Made by a program: the position numbers and the translations under genes. Shown one piece after another: positions 1-38,773 of a stretch of 38,773 nucleotides of DNA. This stretch comes from a virus. The DNA lies in IMG/VR virus record IMGVR_UViG_3300043425_000638, positions 1-38,773 of that record, one strand, 5' to 3'. Below the pieces are notes generated by a model that saw only the letters and a program-made list of their open reading frames with translations, was not told where the DNA came from and did no database searches. Each line of letters begins with the position of its first letter. The stretch's first letter is position 1.

Positions 1-955
1 ATTTGTTTTCGTTCATAAGTTTCACTTTTTTTGGAATGTTTTTAAATTTATTAATAGAGTCAGGTCTTAATGAAGCGAAAGCCAAAGTTTCCAATTTCTT
101 GTCTTTAGGCTGTTCTTCAATATAACCATCAATAAAGCCATAGTTTAAAGCCTCTTGTGCAGTCATCCAAGTTTCTGCTGTCATCATTTCTGCGACCATT
201 TTCTTAGTCTTCTTTATATCACCATCGACTAACTTACCTGAATTCTTAATCTTTGCGACATAGATGTTCAACATCTGCTCATCTACCTTTTCATACAAGT
301 CAATCATTTTCTGCATCTCTTCCTTATTCCCCATAGACATTCCCCAGCAATTATGAATCATAAAGAATCCATTCTTACTCATAAGAGATTTGTCCGCCGC
401 CAACATTACAACAGTAGCAATGGAAGCAACAATGCCAATACCTTTAGCAGTAACTTCACCAGGATAAGAAGATATAAGGTCCGCCATAGACAAACCTTCG
501 AATACATCGCCACCCTCACTTGAAATATTTAAAACCACTGGTTGTCCTGATGCTTCCAGTAAAGCACTATTAATAGCATCTCGTGTATTCGCACTTGATG
601 GTTCAATTACTCCTAATATATTTGCTTCAATCATTGCGTTAGGATTTTGGTTATCGATTTGTTTCAACTTTCTTATGGCCCATTCAATACCTTCAGTTCC
701 ACCCCAAGCATCCCAAGCCAAACCACCACATCCTTCGCTATACGGAACATCTTTATGCTGCTGATGTCTCTTAAAAGATGCCATTCTGGAAATCGTTTCT
801 CTTGAAATCGGTTCTCTCTTTGCTAATTGATTGGCTCTTTGTTTGCCAGTTGCCTCAAGACAAGTTCCCCATCCATTCTCTTCTGCCCAGTTAAGTGCTC
901 TTTGTGCATTCTCGGATGCTGCTTTAGGATAGTCTGTATAGGATTGTTCTGCCAT
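1..955 (-). CDS. Prohead protease, ClpP type, left copy, C-terminus cut by the window edge
   Basis: This is the first copy of the gene that is complete at 35150-36475. It begins with the same ATG (complement of 953-955) and keeps the N-terminal domain and the serine protease core, but the window edge removes the C-terminal coiled-coil part. Aligned to 35521-36475 it is collinear without gaps. Differences are scattered single bases, mostly at third codon positions, which means both alleles evolve under protein selection. Because the break coincides with the contig edge I read it as an assembly end, not a pseudogene. For domain details see the full copy. Confidence 0.9.
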   Translation of the reverse strand, partial: MAEQSYTDYPKAASENAQRALNWAEENGWGTCLEATGKQRANQLAKREPISRETISRMASFKRHQQHKDVPYSEGCGGLAWDAWGGTEGIEWAIRKLKQIDNQNPNAMIEANILGVIEPSSANTRDAINSALLEASGQPVVLNISSEGGDVFEGLSMADLISSYPGEVTAKGIGIVASIATVVMLAADKSLMSKNGFFMIHNCWGMSMGNKEEMQKMIDLYEKVDEQMLNIYVAKIKNSGKLVDGDIKKTKKMVAEMMTAETWMTAQEALNYGFIDGYIEEQPKDKKLETLAFASLRPDSINKFKNIPKKVKLMNENK

Positions 956-1097
956 AATATTATTTGGCAGTAAAATTATGTTACAAAATGTTTAAAAAGT
1001 TATGATTATTTTGTATTGAAGTCTTGCCCATAAAGTAAAGTTATATATTGACTTTAATAGGACAAAAGTAAAGTTAATACTTGACAATGGGTACAAA

Positions 1098-1124
1098 CAA
1101 AAAACCCCTACCGAATGGTAGAGG
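1098..1124 (-). terminator. Rho-independent terminator, left copy
   Basis: On the minus strand CCTCTACC, a four-base loop and GGTAGGGG are followed by six Ts (1099-1104). It sits between the 71-aa gene upstream and the protease gene downstream, so it should end transcripts of the accessory genes before the head operon. The same hairpin is at 36547-36573. The rest of the 956-1167 gap holds no gene. A CAAAAGTA at 1063-1070 (minus TACTTTTG) fits the Bacteroidetes -7 box, but its nearest TTTG is 23 bases away and the stretch is missing in the second copy, so I do not call a promoter. Confidence 0.8.
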
Positions 1125-1167
1125 CCCCTAATCTAAATTACTAACGTCTAAAAAACTAATGAAAATC

Positions 1168-1383
1168 TCAAATGATAGGTCTTATATCGTCATCAAGTTC
1201 TAATTTTATGACTCTAAAGTCTTGAATCTTATCAAAATATTCGTCAGCAGCATCGATGACAATATCACTGTTTCCTTCTAAAGTTTCAAGTGCTTTTTGA
1301 TACCCTTCAATGTAGGCTCTAACAACAATAATCTTTAAATCATTGTCAAACTTGTCTAAATTCTTAATAACTGTTTTTAACAT
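1168..1383 (-). CDS. Small conserved protein of unknown function, 71 aa, left copy
   Basis: A hydrophilic, acidic protein rich in D, E and K, ending LELDDDIRPII. I do not recognise a family. I place the start at 1383, not 1437. An AACCA..ACCA leader seen before many starts in this phage lies directly before this ATG, and the longer reading would translate that leader (as HKPKTTI) and overlap the preceding gene. The second copy at 36617-36832 differs by only a few residues, so the gene is maintained. It is the last gene before the terminator. Confidence 0.7.
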   Translation of the reverse strand: MLKTVIKNLDKFDNDLKIIVVRAYIEGYQKALETLEGNSDIVIDAADEYFDKIQDFRVIKLELDDDIRPII

Positions 1384-1426
1384 AATAGTGGTTTTTGGTT
1401 TGTGAAATAAAAATAATAAATATTTT

Positions 1427-1813
1427 TTACAATTCAATACTACATAGATTTAATTTTAATAGCCTATGGATTAAACTGGTAGTTAATTCTGCATACGTTA
1501 TCATCTCCTCCTCTTTGCTTACATCGTAGTTGTACTTCCAGAACGCTAAGTGCATTGCCTCGTGGAAGATAAGAGTAATATCCTTGTGTCCATTCCCAAG
1601 TCTTTTGGAATTGACAAAGATGTACATTTTGTTATCACTATTTGGGATCTCGTTGCACATCCCTGCAATGAAAGCACTGTACTTTGTATCTGTTTTCTTT
1701 TCGCAATCCTTTCTGCAAAGGCCGTGTAATTTGTTTGCATTGAAGTAATTGAACAAATCAATGGAATCTTCGCCAAGTAAGAATAAGAAGTCTGTAAACT
1801 GATGTGAAATCAT
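1427..1813 (-). CDS. Small HEAMH-motif protein, putative zinc metallopeptidase, left copy
   Basis: A 128-aa protein with IFHEAMHLAFW near residues 82-92, a match to the HExxH zinc-binding motif (H84, E85, H88). An acidic EEE and a later E follow at about residues 101-109 and could supply the third ligand. This layout is known from gluzincin-like and ImmA-type metallopeptidases, but the protein is short and I cannot name the family. No signal peptide is visible, so it would act in the cytoplasm. The copy at 36876-37262 keeps HEAMH unchanged. It flanks the hypervariable locus, so it may be an early accessory or anti-host protein; that is inference. Confidence 0.75.
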   Translation of the reverse strand: MISHQFTDFLFLLGEDSIDLFNYFNANKLHGLCRKDCEKKTDTKYSAFIAGMCNEIPNSDNKMYIFVNSKRLGNGHKDITLIFHEAMHLAFWKYNYDVSKEEEMITYAELTTSLIHRLLKLNLCSIEL

Positions 1814-2065
1814 TTAAAATAGTTTTGATTGATTAAAGTTTTTACTATCTCCAGTGAAACCAAATGTTTCAATGTTAGTAATCATTATGTCTTTGTCGTT
1901 GGAAAGATAAAACATTCCAATCACAATTTTATCACAGTACTTGTCATCAAGATAATCTCTGGCGAATTCTCTGGCTTCATCGTAAGAGGCGAATACTTTG
2001 CCATCGTGCTCCTTACTTTTAGTGTCCAGAGCCATAACAATGTATCGTAGTTTATTTGCTTCCAT
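1814..2065 (-). CDS. Hypothetical protein, 83 aa
   Basis: Unrecognised. The chosen start (MEANKLRYIVMALD) leaves a 14-base overlap with the gene upstream; starts at 2074 and 2116 are possible but run further into that gene. The sequence alternates strands and a helix (YDEAREFARDYLDD), which suggests a compact alpha/beta fold. It lies in the part of the locus that the second copy lacks, so it is accessory. Confidence 0.6.
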   Translation of the reverse strand: MEANKLRYIVMALDTKSKEHDGKVFASYDEAREFARDYLDDKYCDKIVIGMFYLSNDKDIMITNIETFGFTGDSKNFNQSKLF

Positions 2066-2279
2066 AGGTTTCATTGTAGTATTGTTCAGGTCTAAATTGT
2101 TTTTCTGATGTATCATAACTGCCTATATTATAAGCATCTATTATCTGCTCCTTCTCCATTTCTTTGGCTTCTTGAATAATATCTCTAATTGAATCCCAAT
2201 GTTTAATAGGAATATAATCAATTTGATAATTTATTGTTTTAACCAACCATTCGACTGCTGTTAAGTTTTTTTGTTCCAT
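2052..2279 (-). CDS. Small AVEWL-type protein, 75 aa (paralogue A)
   Basis: Begins MEQKNLTAVEWLVKTI and carries AKEMEKEQIIDAY and a C-terminal EQYYNETY. The same pattern (AVEW, AKEMExxQI, YYN) is in the adjacent gene at 2281-2508, so the two are tandem paralogues. I recall small proteins of this type in Bacteroidetes phages and genomes, but their function is unknown to me. No membrane segment or catalytic motif is visible. Absent from the second allele of the locus. Confidence 0.7.
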   Translation of the reverse strand: MEQKNLTAVEWLVKTINYQIDYIPIKHWDSIRDIIQEAKEMEKEQIIDAYNIGSYDTSEKQFRPEQYYNETYGSK

Positions 2280-2280
2280 C

Positions 2281-2508
2281 TTATTCTGATTTAAATGTTT
2301 TGTTATAGTAGTTCTCTCCAGTTATATTTACTCCATCAAAATAATCTGAACCAAATATATCACCCTGAGTGAATGCTGTCATAATTTGTTGCCGTTCCAT
2401 TTCTTTGGCTTGGTTATAACACTCTACTATTTCGTCATTTGGCAATAATCCACGAATATTCATCGTCATAAAAAACCATTCTACGGCACTAATTTGTTTT
2501 TCTTCCAT
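2281..2508 (-). CDS. Small AVEWF-type protein, 75 aa (paralogue B)
   Basis: Tandem paralogue of the next gene downstream, one base apart. It shares the AVEW start, AKEMERQQIM in the middle and YYNKTF at the end. Function unknown. The gene directly follows the last attC-like site, so it could be the first ordinary phage gene after the cassette block or itself a cassette remnant; no attC-like repeat follows its stop codon. Confidence 0.7.
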   Translation of the reverse strand: MEEKQISAVEWFFMTMNIRGLLPNDEIVECYNQAKEMERQQIMTAFTQGDIFGSDYFDGVNITGENYYNKTFKSE

Positions 2509-2564
2509 CTTATTTTAGTTTAATGATTAAAATTTTTAGTTTTAGATACCGCAATTAAAACTGC

Positions 2565-2613
2565 GGATAACAGTCAGTAAGCGAAATAAACTTCGCCTAC
2601 TTTTGTGTTATGG
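2565..2613 (-). repeat. attC-like site A
   Basis: Begins 6 bases after the stop of the 75-aa gene. Minus strand: CCATAAC, then arm AGTAGGCGAA, a five-base loop, arm TTCGCTTACT (one G.T pair), then GTTATCC. Terminal AAC..GTT boxes around an imperfect stem directly behind a stop codon are the layout of integron attC sites. The boxes are not perfect RYYYAAC/GTTRRRY. The 21 bases 2590-2610 recur at 37986-38006 in the other allele. Confidence 0.5.
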
Positions 2614-2619
2614 TTCATG

Positions 2620-2847
2620 CTAAAACCACGGTTCAGCATCGTAGGTTTCAGTACATTTTACAACCCTAAATTTAATTTCAGGCGTTATTTTCTTTTCTGC
2701 TTCGGCAAGTGCTTTGGCTTTTTTACGCTCAAGGAATTTATGATAGTATTCCTTTTCTTCTTCATCGTAGGTGTGATAAACGATTTCAGGTGCTTCTCCT
2801 TCTTTTTGAGCCTGTACATAATAATGTGTAAATGATTGTTTTGCCAT
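2620..2847 (-). CDS. Cassette-like hypothetical protein, 75 aa
   Basis: A short, charged protein with HTYDEEEKEYYHKFLERKKAKALAEAEKK in the middle (written here only as landmark: a long helix of E and K) and a conserved-looking end, YDAEPWF. Unrecognised. It lies between two attC-like sites, with attC-like site B ending 42 bases before its start and site A beginning 6 bases after its stop, so gene plus site A forms one candidate gene cassette of about 325 bp. Small unknown proteins are typical cassette cargo. Confidence 0.65.
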   Translation of the reverse strand: MAKQSFTHYYVQAQKEGEAPEIVYHTYDEEEKEYYHKFLERKKAKALAEAEKKITPEIKFRVVKCTETYDAEPWF

Positions 2848-2889
2848 TGTTTTTATTTTTAAATATTAGTTACTTAACAAAGCACGAAA

Positions 2890-3020
2890 CCATAACAAGC
2901 GGTATAAAACAAAGCGGTTTCAGTGCTATTTTTGGGCTTTGTCTCCCGTTCAATTTTCGGTGGGGGCTGACAGTTTATCGCTCGCAATCCGCTTCGATTT
3001 CATACCGCCAGCCGTTAGGC
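2890..3020 (-). repeat. attC-like site B (131 bases, VCR-like)
   Basis: The clearest of the four. Minus strand: GCCTAAC, an exact RYYYAAC box, begins 6 bases after a stop codon and the site ends in GTTATGG. Inside, GCGGTAT pairs with ATACCGC and AAGCGG pairs with CCGCTT, with an unpaired stretch between them, then a large apex. Length and the TAACAAGCGG ... GTTAGGC ends (plus strand) resemble the long attC repeats of chromosomal integrons. A gene-free stretch apart from this. Confidence 0.65.
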
Positions 3021-3026
3021 GTAATG

Positions 3027-3281
3027 CTAAGAAAGCCCAACAAGTTTTCTACGACCTTCAATATCACAAGTGGTTATTACCTTTGCTTCAAGTTTGTAAT
3101 GTGAACGCAAATCACGTTTCAAATCAGAAACAGTGCCTTGTACATCTGATTTAACCACTTTCCCATCACAAACGTATAAGTAATCCCAATAAACAGGGTA
3201 ATCGTTTTCCAATTCAGTTTCGTTAAGCACTACGCCTAACATCGGTTTGGCAAAATTGCCGTTTTGTTCTTCTTTTGACAT
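3027..3281 (-). CDS. Cassette-like hypothetical protein, 84 aa
   Basis: Unrecognised soluble protein, no membrane segment. It contains LENDYPVYWDYLYVCDGKVVKSDVQ-type strands followed by a helix (SDLKRDLRSHY) and a basic end. The stop at 3027-3029 is followed after 6 bases by attC-like site B, and attC-like site C precedes it, so the gene with site B makes a candidate cassette of about 436 bp. It has no counterpart in the other allele. Confidence 0.65.
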   Translation of the reverse strand: MSKEEQNGNFAKPMLGVVLNETELENDYPVYWDYLYVCDGKVVKSDVQGTVSDLKRDLRSHYKLEAKVITTCDIEGRRKLVGLS

Positions 3282-3326
3282 TTCATCTAAATTTTAAAGT
3301 TTGTACTACTATTGAAGTTTTGTGTT

Positions 3327-3358
3327 CGGCAACTTCTCCAAGCCGAGAAACGTTGGCA
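3327..3358 (-). repeat. attC-like site C (short)
   Basis: Begins 4 bases after the stop of the 65-aa gene. Minus strand: TGCCAAC, two bases, arm TTCTC, loop GGCTTG, arm GAGAA, then GTTGCCG. CAAC pairs with GTTG. At 32 bases it is shorter than usual attC sites, so it may be a degenerate one, but its position and end boxes match the others. Confidence 0.45.
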
Positions 3359-3362
3359 GCAA

Positions 3363-3560
3363 TTAAGCCGACAACTCAGATAGTTTAACTTTTATCCAGT
3401 AAGGAACATCGTATTCAATGCCATCATTGACACATTGCGCTTCATCATCCCAATCCCAATTAGGATTTGCTATCCGACAAGTTCCATCTCCATATATATT
3501 TTCTATGTGGGTTTCTTTCCCATCATACTTTACTGTTTGACCTTCTTTAAAATTTTCCAT
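3363..3560 (-). CDS. Cassette-like hypothetical protein, 65 aa
   Basis: A small beta-rich protein: FKEGQTVKYDGKE, ENIYGDGTCRIANPNW, then DVPYWIKVKLSELSA. The pattern of a 'GxxVxYdGk.h.I..i.gdg.c.ia' strand set resembles small SH3-like barrels, but I cannot assign a family. It lies between attC-like sites D and C and with site C makes a candidate cassette of about 257 bp. Absent from the other allele. Confidence 0.65.
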   Translation of the reverse strand: MENFKEGQTVKYDGKETHIENIYGDGTCRIANPNWDWDDEAQCVNDGIEYDVPYWIKVKLSELSA

Positions 3561-3584
3561 ACTACGAATTTAAATATTAACTGC

Positions 3585-3639
3585 TGCCAACAGCACATTG
3601 GCGGCATTAAAACGACCGCCAATCTGCAAACCGTTATAA
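3585..3639 (-). repeat. attC-like site D
   Basis: Begins 6 bases after the stop of the methyltransferase gene. Minus strand: TTATAAC, spacer, TGCAGATTGGCGG, an 11-base loop, CCGCCAATGTGC, then GTTGGCA. TTGGCGG pairs with CCGCCAA and TGC with GCA, separated by two unpaired bases on each side, giving the bulged hairpin typical of attC sites. Confidence 0.6.
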
Positions 3640-3645
3640 GAAACA

Positions 3646-4398
3646 TTAAACGAGCTCTCCAAATAAACCGACATTCTCTATTTTTGAGTGATTATAAATA
3701 TTTAAGGCACTTTCAAAAATTGCCAATCCAATTTCAGGAGCGACACAATTATTCAATACCTTTTCTTTATTAATACCAGTATATTTAGACAAATCAAATC
3801 CTAAATTCTTATGGTTGTTAGTTCTTAATTCGGCTTGTATTTTACCGCCTAAATCAGATTTCTTACCATTCATCCTACCTATTTGCTTTTTAAATTTTAG
3901 CATTGGTATTTTGAAGTTTGCCCAGAAATAATGGCGACCGCTTATTTGTGGTGCAATTAGTGGGGTATAATATGATTTTACATTCTCAATAATATACTTG
4001 CCTTTAAAGAAAGTTTGCAACAAAATTATTTCTTGATACAATGCCATATCAGGATAGCGTTTTATTCCTTGTGCATTTAAAAAATGATTTGTTACTGAAT
4101 GAGTAGGACAAGGTGGCGAACACCATATAAAATCAAAGTTTTCATAATTCTCTAAAAGATATTGATGTGCGTCTGCAACTATTACAATATCATTTGGATA
4201 TAAGTCTTGATAAACCTTTGCTATATTTTCGTCATACTCAATAGCGGTAACTTGCATATTTGGTGCATTCCATAATTTACGATTACCACCTATACCAGCG
4301 TAACAATTTAGAACCCTAAACAAGGGCTGCTTATAACAGGGTATTGCCAAAAGTGTGGCATTTGTGCTATTCTGAACATTTGTATTTCTATTTGACAT
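3646..4398 (-). CDS. C5-cytosine-specific DNA methyltransferase
   Basis: A 250-aa cytosine C5 methyltransferase. Motif I is FRVLNCYAGIGGNR (about residues 27-40), which binds S-adenosylmethionine. Motif IV is FIWCSPPCPTHS (about 89-100) with the catalytic PPC cysteine. Motif VI is IIENVKSYY (ENV), motif VIII is GRHYFWANF, and motif X is near NNCVAPEIGLAIFESAL. All key motifs are present although the protein is shorter than the usual 300-400 residues, mainly in the target-recognition part. No partner nuclease is nearby, so it is probably an orphan enzyme that protects phage DNA from host restriction. It carries attC-like site D right after its stop codon, so it looks like cassette cargo. Confidence 0.9.
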   Translation of the reverse strand: MSNRNTNVQNSTNATLLAIPCYKQPLFRVLNCYAGIGGNRKLWNAPNMQVTAIEYDENIAKVYQDLYPNDIVIVADAHQYLLENYENFDFIWCSPPCPTHSVTNHFLNAQGIKRYPDMALYQEIILLQTFFKGKYIIENVKSYYTPLIAPQISGRHYFWANFKIPMLKFKKQIGRMNGKKSDLGGKIQAELRTNNHKNLGFDLSKYTGINKEKVLNNCVAPEIGLAIFESALNIYNHSKIENVGLFGELV

Positions 4399-4457
4399 TT
4401 GTAATAATTTTGAGCTTTAGTAATTATATTTCCACACCTTCGACAATACCTAATCCG

Positions 4458-4670
4458 TTATAGCCTTTCTATTTCTTGTTTTACTTCTATGTAGTAATTA
4501 TAGATTTTATCTGTAGAATAAAAGGCTACCTTTAGAATTTCATCAACTGCAATTAATGCACATTCTTTGGCTGAATCAATATATTCTTCCCACCCTAATA
4601 CTTCATGAAACACTTTGGTATGAGGAATAAATTTATTTATTAACTCTTCTGCTTTTTCTTTTTGTGTCAT
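4458..4670 (-). CDS. Small KEKAEEL-type protein, 70 aa (paralogue A)
   Basis: Begins MTQKEKAEELINKFI and has AKECALIAVDEIL and a YYIEVKQEIERL end. The neighbour at 4667-4879 has the same three blocks, so they are tandem paralogues with a 4-base overlap. I know this kind of short helical protein from Bacteroidetes genomes and phages, without a function. The stop codon lies in CTATAACGG, which resembles the first box of attC-like site D, but no matching second half follows. Confidence 0.7.
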   Translation of the reverse strand: MTQKEKAEELINKFIPHTKVFHEVLGWEEYIDSAKECALIAVDEILKVAFYSTDKIYNYYIEVKQEIERL

Positions 4671-4879
4671 AATTTTTCTATTTCGTTTTTAACTTCTTTG
4701 TAATATTCTGTAAGTCCAATGAATCCATGAACTTTACTATAATTTATCAACTCATCTACTGTAATCAATGAACATTGTTTGGCAGTTGGGTATTCAATTC
4801 TTGAGTAATCTGACATTTTTTTGCTATTCAATCCAATAAAAGAATTAACTAACTTCTCTGCTTTTTCTTTTGCTGTCAT
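4667..4879 (-). CDS. Small KEKAEKL-type protein, 70 aa (paralogue B)
   Basis: Tandem paralogue of the gene at 4458-4670: MTAKEKAEKLVNSFI, AKQCSLITVDELI and YYKEVKNEIEKL. Mostly helical, soluble, function unknown. It is the first protein gene after the tRNA-like element at 4907-4992 in the left allele and is missing in the right allele. Confidence 0.7.
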   Translation of the reverse strand: MTAKEKAEKLVNSFIGLNSKKMSDYSRIEYPTAKQCSLITVDELINYSKVHGFIGLTEYYKEVKNEIEKL

Positions 4880-4906
4880 TGTTTTATGTTTTATTAGTTA
4901 AAAAAT

Positions 4907-4992
4907 TGTGGGGGATTGGATTCGAACCAATGCAAGTCCCAACATTTTTACATGTTATTCCTACCACAGGTCAATTACGGGAAACGCCCCAC
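4907..4992 (-). tRNA. tRNA-like element, non-canonical fold, no reliable anticodon
   Basis: Minus strand: acceptor GTGGGGC/CCCCCAC (six of seven pairs) with discriminator A, and a perfect T arm ATTGG-TTCGAAT-CCAAT. The middle does not fold normally. The D arm TTCC/GGAA encloses an 18-base loop containing TGGTA, and the anticodon stem AACAT/ATGTT closes a 6-base loop (GTAAAA), or an 8-base one with the alternative pairing. GTA (Tyr) or TAA could be read, but neither satisfies the stem. No encoded CCA. It may be a degenerate tRNA or a tRNA-like structure. Confidence 0.5.
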
Positions 4993-5000
4993 AAATTATA

Positions 5001-5333
5001 TTAGTAAATTATTTTTCTATCTAACATCTGCCATACAAAAAGACAGTTATAATCTCTGATCTCCATCAGGCACTTGCCATACTTCTTGGAGTAGTAAGTG
5101 TGCAACATCCCCTGGTCTGCTTCGTTGTAAGCGACAACCATCAGTCTATACCAGGTAACATCATTGATGACCTTTCTTTCCAAGTAAACAGTGTCAATGA
5201 CATCTTTGTCATACTCGAACATTTGAGGGTTTCTAGTGCTCATAATTTGAACACAATACAATTTTTCGTTAGATTGGCCCATAAGGATAAGTGAGCCTAA
5301 TACAAGAAGTGCGGTTAAAATAATTGATCTCAT
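5001..5333 (-). CDS. Secreted protein of unknown function, 110 aa, left copy
   Basis: Starts at MRSIILTALLVLGSLILMGQ, a typical signal peptide with a hydrophobic core, so the protein should be exported to the periplasm. The mature part is beta-rich with paired aromatic and charged residues (TWYRLMVVAYNE, YSKKYGKCLMEI). No lipobox cysteine is evident at the cleavage site. A longer reading frame to 5468 exists, but it only translates the tRNA-like element upstream. The start at 5333 is preceded by the AACCA..ACCA leader. The copy at 38004-38336 is nearly identical, making this the conserved right border of the hypervariable locus. Confidence 0.8.
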   Translation of the reverse strand: MRSIILTALLVLGSLILMGQSNEKLYCVQIMSTRNPQMFEYDKDVIDTVYLERKVINDVTWYRLMVVAYNEADQGMLHTYYSKKYGKCLMEIRDYNCLFVWQMLDRKIIY

Positions 5334-5366
5334 AAAAATGGTTTTTAAATGGTTAAAAAATTTAGA

Positions 5367-5474
5367 TACCAGGATAGGATTCGAACCTATATGAATAATG
5401 TTACTTGACTTGGGATTGTCCTCCAGTAACTTCTCCTTATCCCTCTTAGCGTCTACCAATTCCGCCACCTGGTA
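5367..5474 (-). tRNA. Leu-type tRNA-like element with replaced anticodon region, left copy
   Basis: Minus strand: perfect acceptor TACCAGG/CCTGGTA, a Leu-like D arm (TGGCGGAATTGGTAGACGC) and a perfect T arm ATAGG-TTCGAAT-CCTAT. Between D arm and T arm lie 58 bases where a class II tRNA would have about 32. I find no proper five-pair anticodon stem with a seven-base loop there; GTTACT/AGTAAC and GGGAT/ATCCC can pair but do not form one. The second copy (38370-38482) keeps both ends but has an unrelated centre. The spurious MAELVDA peptide typical of translated tRNA-Leu genes is encoded here. Confidence 0.55.
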
Positions 5475-5481
5475 ATTTTGT

Positions 5482-5712
5482 TTAGTAATAATAGTGCAAG
5501 TAATATCTTATAGTCTCCTCAATCTTATCCATAAATTCTTTAAATTCAGCATTGCTAAAATTCGCATCGAAATTGGAAGCATCGTTGCCGTCAGCATCAG
5601 TTATGGTAAGATCGTCAGATAGGTAAGATTCTTTCAAGCCAGTTTGAGAGCAGTTAGGCTGATAGAAAAAAGAATTGATTTTGATGTTGTGGTTTTTGAA
5701 AGTGAATTCCAT
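5482..5712 (-). CDS. Hypothetical protein, 76 aa, left copy
   Basis: Unrecognised. Starts MEFTFKNHNIKINSFFYQ and ends in a helix, FKEFMDKIEETIRYYLHYYY, rich in tyrosine. The middle is acidic (DDLTITDADGNDASNFDANF). It is the first gene behind the promoter at 5763-5793 and its ATG is preceded by the AACCA..ACCA leader. The right copy at 38490-38720 differs by one residue or so. Confidence 0.75.
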   Translation of the reverse strand: MEFTFKNHNIKINSFFYQPNCSQTGLKESYLSDDLTITDADGNDASNFDANFSNAEFKEFMDKIEETIRYYLHYYY

Positions 5713-5762
5713 AATACTTGGTTTTTGGTTGTGATAAAATATCTGATCGTCATTGATAGTAT

Positions 5763-5793
5763 CAAAGATAAAACCCTTTTTGTATTTATCAAA
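5763..5793 (-). promoter_or_regulatory. Bacteroidetes-type promoter for the accessory region
   Basis: Minus strand: TTTG (plus 5790-5793), a spacer of 19 bases, then TATCTTTG (plus 5763-5770). This is an exact match to the TTTG / TAnnTTTG form of Bacteroidetes primary promoters at optimal spacing. It lies 50 bases before the start at 5712 and would drive the 76-aa gene, tRNA-like element, secreted protein and the variable locus. The right copy of this region ends at the window edge just inside the -7 box. Confidence 0.75.
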
Positions 5794-5822
5794 ACTTTTT
5801 AAAACTTTTTTTTATATTTCTT

Positions 5823-6149
5823 TTACGGAAACTTCATTTTGTTTTTAGTGAAGTAGAAATAGTGATTCGCCAAAATGGAATAGACTCCGTTTTCGTGAAT
5901 GGGTAAGGTCCTCGATAATTCCTTAACCGCTCTCATTTTACTTCCGTATTCCTCCAAGTATTCAGGGTACAATTTAATGACCATATAACGATTGATCATT
6001 GACTGCCTAATCACATTGTGAGTAACTAAGTATTCGATTAATGTCTCTGGTGTCACTTCTCTTTTACTCACATCACAATACTCTTTGACATTTTCATTGA
6101 GAAGATTACAGAATTCTTTATTTACTTTCGACTGGTTGATCATTGCCAT
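5823..6149 (-). CDS. Hypothetical protein, 108 aa
   Basis: Unrecognised, mostly helical and basic: NKEFCNLLNENVKEYCDVSKR, then IEYLVTHNVIRQSMINRYMVI and MRAVKELSRTLPIHENGVYSIL. The stretch from about residue 36 to 100 has the feel of a small helix-turn-helix protein, but no clear family match. A second ATG at 6143 would give an exact ATGA overlap with the upstream gene; the first gives a 10-base overlap. Last gene of the unit downstream of the tape measure. Confidence 0.65.
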   Translation of the reverse strand: MAMINQSKVNKEFCNLLNENVKEYCDVSKREVTPETLIEYLVTHNVIRQSMINRYMVIKLYPEYLEEYGSKMRAVKELSRTLPIHENGVYSILANHYFYFTKNKMKFP

Positions 6150-6388
6150 TCTTTAACTTTCGCAACAAAATAAGATTGTACTCTACCGACACACTTTCCG
6201 CATTTCATTTCTAACATTACAGTCTGCCTTAAATCTTTGTTGGCTATAAGGTTACCAATGTACCGATAGTAATAAGTGAATAGTTTAACCAGGTCTAAAT
6301 GGCCAAAGCGAATCAATGACCCTTTGTTACGATTGACAATTTCAATAATTTCCGCTCTGTGCTCTTCAGGAATTTCTCTTATATACAT
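6140..6388 (-). CDS. Hypothetical protein with CxxC, 82 aa
   Basis: A helical protein with MKCGKCVGRVQSYF near residues 61-74, a single CxxC that could bind zinc or form a disulfide. The preceding part (NKGSLIRFGHLDLVKLFTYYYRYIG) is amphipathic. Function unknown. It overlaps the next gene and lies between the tape measure module and the accessory region. Confidence 0.65.
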   Translation of the reverse strand: MYIREIPEEHRAEIIEIVNRNKGSLIRFGHLDLVKLFTYYYRYIGNLIANKDLRQTVMLEMKCGKCVGRVQSYFVAKVKEWQ

Positions 6389-6392
6389 AAAT

Positions 6393-6434
6393 TTATTTTG
6401 GATATTTTATTTTTTTAGTATATTTATCGCTCAT
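6393..6434 (-). CDS. Possible 13-residue leader peptide
   Basis: ATG at 6434 opens MSDKYTKKIKYPK and a stop at 6393-6395, five bases before the next gene's ATG. Its start is preceded by AACCAATAAAACCAAATT, the same leader found before real genes here, which is why I list it. So short and basic a product may serve only to couple or regulate translation of the 82-aa gene. Confidence 0.35.
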   Translation of the reverse strand: MSDKYTKKIKYPK

Positions 6435-6453
6435 AATTTGGTTTTATTGGTTA

Positions 6454-6481
6454 GGGGTAAGGGAGTGGTTTCCTTTACCCC
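6454..6481. terminator. Strong hairpin after the tape measure gene
   Basis: GGGGTAAGGG and CCTTTACCCC pair around an 8-base loop, directly behind the tape measure stop at 6490. On the minus strand no T-run follows; on the plus strand ATTTTTATTT follows. It may act as a terminator or 3' end stabiliser for the tail operon. Confidence 0.5.
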
Positions 6482-6489
6482 ATTTTTAT

Positions 6490-9351
6490 TTAGAATGTCG
6501 CATTCGTGATAATACTCTCTCTGTCGCTTCTACCTTGTCTTACATCGTAATCAGTAGAGGATGTATAAACCACTTGTAATCTGTCTATCCTATTGTTCGC
6601 ACTCATTACAGCATCCTGCAACATCTGTGTTTGCATCATTCCCTCACTTACCATAGCATTGGAAGATTGTATCAAAGTAGTGGGAGCACCTACCATTCCA
6701 CCATTGGCGAAACCTGGTATTCTTGCTTTCTTTAGTGTCTGGTAACCTATCCTATTTTGTTGTGATTGGTTTAATACTACCTCTCCAGTCTTTAATGTCG
6801 CAAGTACATTGTCTCCGTTCGACAGTGGCTTTATATTGCCTCTGCTCGTTACCTTTCCACCACCTGCGAATTGAACTATATCTGTGCCTGGCTTTCCTAC
6901 CACACCACCAGTAGCCAAAGGTTGTGCCGCAATCATTGCCGTTTGAATGGCTCCAGCAATACCTGCCGCAATCATAGCAGGGACATTGGCAGGAGGAGGC
7001 AAAGTATTGGCAGATGAAATCGCAAGGGCCGTATTGATAATTGAATCGATAATGGCAAGTGCTTTCTTTTGTACTTTGGCTTCTTTCTCCAACTTCTCTT
7101 TTTCCTTTGCTAACTTCTTTTGTGATGCCAATTCCTGATCAATCTGTTGTTGTATATACTGTGCTTGTAATCCAGTAGAGTTTTGTAATTCCTCTTCCAA
7201 CATTGACTGTCTTTCTGTTGACTTTTGTAAGTCCTCATCAAACTTTTGCATCTGTGCTTGGTTAGCACTGTCTATAAACGAACCAATGGCCTCAAGACCC
7301 ATCTTTGTATAGGCTCCGACTTGTTGTATCGTTTTGTTTAGTGCTTCCGCTTGTTTTTGAGCATCGATAATCACCTGGTCAGTAGTTGCCTTTGAAGCAT
7401 CCCTCTTTTTCTGTTCCGCATTCGCAAAATTAGTGGCCTCTTCTGTCTTTAATGCCACCAATCTGTTCTTTAGGACTTCCTGCTCTTGTTGTGTAAGTTG
7501 TGTATTGTTCTTTAGTTGGTTTTCAATGAGTTCCTGCTCATCTTTTAACCTATTTTGTGTGATGTAATACTGGTCTTGTGCCAATTTCTTGTCCAGTTCC
7601 AATATTTTAGCAGCATCTTCCTTCTTATTCGCATCGAGTAAGGCTCTTTCCTGCTGATATTGCAGTTGTTTTTGCATCAGTAAAGCATCCGCTGTCGCTT
7701 TCTCCAATGACATTTGGTCCTCAAAGGCCTTAATTTGCATTTCTTTCTCCTTTTGGAGTTGGTCTTTCTTGACTTGCTCCAATTCTTTAGCCGTTTGTTT
7801 GGCTCTCTCTACCTTATATGCCTCAATTTGTTCAGCAGTTTGCTTCTCTTCTGTCTCTACTTTTGTTCTTACCTTTTGTGCTTCTTTGGATGTCGCTCCA
7901 TATAACTTTTCTGCCTCTTTAATTCGCTCCTGGTTAACTTTCTTTTGTTCTGCTAACCCATCATTCAATGCCTTAATATCTGCCTCCTCTGACTTCTGGG
8001 CAATTATTCTCCTCTTTTCGTATTCATTGGCAATAAGGTCCGTTGTAATCTTATTTGTCTGTTGAATAATGTCAGCATTTTTCTTGATGGCTTCTTGTTG
8101 GAACTTAGCCTCGTCTTCTTGAAACTTTTTACGCTCCTTTTGAATCTCTTCATTTTGTTTTCTTTGCTCATCTGCTGCTGTCTTGGCTGCTGCCTTTTCC
8201 GCATTGATTGCCTCTATTCTTTGACCTTGAAGTTCTCTGGTCTTATTTAGATTTTCTGTCTGTAAGTTTATTAATTCTGCTTCTGCTTCTGCTATTGCTT
8301 GTTTTTGTTCTTTAGTTCTTTGACCAACAGAAGTTTCATCTTTTAATACCTTTAATCTTCTTTTTGCTATGTCCTCATTTCTTTTTAGTATTTCAGTTTC
8401 TTTGGCAATTGCTTGATCTAAAAACCCTAATCTTTCTTGATTAGTAAACTTGTCTTTCTGTGCTACCTTATTTCTTAATTCTGCTATTTCCTGATTATCT
8501 TTCGCATTCTTGATTAGATTCTTTCTTGCTGTTTTATCAATGGCATCTTGTTCTTTTGCTAACTGTTGTGCTAATCTTATCTCTTTGTTTAGTTCAGCAT
8601 TAACACCGAATAAGGCTTCACTCACATATTGGATAGCACCACCAATGGCTTCAACACCTTTAATGATAACACCACCAATTACAGCAACAGCATCCTGGAT
8701 GTTTTTAAATATAGTATTAAATACCATACCAAATTGTCTCAAAGAATTCTGTCCCTCCTCACTTGAAGTAAAAAACGCTTTTACTGAACCAACAATTAAT
8801 TCAAATGCTGCAATGACTAAACCAATAGGCCCTAACATTGTTTTGAATGCTGTACCTATTCCTTGAACACCTGATATTATTTTACCTGATATACCTCCAA
8901 ACCCACCAAGTGCCTCTGATGCTTCTTGTATCTTATTCGAATAATCCCCAACACTTCTTTGATATTGACCGACTGACCCATCGATACCTTTCAATTGTTT
9001 GTCCAGTTCTTGAATCTGTGCCAATAGTTTTTTCCCCTCTTCCGTATTCGCCTGATTACTTACTGCCAAGTCCTTGTAATCCTTTCTTAACTTGTTCAGT
9101 TTAGCACTCAAAGCATCGTAAGGCCTAATGGCTCCAGTTGTCTCTAAAAAGGATTTGTTTACATCGTCTTGTGCTTTCTTAACTGCTTTCTGTTCCGCTA
9201 CTAACTTACCTAACTTATCACTCAATTCTGCTCTCTCAAGGGCAGATTCCGCATCTTCAAAGGCTTTCTTTGTCTCTTTAATCTCAGCGTTTAATTGTGC
9301 TATAGATTTGATTCCCTCAATGTTTATACTAAAACCTAAAACTTGTGCCAT
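6490..9351 (-). CDS. Tail tape measure protein
   Basis: A 953-aa protein of the kind that sets tail length. The N-terminal 130 residues are coiled coil. A glycine-rich hydrophobic segment follows (about residues 145-250, with GPIGLVIAAFELIVGS and VIGGVIIKGVEAIGG), the membrane-like part used when the tip inserts. Then comes a very long K/E/Q/A coiled coil to about residue 740, a second hydrophobic alanine-rich segment (PPANVPAMIAAGIAGAI) and a C-terminal domain with GGVVGKPGTDIVQFAGGGKV and SNGDNVLATLKTGEVVLN, typical of tape measure ends. For a siphovirus it predicts a tail of the order of 140 nm by the usual 1.5 Angstrom per residue rule. It is unusually the last tail gene, after the large tail proteins. 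Confidence 0.85.
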   Translation of the reverse strand: MAQVLGFSINIEGIKSIAQLNAEIKETKKAFEDAESALERAELSDKLGKLVAEQKAVKKAQDDVNKSFLETTGAIRPYDALSAKLNKLRKDYKDLAVSNQANTEEGKKLLAQIQELDKQLKGIDGSVGQYQRSVGDYSNKIQEASEALGGFGGISGKIISGVQGIGTAFKTMLGPIGLVIAAFELIVGSVKAFFTSSEEGQNSLRQFGMVFNTIFKNIQDAVAVIGGVIIKGVEAIGGAIQYVSEALFGVNAELNKEIRLAQQLAKEQDAIDKTARKNLIKNAKDNQEIAELRNKVAQKDKFTNQERLGFLDQAIAKETEILKRNEDIAKRRLKVLKDETSVGQRTKEQKQAIAEAEAELINLQTENLNKTRELQGQRIEAINAEKAAAKTAADEQRKQNEEIQKERKKFQEDEAKFQQEAIKKNADIIQQTNKITTDLIANEYEKRRIIAQKSEEADIKALNDGLAEQKKVNQERIKEAEKLYGATSKEAQKVRTKVETEEKQTAEQIEAYKVERAKQTAKELEQVKKDQLQKEKEMQIKAFEDQMSLEKATADALLMQKQLQYQQERALLDANKKEDAAKILELDKKLAQDQYYITQNRLKDEQELIENQLKNNTQLTQQEQEVLKNRLVALKTEEATNFANAEQKKRDASKATTDQVIIDAQKQAEALNKTIQQVGAYTKMGLEAIGSFIDSANQAQMQKFDEDLQKSTERQSMLEEELQNSTGLQAQYIQQQIDQELASQKKLAKEKEKLEKEAKVQKKALAIIDSIINTALAISSANTLPPPANVPAMIAAGIAGAIQTAMIAAQPLATGGVVGKPGTDIVQFAGGGKVTSRGNIKPLSNGDNVLATLKTGEVVLNQSQQNRIGYQTLKKARIPGFANGGMVGAPTTLIQSSNAMVSEGMMQTQMLQDAVMSANNRIDRLQVVYTSSTDYDVRQGRSDRESIITNATF

Positions 9352-11528
9352 TATGGAATTATATTAATTGATATTATAGAATTTTGAATATTGTTTACTT
9401 CTGTCCCATCTCCCTTCGCATCGTAAGTAAGATATGTCTTTGTGCTTCTCTGATTTACTACGCTGAAAGAGTTTATTTCGTTTAGGATATAATTGTCACC
9501 GTGTATCTGAATAGTGTCTCTAAATGTCAAATTATTAAGCATAAGGACATCCCAAAACACATAGACCTCCATTTGCTTACCATACATTCTCCTGATCATT
9601 TCTGCCAGATAGAATCTTTCCAACAATCCTTTCATTTGAACACCATTAGTTGTAGTTATCGTATTAAATGCTAAAGACATATATTCATTATTGAATTCAT
9701 AAAAGTTTGTCATAAACATTTGTGGAAATTCAATATTTACATTTGTTCCACTACCAGCAGGATCAAGTGCTCTAACATAAACTACATTATCAGTTAAGTA
9801 ATTTTTATACTTAATTAATATTCTTGGATTTACTTTATAATTTGCTATTGTTGCACTTGGGCTTTCAAAGAAATTCTCAGGCCAAATAAATGGAATGTAA
9901 ACTGGATTACTTGTTGCTGATTTTACAGCAGGATCAGCATATAAAACAGTAGCAGAAAAAAAAGGATTTTCAATATCTGTGACCCCATTCTTTAACCTGG
10001 ACACTGGGAAGTTGAATTGTGCTCCTGCCATAGGAATATTTTGCCCCTGATTAAGTGCTTCGACTGTCGGATCGTTGCTATCTTCTCTATAAATAAATTG
10101 TATACTTCTTTCAAAGTCATCAATATTAAATAATTCACCTTTTACATTTAGGTCCACATTTCTTGTAAGATCACTAAATGACTTATTGTAAAAACCTTGT
10201 TCTATGGAACTAATTGGAACATCGTAATCCTGAAGTAAATAATTATCCGCAGGTTCAATGGTTACTGTCTTTAATGCTACATTTGTCTCAAATGTAAGAT
10301 TGAATAAGTGTGCCAATCCTTTGATTAAATCTAATTGCCTCCATTGTTGGTCAATAATATAACTAAAATTTAAAAGAATTGATGTATTGATTAATGGCTC
10401 ACCTATTATTTGCCAATAAAAATCAAAGTTTCCACTTGACGAACCTACGGGTGATCCTAATTGACCAGTCCAAAAGAATTCTAAAACATCCCCAGCGTTA
10501 AATGTTACTAATAAGTTTCTCCTAATAAATTGATCAGAAAAGTATGGAGGGACTCCTAATGGACCTGCCTCTCCAATTGTAAAAGTTGTTGGAGCACCAT
10601 TTAAATGAAAAGTCAATTCAACACCACATCCAGTTGCACCAACATTATAAACTTCTAAAATAAAAGACATTAAATAATAACCATCAATTGGAACAATATA
10701 TTGAGAAGTTAGAACATTAAATGGATTTGCTAAAGGAGGAGTTGTCACTTGTGTAAATGTAAAACCGCCACCGCCTACTTGTGGTATTGGTGTACCTAAA
10801 TCTCTTACATCGACATTTAAATAATCAATACCATATTGAGCATTCTCTACTTTATCTGGATTCATCGGTATAGGCAAAACTAACTGCTTAAACCAATTTG
10901 TATTAAAAAAATTAGATTGATATGTATATCCAATACTATTAAATATCTTATCTAAAATGGTTTTAATAAATAATAATGGAGTGCTATCTTTAAATGTATC
11001 AATTCTTTGAGGAGTTCCACTATAATTTTTAAACTTTATAATACCAGTAGCATAAGAGTCACCATTATCGTAGTTGTTATTATATGCTAAATAATTCTCA
11101 TTTCTACCAAAGGTAAATGTCCCAAAGTCCAATTCATAGATATACTTGTTTTTCAGGTCCGCTACCCAATCGACATTGTTACCATAGAAAGAAACCTTAT
11201 AAGACAGTCCCTTCCAATAGAACCTATCCTGCTGTGTTGTTACACTTCTCACTTGTGCCTTTCCCTCAAAGAATGGTAAGCCATCCACAATGATAATAGC
11301 AGGAAGTAAGTCCTGCCTTTGTAGTGTTACTTCTCCGACATCGTGAAACCTGGAAAAGATATAGTCATTTTGCTTTGTCGCAGGTAAGTCGAAACTATAC
11401 TCACTGCGACTGCCACTATTGATCGCAATACCATTTCTATCCTTTAAAGCAAAGGTAAGATTGAGATTTAAATCCTTTTCAGGTAGGTCCGCTTTTATCC
11501 CATCAATGTATATCTCTATTCGTGCCAT
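9351..11528 (-). CDS. Large tail protein, likely tail tip/baseplate
   Basis: A 725-aa beta-rich protein starting MARIEIYIDGIKADLPEKDLN. Residues 1-130 contain FALKDRNGIAINSGSRSEYSFDLPATKQN and then a strand set (LPAIIIVDGLPFFEGKAQV) like the entry domain of tip proteins from other Bacteroidetes phages that I recall. No enzyme motif is visible. It overlaps the tape measure by one base and follows a 428-aa tail protein, so the trio is translationally coupled. Role as a structural component of the distal tail is inferred from size, composition and position. Confidence 0.65.
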   Translation of the reverse strand: MARIEIYIDGIKADLPEKDLNLNLTFALKDRNGIAINSGSRSEYSFDLPATKQNDYIFSRFHDVGEVTLQRQDLLPAIIIVDGLPFFEGKAQVRSVTTQQDRFYWKGLSYKVSFYGNNVDWVADLKNKYIYELDFGTFTFGRNENYLAYNNNYDNGDSYATGIIKFKNYSGTPQRIDTFKDSTPLLFIKTILDKIFNSIGYTYQSNFFNTNWFKQLVLPIPMNPDKVENAQYGIDYLNVDVRDLGTPIPQVGGGGFTFTQVTTPPLANPFNVLTSQYIVPIDGYYLMSFILEVYNVGATGCGVELTFHLNGAPTTFTIGEAGPLGVPPYFSDQFIRRNLLVTFNAGDVLEFFWTGQLGSPVGSSSGNFDFYWQIIGEPLINTSILLNFSYIIDQQWRQLDLIKGLAHLFNLTFETNVALKTVTIEPADNYLLQDYDVPISSIEQGFYNKSFSDLTRNVDLNVKGELFNIDDFERSIQFIYREDSNDPTVEALNQGQNIPMAGAQFNFPVSRLKNGVTDIENPFFSATVLYADPAVKSATSNPVYIPFIWPENFFESPSATIANYKVNPRILIKYKNYLTDNVVYVRALDPAGSGTNVNIEFPQMFMTNFYEFNNEYMSLAFNTITTTNGVQMKGLLERFYLAEMIRRMYGKQMEVYVFWDVLMLNNLTFRDTIQIHGDNYILNEINSFSVVNQRSTKTYLTYDAKGDGTEVNNIQNSIISINIIP

Positions 11529-12814
11529 TAGTTCTGTTGTAAGTTGACATAATTACTCATTCTGAATGTCACTCTGACATTTACCAATTCGTTTGTCTGA
11601 CTCCATATCAATTCAGCATCGTCAATAATCACAGCGACAAAACCACTCTCAATATTGAAGTTGAAATACTGCTTCATTGGATCGTGCCACTCCATATACA
11701 CTTCAGGACTTGACAATAATTCCATAAGCCAGTAACCCACTTCTGGAAGGTAGTATTCGCTTTCTACTTCAAACACCTTTTCCGCTACTGAATTAATTTT
11801 GAATCTTCCCTTATCGAATGAACGAATGGGAGCCAAATAAGGACCTAAAGAGAAAGACGCATCCCATCTCGCAGGAATCTGTCCAGTTTCGCTCTTTGCC
11901 ACCTCTTTGAATATATTTGTCACTTTGAATGTGAATGCTTCACTACCGCCTAATCTATTCATCCATAGCAATCTCAAGTTTTTAGTACAGCATTCTTTTA
12001 TTTCATATACATACAATTGACTGGATGCTATATATCCTGACATCGACAAATTACCCATAGTAATTGTGTAGTATTTCACATTACTAAATGATGTAATAGC
12101 ACCACTATCCCAAGCAACACCAGTAAGATTTGGAACACCAACACCGATCGTGTAAGGAATAAATGTATTGTTGCCAGGAAACTTCTTTACTGCCGTTTCT
12201 ATCAAGTTATTATTACTATCAAAGGTCATAACATTAAACGCATTTAAGTTGGCATCCTTTGGTAAGAATGTCATATACTCGTTTTCTGTGTTGCATATAG
12301 GCTTGTAATAGTTTAATCCAAAAGGATGGGTAACTAAAGCAGGTTGATTCCCTGCATAAGTGATACAATAGTTATTGAATCCTTGATTTTCATTGAATGG
12401 CTGTGGAGCACCACTCAAAGCATATTCTAATGTCAATATATCAGTACCTGGAGCAAGGGTCAAAAGGCCAGTTACTGGATCAATGACATAATATTTCACT
12501 ATTCCTGCAAAGTCACCTTGTATGTCAGGATTTGAACTTAGATAAGGTAATCCAAAATCTGCTCCAAAGATACTCGTTTGTGCTTGTGGCTTCGGTTGAC
12601 TTTGTGTCTGTAATACCCTGCTAAAATCAAATTCAAAGTAATAATCATTGAAAAATACTTTATAAGGAGATTTGTCTATCGTTGTGAGTACACCATTAAC
12701 CACAGCAGTTAGTGATGCCTTTACAATTGGATTGACACTTGTAATCTTTGTAACCCATAGACAAGGAGCATACATAGATTGTGTATAATATACTGGACCG
12801 TAAATTATTGCCAT
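11528..12814 (-). CDS. Tail protein, possibly distal tail or baseplate component
   Basis: A 428-aa beta-rich protein with many aromatic and N/G residues and no transmembrane part. Landmarks are CCTKNLRLLWMNRLGGSEAFTF (about residues 273-294; a pattern I associate with Bacteroidetes phage tail proteins) and VEVRVTFRMSNY-like strands at the end. It overlaps both neighbours by one base. Location between the amidase and the 725-aa tail protein supports a structural role. No homologue can be named with certainty. Confidence 0.6.
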   Translation of the reverse strand: MAIIYGPVYYTQSMYAPCLWVTKITSVNPIVKASLTAVVNGVLTTIDKSPYKVFFNDYYFEFDFSRVLQTQSQPKPQAQTSIFGADFGLPYLSSNPDIQGDFAGIVKYYVIDPVTGLLTLAPGTDILTLEYALSGAPQPFNENQGFNNYCITYAGNQPALVTHPFGLNYYKPICNTENEYMTFLPKDANLNAFNVMTFDSNNNLIETAVKKFPGNNTFIPYTIGVGVPNLTGVAWDSGAITSFSNVKYYTITMGNLSMSGYIASSQLYVYEIKECCTKNLRLLWMNRLGGSEAFTFKVTNIFKEVAKSETGQIPARWDASFSLGPYLAPIRSFDKGRFKINSVAEKVFEVESEYYLPEVGYWLMELLSSPEVYMEWHDPMKQYFNFNIESGFVAVIIDDAELIWSQTNELVNVRVTFRMSNYVNLQQN

Positions 12815-13443
12815 TAGAGATTGTTTAAAATGTCAACTAATTTTGGATGTGGGTAAACATCACTTTTATCTTTTCTTACGCTGTTATGAGTATAGATGCC
12901 AGGACATCCAAATATAGCAGAAGCATCAATGTCAAAACTATTCGTAAACTTTTCGTCAATGCCGTACTTATCACATAAAAAGGTAAGTAATTTTTTGATA
13001 CTTTTTAACTGTGGATCTGTATAAGAGTGCCAGTATTTAAAACCTTTGAATGGCTTGTCAAGTTCTGTTACTTCATTGTCATTGATACGCTTACCGACAT
13101 AGTTATAAAAGCCATCTTTTTTCTTTGTCAGATAACCCCAGTTGCAAACTTCTATACCTATACTGATTTTGTCTAACCAATAGAATGGAGCATCAAACAT
13201 TTTAAACACTTCAGGCTTTAATCCTAAATGATACGCCCAGTATTTATCCTCAAAGGCTTGTAAGATACTGCCATCAGCATCGATAACGTAAGCAGTTGCA
13301 ATTCTGTCGACATTACTATTCCACCAGTCAATTGTATTCTTTGCTGATCCATTCCCTGCCGTATGATGCAAATAGATTTGCTTCTTTTCGTGCTTCTCCT
13401 GGAAGTATTGGTTCTTTGAAAGTTCGTATTTGATTATATCCAT
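12814..13443 (-). CDS. N-acetylmuramoyl-L-alanine amidase (Amidase_2 family)
   Basis: A 209-aa zinc amidase that cuts the bond between N-acetylmuramic acid and the stem peptide. IYLHHTAG at residues 23-30 gives the first zinc histidine (H26). THNSVRKDKSDVYPHP at about 185-200 gives H186, the lysine K193 and D195 in the place where T7 lysozyme has cysteine. SIGIEVCNWG is the central strand. There is no signal peptide or extra wall-binding domain. It is encoded inside the tail operon, between tail genes and not with the membrane lysis genes, so it may be either the endolysin or a virion-associated enzyme; a separate GH73 enzyme is encoded at 24581-25039. Confidence 0.9.
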   Translation of the reverse strand: MDIIKYELSKNQYFQEKHEKKQIYLHHTAGNGSAKNTIDWWNSNVDRIATAYVIDADGSILQAFEDKYWAYHLGLKPEVFKMFDAPFYWLDKISIGIEVCNWGYLTKKKDGFYNYVGKRINDNEVTELDKPFKGFKYWHSYTDPQLKSIKKLLTFLCDKYGIDEKFTNSFDIDASAIFGCPGIYTHNSVRKDKSDVYPHPKLVDILNNL

Positions 13444-13445
13444 TG

Positions 13446-13760
13446 TTAGCCGTTTAGATAGTTGTTTAATTCCTCATCACTGGCAGTTAATGTATCAAAT
13501 AATGTAACCCACTCATCGTAAGAACTGCCAGGAGTAATCTTATAGGATGTCAAAGCAGATACTCTTTGAAAGGCTAACTTAATACTGTCATCAGCATTGC
13601 CAAAAGGAGTAGCATATATCGTTGGATACATCACAATGTCCCAATTTTTAACCCAGTTGAAAGGCCAAAAGGCGAAGATTCCGTACTTGACTATCGCTGT
13701 ATTGTCTCCTAATGCCTCGTTTGCTATTGCTTCTTGTTCTTGTGCTTGTTCGTATGTCAT
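13446..13760 (-). CDS. Hypothetical tail-module protein, 104 aa
   Basis: Unrecognised. It begins with a helix (MTYEQAQEQEAIANEALGDN) and continues with an aromatic segment, YGIFAFWPFNWVKNWDIVMYP, that is not long enough or smooth enough for a confident membrane helix. The second half is helical and acidic. It lies 2 bases before the amidase and 10 bases after the gp10-like gene. Confidence 0.65.
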   Translation of the reverse strand: MTYEQAQEQEAIANEALGDNTAIVKYGIFAFWPFNWVKNWDIVMYPTIYATPFGNADDSIKLAFQRVSALTSYKITPGSSYDEWVTLFDTLTASDEELNNYLNG

Positions 13761-13770
13761 ATTTCTTTAT

Positions 13771-14295
13771 TTATAATGAAAAAAACTTTCTATTTTCTTC
13801 GTAATCAGGTAAAGAATTAGAAATTAATGTTGTAATAATATATTCCATTGCTTCTGAAATCATTTTTTCAACCTCTTTTTCTGTATCTTTTATTGCATCC
13901 CCTAAAGCATCTAACTTTTTACCCATTGATCTGCTGTTTTTTGTTGGCATTCCCTCTATACTATGTTTCTTTGCTATGGCAAATGCTACACTTAACGCTT
14001 CTTTGTCGTCAGATATACCCAATTTTAACTTTGCAAATCTTTGTAGTCCTTCTATTCTTGGCTTTGCAAATGGTTTCTTTATCTGAGAAGGAGTAACACC
14101 ATAATTTTGATAAATGCCATAATCGTTTAAGTAAAAATCTATCCTGCCTCCGATGTCTGTTGATTCAATTTTGTAGTTGATTGTATCTATCAAATCACCA
14201 GTCATAACGTGCCCTTGAATTTTGAAGTTGTAAATTATTGATTTCTTTACAAGTTCGCCAATCTGTACATACAAATTATTGATATCCTGGTCCAC
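13771..14295 (-). CDS. HK97 gp10-like head-tail joining or tail completion protein
   Basis: A 174-aa protein with the traits of the HK97 gp10-like family: an N-terminal helix, then HVMTGDLIDTINYKIE (tG.L..si), IDFYLNDYGIYQNYGV (Y..yve.G-type segment) and KPRIEGLQRFAK. Such proteins sit at the head-tail interface. The C-terminal third is a charged helix and extra to the usual family length. It is followed by tail genes and preceded by a 68-aa gene with a one-base gap. Confidence 0.65.
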   Translation of the reverse strand: MDQDINNLYVQIGELVKKSIIYNFKIQGHVMTGDLIDTINYKIESTDIGGRIDFYLNDYGIYQNYGVTPSQIKKPFAKPRIEGLQRFAKLKLGISDDKEALSVAFAIAKKHSIEGMPTKNSRSMGKKLDALGDAIKDTEKEVEKMISEAMEYIITTLISNSLPDYEENRKFFSL

Positions 14296-14502
14296 TTACT
14301 TTAGTTTTTTATTTAATCTTTCTATGGCTTTCTCTGCTGTCATTCTTAACGTGTATTCCGCATTGTAAATAGTTATCAATTTAGCAAAGTTAAACCCTCT
14401 GTATTCGTGAGGCTTTATCTGTCTTATCTCTGTAACTGGAAAAACAATCTCTTCAAAGTCTATCATATCAGGAGACTTCGCTACAAATTTCACTCTACTC
14501 AT
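14296..14502 (-). CDS. Hypothetical protein, 68 aa
   Basis: Small basic protein: SPDMIDFEEIVFPVTEIRQI, then GFNFAKLITIYNAEYTLRMTAEKAIERL. Alternating strands with a final helix. No family recognised. It overlaps the 190-aa gene upstream by four bases (ATGA) and abuts the gp10-like gene, so it belongs to the same operon and probably to virion assembly. Confidence 0.65.
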   Translation of the reverse strand: MSRVKFVAKSPDMIDFEEIVFPVTEIRQIKPHEYRGFNFAKLITIYNAEYTLRMTAEKAIERLNKKLK

Positions 14503-15071
14503 AATAATTCGTAATCGTTAATGGATGGAGGAATATCGTTAAAGTTAATCGGTAAATTAACAATGTCAACAGTATCAATAGGACAATCCATTTGATACCA
14601 TATCGTGAAATCGCATTTCAATAAACACAAACTGTCATTGTGTTGATCACTGATATAATCCGTTGTTACTGGACCTTGAAACCCTATTTGATAAGGAGCC
14701 GTTCTGCCTACTCTGTTAAATTCCGAAAAGACATTGGCTGCTAATGCTTCCAAATCTCTGAACACCTCAATGATACTTCTCTGGTTAATCGTGCCATCAT
14801 TATTGTAGTATTGCAAATCACTAAACACTATCGTGCATCTCAAAGTATTGGTAAACCTTTTTTCTTTGATTTCAAGTGATCCAGTTGGATATAAGAACTG
14901 TATTGATGGGTATAATTTACCGACAGTATTCTGTCCAGTCCAGTTGTTTTGGATATTCGTATTGATGTCACTATACCACCCAAAATGATAAAAACCCACT
15001 CGACCAGGAGTAGAGACATTAATGCTCTGACATACCTGGTTGAATAGGTTCGATATTTGTACTATGTTCAT
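14499..15071 (-). CDS. Probable tail terminator or neck protein
   Basis: A 190-aa protein. An N-terminal helix (VQISNLFNQVCQSI) is followed by strands with KLYPSIQFLYPTG and LRCTIVFSDLQY, a helix (IIEVFRDLEALAANVFSEF) and a final strand LKCDFTIWYQMDC. This alpha/beta order is that of minor tail/neck proteins which cap the tail tube. Assignment rests on fold impression and on its place directly before the gp10-like protein, not on a signature motif. It is the first gene after a terminator. Confidence 0.5.
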   Translation of the reverse strand: MNIVQISNLFNQVCQSINVSTPGRVGFYHFGWYSDINTNIQNNWTGQNTVGKLYPSIQFLYPTGSLEIKEKRFTNTLRCTIVFSDLQYYNNDGTINQRSIIEVFRDLEALAANVFSEFNRVGRTAPYQIGFQGPVTTDYISDQHNDSLCLLKCDFTIWYQMDCPIDTVDIVNLPINFNDIPPSINDYELL

Positions 15072-15145
15072 CCTTATAAATTTTCTGTAAATTACAAAAC
15101 TTTAAGGATAAAAAAGTATGATATACTTATAAATATAAATTTAGA

Positions 15146-15178
15146 GAAAAAAAAAGAGCGGAATTGCTGTTCCACTCT
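15146..15178 (-). terminator. Rho-independent terminator after the tail chaperone
   Basis: Minus strand: AGAGTGGAA, loop CAGCAA, TTCCGCTCT (one G.T pair), then nine Ts (15147-15155). A textbook terminator separating the terminase/chaperone unit from the tail unit that starts at 15071. The remaining bases of the 15072-15289 gap are AT-rich and hold no gene; I could not find a full promoter for the tail unit in it. Confidence 0.85.
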
Positions 15179-15289
15179 TTGATCTCTTTTAGTTGCACTA
15201 TTTTAAAACATCCGTTTACCAGGCGGGAAAAACATTTTAAAAGCGCATTATAAAAATACAATATTATTTTAAAATAAAAAATTATTTTC

Positions 15290-15574
15290 TTATTTTTTTT
15301 TACTCAACACCTCACTATATCTGTTTTGGTAGGCATTCTCTTCAGCGACAGAACTAAGGTAAGTAAAGGCTTCCCAAAGGTTCGCTTGTTCTGCCGAATG
15401 TAAAGGAGTAAGGTCAGGTCTGTTAAATATTCCGCTTTCTGCCAATTGCTTAATCGTTAAATACCAACCGAATCGTTCTGTAAGGACTCCAACTCCTGCT
15501 TTAACTTCGTCAAAAGTTGGTTGTTTGTAGAGATTAACGAACTTATTTGCGATTTCTCGATTTGTTTCAGCAAA
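15290..15574 (-). CDS. -1 frame extension of the tail assembly chaperone
   Basis: This frame has no credible start of its own but continues protein-like after the T-run: AETNREIANKFVNLYKQ, then FGWYLTIKQLAESGIFN and a helical end. Entering it by a -1 slip at the nine-T run joins it to the upstream frame as a protein of about 317 residues. The arrangement matches the G-T extension of lambda-like tail chaperones, where a small fraction of ribosomes makes the longer form that helps load the tape measure protein. An indel in the A9 run is the rival explanation. Confidence 0.6.
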   Translation of the reverse strand, partial: FAETNREIANKFVNLYKQPTFDEVKAGVGVLTERFGWYLTIKQLAESGIFNRPDLTPLHSAEQANLWEAFTYLSSVAEENAYQNRYSEVLSKKK

Positions 15575-16242
15575 AAAAAACACACCCTCCATACATCCAA
15601 CATATTCCACTCTAAGAAATCCTTCTCTCTTTTGAGTAATCTTTCGTGATACTGTTCGCCTTTCTTTCTCACCAGGACACACATCACTTTAGGCATAGCA
15701 AACCAGTTACCTGCTTCCATACTTTGCATCTGTGCTATAAACTGTGCTGTCTCTGCAAATTCAATCACTGTGCTATCCTTCATAAATTGTGTAGGTAAGT
15801 ACCACACCTCTCCATTGCGTTCTATGATGTGATCGTATTCCACTTCAGGTAAGTTGTTGAATATCTTAATGACTGTATTGTACAACCATTCTAAGGCTTT
15901 CACTTGCATACCTTCACCACCGTCTTTCCCTAAGATATACTCTTCTGTCAATCCTGAAAAGTAAGATACCACCCTTGCGTAATATGGATAGATGTGTTGT
16001 GACTTTACAAGGTCCGTAATGCTATCCAGTTTTACTTCCAGTTCTGCCACCTTCTCTTTGTACTCTTTACTTTCCTTCTTTACTTCATCAATCTGTTGTA
16101 ATATGACATCAATGTCTTTCAACACTTGTGGTTTGGTAGGCTCAATCAAAGAAAGAAAGTCCAAATACTTTTTAAGCGTTATATCTTTCAGTTCGATAGG
16201 ATATTCAAATTTATCCTTATTACTCGTTGATAGTGTTATCAT
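15457..16242 (-). CDS. Tail assembly chaperone, zero-frame product
   Basis: A 261-aa protein. It starts MITLSTSNKDKFEYPIELKDITLKK, then has a helix pair with a K/E-rich coiled coil (about residues 40-75), a segment AETAQFIAQMQSMEAGNWFAMPKVMCVLVRKKGEQY, and WRVCFFLLKQIEKS where the T-run lies. Tail chaperones of Bacteroidetes phages show the same 'gnw..mPk...v....g' and 'FFLLk' order in my recollection. I chose ATG 16242 over 16287 because it leaves a 23-base, not 68-base, overlap with the gene upstream. Acts in the cytoplasm during tail assembly. Confidence 0.6.
   Translation of the reverse strand: MITLSTSNKDKFEYPIELKDITLKKYLDFLSLIEPTKPQVLKDIDVILQQIDEVKKESKEYKEKVAELEVKLDSITDLVKSQHIYPYYARVVSYFSGLTEEYILGKDGGEGMQVKALEWLYNTVIKIFNNLPEVEYDHIIERNGEVWYLPTQFMKDSTVIEFAETAQFIAQMQSMEAGNWFAMPKVMCVLVRKKGEQYHERLLKREKDFLEWNMLDVWRVCFFLLKQIEKSQISSLISTNNQLLTKLKQELESLQNDSVGI
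15572..15580 (-). promoter_or_regulatory. Slippery T9 run, candidate -1 ribosomal frameshift site
   Basis: Minus strand reads GTG TGT TTT TTT TTG in the upstream frame. TTT TTT in the decoding sites re-pairs perfectly after a one-base backward slip, and the -1 frame then reads TTT GCT GAA. The zero frame continues 38 more codons to its stop at 15457, so both products are substantial. Confidence 0.6.
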
Positions 16243-16534
16243 TCTTTCTGCTTTTACGAACTGTTTTCTCCACCTCTTGTTCAACACTTTGCTCTCTCAT
16301 CTTTTTGGCATCCATTAAAGAGATTCTATTCTCTTTCTCGATAACATCTTTAGGTTTGTTGCTACCTTCTAAGATACCTGCATTGTTCATTGTTTGTGGT
16401 GCAAATCTGTTGCCGTGTTTTCTTGCGTTTAGATACTTTTGTATCTGTGCAGAAAGTGAACGTGAATTGTAGTCAGGATACTTTGTAAGCATACCGATTG
16501 CATCTGTCAAAATTTTACTGTCCTCTGGATTCAT
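16220..16534 (-). CDS. Hypothetical protein, 104 aa, between terminase and tail chaperone
   Basis: Polar and basic with no membrane segment. N-terminal helix (SKILTDAIGMLTKYPDY), a basic middle (KYLNARKHGNRFAPQTMNN) and a long charged helix at the C-terminus (DAKKMREQSVEQEVEKTVRKSRK). Function unknown. Overlaps the gene on either side by about 20 bases. Confidence 0.65.
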   Translation of the reverse strand: MNPEDSKILTDAIGMLTKYPDYNSRSLSAQIQKYLNARKHGNRFAPQTMNNAGILEGSNKPKDVIEKENRISLMDAKKMREQSVEQEVEKTVRKSRKNDNTINE

Positions 16535-16799
16535 CTTCTTGTATTTTATTGTTATTTAATTCGGCCGTTGTTTTTCTCAATCCTAACAACCCTGCACCGA
16601 TACCAACAAAGATAATACTTTGTGTGATAATATCAATGTCTTTGTTTATGAATACTTTATCTAAGCATCCAATGAGAAAGCATAAAGTTCCAATTGTGCA
16701 TACCAATACACCCATTGTCCCTGAAGCACTTGTCTTGCCATCACTATTGGATGTCATTTGTGCAAAACTAAACTTGTTTAGATTTAATATTGTCTTCAT
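16515..16799 (-). CDS. Small membrane protein with two helices, 94 aa
   Basis: Residues 29-47 (MGVLVCTIGTLCFLIGCLD) and 59-75 (IIFVGIGAGLLGLRKTT) are hydrophobic and separated by a short charged loop, so an inner-membrane hairpin is expected. The N-terminus KFSFAQMTSNSDGKTSASGT is polar. I recall similar small two-helix proteins in Bacteroidetes phages near terminase genes, with no assigned function. A holin is possible but the lysis-type genes lie further upstream. Confidence 0.7.
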   Translation of the reverse strand: MKTILNLNKFSFAQMTSNSDGKTSASGTMGVLVCTIGTLCFLIGCLDKVFINKDIDIITQSIIFVGIGAGLLGLRKTTAELNNNKIQEDESRGQ

Positions 16800-16920
16800 A
16801 ATGTTTGAATAATCTTTGGAAGGCTAACGATACGATATGTTTTCCAGGTCCTCGTAAGGATTTACCCTCCTTGTGTTCATAATATTCTTTTAAAATCTGT
16901 ATTGCTTTATGTATGTCCAT
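16768..16920 (-). CDS. Hypothetical protein, 50 aa
   Basis: ATG at 16920 opens 50 codons ending at TAG 16768-16770: MDIHKAIQILKEYYEHK, then EGKSLRGPGKHIVSLAFQRL and a basic end. The segment RGPGKHIVSLAFQRLF is compact and looks coded. It fills the gap between the large terminase (10 bases upstream) and the 94-aa gene, which it overlaps by 32 bases. Function unknown. Confidence 0.6.
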   Translation of the reverse strand: MDIHKAIQILKEYYEHKEGKSLRGPGKHIVSLAFQRLFKHYEDNIKSKQV

Positions 16921-16929
16921 ATTGTTGTA

Positions 16930-19329
16930 TTATCCAAATGCTAAAACACCCTTTTCCCCATCGACCAAATCTCTCACTACATATCTAAGAGCATCCATAC
17001 TGTGATCATCTATCTCTACCACTTCATTGGAGAAATTCCCATCTTTATCCTCTTTGTAACGATAAGAGCCTATCTCTCTAATCACATTGTGAGAATTTCG
17101 TGTAATATACAATTCAAATTCTAATATTTTAAGGATTCCGTAATAAATAGAATTGGGACCTTTTGTACTTGGCTTAACATTAAATATCTTACGCAGTTCT
17201 GCTATTATCTCTGGCCGTGCATTGTCAGCAATTATGCGTGTATTTTTAGAAACATTCAATCGTATCATTTCGGATTTAATCGTCTCACTTGTCAGATTGG
17301 ATTTGTACAGCATCTCGTTTACGTATAACTTCTTATTGGCCTTGTCCATTTTAACGTATAGTAAGACAGTCGGATCGTTATATCCAAAGTCCATTCCGTA
17401 GCCATCCAATCCTTTCACCTGGTTAAAGTCTTCCAGTGATATGCTGTTCCATTTAGAGAAGACTAATCCACCTTCAAATGGTTTTGGGTCTTGTTGGTAT
17501 AGTGCTTGGAAGGCTCTCGGATTTGCCACCTTAATCTCCATTAATCGCTTTAACGAATGCTTACTCTCCCATAGTGCTTCTCCTGGTTCCCTCACATCGT
17601 GTATACTTGTCGCTCCCTCACATATAGCAGGAAGTGATAAGATTGTCCAGGACTTATCGTGATTCATTCGTGATAATATCCGACCGCTCAAGTCATCGAG
17701 ATTCCACCTGGTCTGTGTTACTATAATTTGTGAGTCATTATGTAACCTTGTCATAAACACTTGTGTGAACCAATCCCAAACCCTACTTCGATAGGTTATC
17801 GATTCTGCTTCGATAGCATCTTTAACTGGATCATCAATGATACCAATGTCGGCAGGAGTTCCAGTAAGTGAGCCACCAACACCAATGGACTTGTAAAACC
17901 CTCTGTGCTCTACTATTTCAAACATATCAGAGTTTCTCAAGTAACTACCTTTGGCAGATGTCCTTACATTAGATCCATTTAGTGTTGTCTCTGGGAAGAT
18001 TTGTTGATACAATTCATCGTCAATAATCCTTTGTACATCTCGATTGAATGATGTCGCCAAGTCAGAAGAGTAAGAGCAACCGATAATCTTTAGTTTGGGA
18101 TTGCGGCCCAATAGATAAGCAGGTAAACGCCTGGATGTAAGTTCACTGTTGTGAGTAGGGATAAGGTCATATCCTGCTAAATACATACTATCTTCAACTT
18201 GGATGCAATTGCCTTGTACGTATTCGTTTTCATCTATAATAGATTTGATAAATAGTTTGTACTTATCATTTCTATCCCCTCGTATTTTGTTATTTAGCCT
18301 ATCTTGTTTGCGTTGTAAATTAAATATGTGTTCTCCTTTATTTGGATTAAATCCTATCCTGCATTTTTTGCCAACCAATTTTCCATTAATAAAAGCATCA
18401 TAATATTTTATCCTGCATTTAATCCCTAAAGAACGTATTAAAACATATACATCTTTTACTAATTGATTGTCTTTTTGAGAGAATTCACAATTGCCTTCTT
18501 TGTCGACACATCCATCTGTATCCATTAATCCTCTAAGCAATTCTAATCTTTGCTCTTTTGAACTTAGAAGATAATCTATTGGAATATGTTTGTTTTTGTA
18601 TAAATTATTTGCCCTTAATTTAGTAGTCAATCCATCAATTAATACTCTGTAAATCCCTTTTTTAACTTCTCTTGCTTCTCCTAATTTACTAAAGTGTTCT
18701 ATATCTTCTTGGCCAACTGTTAAAACGCCTTGTCTGGAATGGCCATCTCCAAGCCAACAACCTAAAATGTAAGGTTCAATCTCAAGTTCTTTTTTTTCTG
18801 TATCTAAACAAGGCGAAACATCTATGTAAGGTAATCTTCTATGTTTTTTGTTGAATATATCTTTTGTCTCGCATATTAATTCTCTCCTTCCTTTACGATC
18901 ATCATATTCAACTTTTATATTCCAAAGATGTTCATTCGCACATTTAATGGTTTTACCATCTTGAAATGTCATATTAACTACTTTCCATTTATATGATCCA
19001 GAATTAGCAATAACCTTCTTTGGTTTCCCATCTTGACCATATACAAAGTCACCAGGTATTAAGTCACCGTGATTAACCCATCCTTTTGTTGTAAGGATAG
19101 GAGTATCTATTGGCAAAAGTTTTCCGTGCTGTGGTGGCATAAACACCATTAACTTCTTTATCTTACCTTCTGCGAATTGCTGAAGATAGTCCATAAGAAG
19201 ATCGTGGTGCCAGTTGATTTCGTAGTCAGGCTTTGTGTATTGAACAAAGTCCCTGAAGTCATCACTCGCTAATTTCGCCTTTATTTCTTGTTGCTTTTGT
19301 AATAAGAGCATCCATTGCTCTGAGTTCAT
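16930..19329 (-). CDS. Large terminase subunit (ATPase and nuclease) with an in-frame intein
   Basis: A 799-residue frame in which residues 71-394 are an intein, leaving a 475-residue terminase, the usual size. The extein Walker A is MPPQHGK-S, split between K70 and S395. Walker B is IGIIDDP (D499, D500), and the coupling motif TQTRW follows near 538-542. The RNase H-like nuclease has D647 (GMDFGYND), D702 (IIADNARPE) and D775/D780 (DHSMDAL). The enzyme pumps DNA into the capsid and cuts it; the intein must splice out to restore ATP binding. It overlaps the small subunit gene by 68 bases. Confidence 0.93.
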   Translation of the reverse strand: MNSEQWMLLLQKQQEIKAKLASDDFRDFVQYTKPDYEINWHHDLLMDYLQQFAEGKIKKLMVFMPPQHGKLLPIDTPILTTKGWVNHGDLIPGDFVYGQDGKPKKVIANSGSYKWKVVNMTFQDGKTIKCANEHLWNIKVEYDDRKGRRELICETKDIFNKKHRRLPYIDVSPCLDTEKKELEIEPYILGCWLGDGHSRQGVLTVGQEDIEHFSKLGEAREVKKGIYRVLIDGLTTKLRANNLYKNKHIPIDYLLSSKEQRLELLRGLMDTDGCVDKEGNCEFSQKDNQLVKDVYVLIRSLGIKCRIKYYDAFINGKLVGKKCRIGFNPNKGEHIFNLQRKQDRLNNKIRGDRNDKYKLFIKSIIDENEYVQGNCIQVEDSMYLAGYDLIPTHNSELTSRRLPAYLLGRNPKLKIIGCSYSSDLATSFNRDVQRIIDDELYQQIFPETTLNGSNVRTSAKGSYLRNSDMFEIVEHRGFYKSIGVGGSLTGTPADIGIIDDPVKDAIEAESITYRSRVWDWFTQVFMTRLHNDSQIIVTQTRWNLDDLSGRILSRMNHDKSWTILSLPAICEGATSIHDVREPGEALWESKHSLKRLMEIKVANPRAFQALYQQDPKPFEGGLVFSKWNSISLEDFNQVKGLDGYGMDFGYNDPTVLLYVKMDKANKKLYVNEMLYKSNLTSETIKSEMIRLNVSKNTRIIADNARPEIIAELRKIFNVKPSTKGPNSIYYGILKILEFELYITRNSHNVIREIGSYRYKEDKDGNFSNEVVEIDDHSMDALRYVVRDLVDGEKGVLAFG
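18148..19119 (-). mobile_element. Class 3-like intein with LAGLIDADG homing endonuclease, in the terminase Walker A
   Basis: Codes 324 residues (L71 to N394 of the precursor). Block A is LPIDTPILTTKGW but the first residue is Leu, not Cys, Ser or Ala. Block B is CANEHLWNI, with W136 two residues after the block B histidine. Block F is GNCIQVEDSMYL with C375, and the end is LIPTHN followed by Ser, with T392. W, C and T at these places with no N-terminal nucleophile is the signature of class 3 inteins. The endonuclease part has ILGCWLGDGH (about 188-197) and LLRGLMDTDGCVDKEG (about 264-279), both LAGLIDADG helices with their acidic residues, so homing may be active. Confidence 0.9.
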
Positions 19330-19690
19330 CCTTGCTTAATTTATTGATGTCTATGTTCATTTTAACAGCAGGTTCGTCATTGTCTCCAGAGACCTTTTGG
19401 TATTGTGTTCCTAACCTTTTCAGTTCGTCCTCTGTTGCGTGTAACTTGTACCACATAGCAATCAATGCAGGATTATCGCTCTCTGACATTTTACTCTTTA
19501 GTTTCACTTTTTGCTTTACTACTTCACTCCATAGGGCTTCCAATATTTCAGCCTCTTTGTTGTATTCAGCATTGTAAAACTGTGACTTTCGTATAGGAAT
19601 ATGTTGTATCAATTCCTCCAGTGTTAAGATGTGATTGTCTTTGATTGCTTTTACTGCATATTCAATAAGCCATTCTCTATCGTATGTCAT
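19262..19690 (-). CDS. Probable small terminase subunit
   Basis: A 142-aa protein directly upstream of, and overlapping, the large subunit gene. The N-terminal part (YDREWLIEYAVKAIKDNHILTLEELIQHIPIRKSQFYNAEYNKE) reads as a helix-turn-helix DNA-binding domain. A central helix with LKSKMSESDNPALIAMWYKLHATEDE and a polar C-terminal tail for motor contact follow. The 'NPALIAMWYKL' segment is typical for small terminases of Bacteroidetes phages as I remember them. It would recognise the packaging start in concatemeric DNA. Confidence 0.75.
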   Translation of the reverse strand: MTYDREWLIEYAVKAIKDNHILTLEELIQHIPIRKSQFYNAEYNKEAEILEALWSEVVKQKVKLKSKMSESDNPALIAMWYKLHATEDELKRLGTQYQKVSGDNDEPAVKMNIDINKLSKDELRAMDALITKATRNKGEISE

Positions 19691-19877
19691 TGTCTTTGTT
19701 TTTATCAGTGTTCATAATTGATTCGTACCCATCGAGCATATGATTACTAAACTGCACTTGACAGATAGCCATTCTTTGCTGTACATCTGTATACTCTGCT
19801 GTCATTATTTCATCGGACATACATCTCTCAATAAAGTCTTTCTTTTTTTCTGTTGGTCTGGGTGTTGGTATAGGCAT
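19677..19877 (-). CDS. Small conserved phage protein, MPIPTPRP type, 66 aa
   Basis: Starts MPIPTPRPTEKKKDFIERC and has MSDEIMTAEYTDVQQRMAICQVQF, a short pattern (P.P......F..RCM.de.m..ey.d..QR.A.C) common to small phage proteins found next to terminase or prohead protease genes. Its biochemical role is not known to me. Two conserved cysteines are visible. Overlaps the small terminase gene by 14 bases. Confidence 0.75.
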   Translation of the reverse strand: MPIPTPRPTEKKKDFIERCMSDEIMTAEYTDVQQRMAICQVQFSNHMLDGYESIMNTDKNKDNDIR

Positions 19878-19880
19878 AGT

Positions 19881-20345
19881 TTATGGATTTAATATTATCA
19901 GTATCATTGTTGTTGCTATGGCAGTGGAACCGATCCCTAAGAATGCCAATCCCTTCCATAGACTTTTCCTTTTCTTTTCCTTTTCTAAGGATTGTCGCAC
20001 CTGGTTGTTTATGATTTCTGCCCTTCTATATGAATCAATCAAATTGTTAGTCTCGCTCACCTCTATCTCATAGGCTTTTATAGCATCTGTTTGCTTTGTG
20101 ATTGTCTCATTTAGCAGAATAGTGTGATTGTTTAGCATACCAATTATCTCTTTGCTATCGTCTAATTTACGTTTAACGTATTCAAGGGTATCGAATTTAC
20201 TCAATACCCATTGTGCATACTGTCGATTCATTACAAAGAACGTATCAGTATTTATTATTTGTTGCCTTATCTCTCTATTTTGCCCTAAGAGCATCGAGTA
20301 TAGATGAAGTGCTACTATCACCCCAGTTAGAATATATCTTTTCAT
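19881..20345 (-). CDS. Membrane-anchored coiled-coil protein, lysis candidate B, 154 aa
   Basis: N-terminal signal-like stretch MKRYILTGVIVALHLYSMLLG, a long polar coiled coil (about residues 24-125) and a C-terminal membrane helix (LAFLGIGSTAIATTMILIIL, about 133-152). The coiled coil would lie in the periplasm and the protein could span from inner membrane outward. It overlaps the gene at 20275-20622 by 71 bases. Such overlapping pairs of membrane coiled-coil proteins suggest a spanin-like pair that disrupts the outer membrane at lysis, but no lipobox is present, so the role stays open. Confidence 0.6.
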   Translation of the reverse strand: MKRYILTGVIVALHLYSMLLGQNREIRQQIINTDTFFVMNRQYAQWVLSKFDTLEYVKRKLDDSKEIIGMLNNHTILLNETITKQTDAIKAYEIEVSETNNLIDSYRRAEIINNQVRQSLEKEKKRKSLWKGLAFLGIGSTAIATTMILIILNP

Positions 20346-20622
20346 CTTTGTTTAATTTGGTTATTCGTTCTTTAATCTCTTTATCTGTTCTGCTTATTTC
20401 GGCTTTTAGGTTTTCAATAGACTTTATTACCTCTATACGCTCTTTTCTCACATCAATCAATACTTTGTATAGGCTGTCTCTGTATCTATCCTCATAGTCG
20501 AAATACTGCTTCATATTATCCTCCTTCCTATGCAATGAAGATACGAAAAATAACAGTAGGGAGTTGGCTATTATGATAACTAAAATTATCGTGAATGCTG
20601 TTTTGTAATCTGATCTCATCAT
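20275..20622 (-). CDS. i-spanin-like membrane protein, lysis candidate A, 115 aa
   Basis: A single N-terminal membrane helix (TAFTIILVIIIANSLLLFFVSS, about residues 8-29) followed by a charged coiled coil (about 33-95) and an end with SNWGDSSTSSILDALRAK. This is the layout of Rz-type inner-membrane spanins. It starts with an ATGA overlap to the upstream gene and shares 71 bases with the next one in another frame, as Rz/Rz1 genes often do. I treat the spanin call as likely but unproven. Confidence 0.6.
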   Translation of the reverse strand: MMRSDYKTAFTIILVIIIANSLLLFFVSSLHRKEDNMKQYFDYEDRYRDSLYKVLIDVRKERIEVIKSIENLKAEISRTDKEIKERITKLNKDEKIYSNWGDSSTSSILDALRAK

Positions 20623-20858
20623 TTTTCAATAGTTATTTCAAGTTCATCAATTTTATCTTTCATTTTTTTAAAGACATATTTGTTTACATCGTTTAGTCTA
20701 CAATCGTAAGAGAAGTCAACTGCTATTTTGCACAATGTTTTTATCAGGTCTTCGTATTGCTTCTCACTATTTACTTCTAAATGTACACCGTTATCCTTAT
20801 GACTGGCTATTACTTCCAGTGCCAGGTTGTAAATGTCTTTTGCTATGTCTTGCCTCAT
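20619..20858 (-). CDS. Hypothetical protein, 79 aa, in the lysis-type cluster
   Basis: Start chosen at MRQDIAKDIYNLALEVIASH, where ATG overlaps the upstream stop as ATGA; a longer frame to 20915 only reads through the end of the upstream gene. Soluble and helical with one cysteine pair region (TLCKIAVDFSYDCRLNDV). Function unknown. It lies between a two-helix membrane protein and the spanin-like pair. Confidence 0.65.
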   Translation of the reverse strand: MRQDIAKDIYNLALEVIASHKDNGVHLEVNSEKQYEDLIKTLCKIAVDFSYDCRLNDVNKYVFKKMKDKIDELEITIEK

Positions 20859-21073
20859 TGTTTGATTTTTGGATATTCTAAGAATAATGGCCAGAATAAT
20901 CCTGCTGCAAGACAAGGTAGTAAGGTAATCAAAGCATAAGCGAATAAGTGTTTATTCTTTACCCATCTTCTCCTATTGGCTAAGAATACTTTGATATTGT
21001 CTTTGAATACGATTACACCTGCTGCAATAGAAACGATAAGGTAAGCATACCAAATGGTTAGGATTATTGTCAT
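20855..21073 (-). CDS. Two-helix membrane protein, holin candidate, 72 aa
   Basis: Helix 1 is about MTIILTIWYAYLIVSIAAGVIVF and helix 2 about LFAYALITLLPCLAAGLFWPLF, separated by a basic loop (NRRRWVKNKH). Small size, two membrane segments with a positively charged loop, and the neighbouring spanin-like genes make a holin plausible. A start at 21115 adds 14 residues; both are possible. A second holin candidate lies at 28753-29079, so the assignment is tentative. Confidence 0.6.
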   Translation of the reverse strand: MTIILTIWYAYLIVSIAAGVIVFKDNIKVFLANRRRWVKNKHLFAYALITLLPCLAAGLFWPLFLEYPKIKQ

Positions 21074-21188
21074 AATATTAGAATCGATTATCAATTTTAG
21101 ATATACTTGTTTCATAATTTAATAATTTATTGTATTTTTGTTTCAGAAAAAGTTCTTTTGATAAAATGCAGTCTTATTAATTGATTCA

Positions 21189-21217
21189 CCCCACTTCCAT
21201 TTGGTTGTGGGGTTTTT
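21189..21217. terminator. Hairpin CCCCAC/GTGGGG after the 70-aa gene
   Basis: CCCCAC and GTGGGG pair around a 12-base loop, just behind the stop at 21220. The T-run (TTTTT) follows on the plus strand; on the minus strand the A-run precedes it. It may end early transcripts or block read-through from the opposite strand. The rest of 21116-21219 holds no gene. Confidence 0.5.
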
Positions 21218-21219
21218 CA

Positions 21220-21432
21220 TTACTTACTCTCAAGGAGAAATCTTGTACTCCCCTCATCTCTACCAGTTACTCTCACAAAGTCAACTTCCACTTTCGCAGA
21301 GTTTACAATTACTTGAGCCACATCGGCAATTGTTTTCGCTCTCTCTAATTCCATTGGATGTTCTGGGTCTTGCAGTGCTTCCAGTGTAGCGAATAAGTGA
21401 TTTCTTAAATCATCAATCTTGTTTCTCGGCAT
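21220..21432 (-). CDS. Small conserved phage protein, 70 aa
   Basis: A helical protein: IDDLRNHLFATLEALQDPE, then MELERAKTIADVAQVIVNSAKVEVDF and a short charged end. The ERAKxIxxVAQxIxxSAKxEVD segment is widely seen in small proteins encoded in phage early or late control regions; the exact role is not known to me. Last gene of the early unit, overlapping the HNH gene by 20 bases. Confidence 0.75.
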   Translation of the reverse strand: MPRNKIDDLRNHLFATLEALQDPEHPMELERAKTIADVAQVIVNSAKVEVDFVRVTGRDEGSTRFLLESK

Positions 21433-22030
21433 CTTGGATTCTTTTTTTAAGTTTTTTAATTAATCTATTTAAATCTCTTAGTATAGGATGATTGTGTAGT
21501 GAGTTCCTTAACATAATCTCTTCTTGTGTTGTAAGAAATAGGTTATCAATATCGCAGTTTAGTCTATTGCCATCTTTGAAAGTAACAACGTGCTTGGGAG
21601 GAATTGGTCCGTTGTGCTGTTCCCAAATGTATCTGCTTTTAGAAACCATTGGACCTCGTTCCGATACCTTTATGAAAAGTATTTTGTCTACCGGGCAAAT
21701 CCTTTCATATCCAATAGGCTTTGAATTGTATGGAATTTGTCCAGGCTTAAACATAGTATTCTTTACCCTCTCATAAACATCAGGAGGCATCTTTTTCCCT
21801 TTGTTGTGTGATACTTGACCTTTATTAAATTGGTTCTTTTTCTTACTCTCTTGTCTTCTCTGTAATACTTTTTCCCCTATTTTAAGATCATATTTTTTCA
21901 CTATCCTGGACACAGTACATACATTAATATTAAGCATATCGCTAATCTCGATAAACATATAATCATTAAGCAATTCCTTTACTTTAGTGATTAGTTCTAT
22001 TGTTACGATTACTGGTTTTTTCTTTGACAT
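21413..22030 (-). CDS. HNH endonuclease with N-terminal helix-turn-helix
   Basis: A 205-aa protein. Residues 1-60 look like a DNA-binding domain (IEISDMLNINVCTVSRIVKKYDL is a helix-turn-helix). A basic linker follows with NKGQVSHNKGKKMPPDVYE, typical of nuclease-associated repeats. The HNH_3-like core is SRYIWEQHNGPIPPKHVVTFKDGN, RLNCDIDNLFLTT: H, N and the conserved 'V.F.DGN' are seen. Such enzymes are often free-standing homing endonucleases or packaging cofactors. Its place inside the early operon suggests a selfish gene. Confidence 0.85.
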   Translation of the reverse strand: MSKKKPVIVTIELITKVKELLNDYMFIEISDMLNINVCTVSRIVKKYDLKIGEKVLQRRQESKKKNQFNKGQVSHNKGKKMPPDVYERVKNTMFKPGQIPYNSKPIGYERICPVDKILFIKVSERGPMVSKSRYIWEQHNGPIPPKHVVTFKDGNRLNCDIDNLFLTTQEEIMLRNSLHNHPILRDLNRLIKKLKKRIQDAEKQD

Positions 22031-22052
22031 ACTTTTTATAATAGTCCGATTC

Positions 22053-22310
22053 TTAAATCTCTACTTTCCAACAGTCCAAAATATTGAAGTACCCAGTCTT
22101 ACCCTTATATCCTTTTACATTGCAGGATGCTGTCACTTTCAATCCTTCGCTTACTGGATTCTTATCTACATTATCCTTATACAATTGTAGTGTGATAAAT
22201 GTCGGATAGTCTCCCTCTGTTTGGATTGTGAAGTTTCTCTTTTTGAATGTCTCAAAATGCTCTACTGGTTGTACATCAACGATTGTCCCAGTTACTGTGA
22301 ATTTACTCAT
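22053..22310 (-). CDS. DUF3127-like OB-fold protein, putative single-strand DNA binder
   Basis: An 85-aa protein: MSKFTVTGTIVDVQPVEHFETFKKRNFTIQTEGDYPTFITLQLYKDN, then GLKVTASCNVKGYKGKTGYFNILDCWKVEI. The order (GTI..., F.I.T.g.YP..i..., G..V..s.nv.g....g.f.i..cw.ve) is that of DUF3127, a Bacteroidetes OB-fold family. I infer single-strand DNA binding during replication and recombination; it is a common SSB substitute in phages of this group. It overlaps the XRE gene by four bases. Confidence 0.8.
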   Translation of the reverse strand: MSKFTVTGTIVDVQPVEHFETFKKRNFTIQTEGDYPTFITLQLYKDNVDKNPVSEGLKVTASCNVKGYKGKTGYFNILDCWKVEI

Positions 22311-22600
22311 TGTCTTACTGTTTTTAAAGTTTTAATAATAGTTACATCCTCTTTCGTTTCAAGGAATATCTTATCTGTGAATCCAAATATAAACGCTGGA
22401 TCAACATTGTATTTTTTGCAATAATTATAAAGGAATGACATAGAAGGAAGATTGGTTCTTGTATACTTCCCAACAATATGGGAGTATGTCCCCAGTTCAT
22501 TTGCTATTGTCGATTTACTTATCCTTTGGTTTTTCTTTAGTTCTTGGAATGATAGTGCGAATCTCTCGCAGATTATTGTTTCCTCTTGTTTAGCCTTCAT
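22307..22600 (-). CDS. XRE-family helix-turn-helix regulator
   Basis: A 97-aa protein with a Cro/C1-type domain at about residues 15-70: FQELKKNQRISKSTIANELGTYSHIVGKYTRTNLPSMSFLYNYCKKYNVDPAFIF. Helix 2 and 3 of the motif are STIANELG and SHIVGKYTR. It probably binds operators as a dimer and times expression of early or late genes. It sits in the middle of the replication operon, overlapping both neighbours, and there is no opposing repressor or integrase gene, so a lytic regulator is more likely than a lysogeny switch. Confidence 0.8.
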   Translation of the reverse strand: MKAKQEETIICERFALSFQELKKNQRISKSTIANELGTYSHIVGKYTRTNLPSMSFLYNYCKKYNVDPAFIFGFTDKIFLETKEDVTIIKTLKTVRQ

Positions 22601-22865
22601 TGTTGAATAGTTGTTCAGTTAATGTATTAATTGTGTGTTCGCTCTCTCCGTTCAATTGCTTGGATATTAGTTCCAGTTTGTTTTCGAATTGGTCTTCTGT
22701 CTCTGATAAAAATGTACAGATTAAATCTTCTATGCAAGACAGTAGTGGATCTGTGAATTCTGTTAAGTCTATGCCAGTCCCTTTAAGTGTGTTCAGTTTT
22801 ACTAAGGTTACAGACATCTGTCTAAGTGCAAATTTAACCGCTTGTTTTTGTGATTGTTTCTCCAT
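22590..22865 (-). CDS. Hypothetical protein, 91 aa
   Basis: Helical and acidic: QAVKFALRQMSVTLVKLNTLKGTGIDLTEFTDPLLSCIEDLICTF (quoted for orientation only in part as FTDPLLSCIEDLI), then a long polar helix. No family recognised. It lies between the YqaJ exonuclease and the XRE regulator, so a role in recombination or its control is possible. Its ATG follows an AACCA leader. Confidence 0.65.
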   Translation of the reverse strand: MEKQSQKQAVKFALRQMSVTLVKLNTLKGTGIDLTEFTDPLLSCIEDLICTFLSETEDQFENKLELISKQLNGESEHTINTLTEQLFNNEG

Positions 22866-22888
22866 TGGTTTATTGATTGATTTATTGA

Positions 22889-23539
22889 TTAAGCATCTAT
22901 ATCTTCGGCATATTTACATCCGAATAATATTAAAATATGTGACTGTCTTTCTACTAAATAGTGATAGAATTCCTTACATCTTTCCGCTAAGAATTCAATG
23001 TCTTGTTCGTTTCTTAATACTACCTGCTCTGTGTAGTTTAGTGGCTCTGGGTAACGTGGATCAAAAGATATGAACGTACATTTCTTGGCTCCAGTAATCC
23101 ACATATACCCTTGCATCTGCCACCAATATTCCTGGACGTATTCGTTTGTCGGTTCTGATATTGGGTCAAAGGAGAAATCCGTTAAGTTCTTTAAATGGTT
23201 TGTCGGATTGTATGGACATTTGACCTCGATAATATGTTCATCGTTTACAATGCCATCTGGTCTACCTTTGATATAGGGAATAAGTGCGTGGTGTATACTT
23301 CTTTCAGGAGTAAGGACTGTCTCGAAGTTTTTACATTCAAACTTTTGTATGGCATATGGCTCATATTCGATACCGTGCTGAAGTGCCCATACTTTAAGTT
23401 GCTCCTTCTCTACTCCTAAAGATTGCATTATAATTTCGTCAGCATATTCCAATGCAGTTTTGTTAAATGGATGCTGTTTCCCCTTGCCTATAATTTTAGC
23501 GAAGTTAGAGGGTGTGATGTACATTTGGTGTAGTTCCAT
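22889..23539 (-). CDS. YqaJ-type viral exonuclease (PD-(D/E)XK)
   Basis: A 216-aa lambda-exonuclease-like enzyme. Near residues 55-70, LQHGIEYEPYAIQKFE gives the conserved acidic residues after the first helix. YIKGRPDGIVNDEHIIEVKCPYN (about residues 90-112) holds the PD and E-x-K catalytic motif, and YWWQMQGYMWITGAK is the conserved Q-containing helix. It degrades one strand of duplex DNA from the end and makes the 3' overhang for the ERF annealing protein at 27778-28356, together a Red-like pair. Both lie in the same early unit. Confidence 0.9.
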   Translation of the reverse strand: MELHQMYITPSNFAKIIGKGKQHPFNKTALEYADEIIMQSLGVEKEQLKVWALQHGIEYEPYAIQKFECKNFETVLTPERSIHHALIPYIKGRPDGIVNDEHIIEVKCPYNPTNHLKNLTDFSFDPISEPTNEYVQEYWWQMQGYMWITGAKKCTFISFDPRYPEPLNYTEQVVLRNEQDIEFLAERCKEFYHYLVERQSHILILFGCKYAEDIDA

Positions 23540-23551
23540 TGGTTTTGATTT

Positions 23552-23830
23552 TTATACTGGTTGTTTATCGTCTCTGAATTTTAATCCATACATAAGGCCG
23601 ACCATAGCCATTTCATTTTTACATTTGATTGTACTCAACTTTAACTTTTTACGTATTAGTTTTTCACCAAATTCCAACCACTCGTAATACTTCTCCTCCG
23701 TTATTGTGTATTGATTATACCAATCGTCTTTGCGACCTGCAACATCGTTATAGGTTAATTCATATCCTGCCAGTTCAAACTGCTTGTTTATTAGTGTGAC
23801 GACAACATCGTCTATTTTAGATTTTCTCAT
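23552..23830 (-). CDS. Conserved hypothetical phage protein, 92 aa
   Basis: Start chosen at MRKSKIDD because it overlaps the upstream stop as ATGA (23827-23830). Contains GYELTYNDVAGRKDDWYNQYTITEEKYYEWLEFGEKLIRKK in its middle (landmarks: GRKDDWYNQYT and EWLEFGEKLIRKK) followed by a helix KNEMAMVGLMYGLKF. I have seen this pattern in Bacteroidetes phage early regions and do not know its function. Confidence 0.7.
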   Translation of the reverse strand: MRKSKIDDVVVTLINKQFELAGYELTYNDVAGRKDDWYNQYTITEEKYYEWLEFGEKLIRKKLKLSTIKCKNEMAMVGLMYGLKFRDDKQPV

Positions 23831-24069
23831 TTGTGTTTCTTTAGTGAGCCCATTAATGCTATAAATTCCCATATTTGATCTTTTGTAGTGAATTCAATTA
23901 CTGGATCAGTATCAAATAAAAATACTCTCCACCCTTCTTTTTTTGCTTCATCAGAATCATTAGAAATTAATGACAATCCTTTTGCAATATCTAAAGTGTA
24001 ATAATAGAAATCGCCATCATTACTGACTTCCTTTTTGAATAACAAATAGAGTAAATTTGATTCTCTCAT
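23827..24069 (-). CDS. Hypothetical protein, 80 aa
   Basis: Unrecognised alpha/beta protein: NLLYLLFKKEVSNDGDFYYYTLDIAKG, then WRVFLFDTDPVIEFTTKDQIWEFI. No membrane segment or motif. It overlaps the next gene as ATGA and is separated from the resolvase gene by about 50 AT-rich bases that may hold a weak promoter. Confidence 0.65.
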   Translation of the reverse strand: MRESNLLYLLFKKEVSNDGDFYYYTLDIAKGLSLISNDSDEAKKEGWRVFLFDTDPVIEFTTKDQIWEFIALMGSLKKHK

Positions 24070-24084
24070 TTTTATAACTTTATG

Positions 24085-24115
24085 TAAAAGTAAACAATAT
24101 TATTGATATTCAAAA
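24085..24115 (-). promoter_or_regulatory. Possible weak promoter inside the early unit
   Basis: Minus strand TTTTG (plus 24111-24115), an 18-base spacer, and TACTTTTA (plus 24085-24092), seven of eight positions of TAnnTTTG. It lies in the largest gap within the early unit and would serve the 80-aa, 92-aa and exonuclease genes. Confidence 0.3.
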
Positions 24116-24120
24116 CATTT

Positions 24121-24600
24121 TTAAACAATTTTTAAATTTAATAAGGCTAATTTAAAAGCATCTCTTTTATCCTGCTCTGCCTTTAGTCCTTTGTAATTTA
24201 TGACCAGGTACTTTTCCTGGTCCATTATGGCTTGTGCTGTTTTGTGGTCCCATTTAGAACCTTTTGCCAAAGGAGAGATTTCTTTCACTTTGTAGTTTCC
24301 TGCTTTTAGTGTATCGACTACTATTTGTGATATGGCCTGGTTCATTCCGACATTGCGTGATTTTCTTGCCACTACTAACTTAGAGCCAGTAGTATCAAAG
24401 GAGGCTTTTTGCAGGTTAGAATTTTCAACACAAATAAATAATTCTTGTCTTGGGTATGCGTGATGTAAAAAATTGGCAAAGTTTAAAAAGTCTTTGAAGT
24501 CTTTCATTATTTCAAATCTCACTTCCTTTTTTGTACATAATATTGTACAAACTGCAAATCCATTTTCTCTGAATGCAGGATCAATCCCTATAAGAATCAT
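24121..24600 (-). CDS. RuvC-like Holliday junction resolvase
   Basis: A 159-aa RNase H-fold protein starting MILIGIDPAFRENGFAV, the RuvC first strand with D8. A second acidic residue is in ELFICVENSNLQK, and the third in EQDKRDAFKLALL. I start at 24600, where the enzyme domain begins, not at the upstream ATG 24666, whose extra residues are low-complexity and overlap the previous gene heavily. It resolves branched DNA from recombination before packaging, alongside ERF and YqaJ. Confidence 0.8.
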   Translation of the reverse strand: MILIGIDPAFRENGFAVCTILCTKKEVRFEIMKDFKDFLNFANFLHHAYPRQELFICVENSNLQKASFDTTGSKLVVARKSRNVGMNQAISQIVVDTLKAGNYKVKEISPLAKGSKWDHKTAQAIMDQEKYLVINYKGLKAEQDKRDAFKLALLNLKIV

Positions 24601-25039
24601 ATAAGTATAGTTTATGTTTAATGATGTAATTGTGTACGTGCTTCCAGTACCCTTTCTTTGAGCCATATCCTTTCAGTTGGTTACAAGTTGTAACCGATTG
24701 ATATCTTAATTGTGGGTAATGGTAAGATAGGAAGAGAGAGTGATCCAGGTAAGAATGCCAAACGGATTGATAAGACCTCCATTTTATATTGTTTCTGTCT
24801 ACAAAGTAAGTATTTGTAGTTTTCATTGGAGCACCTGGATAGTATTTGATAGCAAAATGATTATTGGAATGTATAGATATTCGACTTTTCCCTCCTCCAC
24901 TTTCGATTATTGCTTGTGCTAACTGTATCGAAGCAGGAATGCCAGTGATAGATTCCATTATTTTTGCTTTAAATATATTCTTTTCGATATAATTGTCACT
25001 TATAATAGACAAAATTAAGGTAAATAAGAGTAATTGCAT
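24581..25039 (-). CDS. GH73 beta-N-acetylglucosaminidase with N-terminal membrane anchor
   Basis: A 152-aa peptidoglycan hydrolase. The N-terminus MQLLLFTLILSIISDNY is a signal or signal-anchor sequence. The enzyme domain follows: MESITGIPASIQLAQAIIESGGGKS with the catalytic glutamate in AIIESG (about residue 45), HSNNHFAIKYY, WRSYQSVWHSYLDHSLFL and an end YGSKKGYWKHV. This is the glucosaminidase (lysozyme-like) fold that splits the glycan strand. Unusually it lies in the replication module, between a nuclease and the resolvase gene, apart from the amidase and the other lysis genes. Confidence 0.85.
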   Translation of the reverse strand: MQLLLFTLILSIISDNYIEKNIFKAKIMESITGIPASIQLAQAIIESGGGKSRISIHSNNHFAIKYYPGAPMKTTNTYFVDRNNIKWRSYQSVWHSYLDHSLFLSYHYPQLRYQSVTTCNQLKGYGSKKGYWKHVHNYIIKHKLYLYDSYRD

Positions 25040-25053
25040 ATAATATTTATCAT

Positions 25054-25581
25054 TTATAGTGCTAAGGATTCATCCAATCGTAGTAATTCAGACTGTTGTA
25101 TCTCGTAAAAGTTCTGATTGAATATAAATTTTTTGTGTTTATCTTTTTTTAGCAGTTGCAATGGGATAGAACCTTGAAAAATTACCTTCCAAGCATCTTT
25201 ATATTTCTCAATTGTTGACAAAATATAGATGTCTGATGGGTTTTTTAGACTGTGTTCCCTAATCATTAGAGGCTTGTCGTGTCCATATGGCCCTTTAATA
25301 TCAATTCTTTTGCCGTCTAAGACCATATCTCCCCTATCGGTATATATAGAGTTCACTTGTGTATTTTTAATGTCGCATACGGCAAATTTAAACATAATTG
25401 ATGTAGCCATTTCAACTATCACTCCCTGAATACTAATTTCTAAAGGATCTCTCTTTGCATAAATCTGTTCTTTGACATTGTTTGCTCTGTTGGTTTCATA
25501 CCTTGCTGTTCCTATCCTGGTGCATTCGTCCAGTAGTTTACCTTTGACGATTATAAATTCACCTTTTTCGACTATGTACAT
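25054..25581 (-). CDS. Putative PD-(D/E)XK nuclease, 175 aa
   Basis: Residue pattern E57 (IQGVIVEMATSIMF), D85 (DRGDMVLDG) and D94-I-K96 (KRIDIKGP) matches the E, D and (D/E)xK catalytic layout of the restriction-endonuclease-like fold, in the right order and spacing. The following basic and hydrophobic strands fit too. The family is not identifiable by eye. It could be a junction or repair nuclease in phage replication. It precedes the GH73 gene by 14 bases. Confidence 0.55.
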   Translation of the reverse strand: MYIVEKGEFIIVKGKLLDECTRIGTARYETNRANNVKEQIYAKRDPLEISIQGVIVEMATSIMFKFAVCDIKNTQVNSIYTDRGDMVLDGKRIDIKGPYGHDKPLMIREHSLKNPSDIYILSTIEKYKDAWKVIFQGSIPLQLLKKDKHKKFIFNQNFYEIQQSELLRLDESLAL

Positions 25582-25585
25582 AAGA

Positions 25586-26422
25586 TTAGTTTACAAATCC
25601 AGTGATATAATACCACACAAATAATTTCGCATAATTAGATTCTGTCTTTCTTTGGTGGTCAGGAGACTCAATACCGCTAAGGATATTCTTTGTTTGCTTT
25701 CTGGCGGATTCTGCTGAATAGGCATTGAAAGAATTCCTACCAGAGGATATATTTCTTAGTGCATCCTTTTTGGCTTTCTCATACATTTGCTTTTTAACTT
25801 CTCTCGGAAAGTCTATCTTACCAAATTCCTTAAGTATCTTCCCAAAGTACATTGGAATTTCTTGGTATTCAGAGTATACTGCTTCTCCATTCTCTTCCAG
25901 TTTTTGTTTGGCATCATTTATAACAGCCATTGCGTGTATACGTGCTCTCAAGTTTAGTCTGTCTATCTCTTCATAAGTTTTAGACCTGGAGTTGTCAACT
26001 TTGTTAAGTTTTTCCATCAACAAAATGTTTCTATACTTGGAATAGGCTGTCAATAGGTCCGCAATAAAAGTGATGGACATTCTTTTGTACTTGTAGATGT
26101 CAAATTCAAATCTTTTCATTGCAGCACATTCAAATGCTACTGGTATCTCATTAGGACCTAATGTCATAAAGTTTCTTTCAATGAAATAGTAGCATTCCTT
26201 TAGGATGTTTCTTTCGCTGTCAGGACTATAACCAAAGTATTGCTCACAAGCATTGATAAGGCTACCTATAATGAAATCCATATTCACCTCTTTGTCTGTG
26301 TCTTTGATTTGGTTGTTTGATCCTAAGAACATCTCTTCGAATATTGATTTAATGTCCTTTGATTTCTCGTTTAAGTTTAGCAACGAATTCACTTGTTGTG
26401 AGTTTTGGTTTAGCAGTTCCAT
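25586..26422 (-). CDS. Replication partner candidate in the lambda P position, 278 aa
   Basis: Start taken at ATG 26422 (MELLNQNSQQVNSLL), because the longer frame to 26470 would need TTG and runs deep into the upstream gene. Landmarks are NACEQYFGYSPDSERNIL, FIERNFMTLGPNEIPVAFECAAM and FIADLLTAYSKYRN, then a helical, basic C-terminal part. The block 'LGxNEIxxAF..AA ... Y...' is common in proteins beside replication initiators in Bacteroidetes phages and prophages. By position behind the initiator it may load the host helicase; no motif proves this. Confidence 0.6.
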   Translation of the reverse strand: MELLNQNSQQVNSLLNLNEKSKDIKSIFEEMFLGSNNQIKDTDKEVNMDFIIGSLINACEQYFGYSPDSERNILKECYYFIERNFMTLGPNEIPVAFECAAMKRFEFDIYKYKRMSITFIADLLTAYSKYRNILLMEKLNKVDNSRSKTYEEIDRLNLRARIHAMAVINDAKQKLEENGEAVYSEYQEIPMYFGKILKEFGKIDFPREVKKQMYEKAKKDALRNISSGRNSFNAYSAESARKQTKNILSGIESPDHQRKTESNYAKLFVWYYITGFVN

Positions 26423-27191
26423 TTTGATTTGATTTTTTAGGTTCGAAAATACCTTGCCATTGATTGGCAATGCTGTTATTGATTGATTGAATTATTTCGT
26501 CTTCTGTGAATTGGTTTAACCAGGAATCTAAAGTTTTTATTCTTTGGTCTATTGCTTGTTGTGACTTGTATGGTTTTTTAATGTCACTACGATATTTGAA
26601 ATATTGGTTTAGTGTTTCGATAAGATAGGGAGAAAATCTTTCAGGGTAAAAATATTGAAAAACAATTTTCTCTTTCTTTACTTTTTTCTCCTCCTTAACA
26701 ACCACCGATTTGTCAAAATCGTCTTTTATTTCTTTTATATTCTTTTTATTATTTTTATTTCTTTTATATATGTGCACGTATTCGTGCTCAGGTAGCACAT
26801 ATTCGTGCTCTATGGGCACATATTCGTGCTTGGGTAGCACATATTCGTGCTCGGTGGTAACGGATTCGTGCTCTATGTTTTCAGGCACAAATTCGTGCTC
26901 GACATCAAATTCGACATCTAAACTTTTGAAATTTATACTTAAACATCTCAACCCATTACTGTCATACTGGGTGAAAATAAAATTGTTTTTCCTTAGATCG
27001 GAGAGCATATTTTTTACTCTCCCACCTGACAATCCAATTATCTTTCCGATGTTGTCATTTGACATCTTACAGTAGTTCCCAGTCTTTGAGTAGTTATGTA
27101 TCAAAGACATCAAAAACTTCTCCGTAGGGTTTAAATTTGGATGCAGGAATATTTCTTTTGGAATCCACATACCTTTGAAATTTTCATTCAT
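26349..27191 (-). CDS. Replication initiator, lambda O-like, with iterons in its gene
   Basis: A 280-aa protein. Residues 1-95 form a winged-helix DNA-binding domain (WIPKEIFLHPNLNPTEKFLMSLI, then MSNDNIGKIIGLSGGRVKNMLSDLRKNNF). Residues about 98-141 are a 7-residue repeat of the type EHEYVLP/EHEYVPI, then a basic K/N-rich linker, and the C-terminal part (LNQYFKYRSDIKKPYKSQQAIDQRIKTLDSWLNQF) resembles the end of RepO/DnaD-type proteins. The repeat is coded by 21-bp iterons, as in lambda O, where the origin lies within the gene. The partner gene overlaps the 3' end by 74 bases. Confidence 0.75.
   Translation of the reverse strand: MNENFKGMWIPKEIFLHPNLNPTEKFLMSLIHNYSKTGNYCKMSNDNIGKIIGLSGGRVKNMLSDLRKNNFIFTQYDSNGLRCLSINFKSLDVEFDVEHEFVPENIEHESVTTEHEYVLPKHEYVPIEHEYVLPEHEYVHIYKRNKNNKKNIKEIKDDFDKSVVVKEEKKVKKEKIVFQYFYPERFSPYLIETLNQYFKYRSDIKKPYKSQQAIDQRIKTLDSWLNQFTEDEIIQSINNSIANQWQGIFEPKKSNQNGTAKPKLTTSEFVAKLKREIKGH
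26722..26770. other. AT-rich stretch beside the iterons, candidate unwinding element
   Basis: 45 of 49 bases are A or T, in a T-rich run on the plus strand. It directly borders the iterons on the gene's downstream side, the same order as in the lambda origin. It codes the lysine/asparagine-rich linker of the initiator. Confidence 0.5.
26774..26898. repeat. Six iterons, each GCAC-N6-GTGC, candidate replication origin
   Basis: The 14-base unit GCACATATTCGTGC, starting at 26774, 26795, 26816, 26837, 26858 and 26885, is an inverted repeat. Spacing is exactly 21 bases for the first five units and 27 for the last. Five of six keep both half-sites; the fifth has lost the left half. Two-turn spacing puts the sites on one face of the helix, as for an initiator dimer. 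They are in the initiator's coding sequence. Confidence 0.7.
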
Positions 27192-27201
27192 AACTTAAAT
27201 T

Positions 27202-27255
27202 AAAAAAGCCTCCAAAAGTGTGTGTAGTAGCAGATACACAACACCTAAGAAGGCT
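27202..27255 (-). terminator. Terminator before the initiator gene, with a possible alternative fold
   Basis: Minus strand: AGCCT ... AGGCT followed by six Ts (27202-27207), with inner pairing AGGTGT/ACACTT and TGTGTA/TACACA. It lies between the 149-aa gene and the initiator gene, so it should limit initiator transcription. Upstream GTAGCAG (in 27289-27297) could pair with CTGCTAC in the hairpin apex. The 27192-27317 gap holds no gene. Confidence 0.65.
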
Positions 27256-27317
27256 CGTAATTGGGTTATATTTCTTTAAACTATAATTTGACTGCTACAC
27301 CAAAATATAATTTCAAC

Positions 27318-27767
27318 TCAAAATAAGAATTTATATTTACTTTTTGCACCTTTTGTGTAATAATTTATTTTTTCCTGCTCTAAATCCATTGCTTTAAATA
27401 GTATATACTTTAAGTATTTACTTTTATTCTCTTCTCTCGACATCCATTCCAAAATAGCATTGAATTTCATTGGCTTTCTCATTTGATACGGTGCAGGAAT
27501 ACGATTGATAAAGTCATTTGTACTGTCTTTTATCGCAATCTGTATAAGTTTACCAGGATCGTTATCGTCAGGAATAAAGTAAGAACTTGATATCATTTCT
27601 TGATATTGGCTAAAATCCCATTTTACTTCCACAAAAGTTTCAAAGATAGCAGAGGCCGCTTCCAACTTAGTACAAGAAACCCCATTTCTGAGGCTCTTGA
27701 CTAAATATTGAACATTCTCTACAAAATCGTTCCCTAAACAACTGGCTCTAAAGTATGTTCTAAACAT
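27318..27767 (-). CDS. Hypothetical early protein, 149 aa
   Basis: Unrecognised, mostly helical: FVENVQYLVKSLRNGVSCTKLEAASAIFETFVE, then YFIPDDNDPGKLIQIAIKDSTNDFINRIP, then MKFNAILEWMSREENKSKYLKYILFKAMD and a basic end. Soluble. It sits between the ERF gene (10 bases) and the terminator in front of the initiator, so it belongs to the early recombination unit. No catalytic motif is seen. Confidence 0.7.
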   Translation of the reverse strand: MFRTYFRASCLGNDFVENVQYLVKSLRNGVSCTKLEAASAIFETFVEVKWDFSQYQEMISSSYFIPDDNDPGKLIQIAIKDSTNDFINRIPAPYQMRKPMKFNAILEWMSREENKSKYLKYILFKAMDLEQEKINYYTKGAKSKYKFLF

Positions 27768-27777
27768 TGTTTACAGA

Positions 27778-28356
27778 TTAAATAAGGTTAGACAATTCTT
27801 GTTTCTGCTCTGATGTCAACTTGTACATCTTTATTGCTTCTGATATTCTTACCAATGGCTTCTCCTTTACCCAGTTTAATACCTTTTCCCACTTGTCTTC
27901 TGGGACCTCCTTTTGATATGTCAATTGTTCCTTTTGGATTGGAGCACCAATAGCATCCGTGTCAGTATCGACATTGATACATAGAATAGCAGAAAGGCTG
28001 TATCTCTTTGCGTAAGTTATCCCACCACCCATATCCTGAAGAGCATTGGTTCCCTTGTTACCGGACATCGGAGAGAATGGCATCATACTCGTTCTGAATT
28101 CTCCACTTGTGTGATAAATTGTAGTGGAAAGGAAATCTCCAGTCATATCCTGGCAGATCACAAGACCGCACTCGATAAGCATTGGTCTGATGGTAGTCAA
28201 TAGATTGTCCAATGTAACATACCCATTTTTCAAGTGAGCATTTTTCCCATCTTTTTTAAGACTGGCGTTTTGGAATAACCCTTGAAATTTTACAAGGGCC
28301 TTAACCAGTTCTGTGATTGTTTCACTTTGGATTAGATGTTCATTTACGTTTTTCAT
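27778..28356 (-). CDS. ERF-family single-strand annealing protein
   Basis: A 192-aa recombinase of the ERF family. The N-terminal half has ELVKALVKFQGLFQNASLKKDG, then NGYVTLDNLLTTIRPMLIECGLVICQD. The C-terminal core has TNALQDMGGGITYAKRYSLSAILCINVDTDTDA, the conserved 'D.q..g...TY..RY.l...l.i..d.D.D' segment of ERF. It anneals complementary single strands and pairs with the YqaJ exonuclease (22889-23539) as a Red-like system for recombination and circularisation. Its start follows the AACCA..ACCA leader. Second gene behind the strong promoter. Confidence 0.9.
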   Translation of the reverse strand: MKNVNEHLIQSETITELVKALVKFQGLFQNASLKKDGKNAHLKNGYVTLDNLLTTIRPMLIECGLVICQDMTGDFLSTTIYHTSGEFRTSMMPFSPMSGNKGTNALQDMGGGITYAKRYSLSAILCINVDTDTDAIGAPIQKEQLTYQKEVPEDKWEKVLNWVKEKPLVRISEAIKMYKLTSEQKQELSNLI

Positions 28357-28375
28357 AATTTGGTAATTTTATTGG

Positions 28376-28654
28376 TTATTTAATTTGAATAAGAGTGTAA
28401 GTGTTAGTCAATTGGTTTATGACTTGAAAAAATGATTTGTCATCGTGATCTTCATTGTCATCAAGGCCTAATTCTAATTTGTCATCGAGATCAAGATCAT
28501 CGATGTTTAGTTCATACATAGTTAATGATTTAACTAATGACAGCATTTGTACATTAGCACCATCGATATGAAAGAACATATCTTTGACATATTCTCCGTA
28601 AAGTTCAATAAATGCTTTTTGCTTGTACTCTGGTAAGTGATGGAATGGTTGCAT
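28376..28654 (-). CDS. First early gene, acidic hypothetical protein, 92 aa
   Basis: Begins MQPFHHLPEYKQKAFIELYGEY and has a strongly acidic stretch ELNIDDLDLDDKLELGLDDN and a helical end. First gene behind the strong TTTG-N19-TATATTTG promoter and led by AACCA..ACCA. Very acidic, small first-transcribed proteins of phages often mimic DNA or switch off host defence, but no homology supports that here. Confidence 0.7.
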   Translation of the reverse strand: MQPFHHLPEYKQKAFIELYGEYVKDMFFHIDGANVQMLSLVKSLTMYELNIDDLDLDDKLELGLDDNEDHDDKSFFQVINQLTNTYTLIQIK

Positions 28655-28693
28655 AAATTTGGTTTGTATTGGTTAAAAATGTAATAACGAATA

Positions 28694-28724
28694 CAAATAT
28701 AAACTTATTTATACATTTATCAAA
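28694..28724 (-). promoter_or_regulatory. Strong Bacteroidetes-type early promoter
   Basis: Minus strand: TTTG (plus 28721-28724), 19-base spacer, TATATTTG (plus 28694-28701). Exact fit to TTTG / TAnnTTTG, placed 40 bases before the start at 28654, in the AT-rich gap between the head module and the early module. It likely drives the early genes. Confidence 0.8.
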
Positions 28725-28752
28725 TCTTTTGAGAAAAAATATTTATTTATTT

Positions 28753-29079
28753 TTAATCCTGATACTGGTCTCTAAGAAGTTTAATTATTTGCTCCTTGTC
28801 TCTGATTGTTGTTTCTAATCTCAAGTTATTCTTTTCGAACATTGACCGTATCTCTTCCAGGTGTTTATGATGGTCATCACGGATATTTTGTTGTTCCTTT
28901 AAGAATGTCGCATTTAAGTCTTTCATCTGTTCCTTTGTGTCTCTTAACCAAAAGTATAAAACAGCAGGGACCCCAAAACTACTAATGATTTTAATAATTT
29001 CTATTTCGCTTATAATGCCTCCAGTGAACAAAAGTAATGCAGCACCTGAAACAACATCGACCATTCCGTGATGACTCAT
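28753..29079 (-). CDS. Holin-like membrane protein with C-terminal coiled coil, 108 aa
   Basis: N-terminal hydrophobic stretch MVDVVSGAALLLFTGGI, then IEIIKIISSFGVPAVLYFWLR, a second membrane helix (about residues 27-47), followed by a charged coiled coil (about 48-105) ending in LLRDQYQD. BhlA/UviB-like holins have one helix followed by such a coiled coil. I favour a holin or a membrane-tethered early protein, with moderate confidence. It ends the head operon before the early promoter. Confidence 0.6.
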   Translation of the reverse strand: MSHHGMVDVVSGAALLLFTGGIISEIEIIKIISSFGVPAVLYFWLRDTKEQMKDLNATFLKEQQNIRDDHHKHLEEIRSMFEKNNLRLETTIRDKEQIIKLLRDQYQD

Positions 29080-29088
29080 ATAAAAAAT

Positions 29089-29328
29089 TTAGGATAGGTT
29101 ATCAATAGTTAATCCGAACAAAGACGCTAAAGAGTAGGCATCAGTTGCCATATCTCCGTTAACGATAGTGTATCCACATTCAAACAATGTGATGTTATTA
29201 TTTTCATCCAATGAAACGTGGATAGAAAAATTGTCTACATATTGGCAGAAATCCATATTCAATGTATGTTGTTTTCCATTGATATAAATCTGATTGCCAC
29301 TAATAAAAATCTCTTGTAATAATCTCAT
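29089..29328 (-). CDS. Hypothetical protein, 79 aa
   Basis: Beta-rich: EIFISGNQIYINGKQHTLNMDFCQYVDNFSIHVSLDENNNITLFECGYTIVNGD, then a helix. No membrane segment. It may belong to the virion or to host interaction since it follows the fibre-like gene with a two-base gap, but no family is recognised. Confidence 0.65.
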   Translation of the reverse strand: MRLLQEIFISGNQIYINGKQHTLNMDFCQYVDNFSIHVSLDENNNITLFECGYTIVNGDMATDAYSLASLFGLTIDNLS

Positions 29329-29330
29329 AC

Positions 29331-30791
29331 TTATACTGTTTTATTTAATATAACATTTACCATTCTTAAAGTTGTACTATCTGCCGCATTTCCCAACTGA
29401 ATTGCAATAATTATGTATTGATTAATTGTCCAATCTATACTCACATCACTGGCCGCTGTTGTGGCTAAAGATGCTGAATCTGTCAATGCTCCTGAAGTAG
29501 TTGTTAAAAAGTTAGTTGTGCCCCCATCGACATTGGCAGTTCTTTCTACTAAAAAGAATCGACCATTTAAGTTAGTGGTTACATAGGTTGCTAATAGTGT
29601 TGCACCACTTAAACTGGCCGCAGTATTGACATATATTCTTACTGTTGGATTTGCTGCCGATCCTGCTGGTTTAGTAAACTTTGTACTAAATTGAATCCCA
29701 TCCCCAGTACCAATAGTATTGGCATTAATTAACTTGGAATAGACCAATGTATTATTTGTTGTACCGGTATGAGCAGTATTGGGAGAGGCTTGTGCTAATA
29801 CCTGAAGTCTTGGAACTGTATTCTCCCATCTTAATGCGGAGCCATTATATTGTAATACCTGGTTATTTGCTAAAGTTATTGGATAAGCGACATCATGTAA
29901 TTCATTAAGTTCATACCCATTGTCAACTTTTACAAATATCTTTCCGTGTACAGCGTGAGCATACTCCACATATCCAATAGTAACTAAATGTTGTGGAGCG
30001 GAAGGCTTTACATTTGTAATTTGTCCTGCTGTTGTTGGTGACAAGTATAAGACATCGCCATCGGCCCAAGTTTCACCTTGTAAACTTCCAGTAGTATTGA
30101 TCTCCCTAACCAATCCAAAAGTAGTAATAAATCCCTCCTGGTTCTGTGCTATCGTCTCTGTTACCAATCCAATAGTTGTGGTACTATTTGCATCATTATT
30201 CGCTTGTGCTAATTTAACAGACAATCTCTGGCCAGTAGCACCGCTTATTTTTACTGCCTGATAATTGGCTTCTTGTAATGTAATTAATGGCACTGTCTTA
30301 TTCACTACCCTAACAACATTCTCCTGACCAACTTGTAATGTAACATTCCCACCTTTCAAACCTAAATCCAAAGTGCCTTCTGTATTGTTCCATACCAATT
30401 CACCAACACCTGCCGTATCTATTGTGGAAGTATTGAATCCAAGTTTATCGACATCAATAATATCAAGATTACCTGCTGAATTACCAACAGTTAAAACTTG
30501 TGTAAGGTCTTGAGAGCCACTGCCCCCAGTTACCCTAAAAAAAAAAGAGTCAGCCAATAAATCCAACAAATCGTAAGCATTACCAGCGAATGGAACAACC
30601 GCAGCAGGTTCTATCTGTGTGCCAGTTATTTCAGTAGTTACAAGCGTTGTAATTTTGTCACTATTCGCATAAACATCGACAGTAGTATCAGAAGTCCATT
30701 GAATAAAAGAATCGCTTACAAGGCGTTTTACTACGTTTCCAGAACCATCCTTTAGGATGACATTGCCATTGGTTAATTTAACTATGATCAT
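29331..30791 (-). CDS. Fibre-like structural protein, 486 aa
   Basis: An N/T/G-rich beta protein. Residues about 160-300 hold GNLDIIDVDKLGF, VTLQVGQENVVRV, and then IATIGLVTE-type strands and ADGDVLYLSPTTAGQITNVKPSAPQHLVTIGYVEYAHAVHGKIFVKVDNGYELNELHDV (landmark: DGDVLYLSPTTAGQ). I know this block from tail or neck fibres of many phages. The last third (TNNTLVYSKLINANTIGTGDGIQF) looks like a jelly-roll fibre domain. I infer a fibre or whisker protein exposed on the virion, encoded behind the connector gene. Confidence 0.7.
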   Translation of the reverse strand: MIIVKLTNGNVILKDGSGNVVKRLVSDSFIQWTSDTTVDVYANSDKITTLVTTEITGTQIEPAAVVPFAGNAYDLLDLLADSFFFRVTGGSGSQDLTQVLTVGNSAGNLDIIDVDKLGFNTSTIDTAGVGELVWNNTEGTLDLGLKGGNVTLQVGQENVVRVVNKTVPLITLQEANYQAVKISGATGQRLSVKLAQANNDANSTTTIGLVTETIAQNQEGFITTFGLVREINTTGSLQGETWADGDVLYLSPTTAGQITNVKPSAPQHLVTIGYVEYAHAVHGKIFVKVDNGYELNELHDVAYPITLANNQVLQYNGSALRWENTVPRLQVLAQASPNTAHTGTTNNTLVYSKLINANTIGTGDGIQFSTKFTKPAGSAANPTVRIYVNTAASLSGATLLATYVTTNLNGRFFLVERTANVDGGTTNFLTTTSGALTDSASLATTAASDVSIDWTINQYIIIAIQLGNAADSTTLRMVNVILNKTV

Positions 30792-30792
30792 T

Positions 30793-31440
30793 TTAGTAGA
30801 AGATTATATTTGTTGAATTATTCTTTTGTCTTTTACAAGTTCTGCAAAATCCATACATACCATAAGAACCACAATTACACCAGTGACTATTGTTACCACA
30901 GCCACACTCATCCTCGCAACTTCCACAAGAATTACAAGGGCAGTGTTTACTATTGAATAAAGGATAAGCAGCCTTGTTTTGGCATAAATACTCTTGTATG
31001 ATGTCCTTTAGATTTTCCATTCTTTGCATCATTGTATCCTGCATAAACTTTATAGCACTCATACCTCCATTCTGTGCAAATTCACTATCGTTTTGGAAAA
31101 TACCTTTGCTTGTAACATTCATTACAATAAATGGTAAAGCCTCATACCATACGATATAAGAATTAAATCTCAATAGGTATAAGGTCCACAATGTTTCATA
31201 GTTGGGATCGTTAGGAAACTTGTCAACTAAAGCACCAGCATCTGGATTGTAGTTACTCACCGCAGTGTTTTGATTAGCGACCATATCGTTATATAATGCA
31301 CTCCCTAACAGATGTATCAAATGTCTTTCCTCTGCACTTTGGATGTGAGGAGAAATTTGATTGATGTCAAACCTGGCATTTACTGGAGCCGCTCTATAAA
31401 TACCAGTATTTACTACTTCTTGTGGTTTAATTAGTTGCAT
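30793..31440 (-). CDS. Head-tail connector-like protein with cysteine-rich tail, 215 aa
   Basis: The first 160 residues match the small connector-type family (DUF6712-like) found behind portal genes in Bacteroidetes phages: LIKPQEVVNTGIYRAAPVNARFDINQISPHIQSAEERHLIHLLGSALYNDM. It adds a C-terminal tail with ten cysteines in about 36 residues (CPCNSCGSCEDECGCGNNSH, then WCNCG, FCRTC), which could bind zinc or other metals. Its position between portal and fibre genes supports a head-tail interface role. It overlaps the portal gene by 14 bases. Confidence 0.7.
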   Translation of the reverse strand: MQLIKPQEVVNTGIYRAAPVNARFDINQISPHIQSAEERHLIHLLGSALYNDMVANQNTAVSNYNPDAGALVDKFPNDPNYETLWTLYLLRFNSYIVWYEALPFIVMNVTSKGIFQNDSEFAQNGGMSAIKFMQDTMMQRMENLKDIIQEYLCQNKAAYPLFNSKHCPCNSCGSCEDECGCGNNSHWCNCGSYGMYGFCRTCKRQKNNSTNIIFY

Positions 31441-32842
31441 CTTCTATTGTGTTTTGTTCTTGTTGTAATGGTGCAAATCCTAATTCCGCTCTTTGTTCGT
31501 CCATTGTCAATACCTTCTCAATTGTCAAATCTGCCATAAATGAGACTGGAGTAGGTTTAGCAATATCCAAAGCAATGTTTGTCCAATTGTTACCCAACCA
31601 AATACCTGCATCCTGAATAACTGGGTTTAAAAACTTACCCAAGAACATTCTTTGCATTGGCCTGATAACAGTATTATAAACGATTTCAAATTCAGAACGT
31701 ATCATTTGATTGCTTCCTAAACTACCGGGCTGTCTTAATCCAGTTAAAGCAACAGTCCATCTGTGAGCACTCACTATGGCTTCTTGTGCCATCTTTTGCA
31801 ATTGTAAGAATTCGCCCTCGTTTTGGTTGGATAATATCTGTACATCGGCTTTATATGTCTCATCTCTCAATGCTTGAATAAACATCTTACTGTTGTTTCC
31901 AGTACCGGTGAAGCAGGATTTCATTGCAGCAACTAATTCTTGTGCCTCTTCCTGATTTGTTGAACCATATAAATTAACGATAGCAGAAGGAGTGAAACCA
32001 TTTTCAAACTTAGATTGGTTAAATTTAGGGATTCTATATTCTATTTCTGCCCATATTTTAGCAGCAACCCATTCAGGTAACCCCCAATACATCAATGTAC
32101 TATCATAATTCTTTAGATGGAAGATTGATTTTTCTACACCGTCAATCACTTCGAATTTTGGAAAGATAGGATAGTCGATTGGTGCTTCAGGAGTTATGTA
32201 CCAGGGCTGTTCAAATTCGCTTGTAACACCTATATGAGTTGGATTTAACTGATACCTTCCTGCTTTTTTTGGTCTACACCAGGTTATTGGTAAAAGTCTA
32301 AGTTGATATTTTCTTGTATTACCTACCTTTATCTTACAAATCTCGATAAAAGCATTCCCAAAGTTATTAAAATCTGTAATAATTTTATTCGTAAGTTCAT
32401 CAATGTTTTCCCCTTCGGCATTTACTTGTTTTAAAAAATTATTTAACGTAAGTTCATCGACAATATCTAAATTTTGTTCTTGGATTTTCTGTTTTCTTAC
32501 TGATGGGAGCGGGTCCATTGTCGCAGCAGCAACACTATAATAGCCATCACCCATAAAGTAAGATACCTTTTGCTGAATGATTGATGCCGTTGTGCTTGAA
32601 TTATTACAAATGGCTTGAATTCTGTCCAGTGCCCAAAGGTCATAAGTCTGGAAAGGAATATATTCAATAACAGATTGATCTAAAAATCTCTTTGTAGGTT
32701 CTGCAAATATGTCATCCGCTAAGAATGGAGCCAGTCCTAACTGAACAGTAGTATAGGCATTAACATTCGGGACCGATTTCTGTGAAATCTGTGTATTTTG
32801 ACGTTGTGTCTTGACTCTCTTCTGTTGTCTTGGCGTTGTCAT
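31427..32842 (-). CDS. Portal protein
   Basis: A 471-aa phage portal protein. Landmarks are YIPFQTYDLWALDRIQAICNNSSTTASIIQQKVSYFMGDG (about residues 60-100), FNNFGNAFIEICKIKVGN, HLKNYDSTLMYWGLPEW, PSAIVNLYGSTNQEEAQELVAAMKSCFTGTGNN and AHRWTVALTGLRQPGSLGSNQMIRSEFEIVYNTVIRPMQRMF, the typical stem-wing-crown arrangement. It forms the dodecameric ring that joins capsid and tail and admits the DNA. Unlike many portals, it starts inside a 78-aa gene that overlaps it by 83 bases. Confidence 0.9.
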   Translation of the reverse strand: MTTPRQQKRVKTQRQNTQISQKSVPNVNAYTTVQLGLAPFLADDIFAEPTKRFLDQSVIEYIPFQTYDLWALDRIQAICNNSSTTASIIQQKVSYFMGDGYYSVAAATMDPLPSVRKQKIQEQNLDIVDELTLNNFLKQVNAEGENIDELTNKIITDFNNFGNAFIEICKIKVGNTRKYQLRLLPITWCRPKKAGRYQLNPTHIGVTSEFEQPWYITPEAPIDYPIFPKFEVIDGVEKSIFHLKNYDSTLMYWGLPEWVAAKIWAEIEYRIPKFNQSKFENGFTPSAIVNLYGSTNQEEAQELVAAMKSCFTGTGNNSKMFIQALRDETYKADVQILSNQNEGEFLQLQKMAQEAIVSAHRWTVALTGLRQPGSLGSNQMIRSEFEIVYNTVIRPMQRMFLGKFLNPVIQDAGIWLGNNWTNIALDIAKPTPVSFMADLTIEKVLTMDEQRAELGFAPLQQEQNTIEDATN

Positions 32843-32996
32843 ACTGCTTGTTTTTTACTTTTTTAGTTGTGGTAATATAATCGACTCCTAAGTGATAAAG
32901 ATGTTCCAATTGTTCTTGCGTTGCATCCTTTAATACTACCTTAAATTTAGCACAATATGCTGTATTATTCAAAAATGACTCTTTAACTTTAAACAT
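32760..32996 (-). CDS. Small protein overlapping the portal start, 78 aa
   Basis: MFKVKESFLNNTAYCAKFKVVLKDATQEQLEHLYHLGVDYITTTKK, then a polar end. The middle (LKDATQEQLEHLYHLGVDYI) resembles short proteins near portal genes in other phages of this group that I recall. It overlaps the portal gene by 83 bases in another frame. Function unknown, but it is the first gene after the terminator behind the tail tube gene. Confidence 0.65.
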   Translation of the reverse strand: MFKVKESFLNNTAYCAKFKVVLKDATQEQLEHLYHLGVDYITTTKKVKNKQYDNAKTTEESQDTTSKYTDFTEIGPEC

Positions 32997-33011
32997 AGTT
33001 TTTAAATTTTG

Positions 33012-33046
33012 AAAAGGGATGCCACTATCGCTAATAGCACCCCTTT
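33012..33046 (-). terminator. Hairpin with T-run after the tail tube gene
   Basis: Minus strand: AAAGGGGTGCTA ... TAGTGGCATCCCTTTT with two mismatches, then TTTTC. It lies 25 bases after the stop of the gene at 33072 and before the 78-aa gene, so it may let capsid and tail tube be made in excess over portal. Confidence 0.55.
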
Positions 33047-33071
33047 AATGTATAGAAATCCAAGAGAAATA

Positions 33072-33602
33072 TTAAGGAATTACAGTCGCAGAAGCCAATG
33101 GATAGGCCTGGATAGTAGTTCTCGCTGTAATTGTTACAGTTGCCTGGTTCTGATCATTGATAGCAGTACCAGTTGTAGTCTCAACATTTGTCAATTGAGC
33201 AGGAAAACCGATACCAGCATTTGTCAAAGAATTAGTAGTTCCCCAAATCCATCTGCCACCACCATTTTCAACGTGGATAACTACGAATCCGCAGCAACAA
33301 GCCTGAAGTTCAGCAATAGCATCTCTCGTGTCTTGTGAGTGACAAGGAAAAGTGCCTACTAATGTTTGATTGATAACAGTATTACAGTTTGTTCTTTCTA
33401 ATGTTTCAGTCCAAGAACCAGTCTCCTGGTATGGAGTAAATTCGTAGAAAGAAGCACCACCCACCATTGTAATGACAGTTACTTCCCCACTAACAAAAGT
33501 AAGGGAAGCGACATCGTCAATACTTGCCAGGTAGAACTTATCCAAACCTCCAGCACAAGATGTGGAGCAGGAAAGTGATAAACCATTTGTTAAGCAAGAC
33601 AT
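33072..33602 (-). CDS. Probable major tail tube protein
   Basis: A 176-aa beta-rich protein: CAGGLDKFYLASIDDVASLTFVSGEV, FYEFTPYQETGSWTETLERTNCNTVINQTLVGTFPCHSQDTRDAIAELQACC, and VENGGGRWIWGT..NAGIGFPAQLTNVETTTGTAINDQNQATVTITARTT. The order (GxxxxYLA, Y.F.....tgs..E, nG..v.qtl.g.f, G..ww.G, l.n.....tG.a..D.n...v...) matches tail tube proteins of Bacteroidetes siphoviruses. Encoded just after the capsid gene, which suits an abundant virion protein. Several cysteines may form disulfides. Confidence 0.7.
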   Translation of the reverse strand: MSCLTNGLSLSCSTSCAGGLDKFYLASIDDVASLTFVSGEVTVITMVGGASFYEFTPYQETGSWTETLERTNCNTVINQTLVGTFPCHSQDTRDAIAELQACCCGFVVIHVENGGGRWIWGTTNSLTNAGIGFPAQLTNVETTTGTAINDQNQATVTITARTTIQAYPLASATVIP

Positions 33603-33632
33603 ATTATATGTTTTTTATTTTGTGAAAAAATT

Positions 33633-34622
33633 TTAGTACGCAACAGCCATCAATTCATTGAACTTGTAGTTGAAACCAAGATAGAATTTGATTTTTGCTT
33701 TCAATTTATCTTCAGTTTTGTCAAACCAAGCATCGAATTGATTTTGGAAGTTGTTGATGTCAGTACCTAACACCAAGTTCTTTCTTTCTGTGTAAAGAAC
33801 GTAGTTAGCATCAGAGATACCTTGATAAGCCTGAGCGTATCCTTGCCAATCGTACATAGGTTTAACTTCAATACCATTGAATGATAAAGCAGAAGCACCG
33901 TTCATCTGTAGTTCCAAGTGCATATTTGAAGACACACCAGCATTTTGAAGGTCTTTCAAATATTGTCTGTAAACATTAGCAGAAACTAAGAATACTTTTG
34001 ATCCTTCAGGAGTTGCTTGTAATACATTGGAAGCGTTTTCGTAAACAGCGTTCAATAAGTCAATACCATCACCTGCAGTCAATGGTGTACCAGAGTTAGA
34101 GTTGATGTAAGGAATCATATTGGCAGCAACCAATTGTGGAATATAAACAGACCACATACCATCAACGAAATTGATGTCAGTGTTACCAGAAGCCTTGTCA
34201 CCGAAGAATGCACCCAAAAGAACATCTTTCTTAACACCTTGCACCATTCTTTCAAGTAAAAGGTCCATAAAGATAGTACCTGCAAGGTCATCCATAGCAG
34301 TACCTTTTTTCATCAATTGCTTGTAAACAGTGTCAGCAAATTCGTCATAGCATAATTCAACATTAGCCTTAACCAATTCAGTCTCGATACATCTGTCAAA
34401 GATTGCGAAGTTACCTTTAGGAGTCCATCCACAAGTGTTTGTGTTTTGAAGTAAGTTAACCATAGTGTCAGCATAAGCAAGATTTTGCTTCTTGTTTACT
34501 AATACCATAGTGTCAAAGATTTCTTCAACATTAGCGTCAAAGAATATCGGTTTTAGCAAAAGTTCTTGTGCTTGTGAACCGATTAAGTTTATTGCGAATT
34601 GTCCGCTTTCTACAGTTGCCAT
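33633..34622 (-). CDS. Major capsid protein, HK97 fold
   Basis: A 329-aa protein with AINLIGSQAQELLLKPIFFDANVEEIFDTMVLVNKKQNLAY (N-arm and E-loop region), then AVEMIDRC-like FAIFDRCIETELVKANVELCYDEFADTVYKQLMKKG and the central GIDLLNAVYENASNVLQATPEGSKVFLVSANVYRQYLKDLQ, and ends YTERKNLVLGTDINNFQNQFDAWFDKTEDKLKAKIKFYLGFNYKFNELMAVAY. The layout and the position between protease/scaffold and tail tube fit the major capsid protein of Bacteroidetes siphoviruses. It makes the icosahedral shell. I infer HK97 fold from context; there is no motif proof. Confidence 0.85.
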   Translation of the reverse strand: MATVESGQFAINLIGSQAQELLLKPIFFDANVEEIFDTMVLVNKKQNLAYADTMVNLLQNTNTCGWTPKGNFAIFDRCIETELVKANVELCYDEFADTVYKQLMKKGTAMDDLAGTIFMDLLLERMVQGVKKDVLLGAFFGDKASGNTDINFVDGMWSVYIPQLVAANMIPYINSNSGTPLTAGDGIDLLNAVYENASNVLQATPEGSKVFLVSANVYRQYLKDLQNAGVSSNMHLELQMNGASALSFNGIEVKPMYDWQGYAQAYQGISDANYVLYTERKNLVLGTDINNFQNQFDAWFDKTEDKLKAKIKFYLGFNYKFNELMAVAY

Positions 34623-34658
34623 ATTTTTAATTATGATTTTGTAAGTGATTAAATAAGA

Positions 34659-35123
34659 TTAAAGAACAGGAGGAGTGAATGTAGTGTCGATTTCAGCAGT
34701 TGAACCATTAGTTCCCAAAATGGTAGTGTTTACTGTCTGCATACAAGCACAAGTAACAAATGTCTCACCACTCTCTTCAGCAGTGATAGCCACTTGCCAA
34801 GTACCACCGAAAGTTAAGCCTGAAGCATCAACAGTGATAGGACCAAATGGAGAAGTAGTGTCTACACTGGAAGCAAAGTTACCATAACCATCAGTTACAG
34901 TTACTTTGATGTATCTCAATCCAGCAGAAGGAGAAGTGATCGTAGCAACCAGGTCAGTTCCATCAACTTCTAAAGCCACAACAAATGTGAAAGGAGTTGA
35001 ACAACAGTCACCTTGAGTTTTCAAAGTTTCAGCATTACCAGGATTGGCAGTTGGATTTGTTGGTGCAATGTATATACTTTCAGTAGCACCATTTACGAAG
35101 TTATTATCTAAATTGTAAGGCAT
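34659..35123 (-). CDS. Probable capsid decoration protein, Ig-like, 154 aa
   Basis: A beta-rich protein: CCSTPFTFVVALEVDGTDLVATITSPSAGLRYIKVTVTDGYGNF, then VDASGLTFGGTWQVAITAEESGETFVTCACMQT. The strand pattern and GTWQV suggest an immunoglobulin-like fold, as in head decoration proteins. It sits between the prohead protease and the capsid gene, the usual site for a decoration protein. Exact identity unproven. Four cysteines, paired in CC and CxC. Confidence 0.6.
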   Translation of the reverse strand: MPYNLDNNFVNGATESIYIAPTNPTANPGNAETLKTQGDCCSTPFTFVVALEVDGTDLVATITSPSAGLRYIKVTVTDGYGNFASSVDTTSPFGPITVDASGLTFGGTWQVAITAEESGETFVTCACMQTVNTTILGTNGSTAEIDTTFTPPVL

Positions 35124-35149
35124 TTTTTTTAGATTTTAATTGTGAATAA

Positions 35150-36475
35150 TTAGCGTTTAAGAATTTGCTTCATTACGAATTGTCCAGCAGCGTGGATTTG
35201 TTCGTGTTGAAGTGATTTTACTTTTGGAGAGTTGTTTTCAACTTTACCGCTTACAGTCTTTGCTAAAGCGTTAGCCATAACTTCCTCCTTTTCTTTGGTC
35301 ATACCTTCGATTTGTTCAGTCATAGCCCCCATTTTGGTTTCTAATTCTGCTAATCTTTTGGTAAGTTCCTCGATCATTTTGTCTTTCTCCTCAACGACTT
35401 TGTCCATATCGTCAAGTTCTTCGTTTTTCTTTTCCTCTCCTAAAGAAATTTCCTTTTCGATTTCAATCTCTTCTGCTCTTACAGAAAGACCTAATGCTAA
35501 GGCTATCTTTTCAACGAGTGATTTGTTTTCGTTCATAAGTTTCACTTTTTTTGGAATGTTTTTAAATTTATTAATAGAGTCAGGTCTTAATGAAGCGAAA
35601 GCCAAAGTTTCCAATTTCTTGTCTTTAGGCTGCTCTTCAATATAACCATCAATAAAGCCATAGTTGTAAGCCTCTTGTGCTGTCATCCAGGTTTCTGCTG
35701 TCATCATTTCAGATACCATTTTTTTAGTCTTTTTAATATCTCCATCGACTAACTTACCTGAATTCTTGATCTTAGCGACATAGATGTTTAACATCTGCTC
35801 GTCGACCTTCTCATATAGGTCAATCATTTTTTGCATCTCTTCCTTATTCCCCATAGACATTCCCCAACAGTTGTGGATCATAAAGAATCCATTCTTACTC
35901 ATAAGAGATTTGTCGGCTGCTAACATTACAACAGTAGCAATGGAGGCCACAATGCCAATACCTTTGGCAGTAACTTCGCCAGGATAAGACGAAATAAGGT
36001 CCGCCATAGACAAACCTTCGAATACATCGCCACCCTCACTTGAAATGTTTAATACTACTGGTTGCCCTGATGCCTCCAGTAAAGCACTATTAATAGCATC
36101 TCGTGTATTAGCACTTGATGGCTCAATTACTCCTAATATATTTGCTTCAATCATTGCGTTAGGATTTTGGTTATCTATTTGTTTCAACTTTCTTATGGCC
36201 CATTCAATACCTTCAGTACCACCCCAAGCATCCCAAGCCAAACCACCACATCCTTCGCTATACGGAACATCTTTGTGCTGTTGGTGTCTCTTAAAAGATG
36301 CCATCCTGGAGATCGTTTCTCTTGAAATAGGCTCTCTCTTTGCTAATTGATTGGCTCTTTGTTTGCCAGTTGCCTCAAGACAAGTTCCCCATCCATTCTC
36401 TTCCGCCCAGTTAAGTGCTCTTTGTGCGTTCTCAGATGCTGCTTTAGGATAGTCTGTATAGGATTGTTCTGCCAT
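35150..36475 (-). CDS. Prohead protease (ClpP type) with XkdF-like N-terminus and scaffold-like tail
   Basis: A 441-aa protein. Residues 1-100 match the small N-terminal domain of many prohead proteases: RALNWAEENGWGTCLEATGKQRANQLAKREPISRETISRMASFKRH, CGGLAWDAWGG. Residues 108-280 are a ClpP/S14 protease: VVLNISSEGGDVFEG, catalytic S178 in IVASIATVVMLA and H201 in FFMIHNCWG, then AETWMTAQEAYNYGFIDG. After residue 310 comes a long acidic coiled coil (VVEEKDKMIEELTKRLAELETKM) that probably acts as scaffold and is cleaved off during maturation. A single gene thus supplies protease and scaffold. Followed downstream by decoration and capsid genes. Confidence 0.9.
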   Translation of the reverse strand: MAEQSYTDYPKAASENAQRALNWAEENGWGTCLEATGKQRANQLAKREPISRETISRMASFKRHQQHKDVPYSEGCGGLAWDAWGGTEGIEWAIRKLKQIDNQNPNAMIEANILGVIEPSSANTRDAINSALLEASGQPVVLNISSEGGDVFEGLSMADLISSYPGEVTAKGIGIVASIATVVMLAADKSLMSKNGFFMIHNCWGMSMGNKEEMQKMIDLYEKVDEQMLNIYVAKIKNSGKLVDGDIKKTKKMVSEMMTAETWMTAQEAYNYGFIDGYIEEQPKDKKLETLAFASLRPDSINKFKNIPKKVKLMNENKSLVEKIALALGLSVRAEEIEIEKEISLGEEKKNEELDDMDKVVEEKDKMIEELTKRLAELETKMGAMTEQIEGMTKEKEEVMANALAKTVSGKVENNSPKVKSLQHEQIHAAGQFVMKQILKR

Positions 36476-36546
36476 AAGATTATTTGGCAGTAAAATTATG
36501 TTACAAAATGTTTAAAAAGTTATGATTGTTTTGTAATAAGATAAAA

Positions 36547-36573
36547 CAAAAAACCCCTACCGAATGGTAGAGG
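36547..36573 (-). terminator. Rho-independent terminator, right copy
   Basis: The same hairpin as at 1098-1124: CCTCTACC-loop-GGTAGGGG followed by TTTTTT on the minus strand. The gap before it is shorter than in the left copy by about 70 bases, the stretch with the possible weak promoter being absent. Confidence 0.8.
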
Positions 36574-36616
36574 TCCCTAATCTAAATTACTAACGTATAA
36601 AAAACTAATGAAAATC

Positions 36617-36832
36617 TCAAATGATAGGTCTTATATCGTCATCAAGTTCTAATTTTATGACTCTAAAGTCTTTAATCTTATCAAAGTAATCGTCAGCAGC
36701 ATCGATAACAATATCACTATTTCCTTCTAATGTTTCAAGTGCTTTTTGATACCCTTCAATGTAGGCTCTGACAACAATAATTTTTAAATCATTGTCAAAC
36801 TTGTCTAAATTCTTAATAACTGTTTTTAACAT
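36617..36832 (-). CDS. Small conserved protein of unknown function, 71 aa, right copy
   Basis: Second allele of the gene at 1168-1383, with the same AACCA..ACCA leader before ATG 36832. Among differences is DDYFDKIKDF against DEYFDKIQDF. The rest is unchanged, so purifying selection is likely. Function unknown. Confidence 0.7.
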   Translation of the reverse strand: MLKTVIKNLDKFDNDLKIIVVRAYIEGYQKALETLEGNSDIVIDAADDYFDKIKDFRVIKLELDDDIRPII

Positions 36833-36875
36833 AATAGTGGTTTTTGGTTTGTGATATAAAAATAGTAAATATTTG

Positions 36876-37262
36876 TTACAATTCAATACTACATAGATTT
36901 AATTTCAATAGCCTATGGATTAAACTGGTAGTTAGTTCTGCATAGGTTATCATTTCCTCCTCTTTGCTTATGTCGTAGTTGTACTTCCAAAATGCCAAGT
37001 GCATTGCCTCGTGGAAAATAAGAGTAATATCCTTGTGTCCGTTTCCAAGTCTTTTGGAATTGATAAAGAGATACATTTTGTTTTCACTATTTGGGATCAC
37101 GTTGCACATCCCTGCAATGAAAGCACTGTACTTTGTATCTGTTTTCTTTTCGCAATCCTTCCTGGACAAACCGTGTAATTTATTTGCATTAAAGTAATTG
37201 AACAAATCAATGGAATCGTCACCGAGTAAGAATAGGAAGTCTGTAAACTGATGTGAAATCAT
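36876..37262 (-). CDS. Small HEAMH-motif protein, putative zinc metallopeptidase, right copy
   Basis: 128 aa, second allele of 1427-1813. HEAMH and the downstream acidic residues are kept; differences (for example NVIPNSENKMYLFIN against NEIPNSDNKMYIFVN) lie outside the motif. Constraint on the motif supports a real zinc site. It marks the left border of the hypervariable locus in this allele. Confidence 0.75.
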   Translation of the reverse strand: MISHQFTDFLFLLGDDSIDLFNYFNANKLHGLSRKDCEKKTDTKYSAFIAGMCNVIPNSENKMYLFINSKRLGNGHKDITLIFHEAMHLAFWKYNYDISKEEEMITYAELTTSLIHRLLKLNLCSIEL

Positions 37263-37288
37263 AAATTAAAATAGTTTTGATTGGTTAA

Positions 37289-37822
37289 TTATTCTAATAC
37301 AATACAAGGAGATGGAGAATTTGGAAAATTTGCAGAAGCGGGAGGCATATGATTAGCACGATTTTGAATTAAAGAATTCAATTTTTTATTATGACTAAAT
37401 ATATCAAATTCTGAATCAAAAGAAATATGTGTTTTTATAGTAACTTTTCCTTCTTCACACCATTTTCTAATATGAGAAGATGTAATATTATTTCTTTCTA
37501 TTAATAGCAACATTAACATATGTTCATCTTGATTACAATCGTATAAATCCATCATTTTATTATGAACAAAATCTAAATTATTATGTAACCATTTTTTATC
37601 TATTTCAATTTGTTTTTTTCTTCTATCAAATGCTTCTTTAACTAAACCACTTTTATTGTTAGAAAATGAAACATCGTGAGCAAGTCCGTGACATTCTACA
37701 CAAATATTAATAAGATTACTTTCATCATCACTTCCGCCTCTTGATTTCGGCACTATATGGTGACTTTCAAGATAATCTGTTTTTTTTCTACATATTTTAC
37801 ATTCTAAGTTTCCAGATTCCAT
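37289..37822 (-). CDS. HNH endonuclease, 177 aa, right allele only
   Basis: A classic zinc-bound HNH domain at the N-terminus: CKICRK (C8, C11), LESHHIVPKSRGGSDDESNLINICVECHGLAHD with H21/H22, N39, C41 and C44, H45. The remaining 120 residues are helical and lack a recognised domain; it ends in an unusual SANFPNSPSPCIVLE. The gene is clearly more AT-rich than its neighbours, which suggests recent acquisition. It is likely a free-standing homing endonuclease that fills the locus occupied by cassettes in the left allele. Confidence 0.9.
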   Translation of the reverse strand: MESGNLECKICRKKTDYLESHHIVPKSRGGSDDESNLINICVECHGLAHDVSFSNNKSGLVKEAFDRRKKQIEIDKKWLHNNLDFVHNKMMDLYDCNQDEHMLMLLLIERNNITSSHIRKWCEEGKVTIKTHISFDSEFDIFSHNKKLNSLIQNRANHMPPASANFPNSPSPCIVLE

Positions 37823-37992
37823 TATAAATCTAATTTTAATTGTGGAAGAATTGGTTTATAGTATTCTTTGGTTTGATAATCGTACTGAAACCAGTTGTTA
37901 ATAAATTTCTTTGTGTAAGTGTCTTGATTTATTTCCATTATTCTGCCACCACAGTCAAAACAATACGATGGTTTAGTGTGAATATACTTCGC
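37822..37992 (-). CDS. Zinc-ribbon-like gene fragment, 5' truncated
   Basis: An open frame without ATG at its 5' end runs AKYIHTKPSYCFDCGGRIME and goes on to a stop that overlaps the HNH start by one base. CFDCGGRI looks like a zinc-binding CxxC, and the tail is aromatic and basic. Translation could begin only at ATG 37935, which loses CFDC, or at a rare ATT. Its 5' side is the repeat junction at 37986-38006, so its start was probably lost by recombination there. Confidence 0.35.
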   Translation of the reverse strand, partial: AKYIHTKPSYCFDCGGRIMEINQDTYTKKFINNWFQYDYQTKEYYKPILPQLKLDL

Positions 37993-38006
37993 CTACTTTT
38001 GTGTTA
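37986..38006 (-). repeat. Half attC-like site, 21 bases shared with attC-like site A
   Basis: ACTTCGCCTACTTTTGTGTTA (21 bases, plus) is identical to 2590-2610, the R''/L'' half of attC-like site A. Here it follows the stop of the secreted-protein gene, with TTAAC overlapping the stop, and no matching second half is found. It marks a break between alleles. Confidence 0.55.
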
Positions 38007-38336
38007 ATAAACTATTTTTCTATCTAATACCTGCCACACAAACAGACAGTTGTAATCTCTGATCTCCATTAGGCACTTGCCGTATTTCTTTGAGTAGTAT
38101 GTATGGAGCATTCCTTGATCAGCCTCATTATAAGCGACAACCATTAGTCGATACCAGGTAACATCATTGATGACTTTACGCTCAAGGTATACAGTGTCAA
38201 TGACATCTTTGTCATACTCGAACATTTGAGGGTTTCTCGTGCTCATAATTTGAACACAATACAATTTTTCGTTAGATTGGCCCATAAGGATAAGTGAGCC
38301 TAATACAAGAAGTGCGGTTAAAATAATTGATCTCAT
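38004..38336 (-). CDS. Secreted protein of unknown function, 110 aa, right copy
   Basis: Second allele of 5001-5333 with the same signal peptide MRSIILTALLVLGSLI. Differences at the end (VWQVLDRKIVY against VWQMLDRKIIY). Its start at 38336 follows the same leader. The frame open to 38438 is the tRNA-like element. Its stop codon overlaps the attC-like half site. Confidence 0.8.
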   Translation of the reverse strand: MRSIILTALLVLGSLILMGQSNEKLYCVQIMSTRNPQMFEYDKDVIDTVYLERKVINDVTWYRLMVVAYNEADQGMLHTYYSKKYGKCLMEIRDYNCLFVWQVLDRKIVY

Positions 38337-38369
38337 AAAAATGGTTTTTAAATGGTTAAAAAATTTAGA

Positions 38370-38482
38370 TACCAGGATAGGATTCGAACCTATATGACCC
38401 TTCACATTTCTGTTGCATCGGTCTTTCTTATGGGACAAACGTACACCATCTTACTTAGCGTCTACCATTCCGCCACCTGGTA
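38370..38482 (-). tRNA. Leu-type tRNA-like element with replaced anticodon region, right copy
   Basis: Ends are identical to the left copy: acceptor TACCAGG/CCTGGTA, D arm TGGCGGAATGGTAGACGC (one T fewer in the loop) and T arm ATAGG-TTCGAAT-CCTAT. The central part (64 bases between the shared GACGC and ATAGG) is unrelated to the left copy and contains no obvious anticodon stem-loop. So both alleles keep the amino-acid arm but not the decoding part. Confidence 0.55.
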
Positions 38483-38489
38483 ATTTTGT

Positions 38490-38720
38490 TTAGTAATAAT
38501 AGTGCAAGTAATATCTTATAGTCTCCTCAATCTTATCCATAAATTCTTTAAATTCAGCATTGCTAAAATTCGCATCGAAATTGGAAGCATCGTTGCCGTC
38601 AGCATCAGTTATAGTAAGATCGTCAGATAGGTAACATTCTTTCAAACCAGTTTGAGAGCAGTTAGGCTGATAGAAAAAAGAATTGATTTTGATGTTGTGG
38701 TTTTTGAAAGTGAATTCCAT
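38490..38720 (-). CDS. Hypothetical protein, 76 aa, right copy
   Basis: Second allele of 5482-5712, differing by KECYLS against KESYLS. Same leader before ATG 38720. The window ends 53 bases upstream, within the -7 region of the promoter seen in the left copy. Confidence 0.75.
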   Translation of the reverse strand: MEFTFKNHNIKINSFFYQPNCSQTGLKECYLSDDLTITDADGNDASNFDANFSNAEFKEFMDKIEETIRYYLHYYY

Positions 38721-38773
38721 AATACTTGGTTTTTGGTTGTGATAAAATATCTGATCGTCATTGATAGTATCAA

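Follow-up and report, generated by a model that had tools for sequence, protein, structure and literature searches.

The window, i.e., the whole stretch of 38,773 nucleotides that was analysed (IMG/VR record IMGVR_UViG_3300043425_000638), is a virus contig with terminase, portal and head protease genes. It very probably contains a CALIN of a Bacteroidota-type integron, with inverted cassettes whose genes can take their 5′ ends from the attC loop and which would be moved by a host Xer/IntI-like recombinase acting in trans. The identity of the attC sites, the cassette units, the insertion point, the inversion, the conserved start position and the array-adjacent integrase of the bacteria are read from sequence.

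Detection of attC-type sites and cassettes

On the minus strand, from 4459 to 2569, AAC/GTT-bounded hairpins were found to alternate with three small genes and a C5-cytosine methyltransferase gene, making up five attC-type sites with four cassettes between them (Table 1). For detection, the covariance model R1 was built from 20 long hairpins, including two of the window, and R2 from 141 bacterial chromosomal sites, with phage sequence absent; the models are partly dependent, as the training sites of R2 were collected using R1, and the E-values of both are rough. At E ≤ 5, R2 gave exactly five hits on the 38.8 kb window, all on the minus strand, and nothing else. An earlier note on this DNA had described such hairpins after each short gene and had read them as integron-type attC sites with mobile cassettes in a phage genome; R2 detects the hairpins, and the mobility is borne out by cassette differences between related phages (L003, L005, L006) and the window. 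The earlier note counted four sites, missing the one at 4335–4459, and its extent for the third site needs correction, since this site runs to 3238, into the 3027–3281 ORF.

Table 1. Sites, cassettes and flanking gene of the window array (window coordinates)
Feature	Position	Strand	Description
attC-type site 0	4335–4459	-	R″ CTATAAC, R′ GTTATAA; overlaps the start of the methyltransferase ORF
Cassette 1	3634–4457 (824 bp)	-	Site 0 hairpin and C5-cytosine DNA methyltransferase gene (ORF 3646–4398)
attC-type site A	3589–3635	-	R″ TTATAAC, R′ GTTGGCA; short-loop class
Cassette 2	3353–3633 (281 bp)	-	Site A hairpin and 65-aa ORF 3363–3560 with its own start codon
attC-type site C	3238–3354	-	R″ TGCCAAC, R′ GTTAGGC; ATG 3281 lies 41 nt upstream of GTT
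Cassette 3	3015–3352 (338 bp)	-	Site C hairpin and ORF 3027–3281
attC-type site B	2894–3016	-	R″ GCCTAAC, R′ GTTATGG; R2 hit 2883–3027, E = 2e-12
Cassette 4	2608–3014 (407 bp)	-	Site B hairpin and 75-aa ORF 2620–2847 with its own start codon
Site D, resident attC-type	2569–2609	-	R′ GTTATCC; R2 hit 2558–2620, E = 0.006
Phage gene phrog_21441	4458–4670	-	Stop codon directly adjoins the insertion point (..AGGCTATAA↓C; arrow, join)

Site 0 was hit by R2 at 4324–4470 (E = 5e-16) and by R1 with E = 1.3e-25, and its stem on the coding strand is 19 bp long. The ORF of cassette 1 matched PF00145 (E = 9e-8), and homology to the relatives L009–L012 ends at 4338 and ~3630. Site A (R2 hit 3578–3646, E = 1e-6) has a 94% near-copy in phage L017 at 4473–4522, and site C was hit at 3227–3365 (E = 2e-18).

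Complementarity of R′ and R″ inside one unit is a mark of integron cassettes. Within each window unit, the first bases 3′ of GTT complement the last bases 5′ of AAC, with one complementary pair per unit: GTTATAA/TTATAAC, GTTGGCAGC/GCTGCCAAC, GTTAGGCGTAgTGC/GCATTACGCCTAAC and, with a 1-nt offset, GTTATGGTTtcGTGC/GCATgAACCATAAC. The complementarity amounts to 13/14 in cassettes 2 and 3, and in cassette 4 R′ GTTATGGTTTCGTGC is complementary to R″ GCATGAACCATAAC with one 1-nt offset.

In related phages, R2 revealed 70 sites in 16 virus records, which are metagenomic. In 2.1 Mb of fetched loci, a unit finder demanding R′/R″ complementarity returned 33 units, as opposed to zero in codon-shuffled controls (one per locus). 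Nearly all units have 12–13/14 complementary positions. An Rfam scan gave no match at gathering thresholds. The window hairpins are real attC-type recombination sites, far beyond chance.

Unit boundaries and sister phages

The evidence for recombination is entirely comparative and comes first from sister phages, which are close relatives of the window phage in IMG/VR. At the same locus, L003 has no cassette, L006 has one, L005 has a different one and the window has four. The gene flank (phrog_21441) is common to L003, L004, L005 and L006, and the site D hairpin is identical in L003, L005 and L006, where 0 or 1 cassettes are present. In L003, the conserved gene end ..GAAATAGAAAGGCTATAA↓C runs directly into site D. 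The test for separable cassettes in related phages, which the earlier note had proposed, thus returned different cassettes at one locus (L005, L006), or none (L003).

Joining was always at TATAA↓C, on the side of site D that faces the stop codon (L003, L005, L006 and the window), and the unit therefore consists of a hairpin followed by a gene. Its limits are the AA↓C boxes beside the stop codons, so that each hairpin belongs with the gene 3′ of it. Homology breakpoints fell at AAC in 24 cases vs 5 at GTT in phages and in 20 vs 0 in chromosomes, with a chance expectation of <1, and exchanges occur at these 3-nt boxes between otherwise dissimilar neighbours. The earlier note had expected breaks at the GTT boxes; in the frame of the genes they lie at AAC. 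Between some related methyltransferase blocks, the hairpins on both flanks differ; hence, hairpins evolve fast or are sometimes swapped. A scheme of hairpins and gene blocks as independent movers, in which the methyltransferase block keeps its ends while the hairpins vary, was rejected, as the breakpoint tally favours the hairpin plus the following gene.

Several other features of the locus and the contig were noted. Tandem phrog_21441 paralogues (4458–4670 and 4667–4879) lie directly upstream of the array, and an apparent member of this family is found as cassette cargo between attC sites in phage L166 (5341–5547). The contig ends are diverged duplicates (1–1836 with 35520–37288, 94%; 5001–5765 with 38004–38773, 91%); the assembly went full circle and continued into a second strain, which is represented by these ends and has at the array locus an HNH gene (37289–37822) and a 26-bp remnant of site D. 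The stretches 5368–5476 and 38379–38480 are tRNA-Leu-like, with acceptor and T arm intact and with interiors that differ between the two strains; a tRNA-Leu-like sequence with an extra D-arm hairpin is present in L005 (~8745–8850), and ARAGORN called no tRNA on the tRNA-Leu-like stretches. Another tRNA-like stretch was seen at 4907–4990. The terminase large subunit (16930–19329, 799 aa) has what looks like an intein in its Walker A region (GK..HNS), judged by eye and from split PHROG matches. An Erf annealing protein (27778–28356), a RecE/YqaJ-like exonuclease (22889–23539) and a possible RuvC-like protein (24121–24666; by eye) make up a phage recombination set.

Inverted orientation of phage cassettes

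The earlier note had each gene followed by its own attC. Phage cassettes were found to be inverted relative to bacterial arrays, with the hairpin preceding the gene. Taking the hairpin's own asymmetry as the frame of orientation, genes at 149 chromosomal sites lay on the opposite strand in 126 cases, on the same strand in 4 and were unclear in 19, whereas genes at 76 viral sites, which were taken independently of cargo from a scan with an attC L-stem motif enriched in phages, lay on the same strand in 69 cases, on the opposite strand in 2 and were unclear in 5 (Fisher p = 3e-46). The canonical layout, in which a gene is followed by its own attC, accounts for only 2 of 71 scorable phage sites vs 126 of 130 chromosomal ones. 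Across the phylum, the L-stem motif gave 13 hits in 395 genomes, mostly on the opposite strand where scorable.

As breakpoints lie at the same box in phages and chromosomes, recombination keeps its polarity and it is the gene that is flipped. The better-folding attC strand, which is the equivalent of the bottom strand used by IntI, was also the same in both groups (226/267 viral and 207/229 chromosomal sites). Selection on RNA as the cause of this strand preference was set aside, since the same folding asymmetry is found in chromosomal arrays, with that strand antisense to their genes.

Phages might have sampled the inverted cassettes from a bacterial lineage with inverted chromosomal integrons, and a few same-orientation units do occur in MAG contigs (L037, L056, L108). 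This origin is unlikely, however, given that the scorable chromosomal sites in Flavobacteriaceae are canonical with four exceptions and that L108 (G001:C46) is itself phage, with terminase, primase and helicase genes. The latter contig, also represented as L287, is binned in a Flavobacterium MAG and carries same-strand cassettes; the remaining arrays of that bin (G001) are mostly canonical, subject to binning error.

Predicted start codon in the attC loop

Two of the four window genes were found to begin inside a hairpin, a feature the earlier note did not mention: the methyltransferase gene, whose ATG (4398) lies in the loop of site 0, 61 nt ahead of GTT, and ORF 3027–3281, with its ATG at −41. 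The other two window genes use their own starts. The leader of site C, MSKEEQNGNFAKPM↓L, agrees with a phage-wide class of 41-nt leaders. A loop ATG opening an in-frame ORF across GTT into the cargo was present at 61 of 76 phage sites vs 6 of 149 chromosomal sites, with a loop-shuffle expectation of 35.5 (mean) and 41 (maximum) for the 76 phage sites. The ATG was located at −41 from GTT in 36 sites and at −42 in 13. One L′ arm was found to be read in three frames, yielding the leaders ..NGNFAKPM↓L, ..QFCQTD↓V and ..ILPNPC↓Y, with the ATG shifting to match. A single leader may be joined to different cargo, and a single cargo to different leaders.

Alternatively, these could be canonical attC cassettes that are inverted because phages recombine the other attC strand, with no special class involved and with accidental loop starts. 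The stems are nearly symmetric and loop shuffling alone already yields about half of the in-frame starts that are possible; yet we consider this explanation very improbable, because the breakpoint polarity in the attC frame is equal in phages and chromosomes, the starts exceed the shuffled number and are fixed at 41–42 nt, and the leaders NGNFAKPM, QFCQTD and LPNPC are kept in three frames.

Chromosomal arrays of Bacteroidota and their candidate recombinase

In the Flavobacterium MAG L055 (G001), 45 R1 sites were detected. Within the family of G001 (inferred to be Flavobacteriaceae), 197 of 249 genomes had a site hit at E ≤ 1e-6, and within its phylum (inferred to be Bacteroidota) R2 sites were present in 77 of 148 sampled genomes. 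Among 25 genomes titled as other groups, sites were found in one, a Sulfurimonas MAG. Its contigs (G714:C109 and C112) hold seven sites with E-values down to 2e-24, reflecting either mis-binning or transfer beyond Bacteroidota. The chromosomal stretches are solid arrays, exemplified by >20 consecutive cassettes in 20 kb of L146.

A PF00589 recombinase was located at an array's end in all of the seven genomes checked. Array integrases are encoded, for example, at L142:1557–2687 and L154:8622–9794. One ~100 kb chromosomal array (G229:C1, ~2064000–2158400) has no adjoining tyrosine recombinase; a second array of G229 has one. The IS91-linked recombinases of G004 and G010 were left out of account, as they are not linked to an array, and a placement of the chromosomal integrase at the 3′ end of the array was discarded, as the gene strands showed canonical orientation. 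An attI-like GTT 3′ of the integrase stop codon pairs with R″ of the first cassette at 12–13/14 positions in 6 of 8 loci; in the remaining loci, pairing was 10/14 in one and none in L148. On the host side, an integrase gene hence adjoins attI and array, as in a complete integron. The integrase was found in 48 of 60 genomes of the G001 family, and in 53 genomes assessed for co-occurrence it accompanied sites in 40, with integrase only in 4, sites only in 4 and neither in 5 (p = 0.004).

The array integrases (alignment A4) scored 189–239 bits with NF040815 and 175–211 bits, in two pieces, with TIGR02249 (cut-off 265). They have 63–64 residues from G.KDR to H.LRHS vs 105 in IntI1, for which the reference sequence was confirmed at 100%. 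Known IntI require the IntI-specific insertion; the array integrases are without this additional domain and therefore fall outside the standard IntI definition. Compared with the PDB, they align with XerA/XerC-like proteins in one piece and with IntI4 (2a3v) in two. Most of them have in A4 an extra N-terminal domain of ~70–90 residues with a W-S motif before the SAM-like domain; Pfam gave no match to this part (residues 1 to ~90). The recombinase of Bacteroidota-type arrays is a candidate Xer/IntI-like integrase, with predicted recombination activity.

Proposed mechanism

Neither integrase nor attI had been seen in the phage by the earlier note, in agreement with our finding that the window record has no PF00589 tyrosine recombinase and hence no integrase in cis. 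The same holds for 39 of 46 array-bearing virus records, and with the phage lacking such an enzyme, a host enzyme presumably acts in trans. We propose that a host Xer/IntI-like tyrosine recombinase would insert and remove cassettes at attC on the folded strand, at the G↓TT step (AA↓C in the direction of the phage genes). Site D would be the resident attC of the phage, oriented against phage transcription; upon infection, the host array integrase would act on single-stranded phage DNA, with circular cassettes entering and leaving at site D. Because attC fixes the orientation in which a cassette enters, only cassettes with genes inverted relative to attC would be expressible in the phage. The long attC loop would serve as the 5′ end of the gene, providing an A/T-rich leader and a start codon and adding ~14 residues N-terminally. 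What we infer from this comparison is that the host enzyme acts in trans, that recombination is single-stranded, that translation begins in the loop, and why selection would favour the inversion.

A rival in which these hairpins serve as RNA elements or terminators, with the genes of a variable locus reshuffled by homologous or Erf-mediated recombination, is hardly credible: the phage does encode Erf and a RecE/YqaJ-like exonuclease, and the hairpins, which are transcribed, do fold better as the coding strand, but exchanges sit at AAC boxes between unlike neighbours, each unit has R′ and R″ complementary across 14 nt, chromosomes show the same asymmetry with the strand antisense, and the same sites build integrase-adjacent arrays.

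Under the preferred reading, a Bacteroidota-type CALIN served by a host recombinase, the capture from a host integron suggested in the earlier note holds in part. Bacteroidota do have chromosomal integrons as a source; that a host array was simply copied is unsupported, because host genes are oppositely oriented and a methyltransferase scan of genome contigs revealed no close bacterial cassette (best identity, 61%). As no close counterpart of the window cassettes was found in bacteria, host–phage traffic is not directly evident. Taken jointly, it is likely that Bacteroidota own a widespread integron class with an integrase devoid of the IntI-specific domain, and that the inverted class of their phages uses attC as a translation-initiation and leader module, the frame being kept by shifts of the start codon and the cargo being pluggable into phage operons.

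Relation to known systems and significance

Sedentary chromosomal integrons have attC spacers of ~5/5. The Bacteroidota type is unlike these in having spacers of 5/1–3, an array integrase without the IntI-specific domain, and an extended, 14-nt R complementarity in which position 11 is a conserved G.T. With Vibrio superintegrons and Treponema integrons it has in common long single-orientation arrays of small genes, attC of ~120 nt and attI beside the integrase; as in the inverted-integrase integrons of Treponema, the integrase reads toward the array, and reverse orientation has been noted for Spirochaetota (PMC9668308).

Phage CALINs are already known, including that of Polaribacter phage P12002L, and IntI1 was found to recombine only the bottom strand of P12002L_attC2 (Qi et al. 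2023, PMC9892861). Like the window array, phage CALINs such as that of P12002L (L083) are integrase-less attC arrays with methyltransferase cargo, and the P12002L hairpins have the same spacing and length; none of its sites reached E = 0.01 with R1 or R2. Unlike here, the inverted orientation rule, the loop start with its leader and a dedicated Bacteroidota integrase were not described in that work (PMC9892861).

The loop start resembles ORF-11 and ORF-18 of attI1 in class 1 integrons (reviewed in PMC8876359) in that a start codon within a recombination site reads across the crossover and aids cassette translation. ORF-11, however, sits in attI and is a separate peptide acting by coupling, whereas every phage cassette of this kind has the loop start in its attC, joined in frame with the cargo.

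Inverted cassettes, and the wide occurrence of the Bacteroidota integron type, appear new. A literature search in open-licence papers returned no report of Bacteroidota arrays of this type, and the IntegronFinder 2 survey (PMC9024848) lists a single complete integron for Bacteroidetes, in the species Salinibacter ruber. Bacteroidota are regarded as poor in integrons; in this analysis, sites of this type occur in one half of the phylum's sampled genomes and in some four fifths of those of one family, and the candidate integrase falls outside current integron definitions. Phages of Bacteroidota hold a matching pool of inverted cassettes with methyltransferases and many unknown genes, which offers a testable route for the shuffling of accessory genes between phages and possibly hosts. 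It would be a new solution to cassette expression for an attC to provide its own gene with a start codon.
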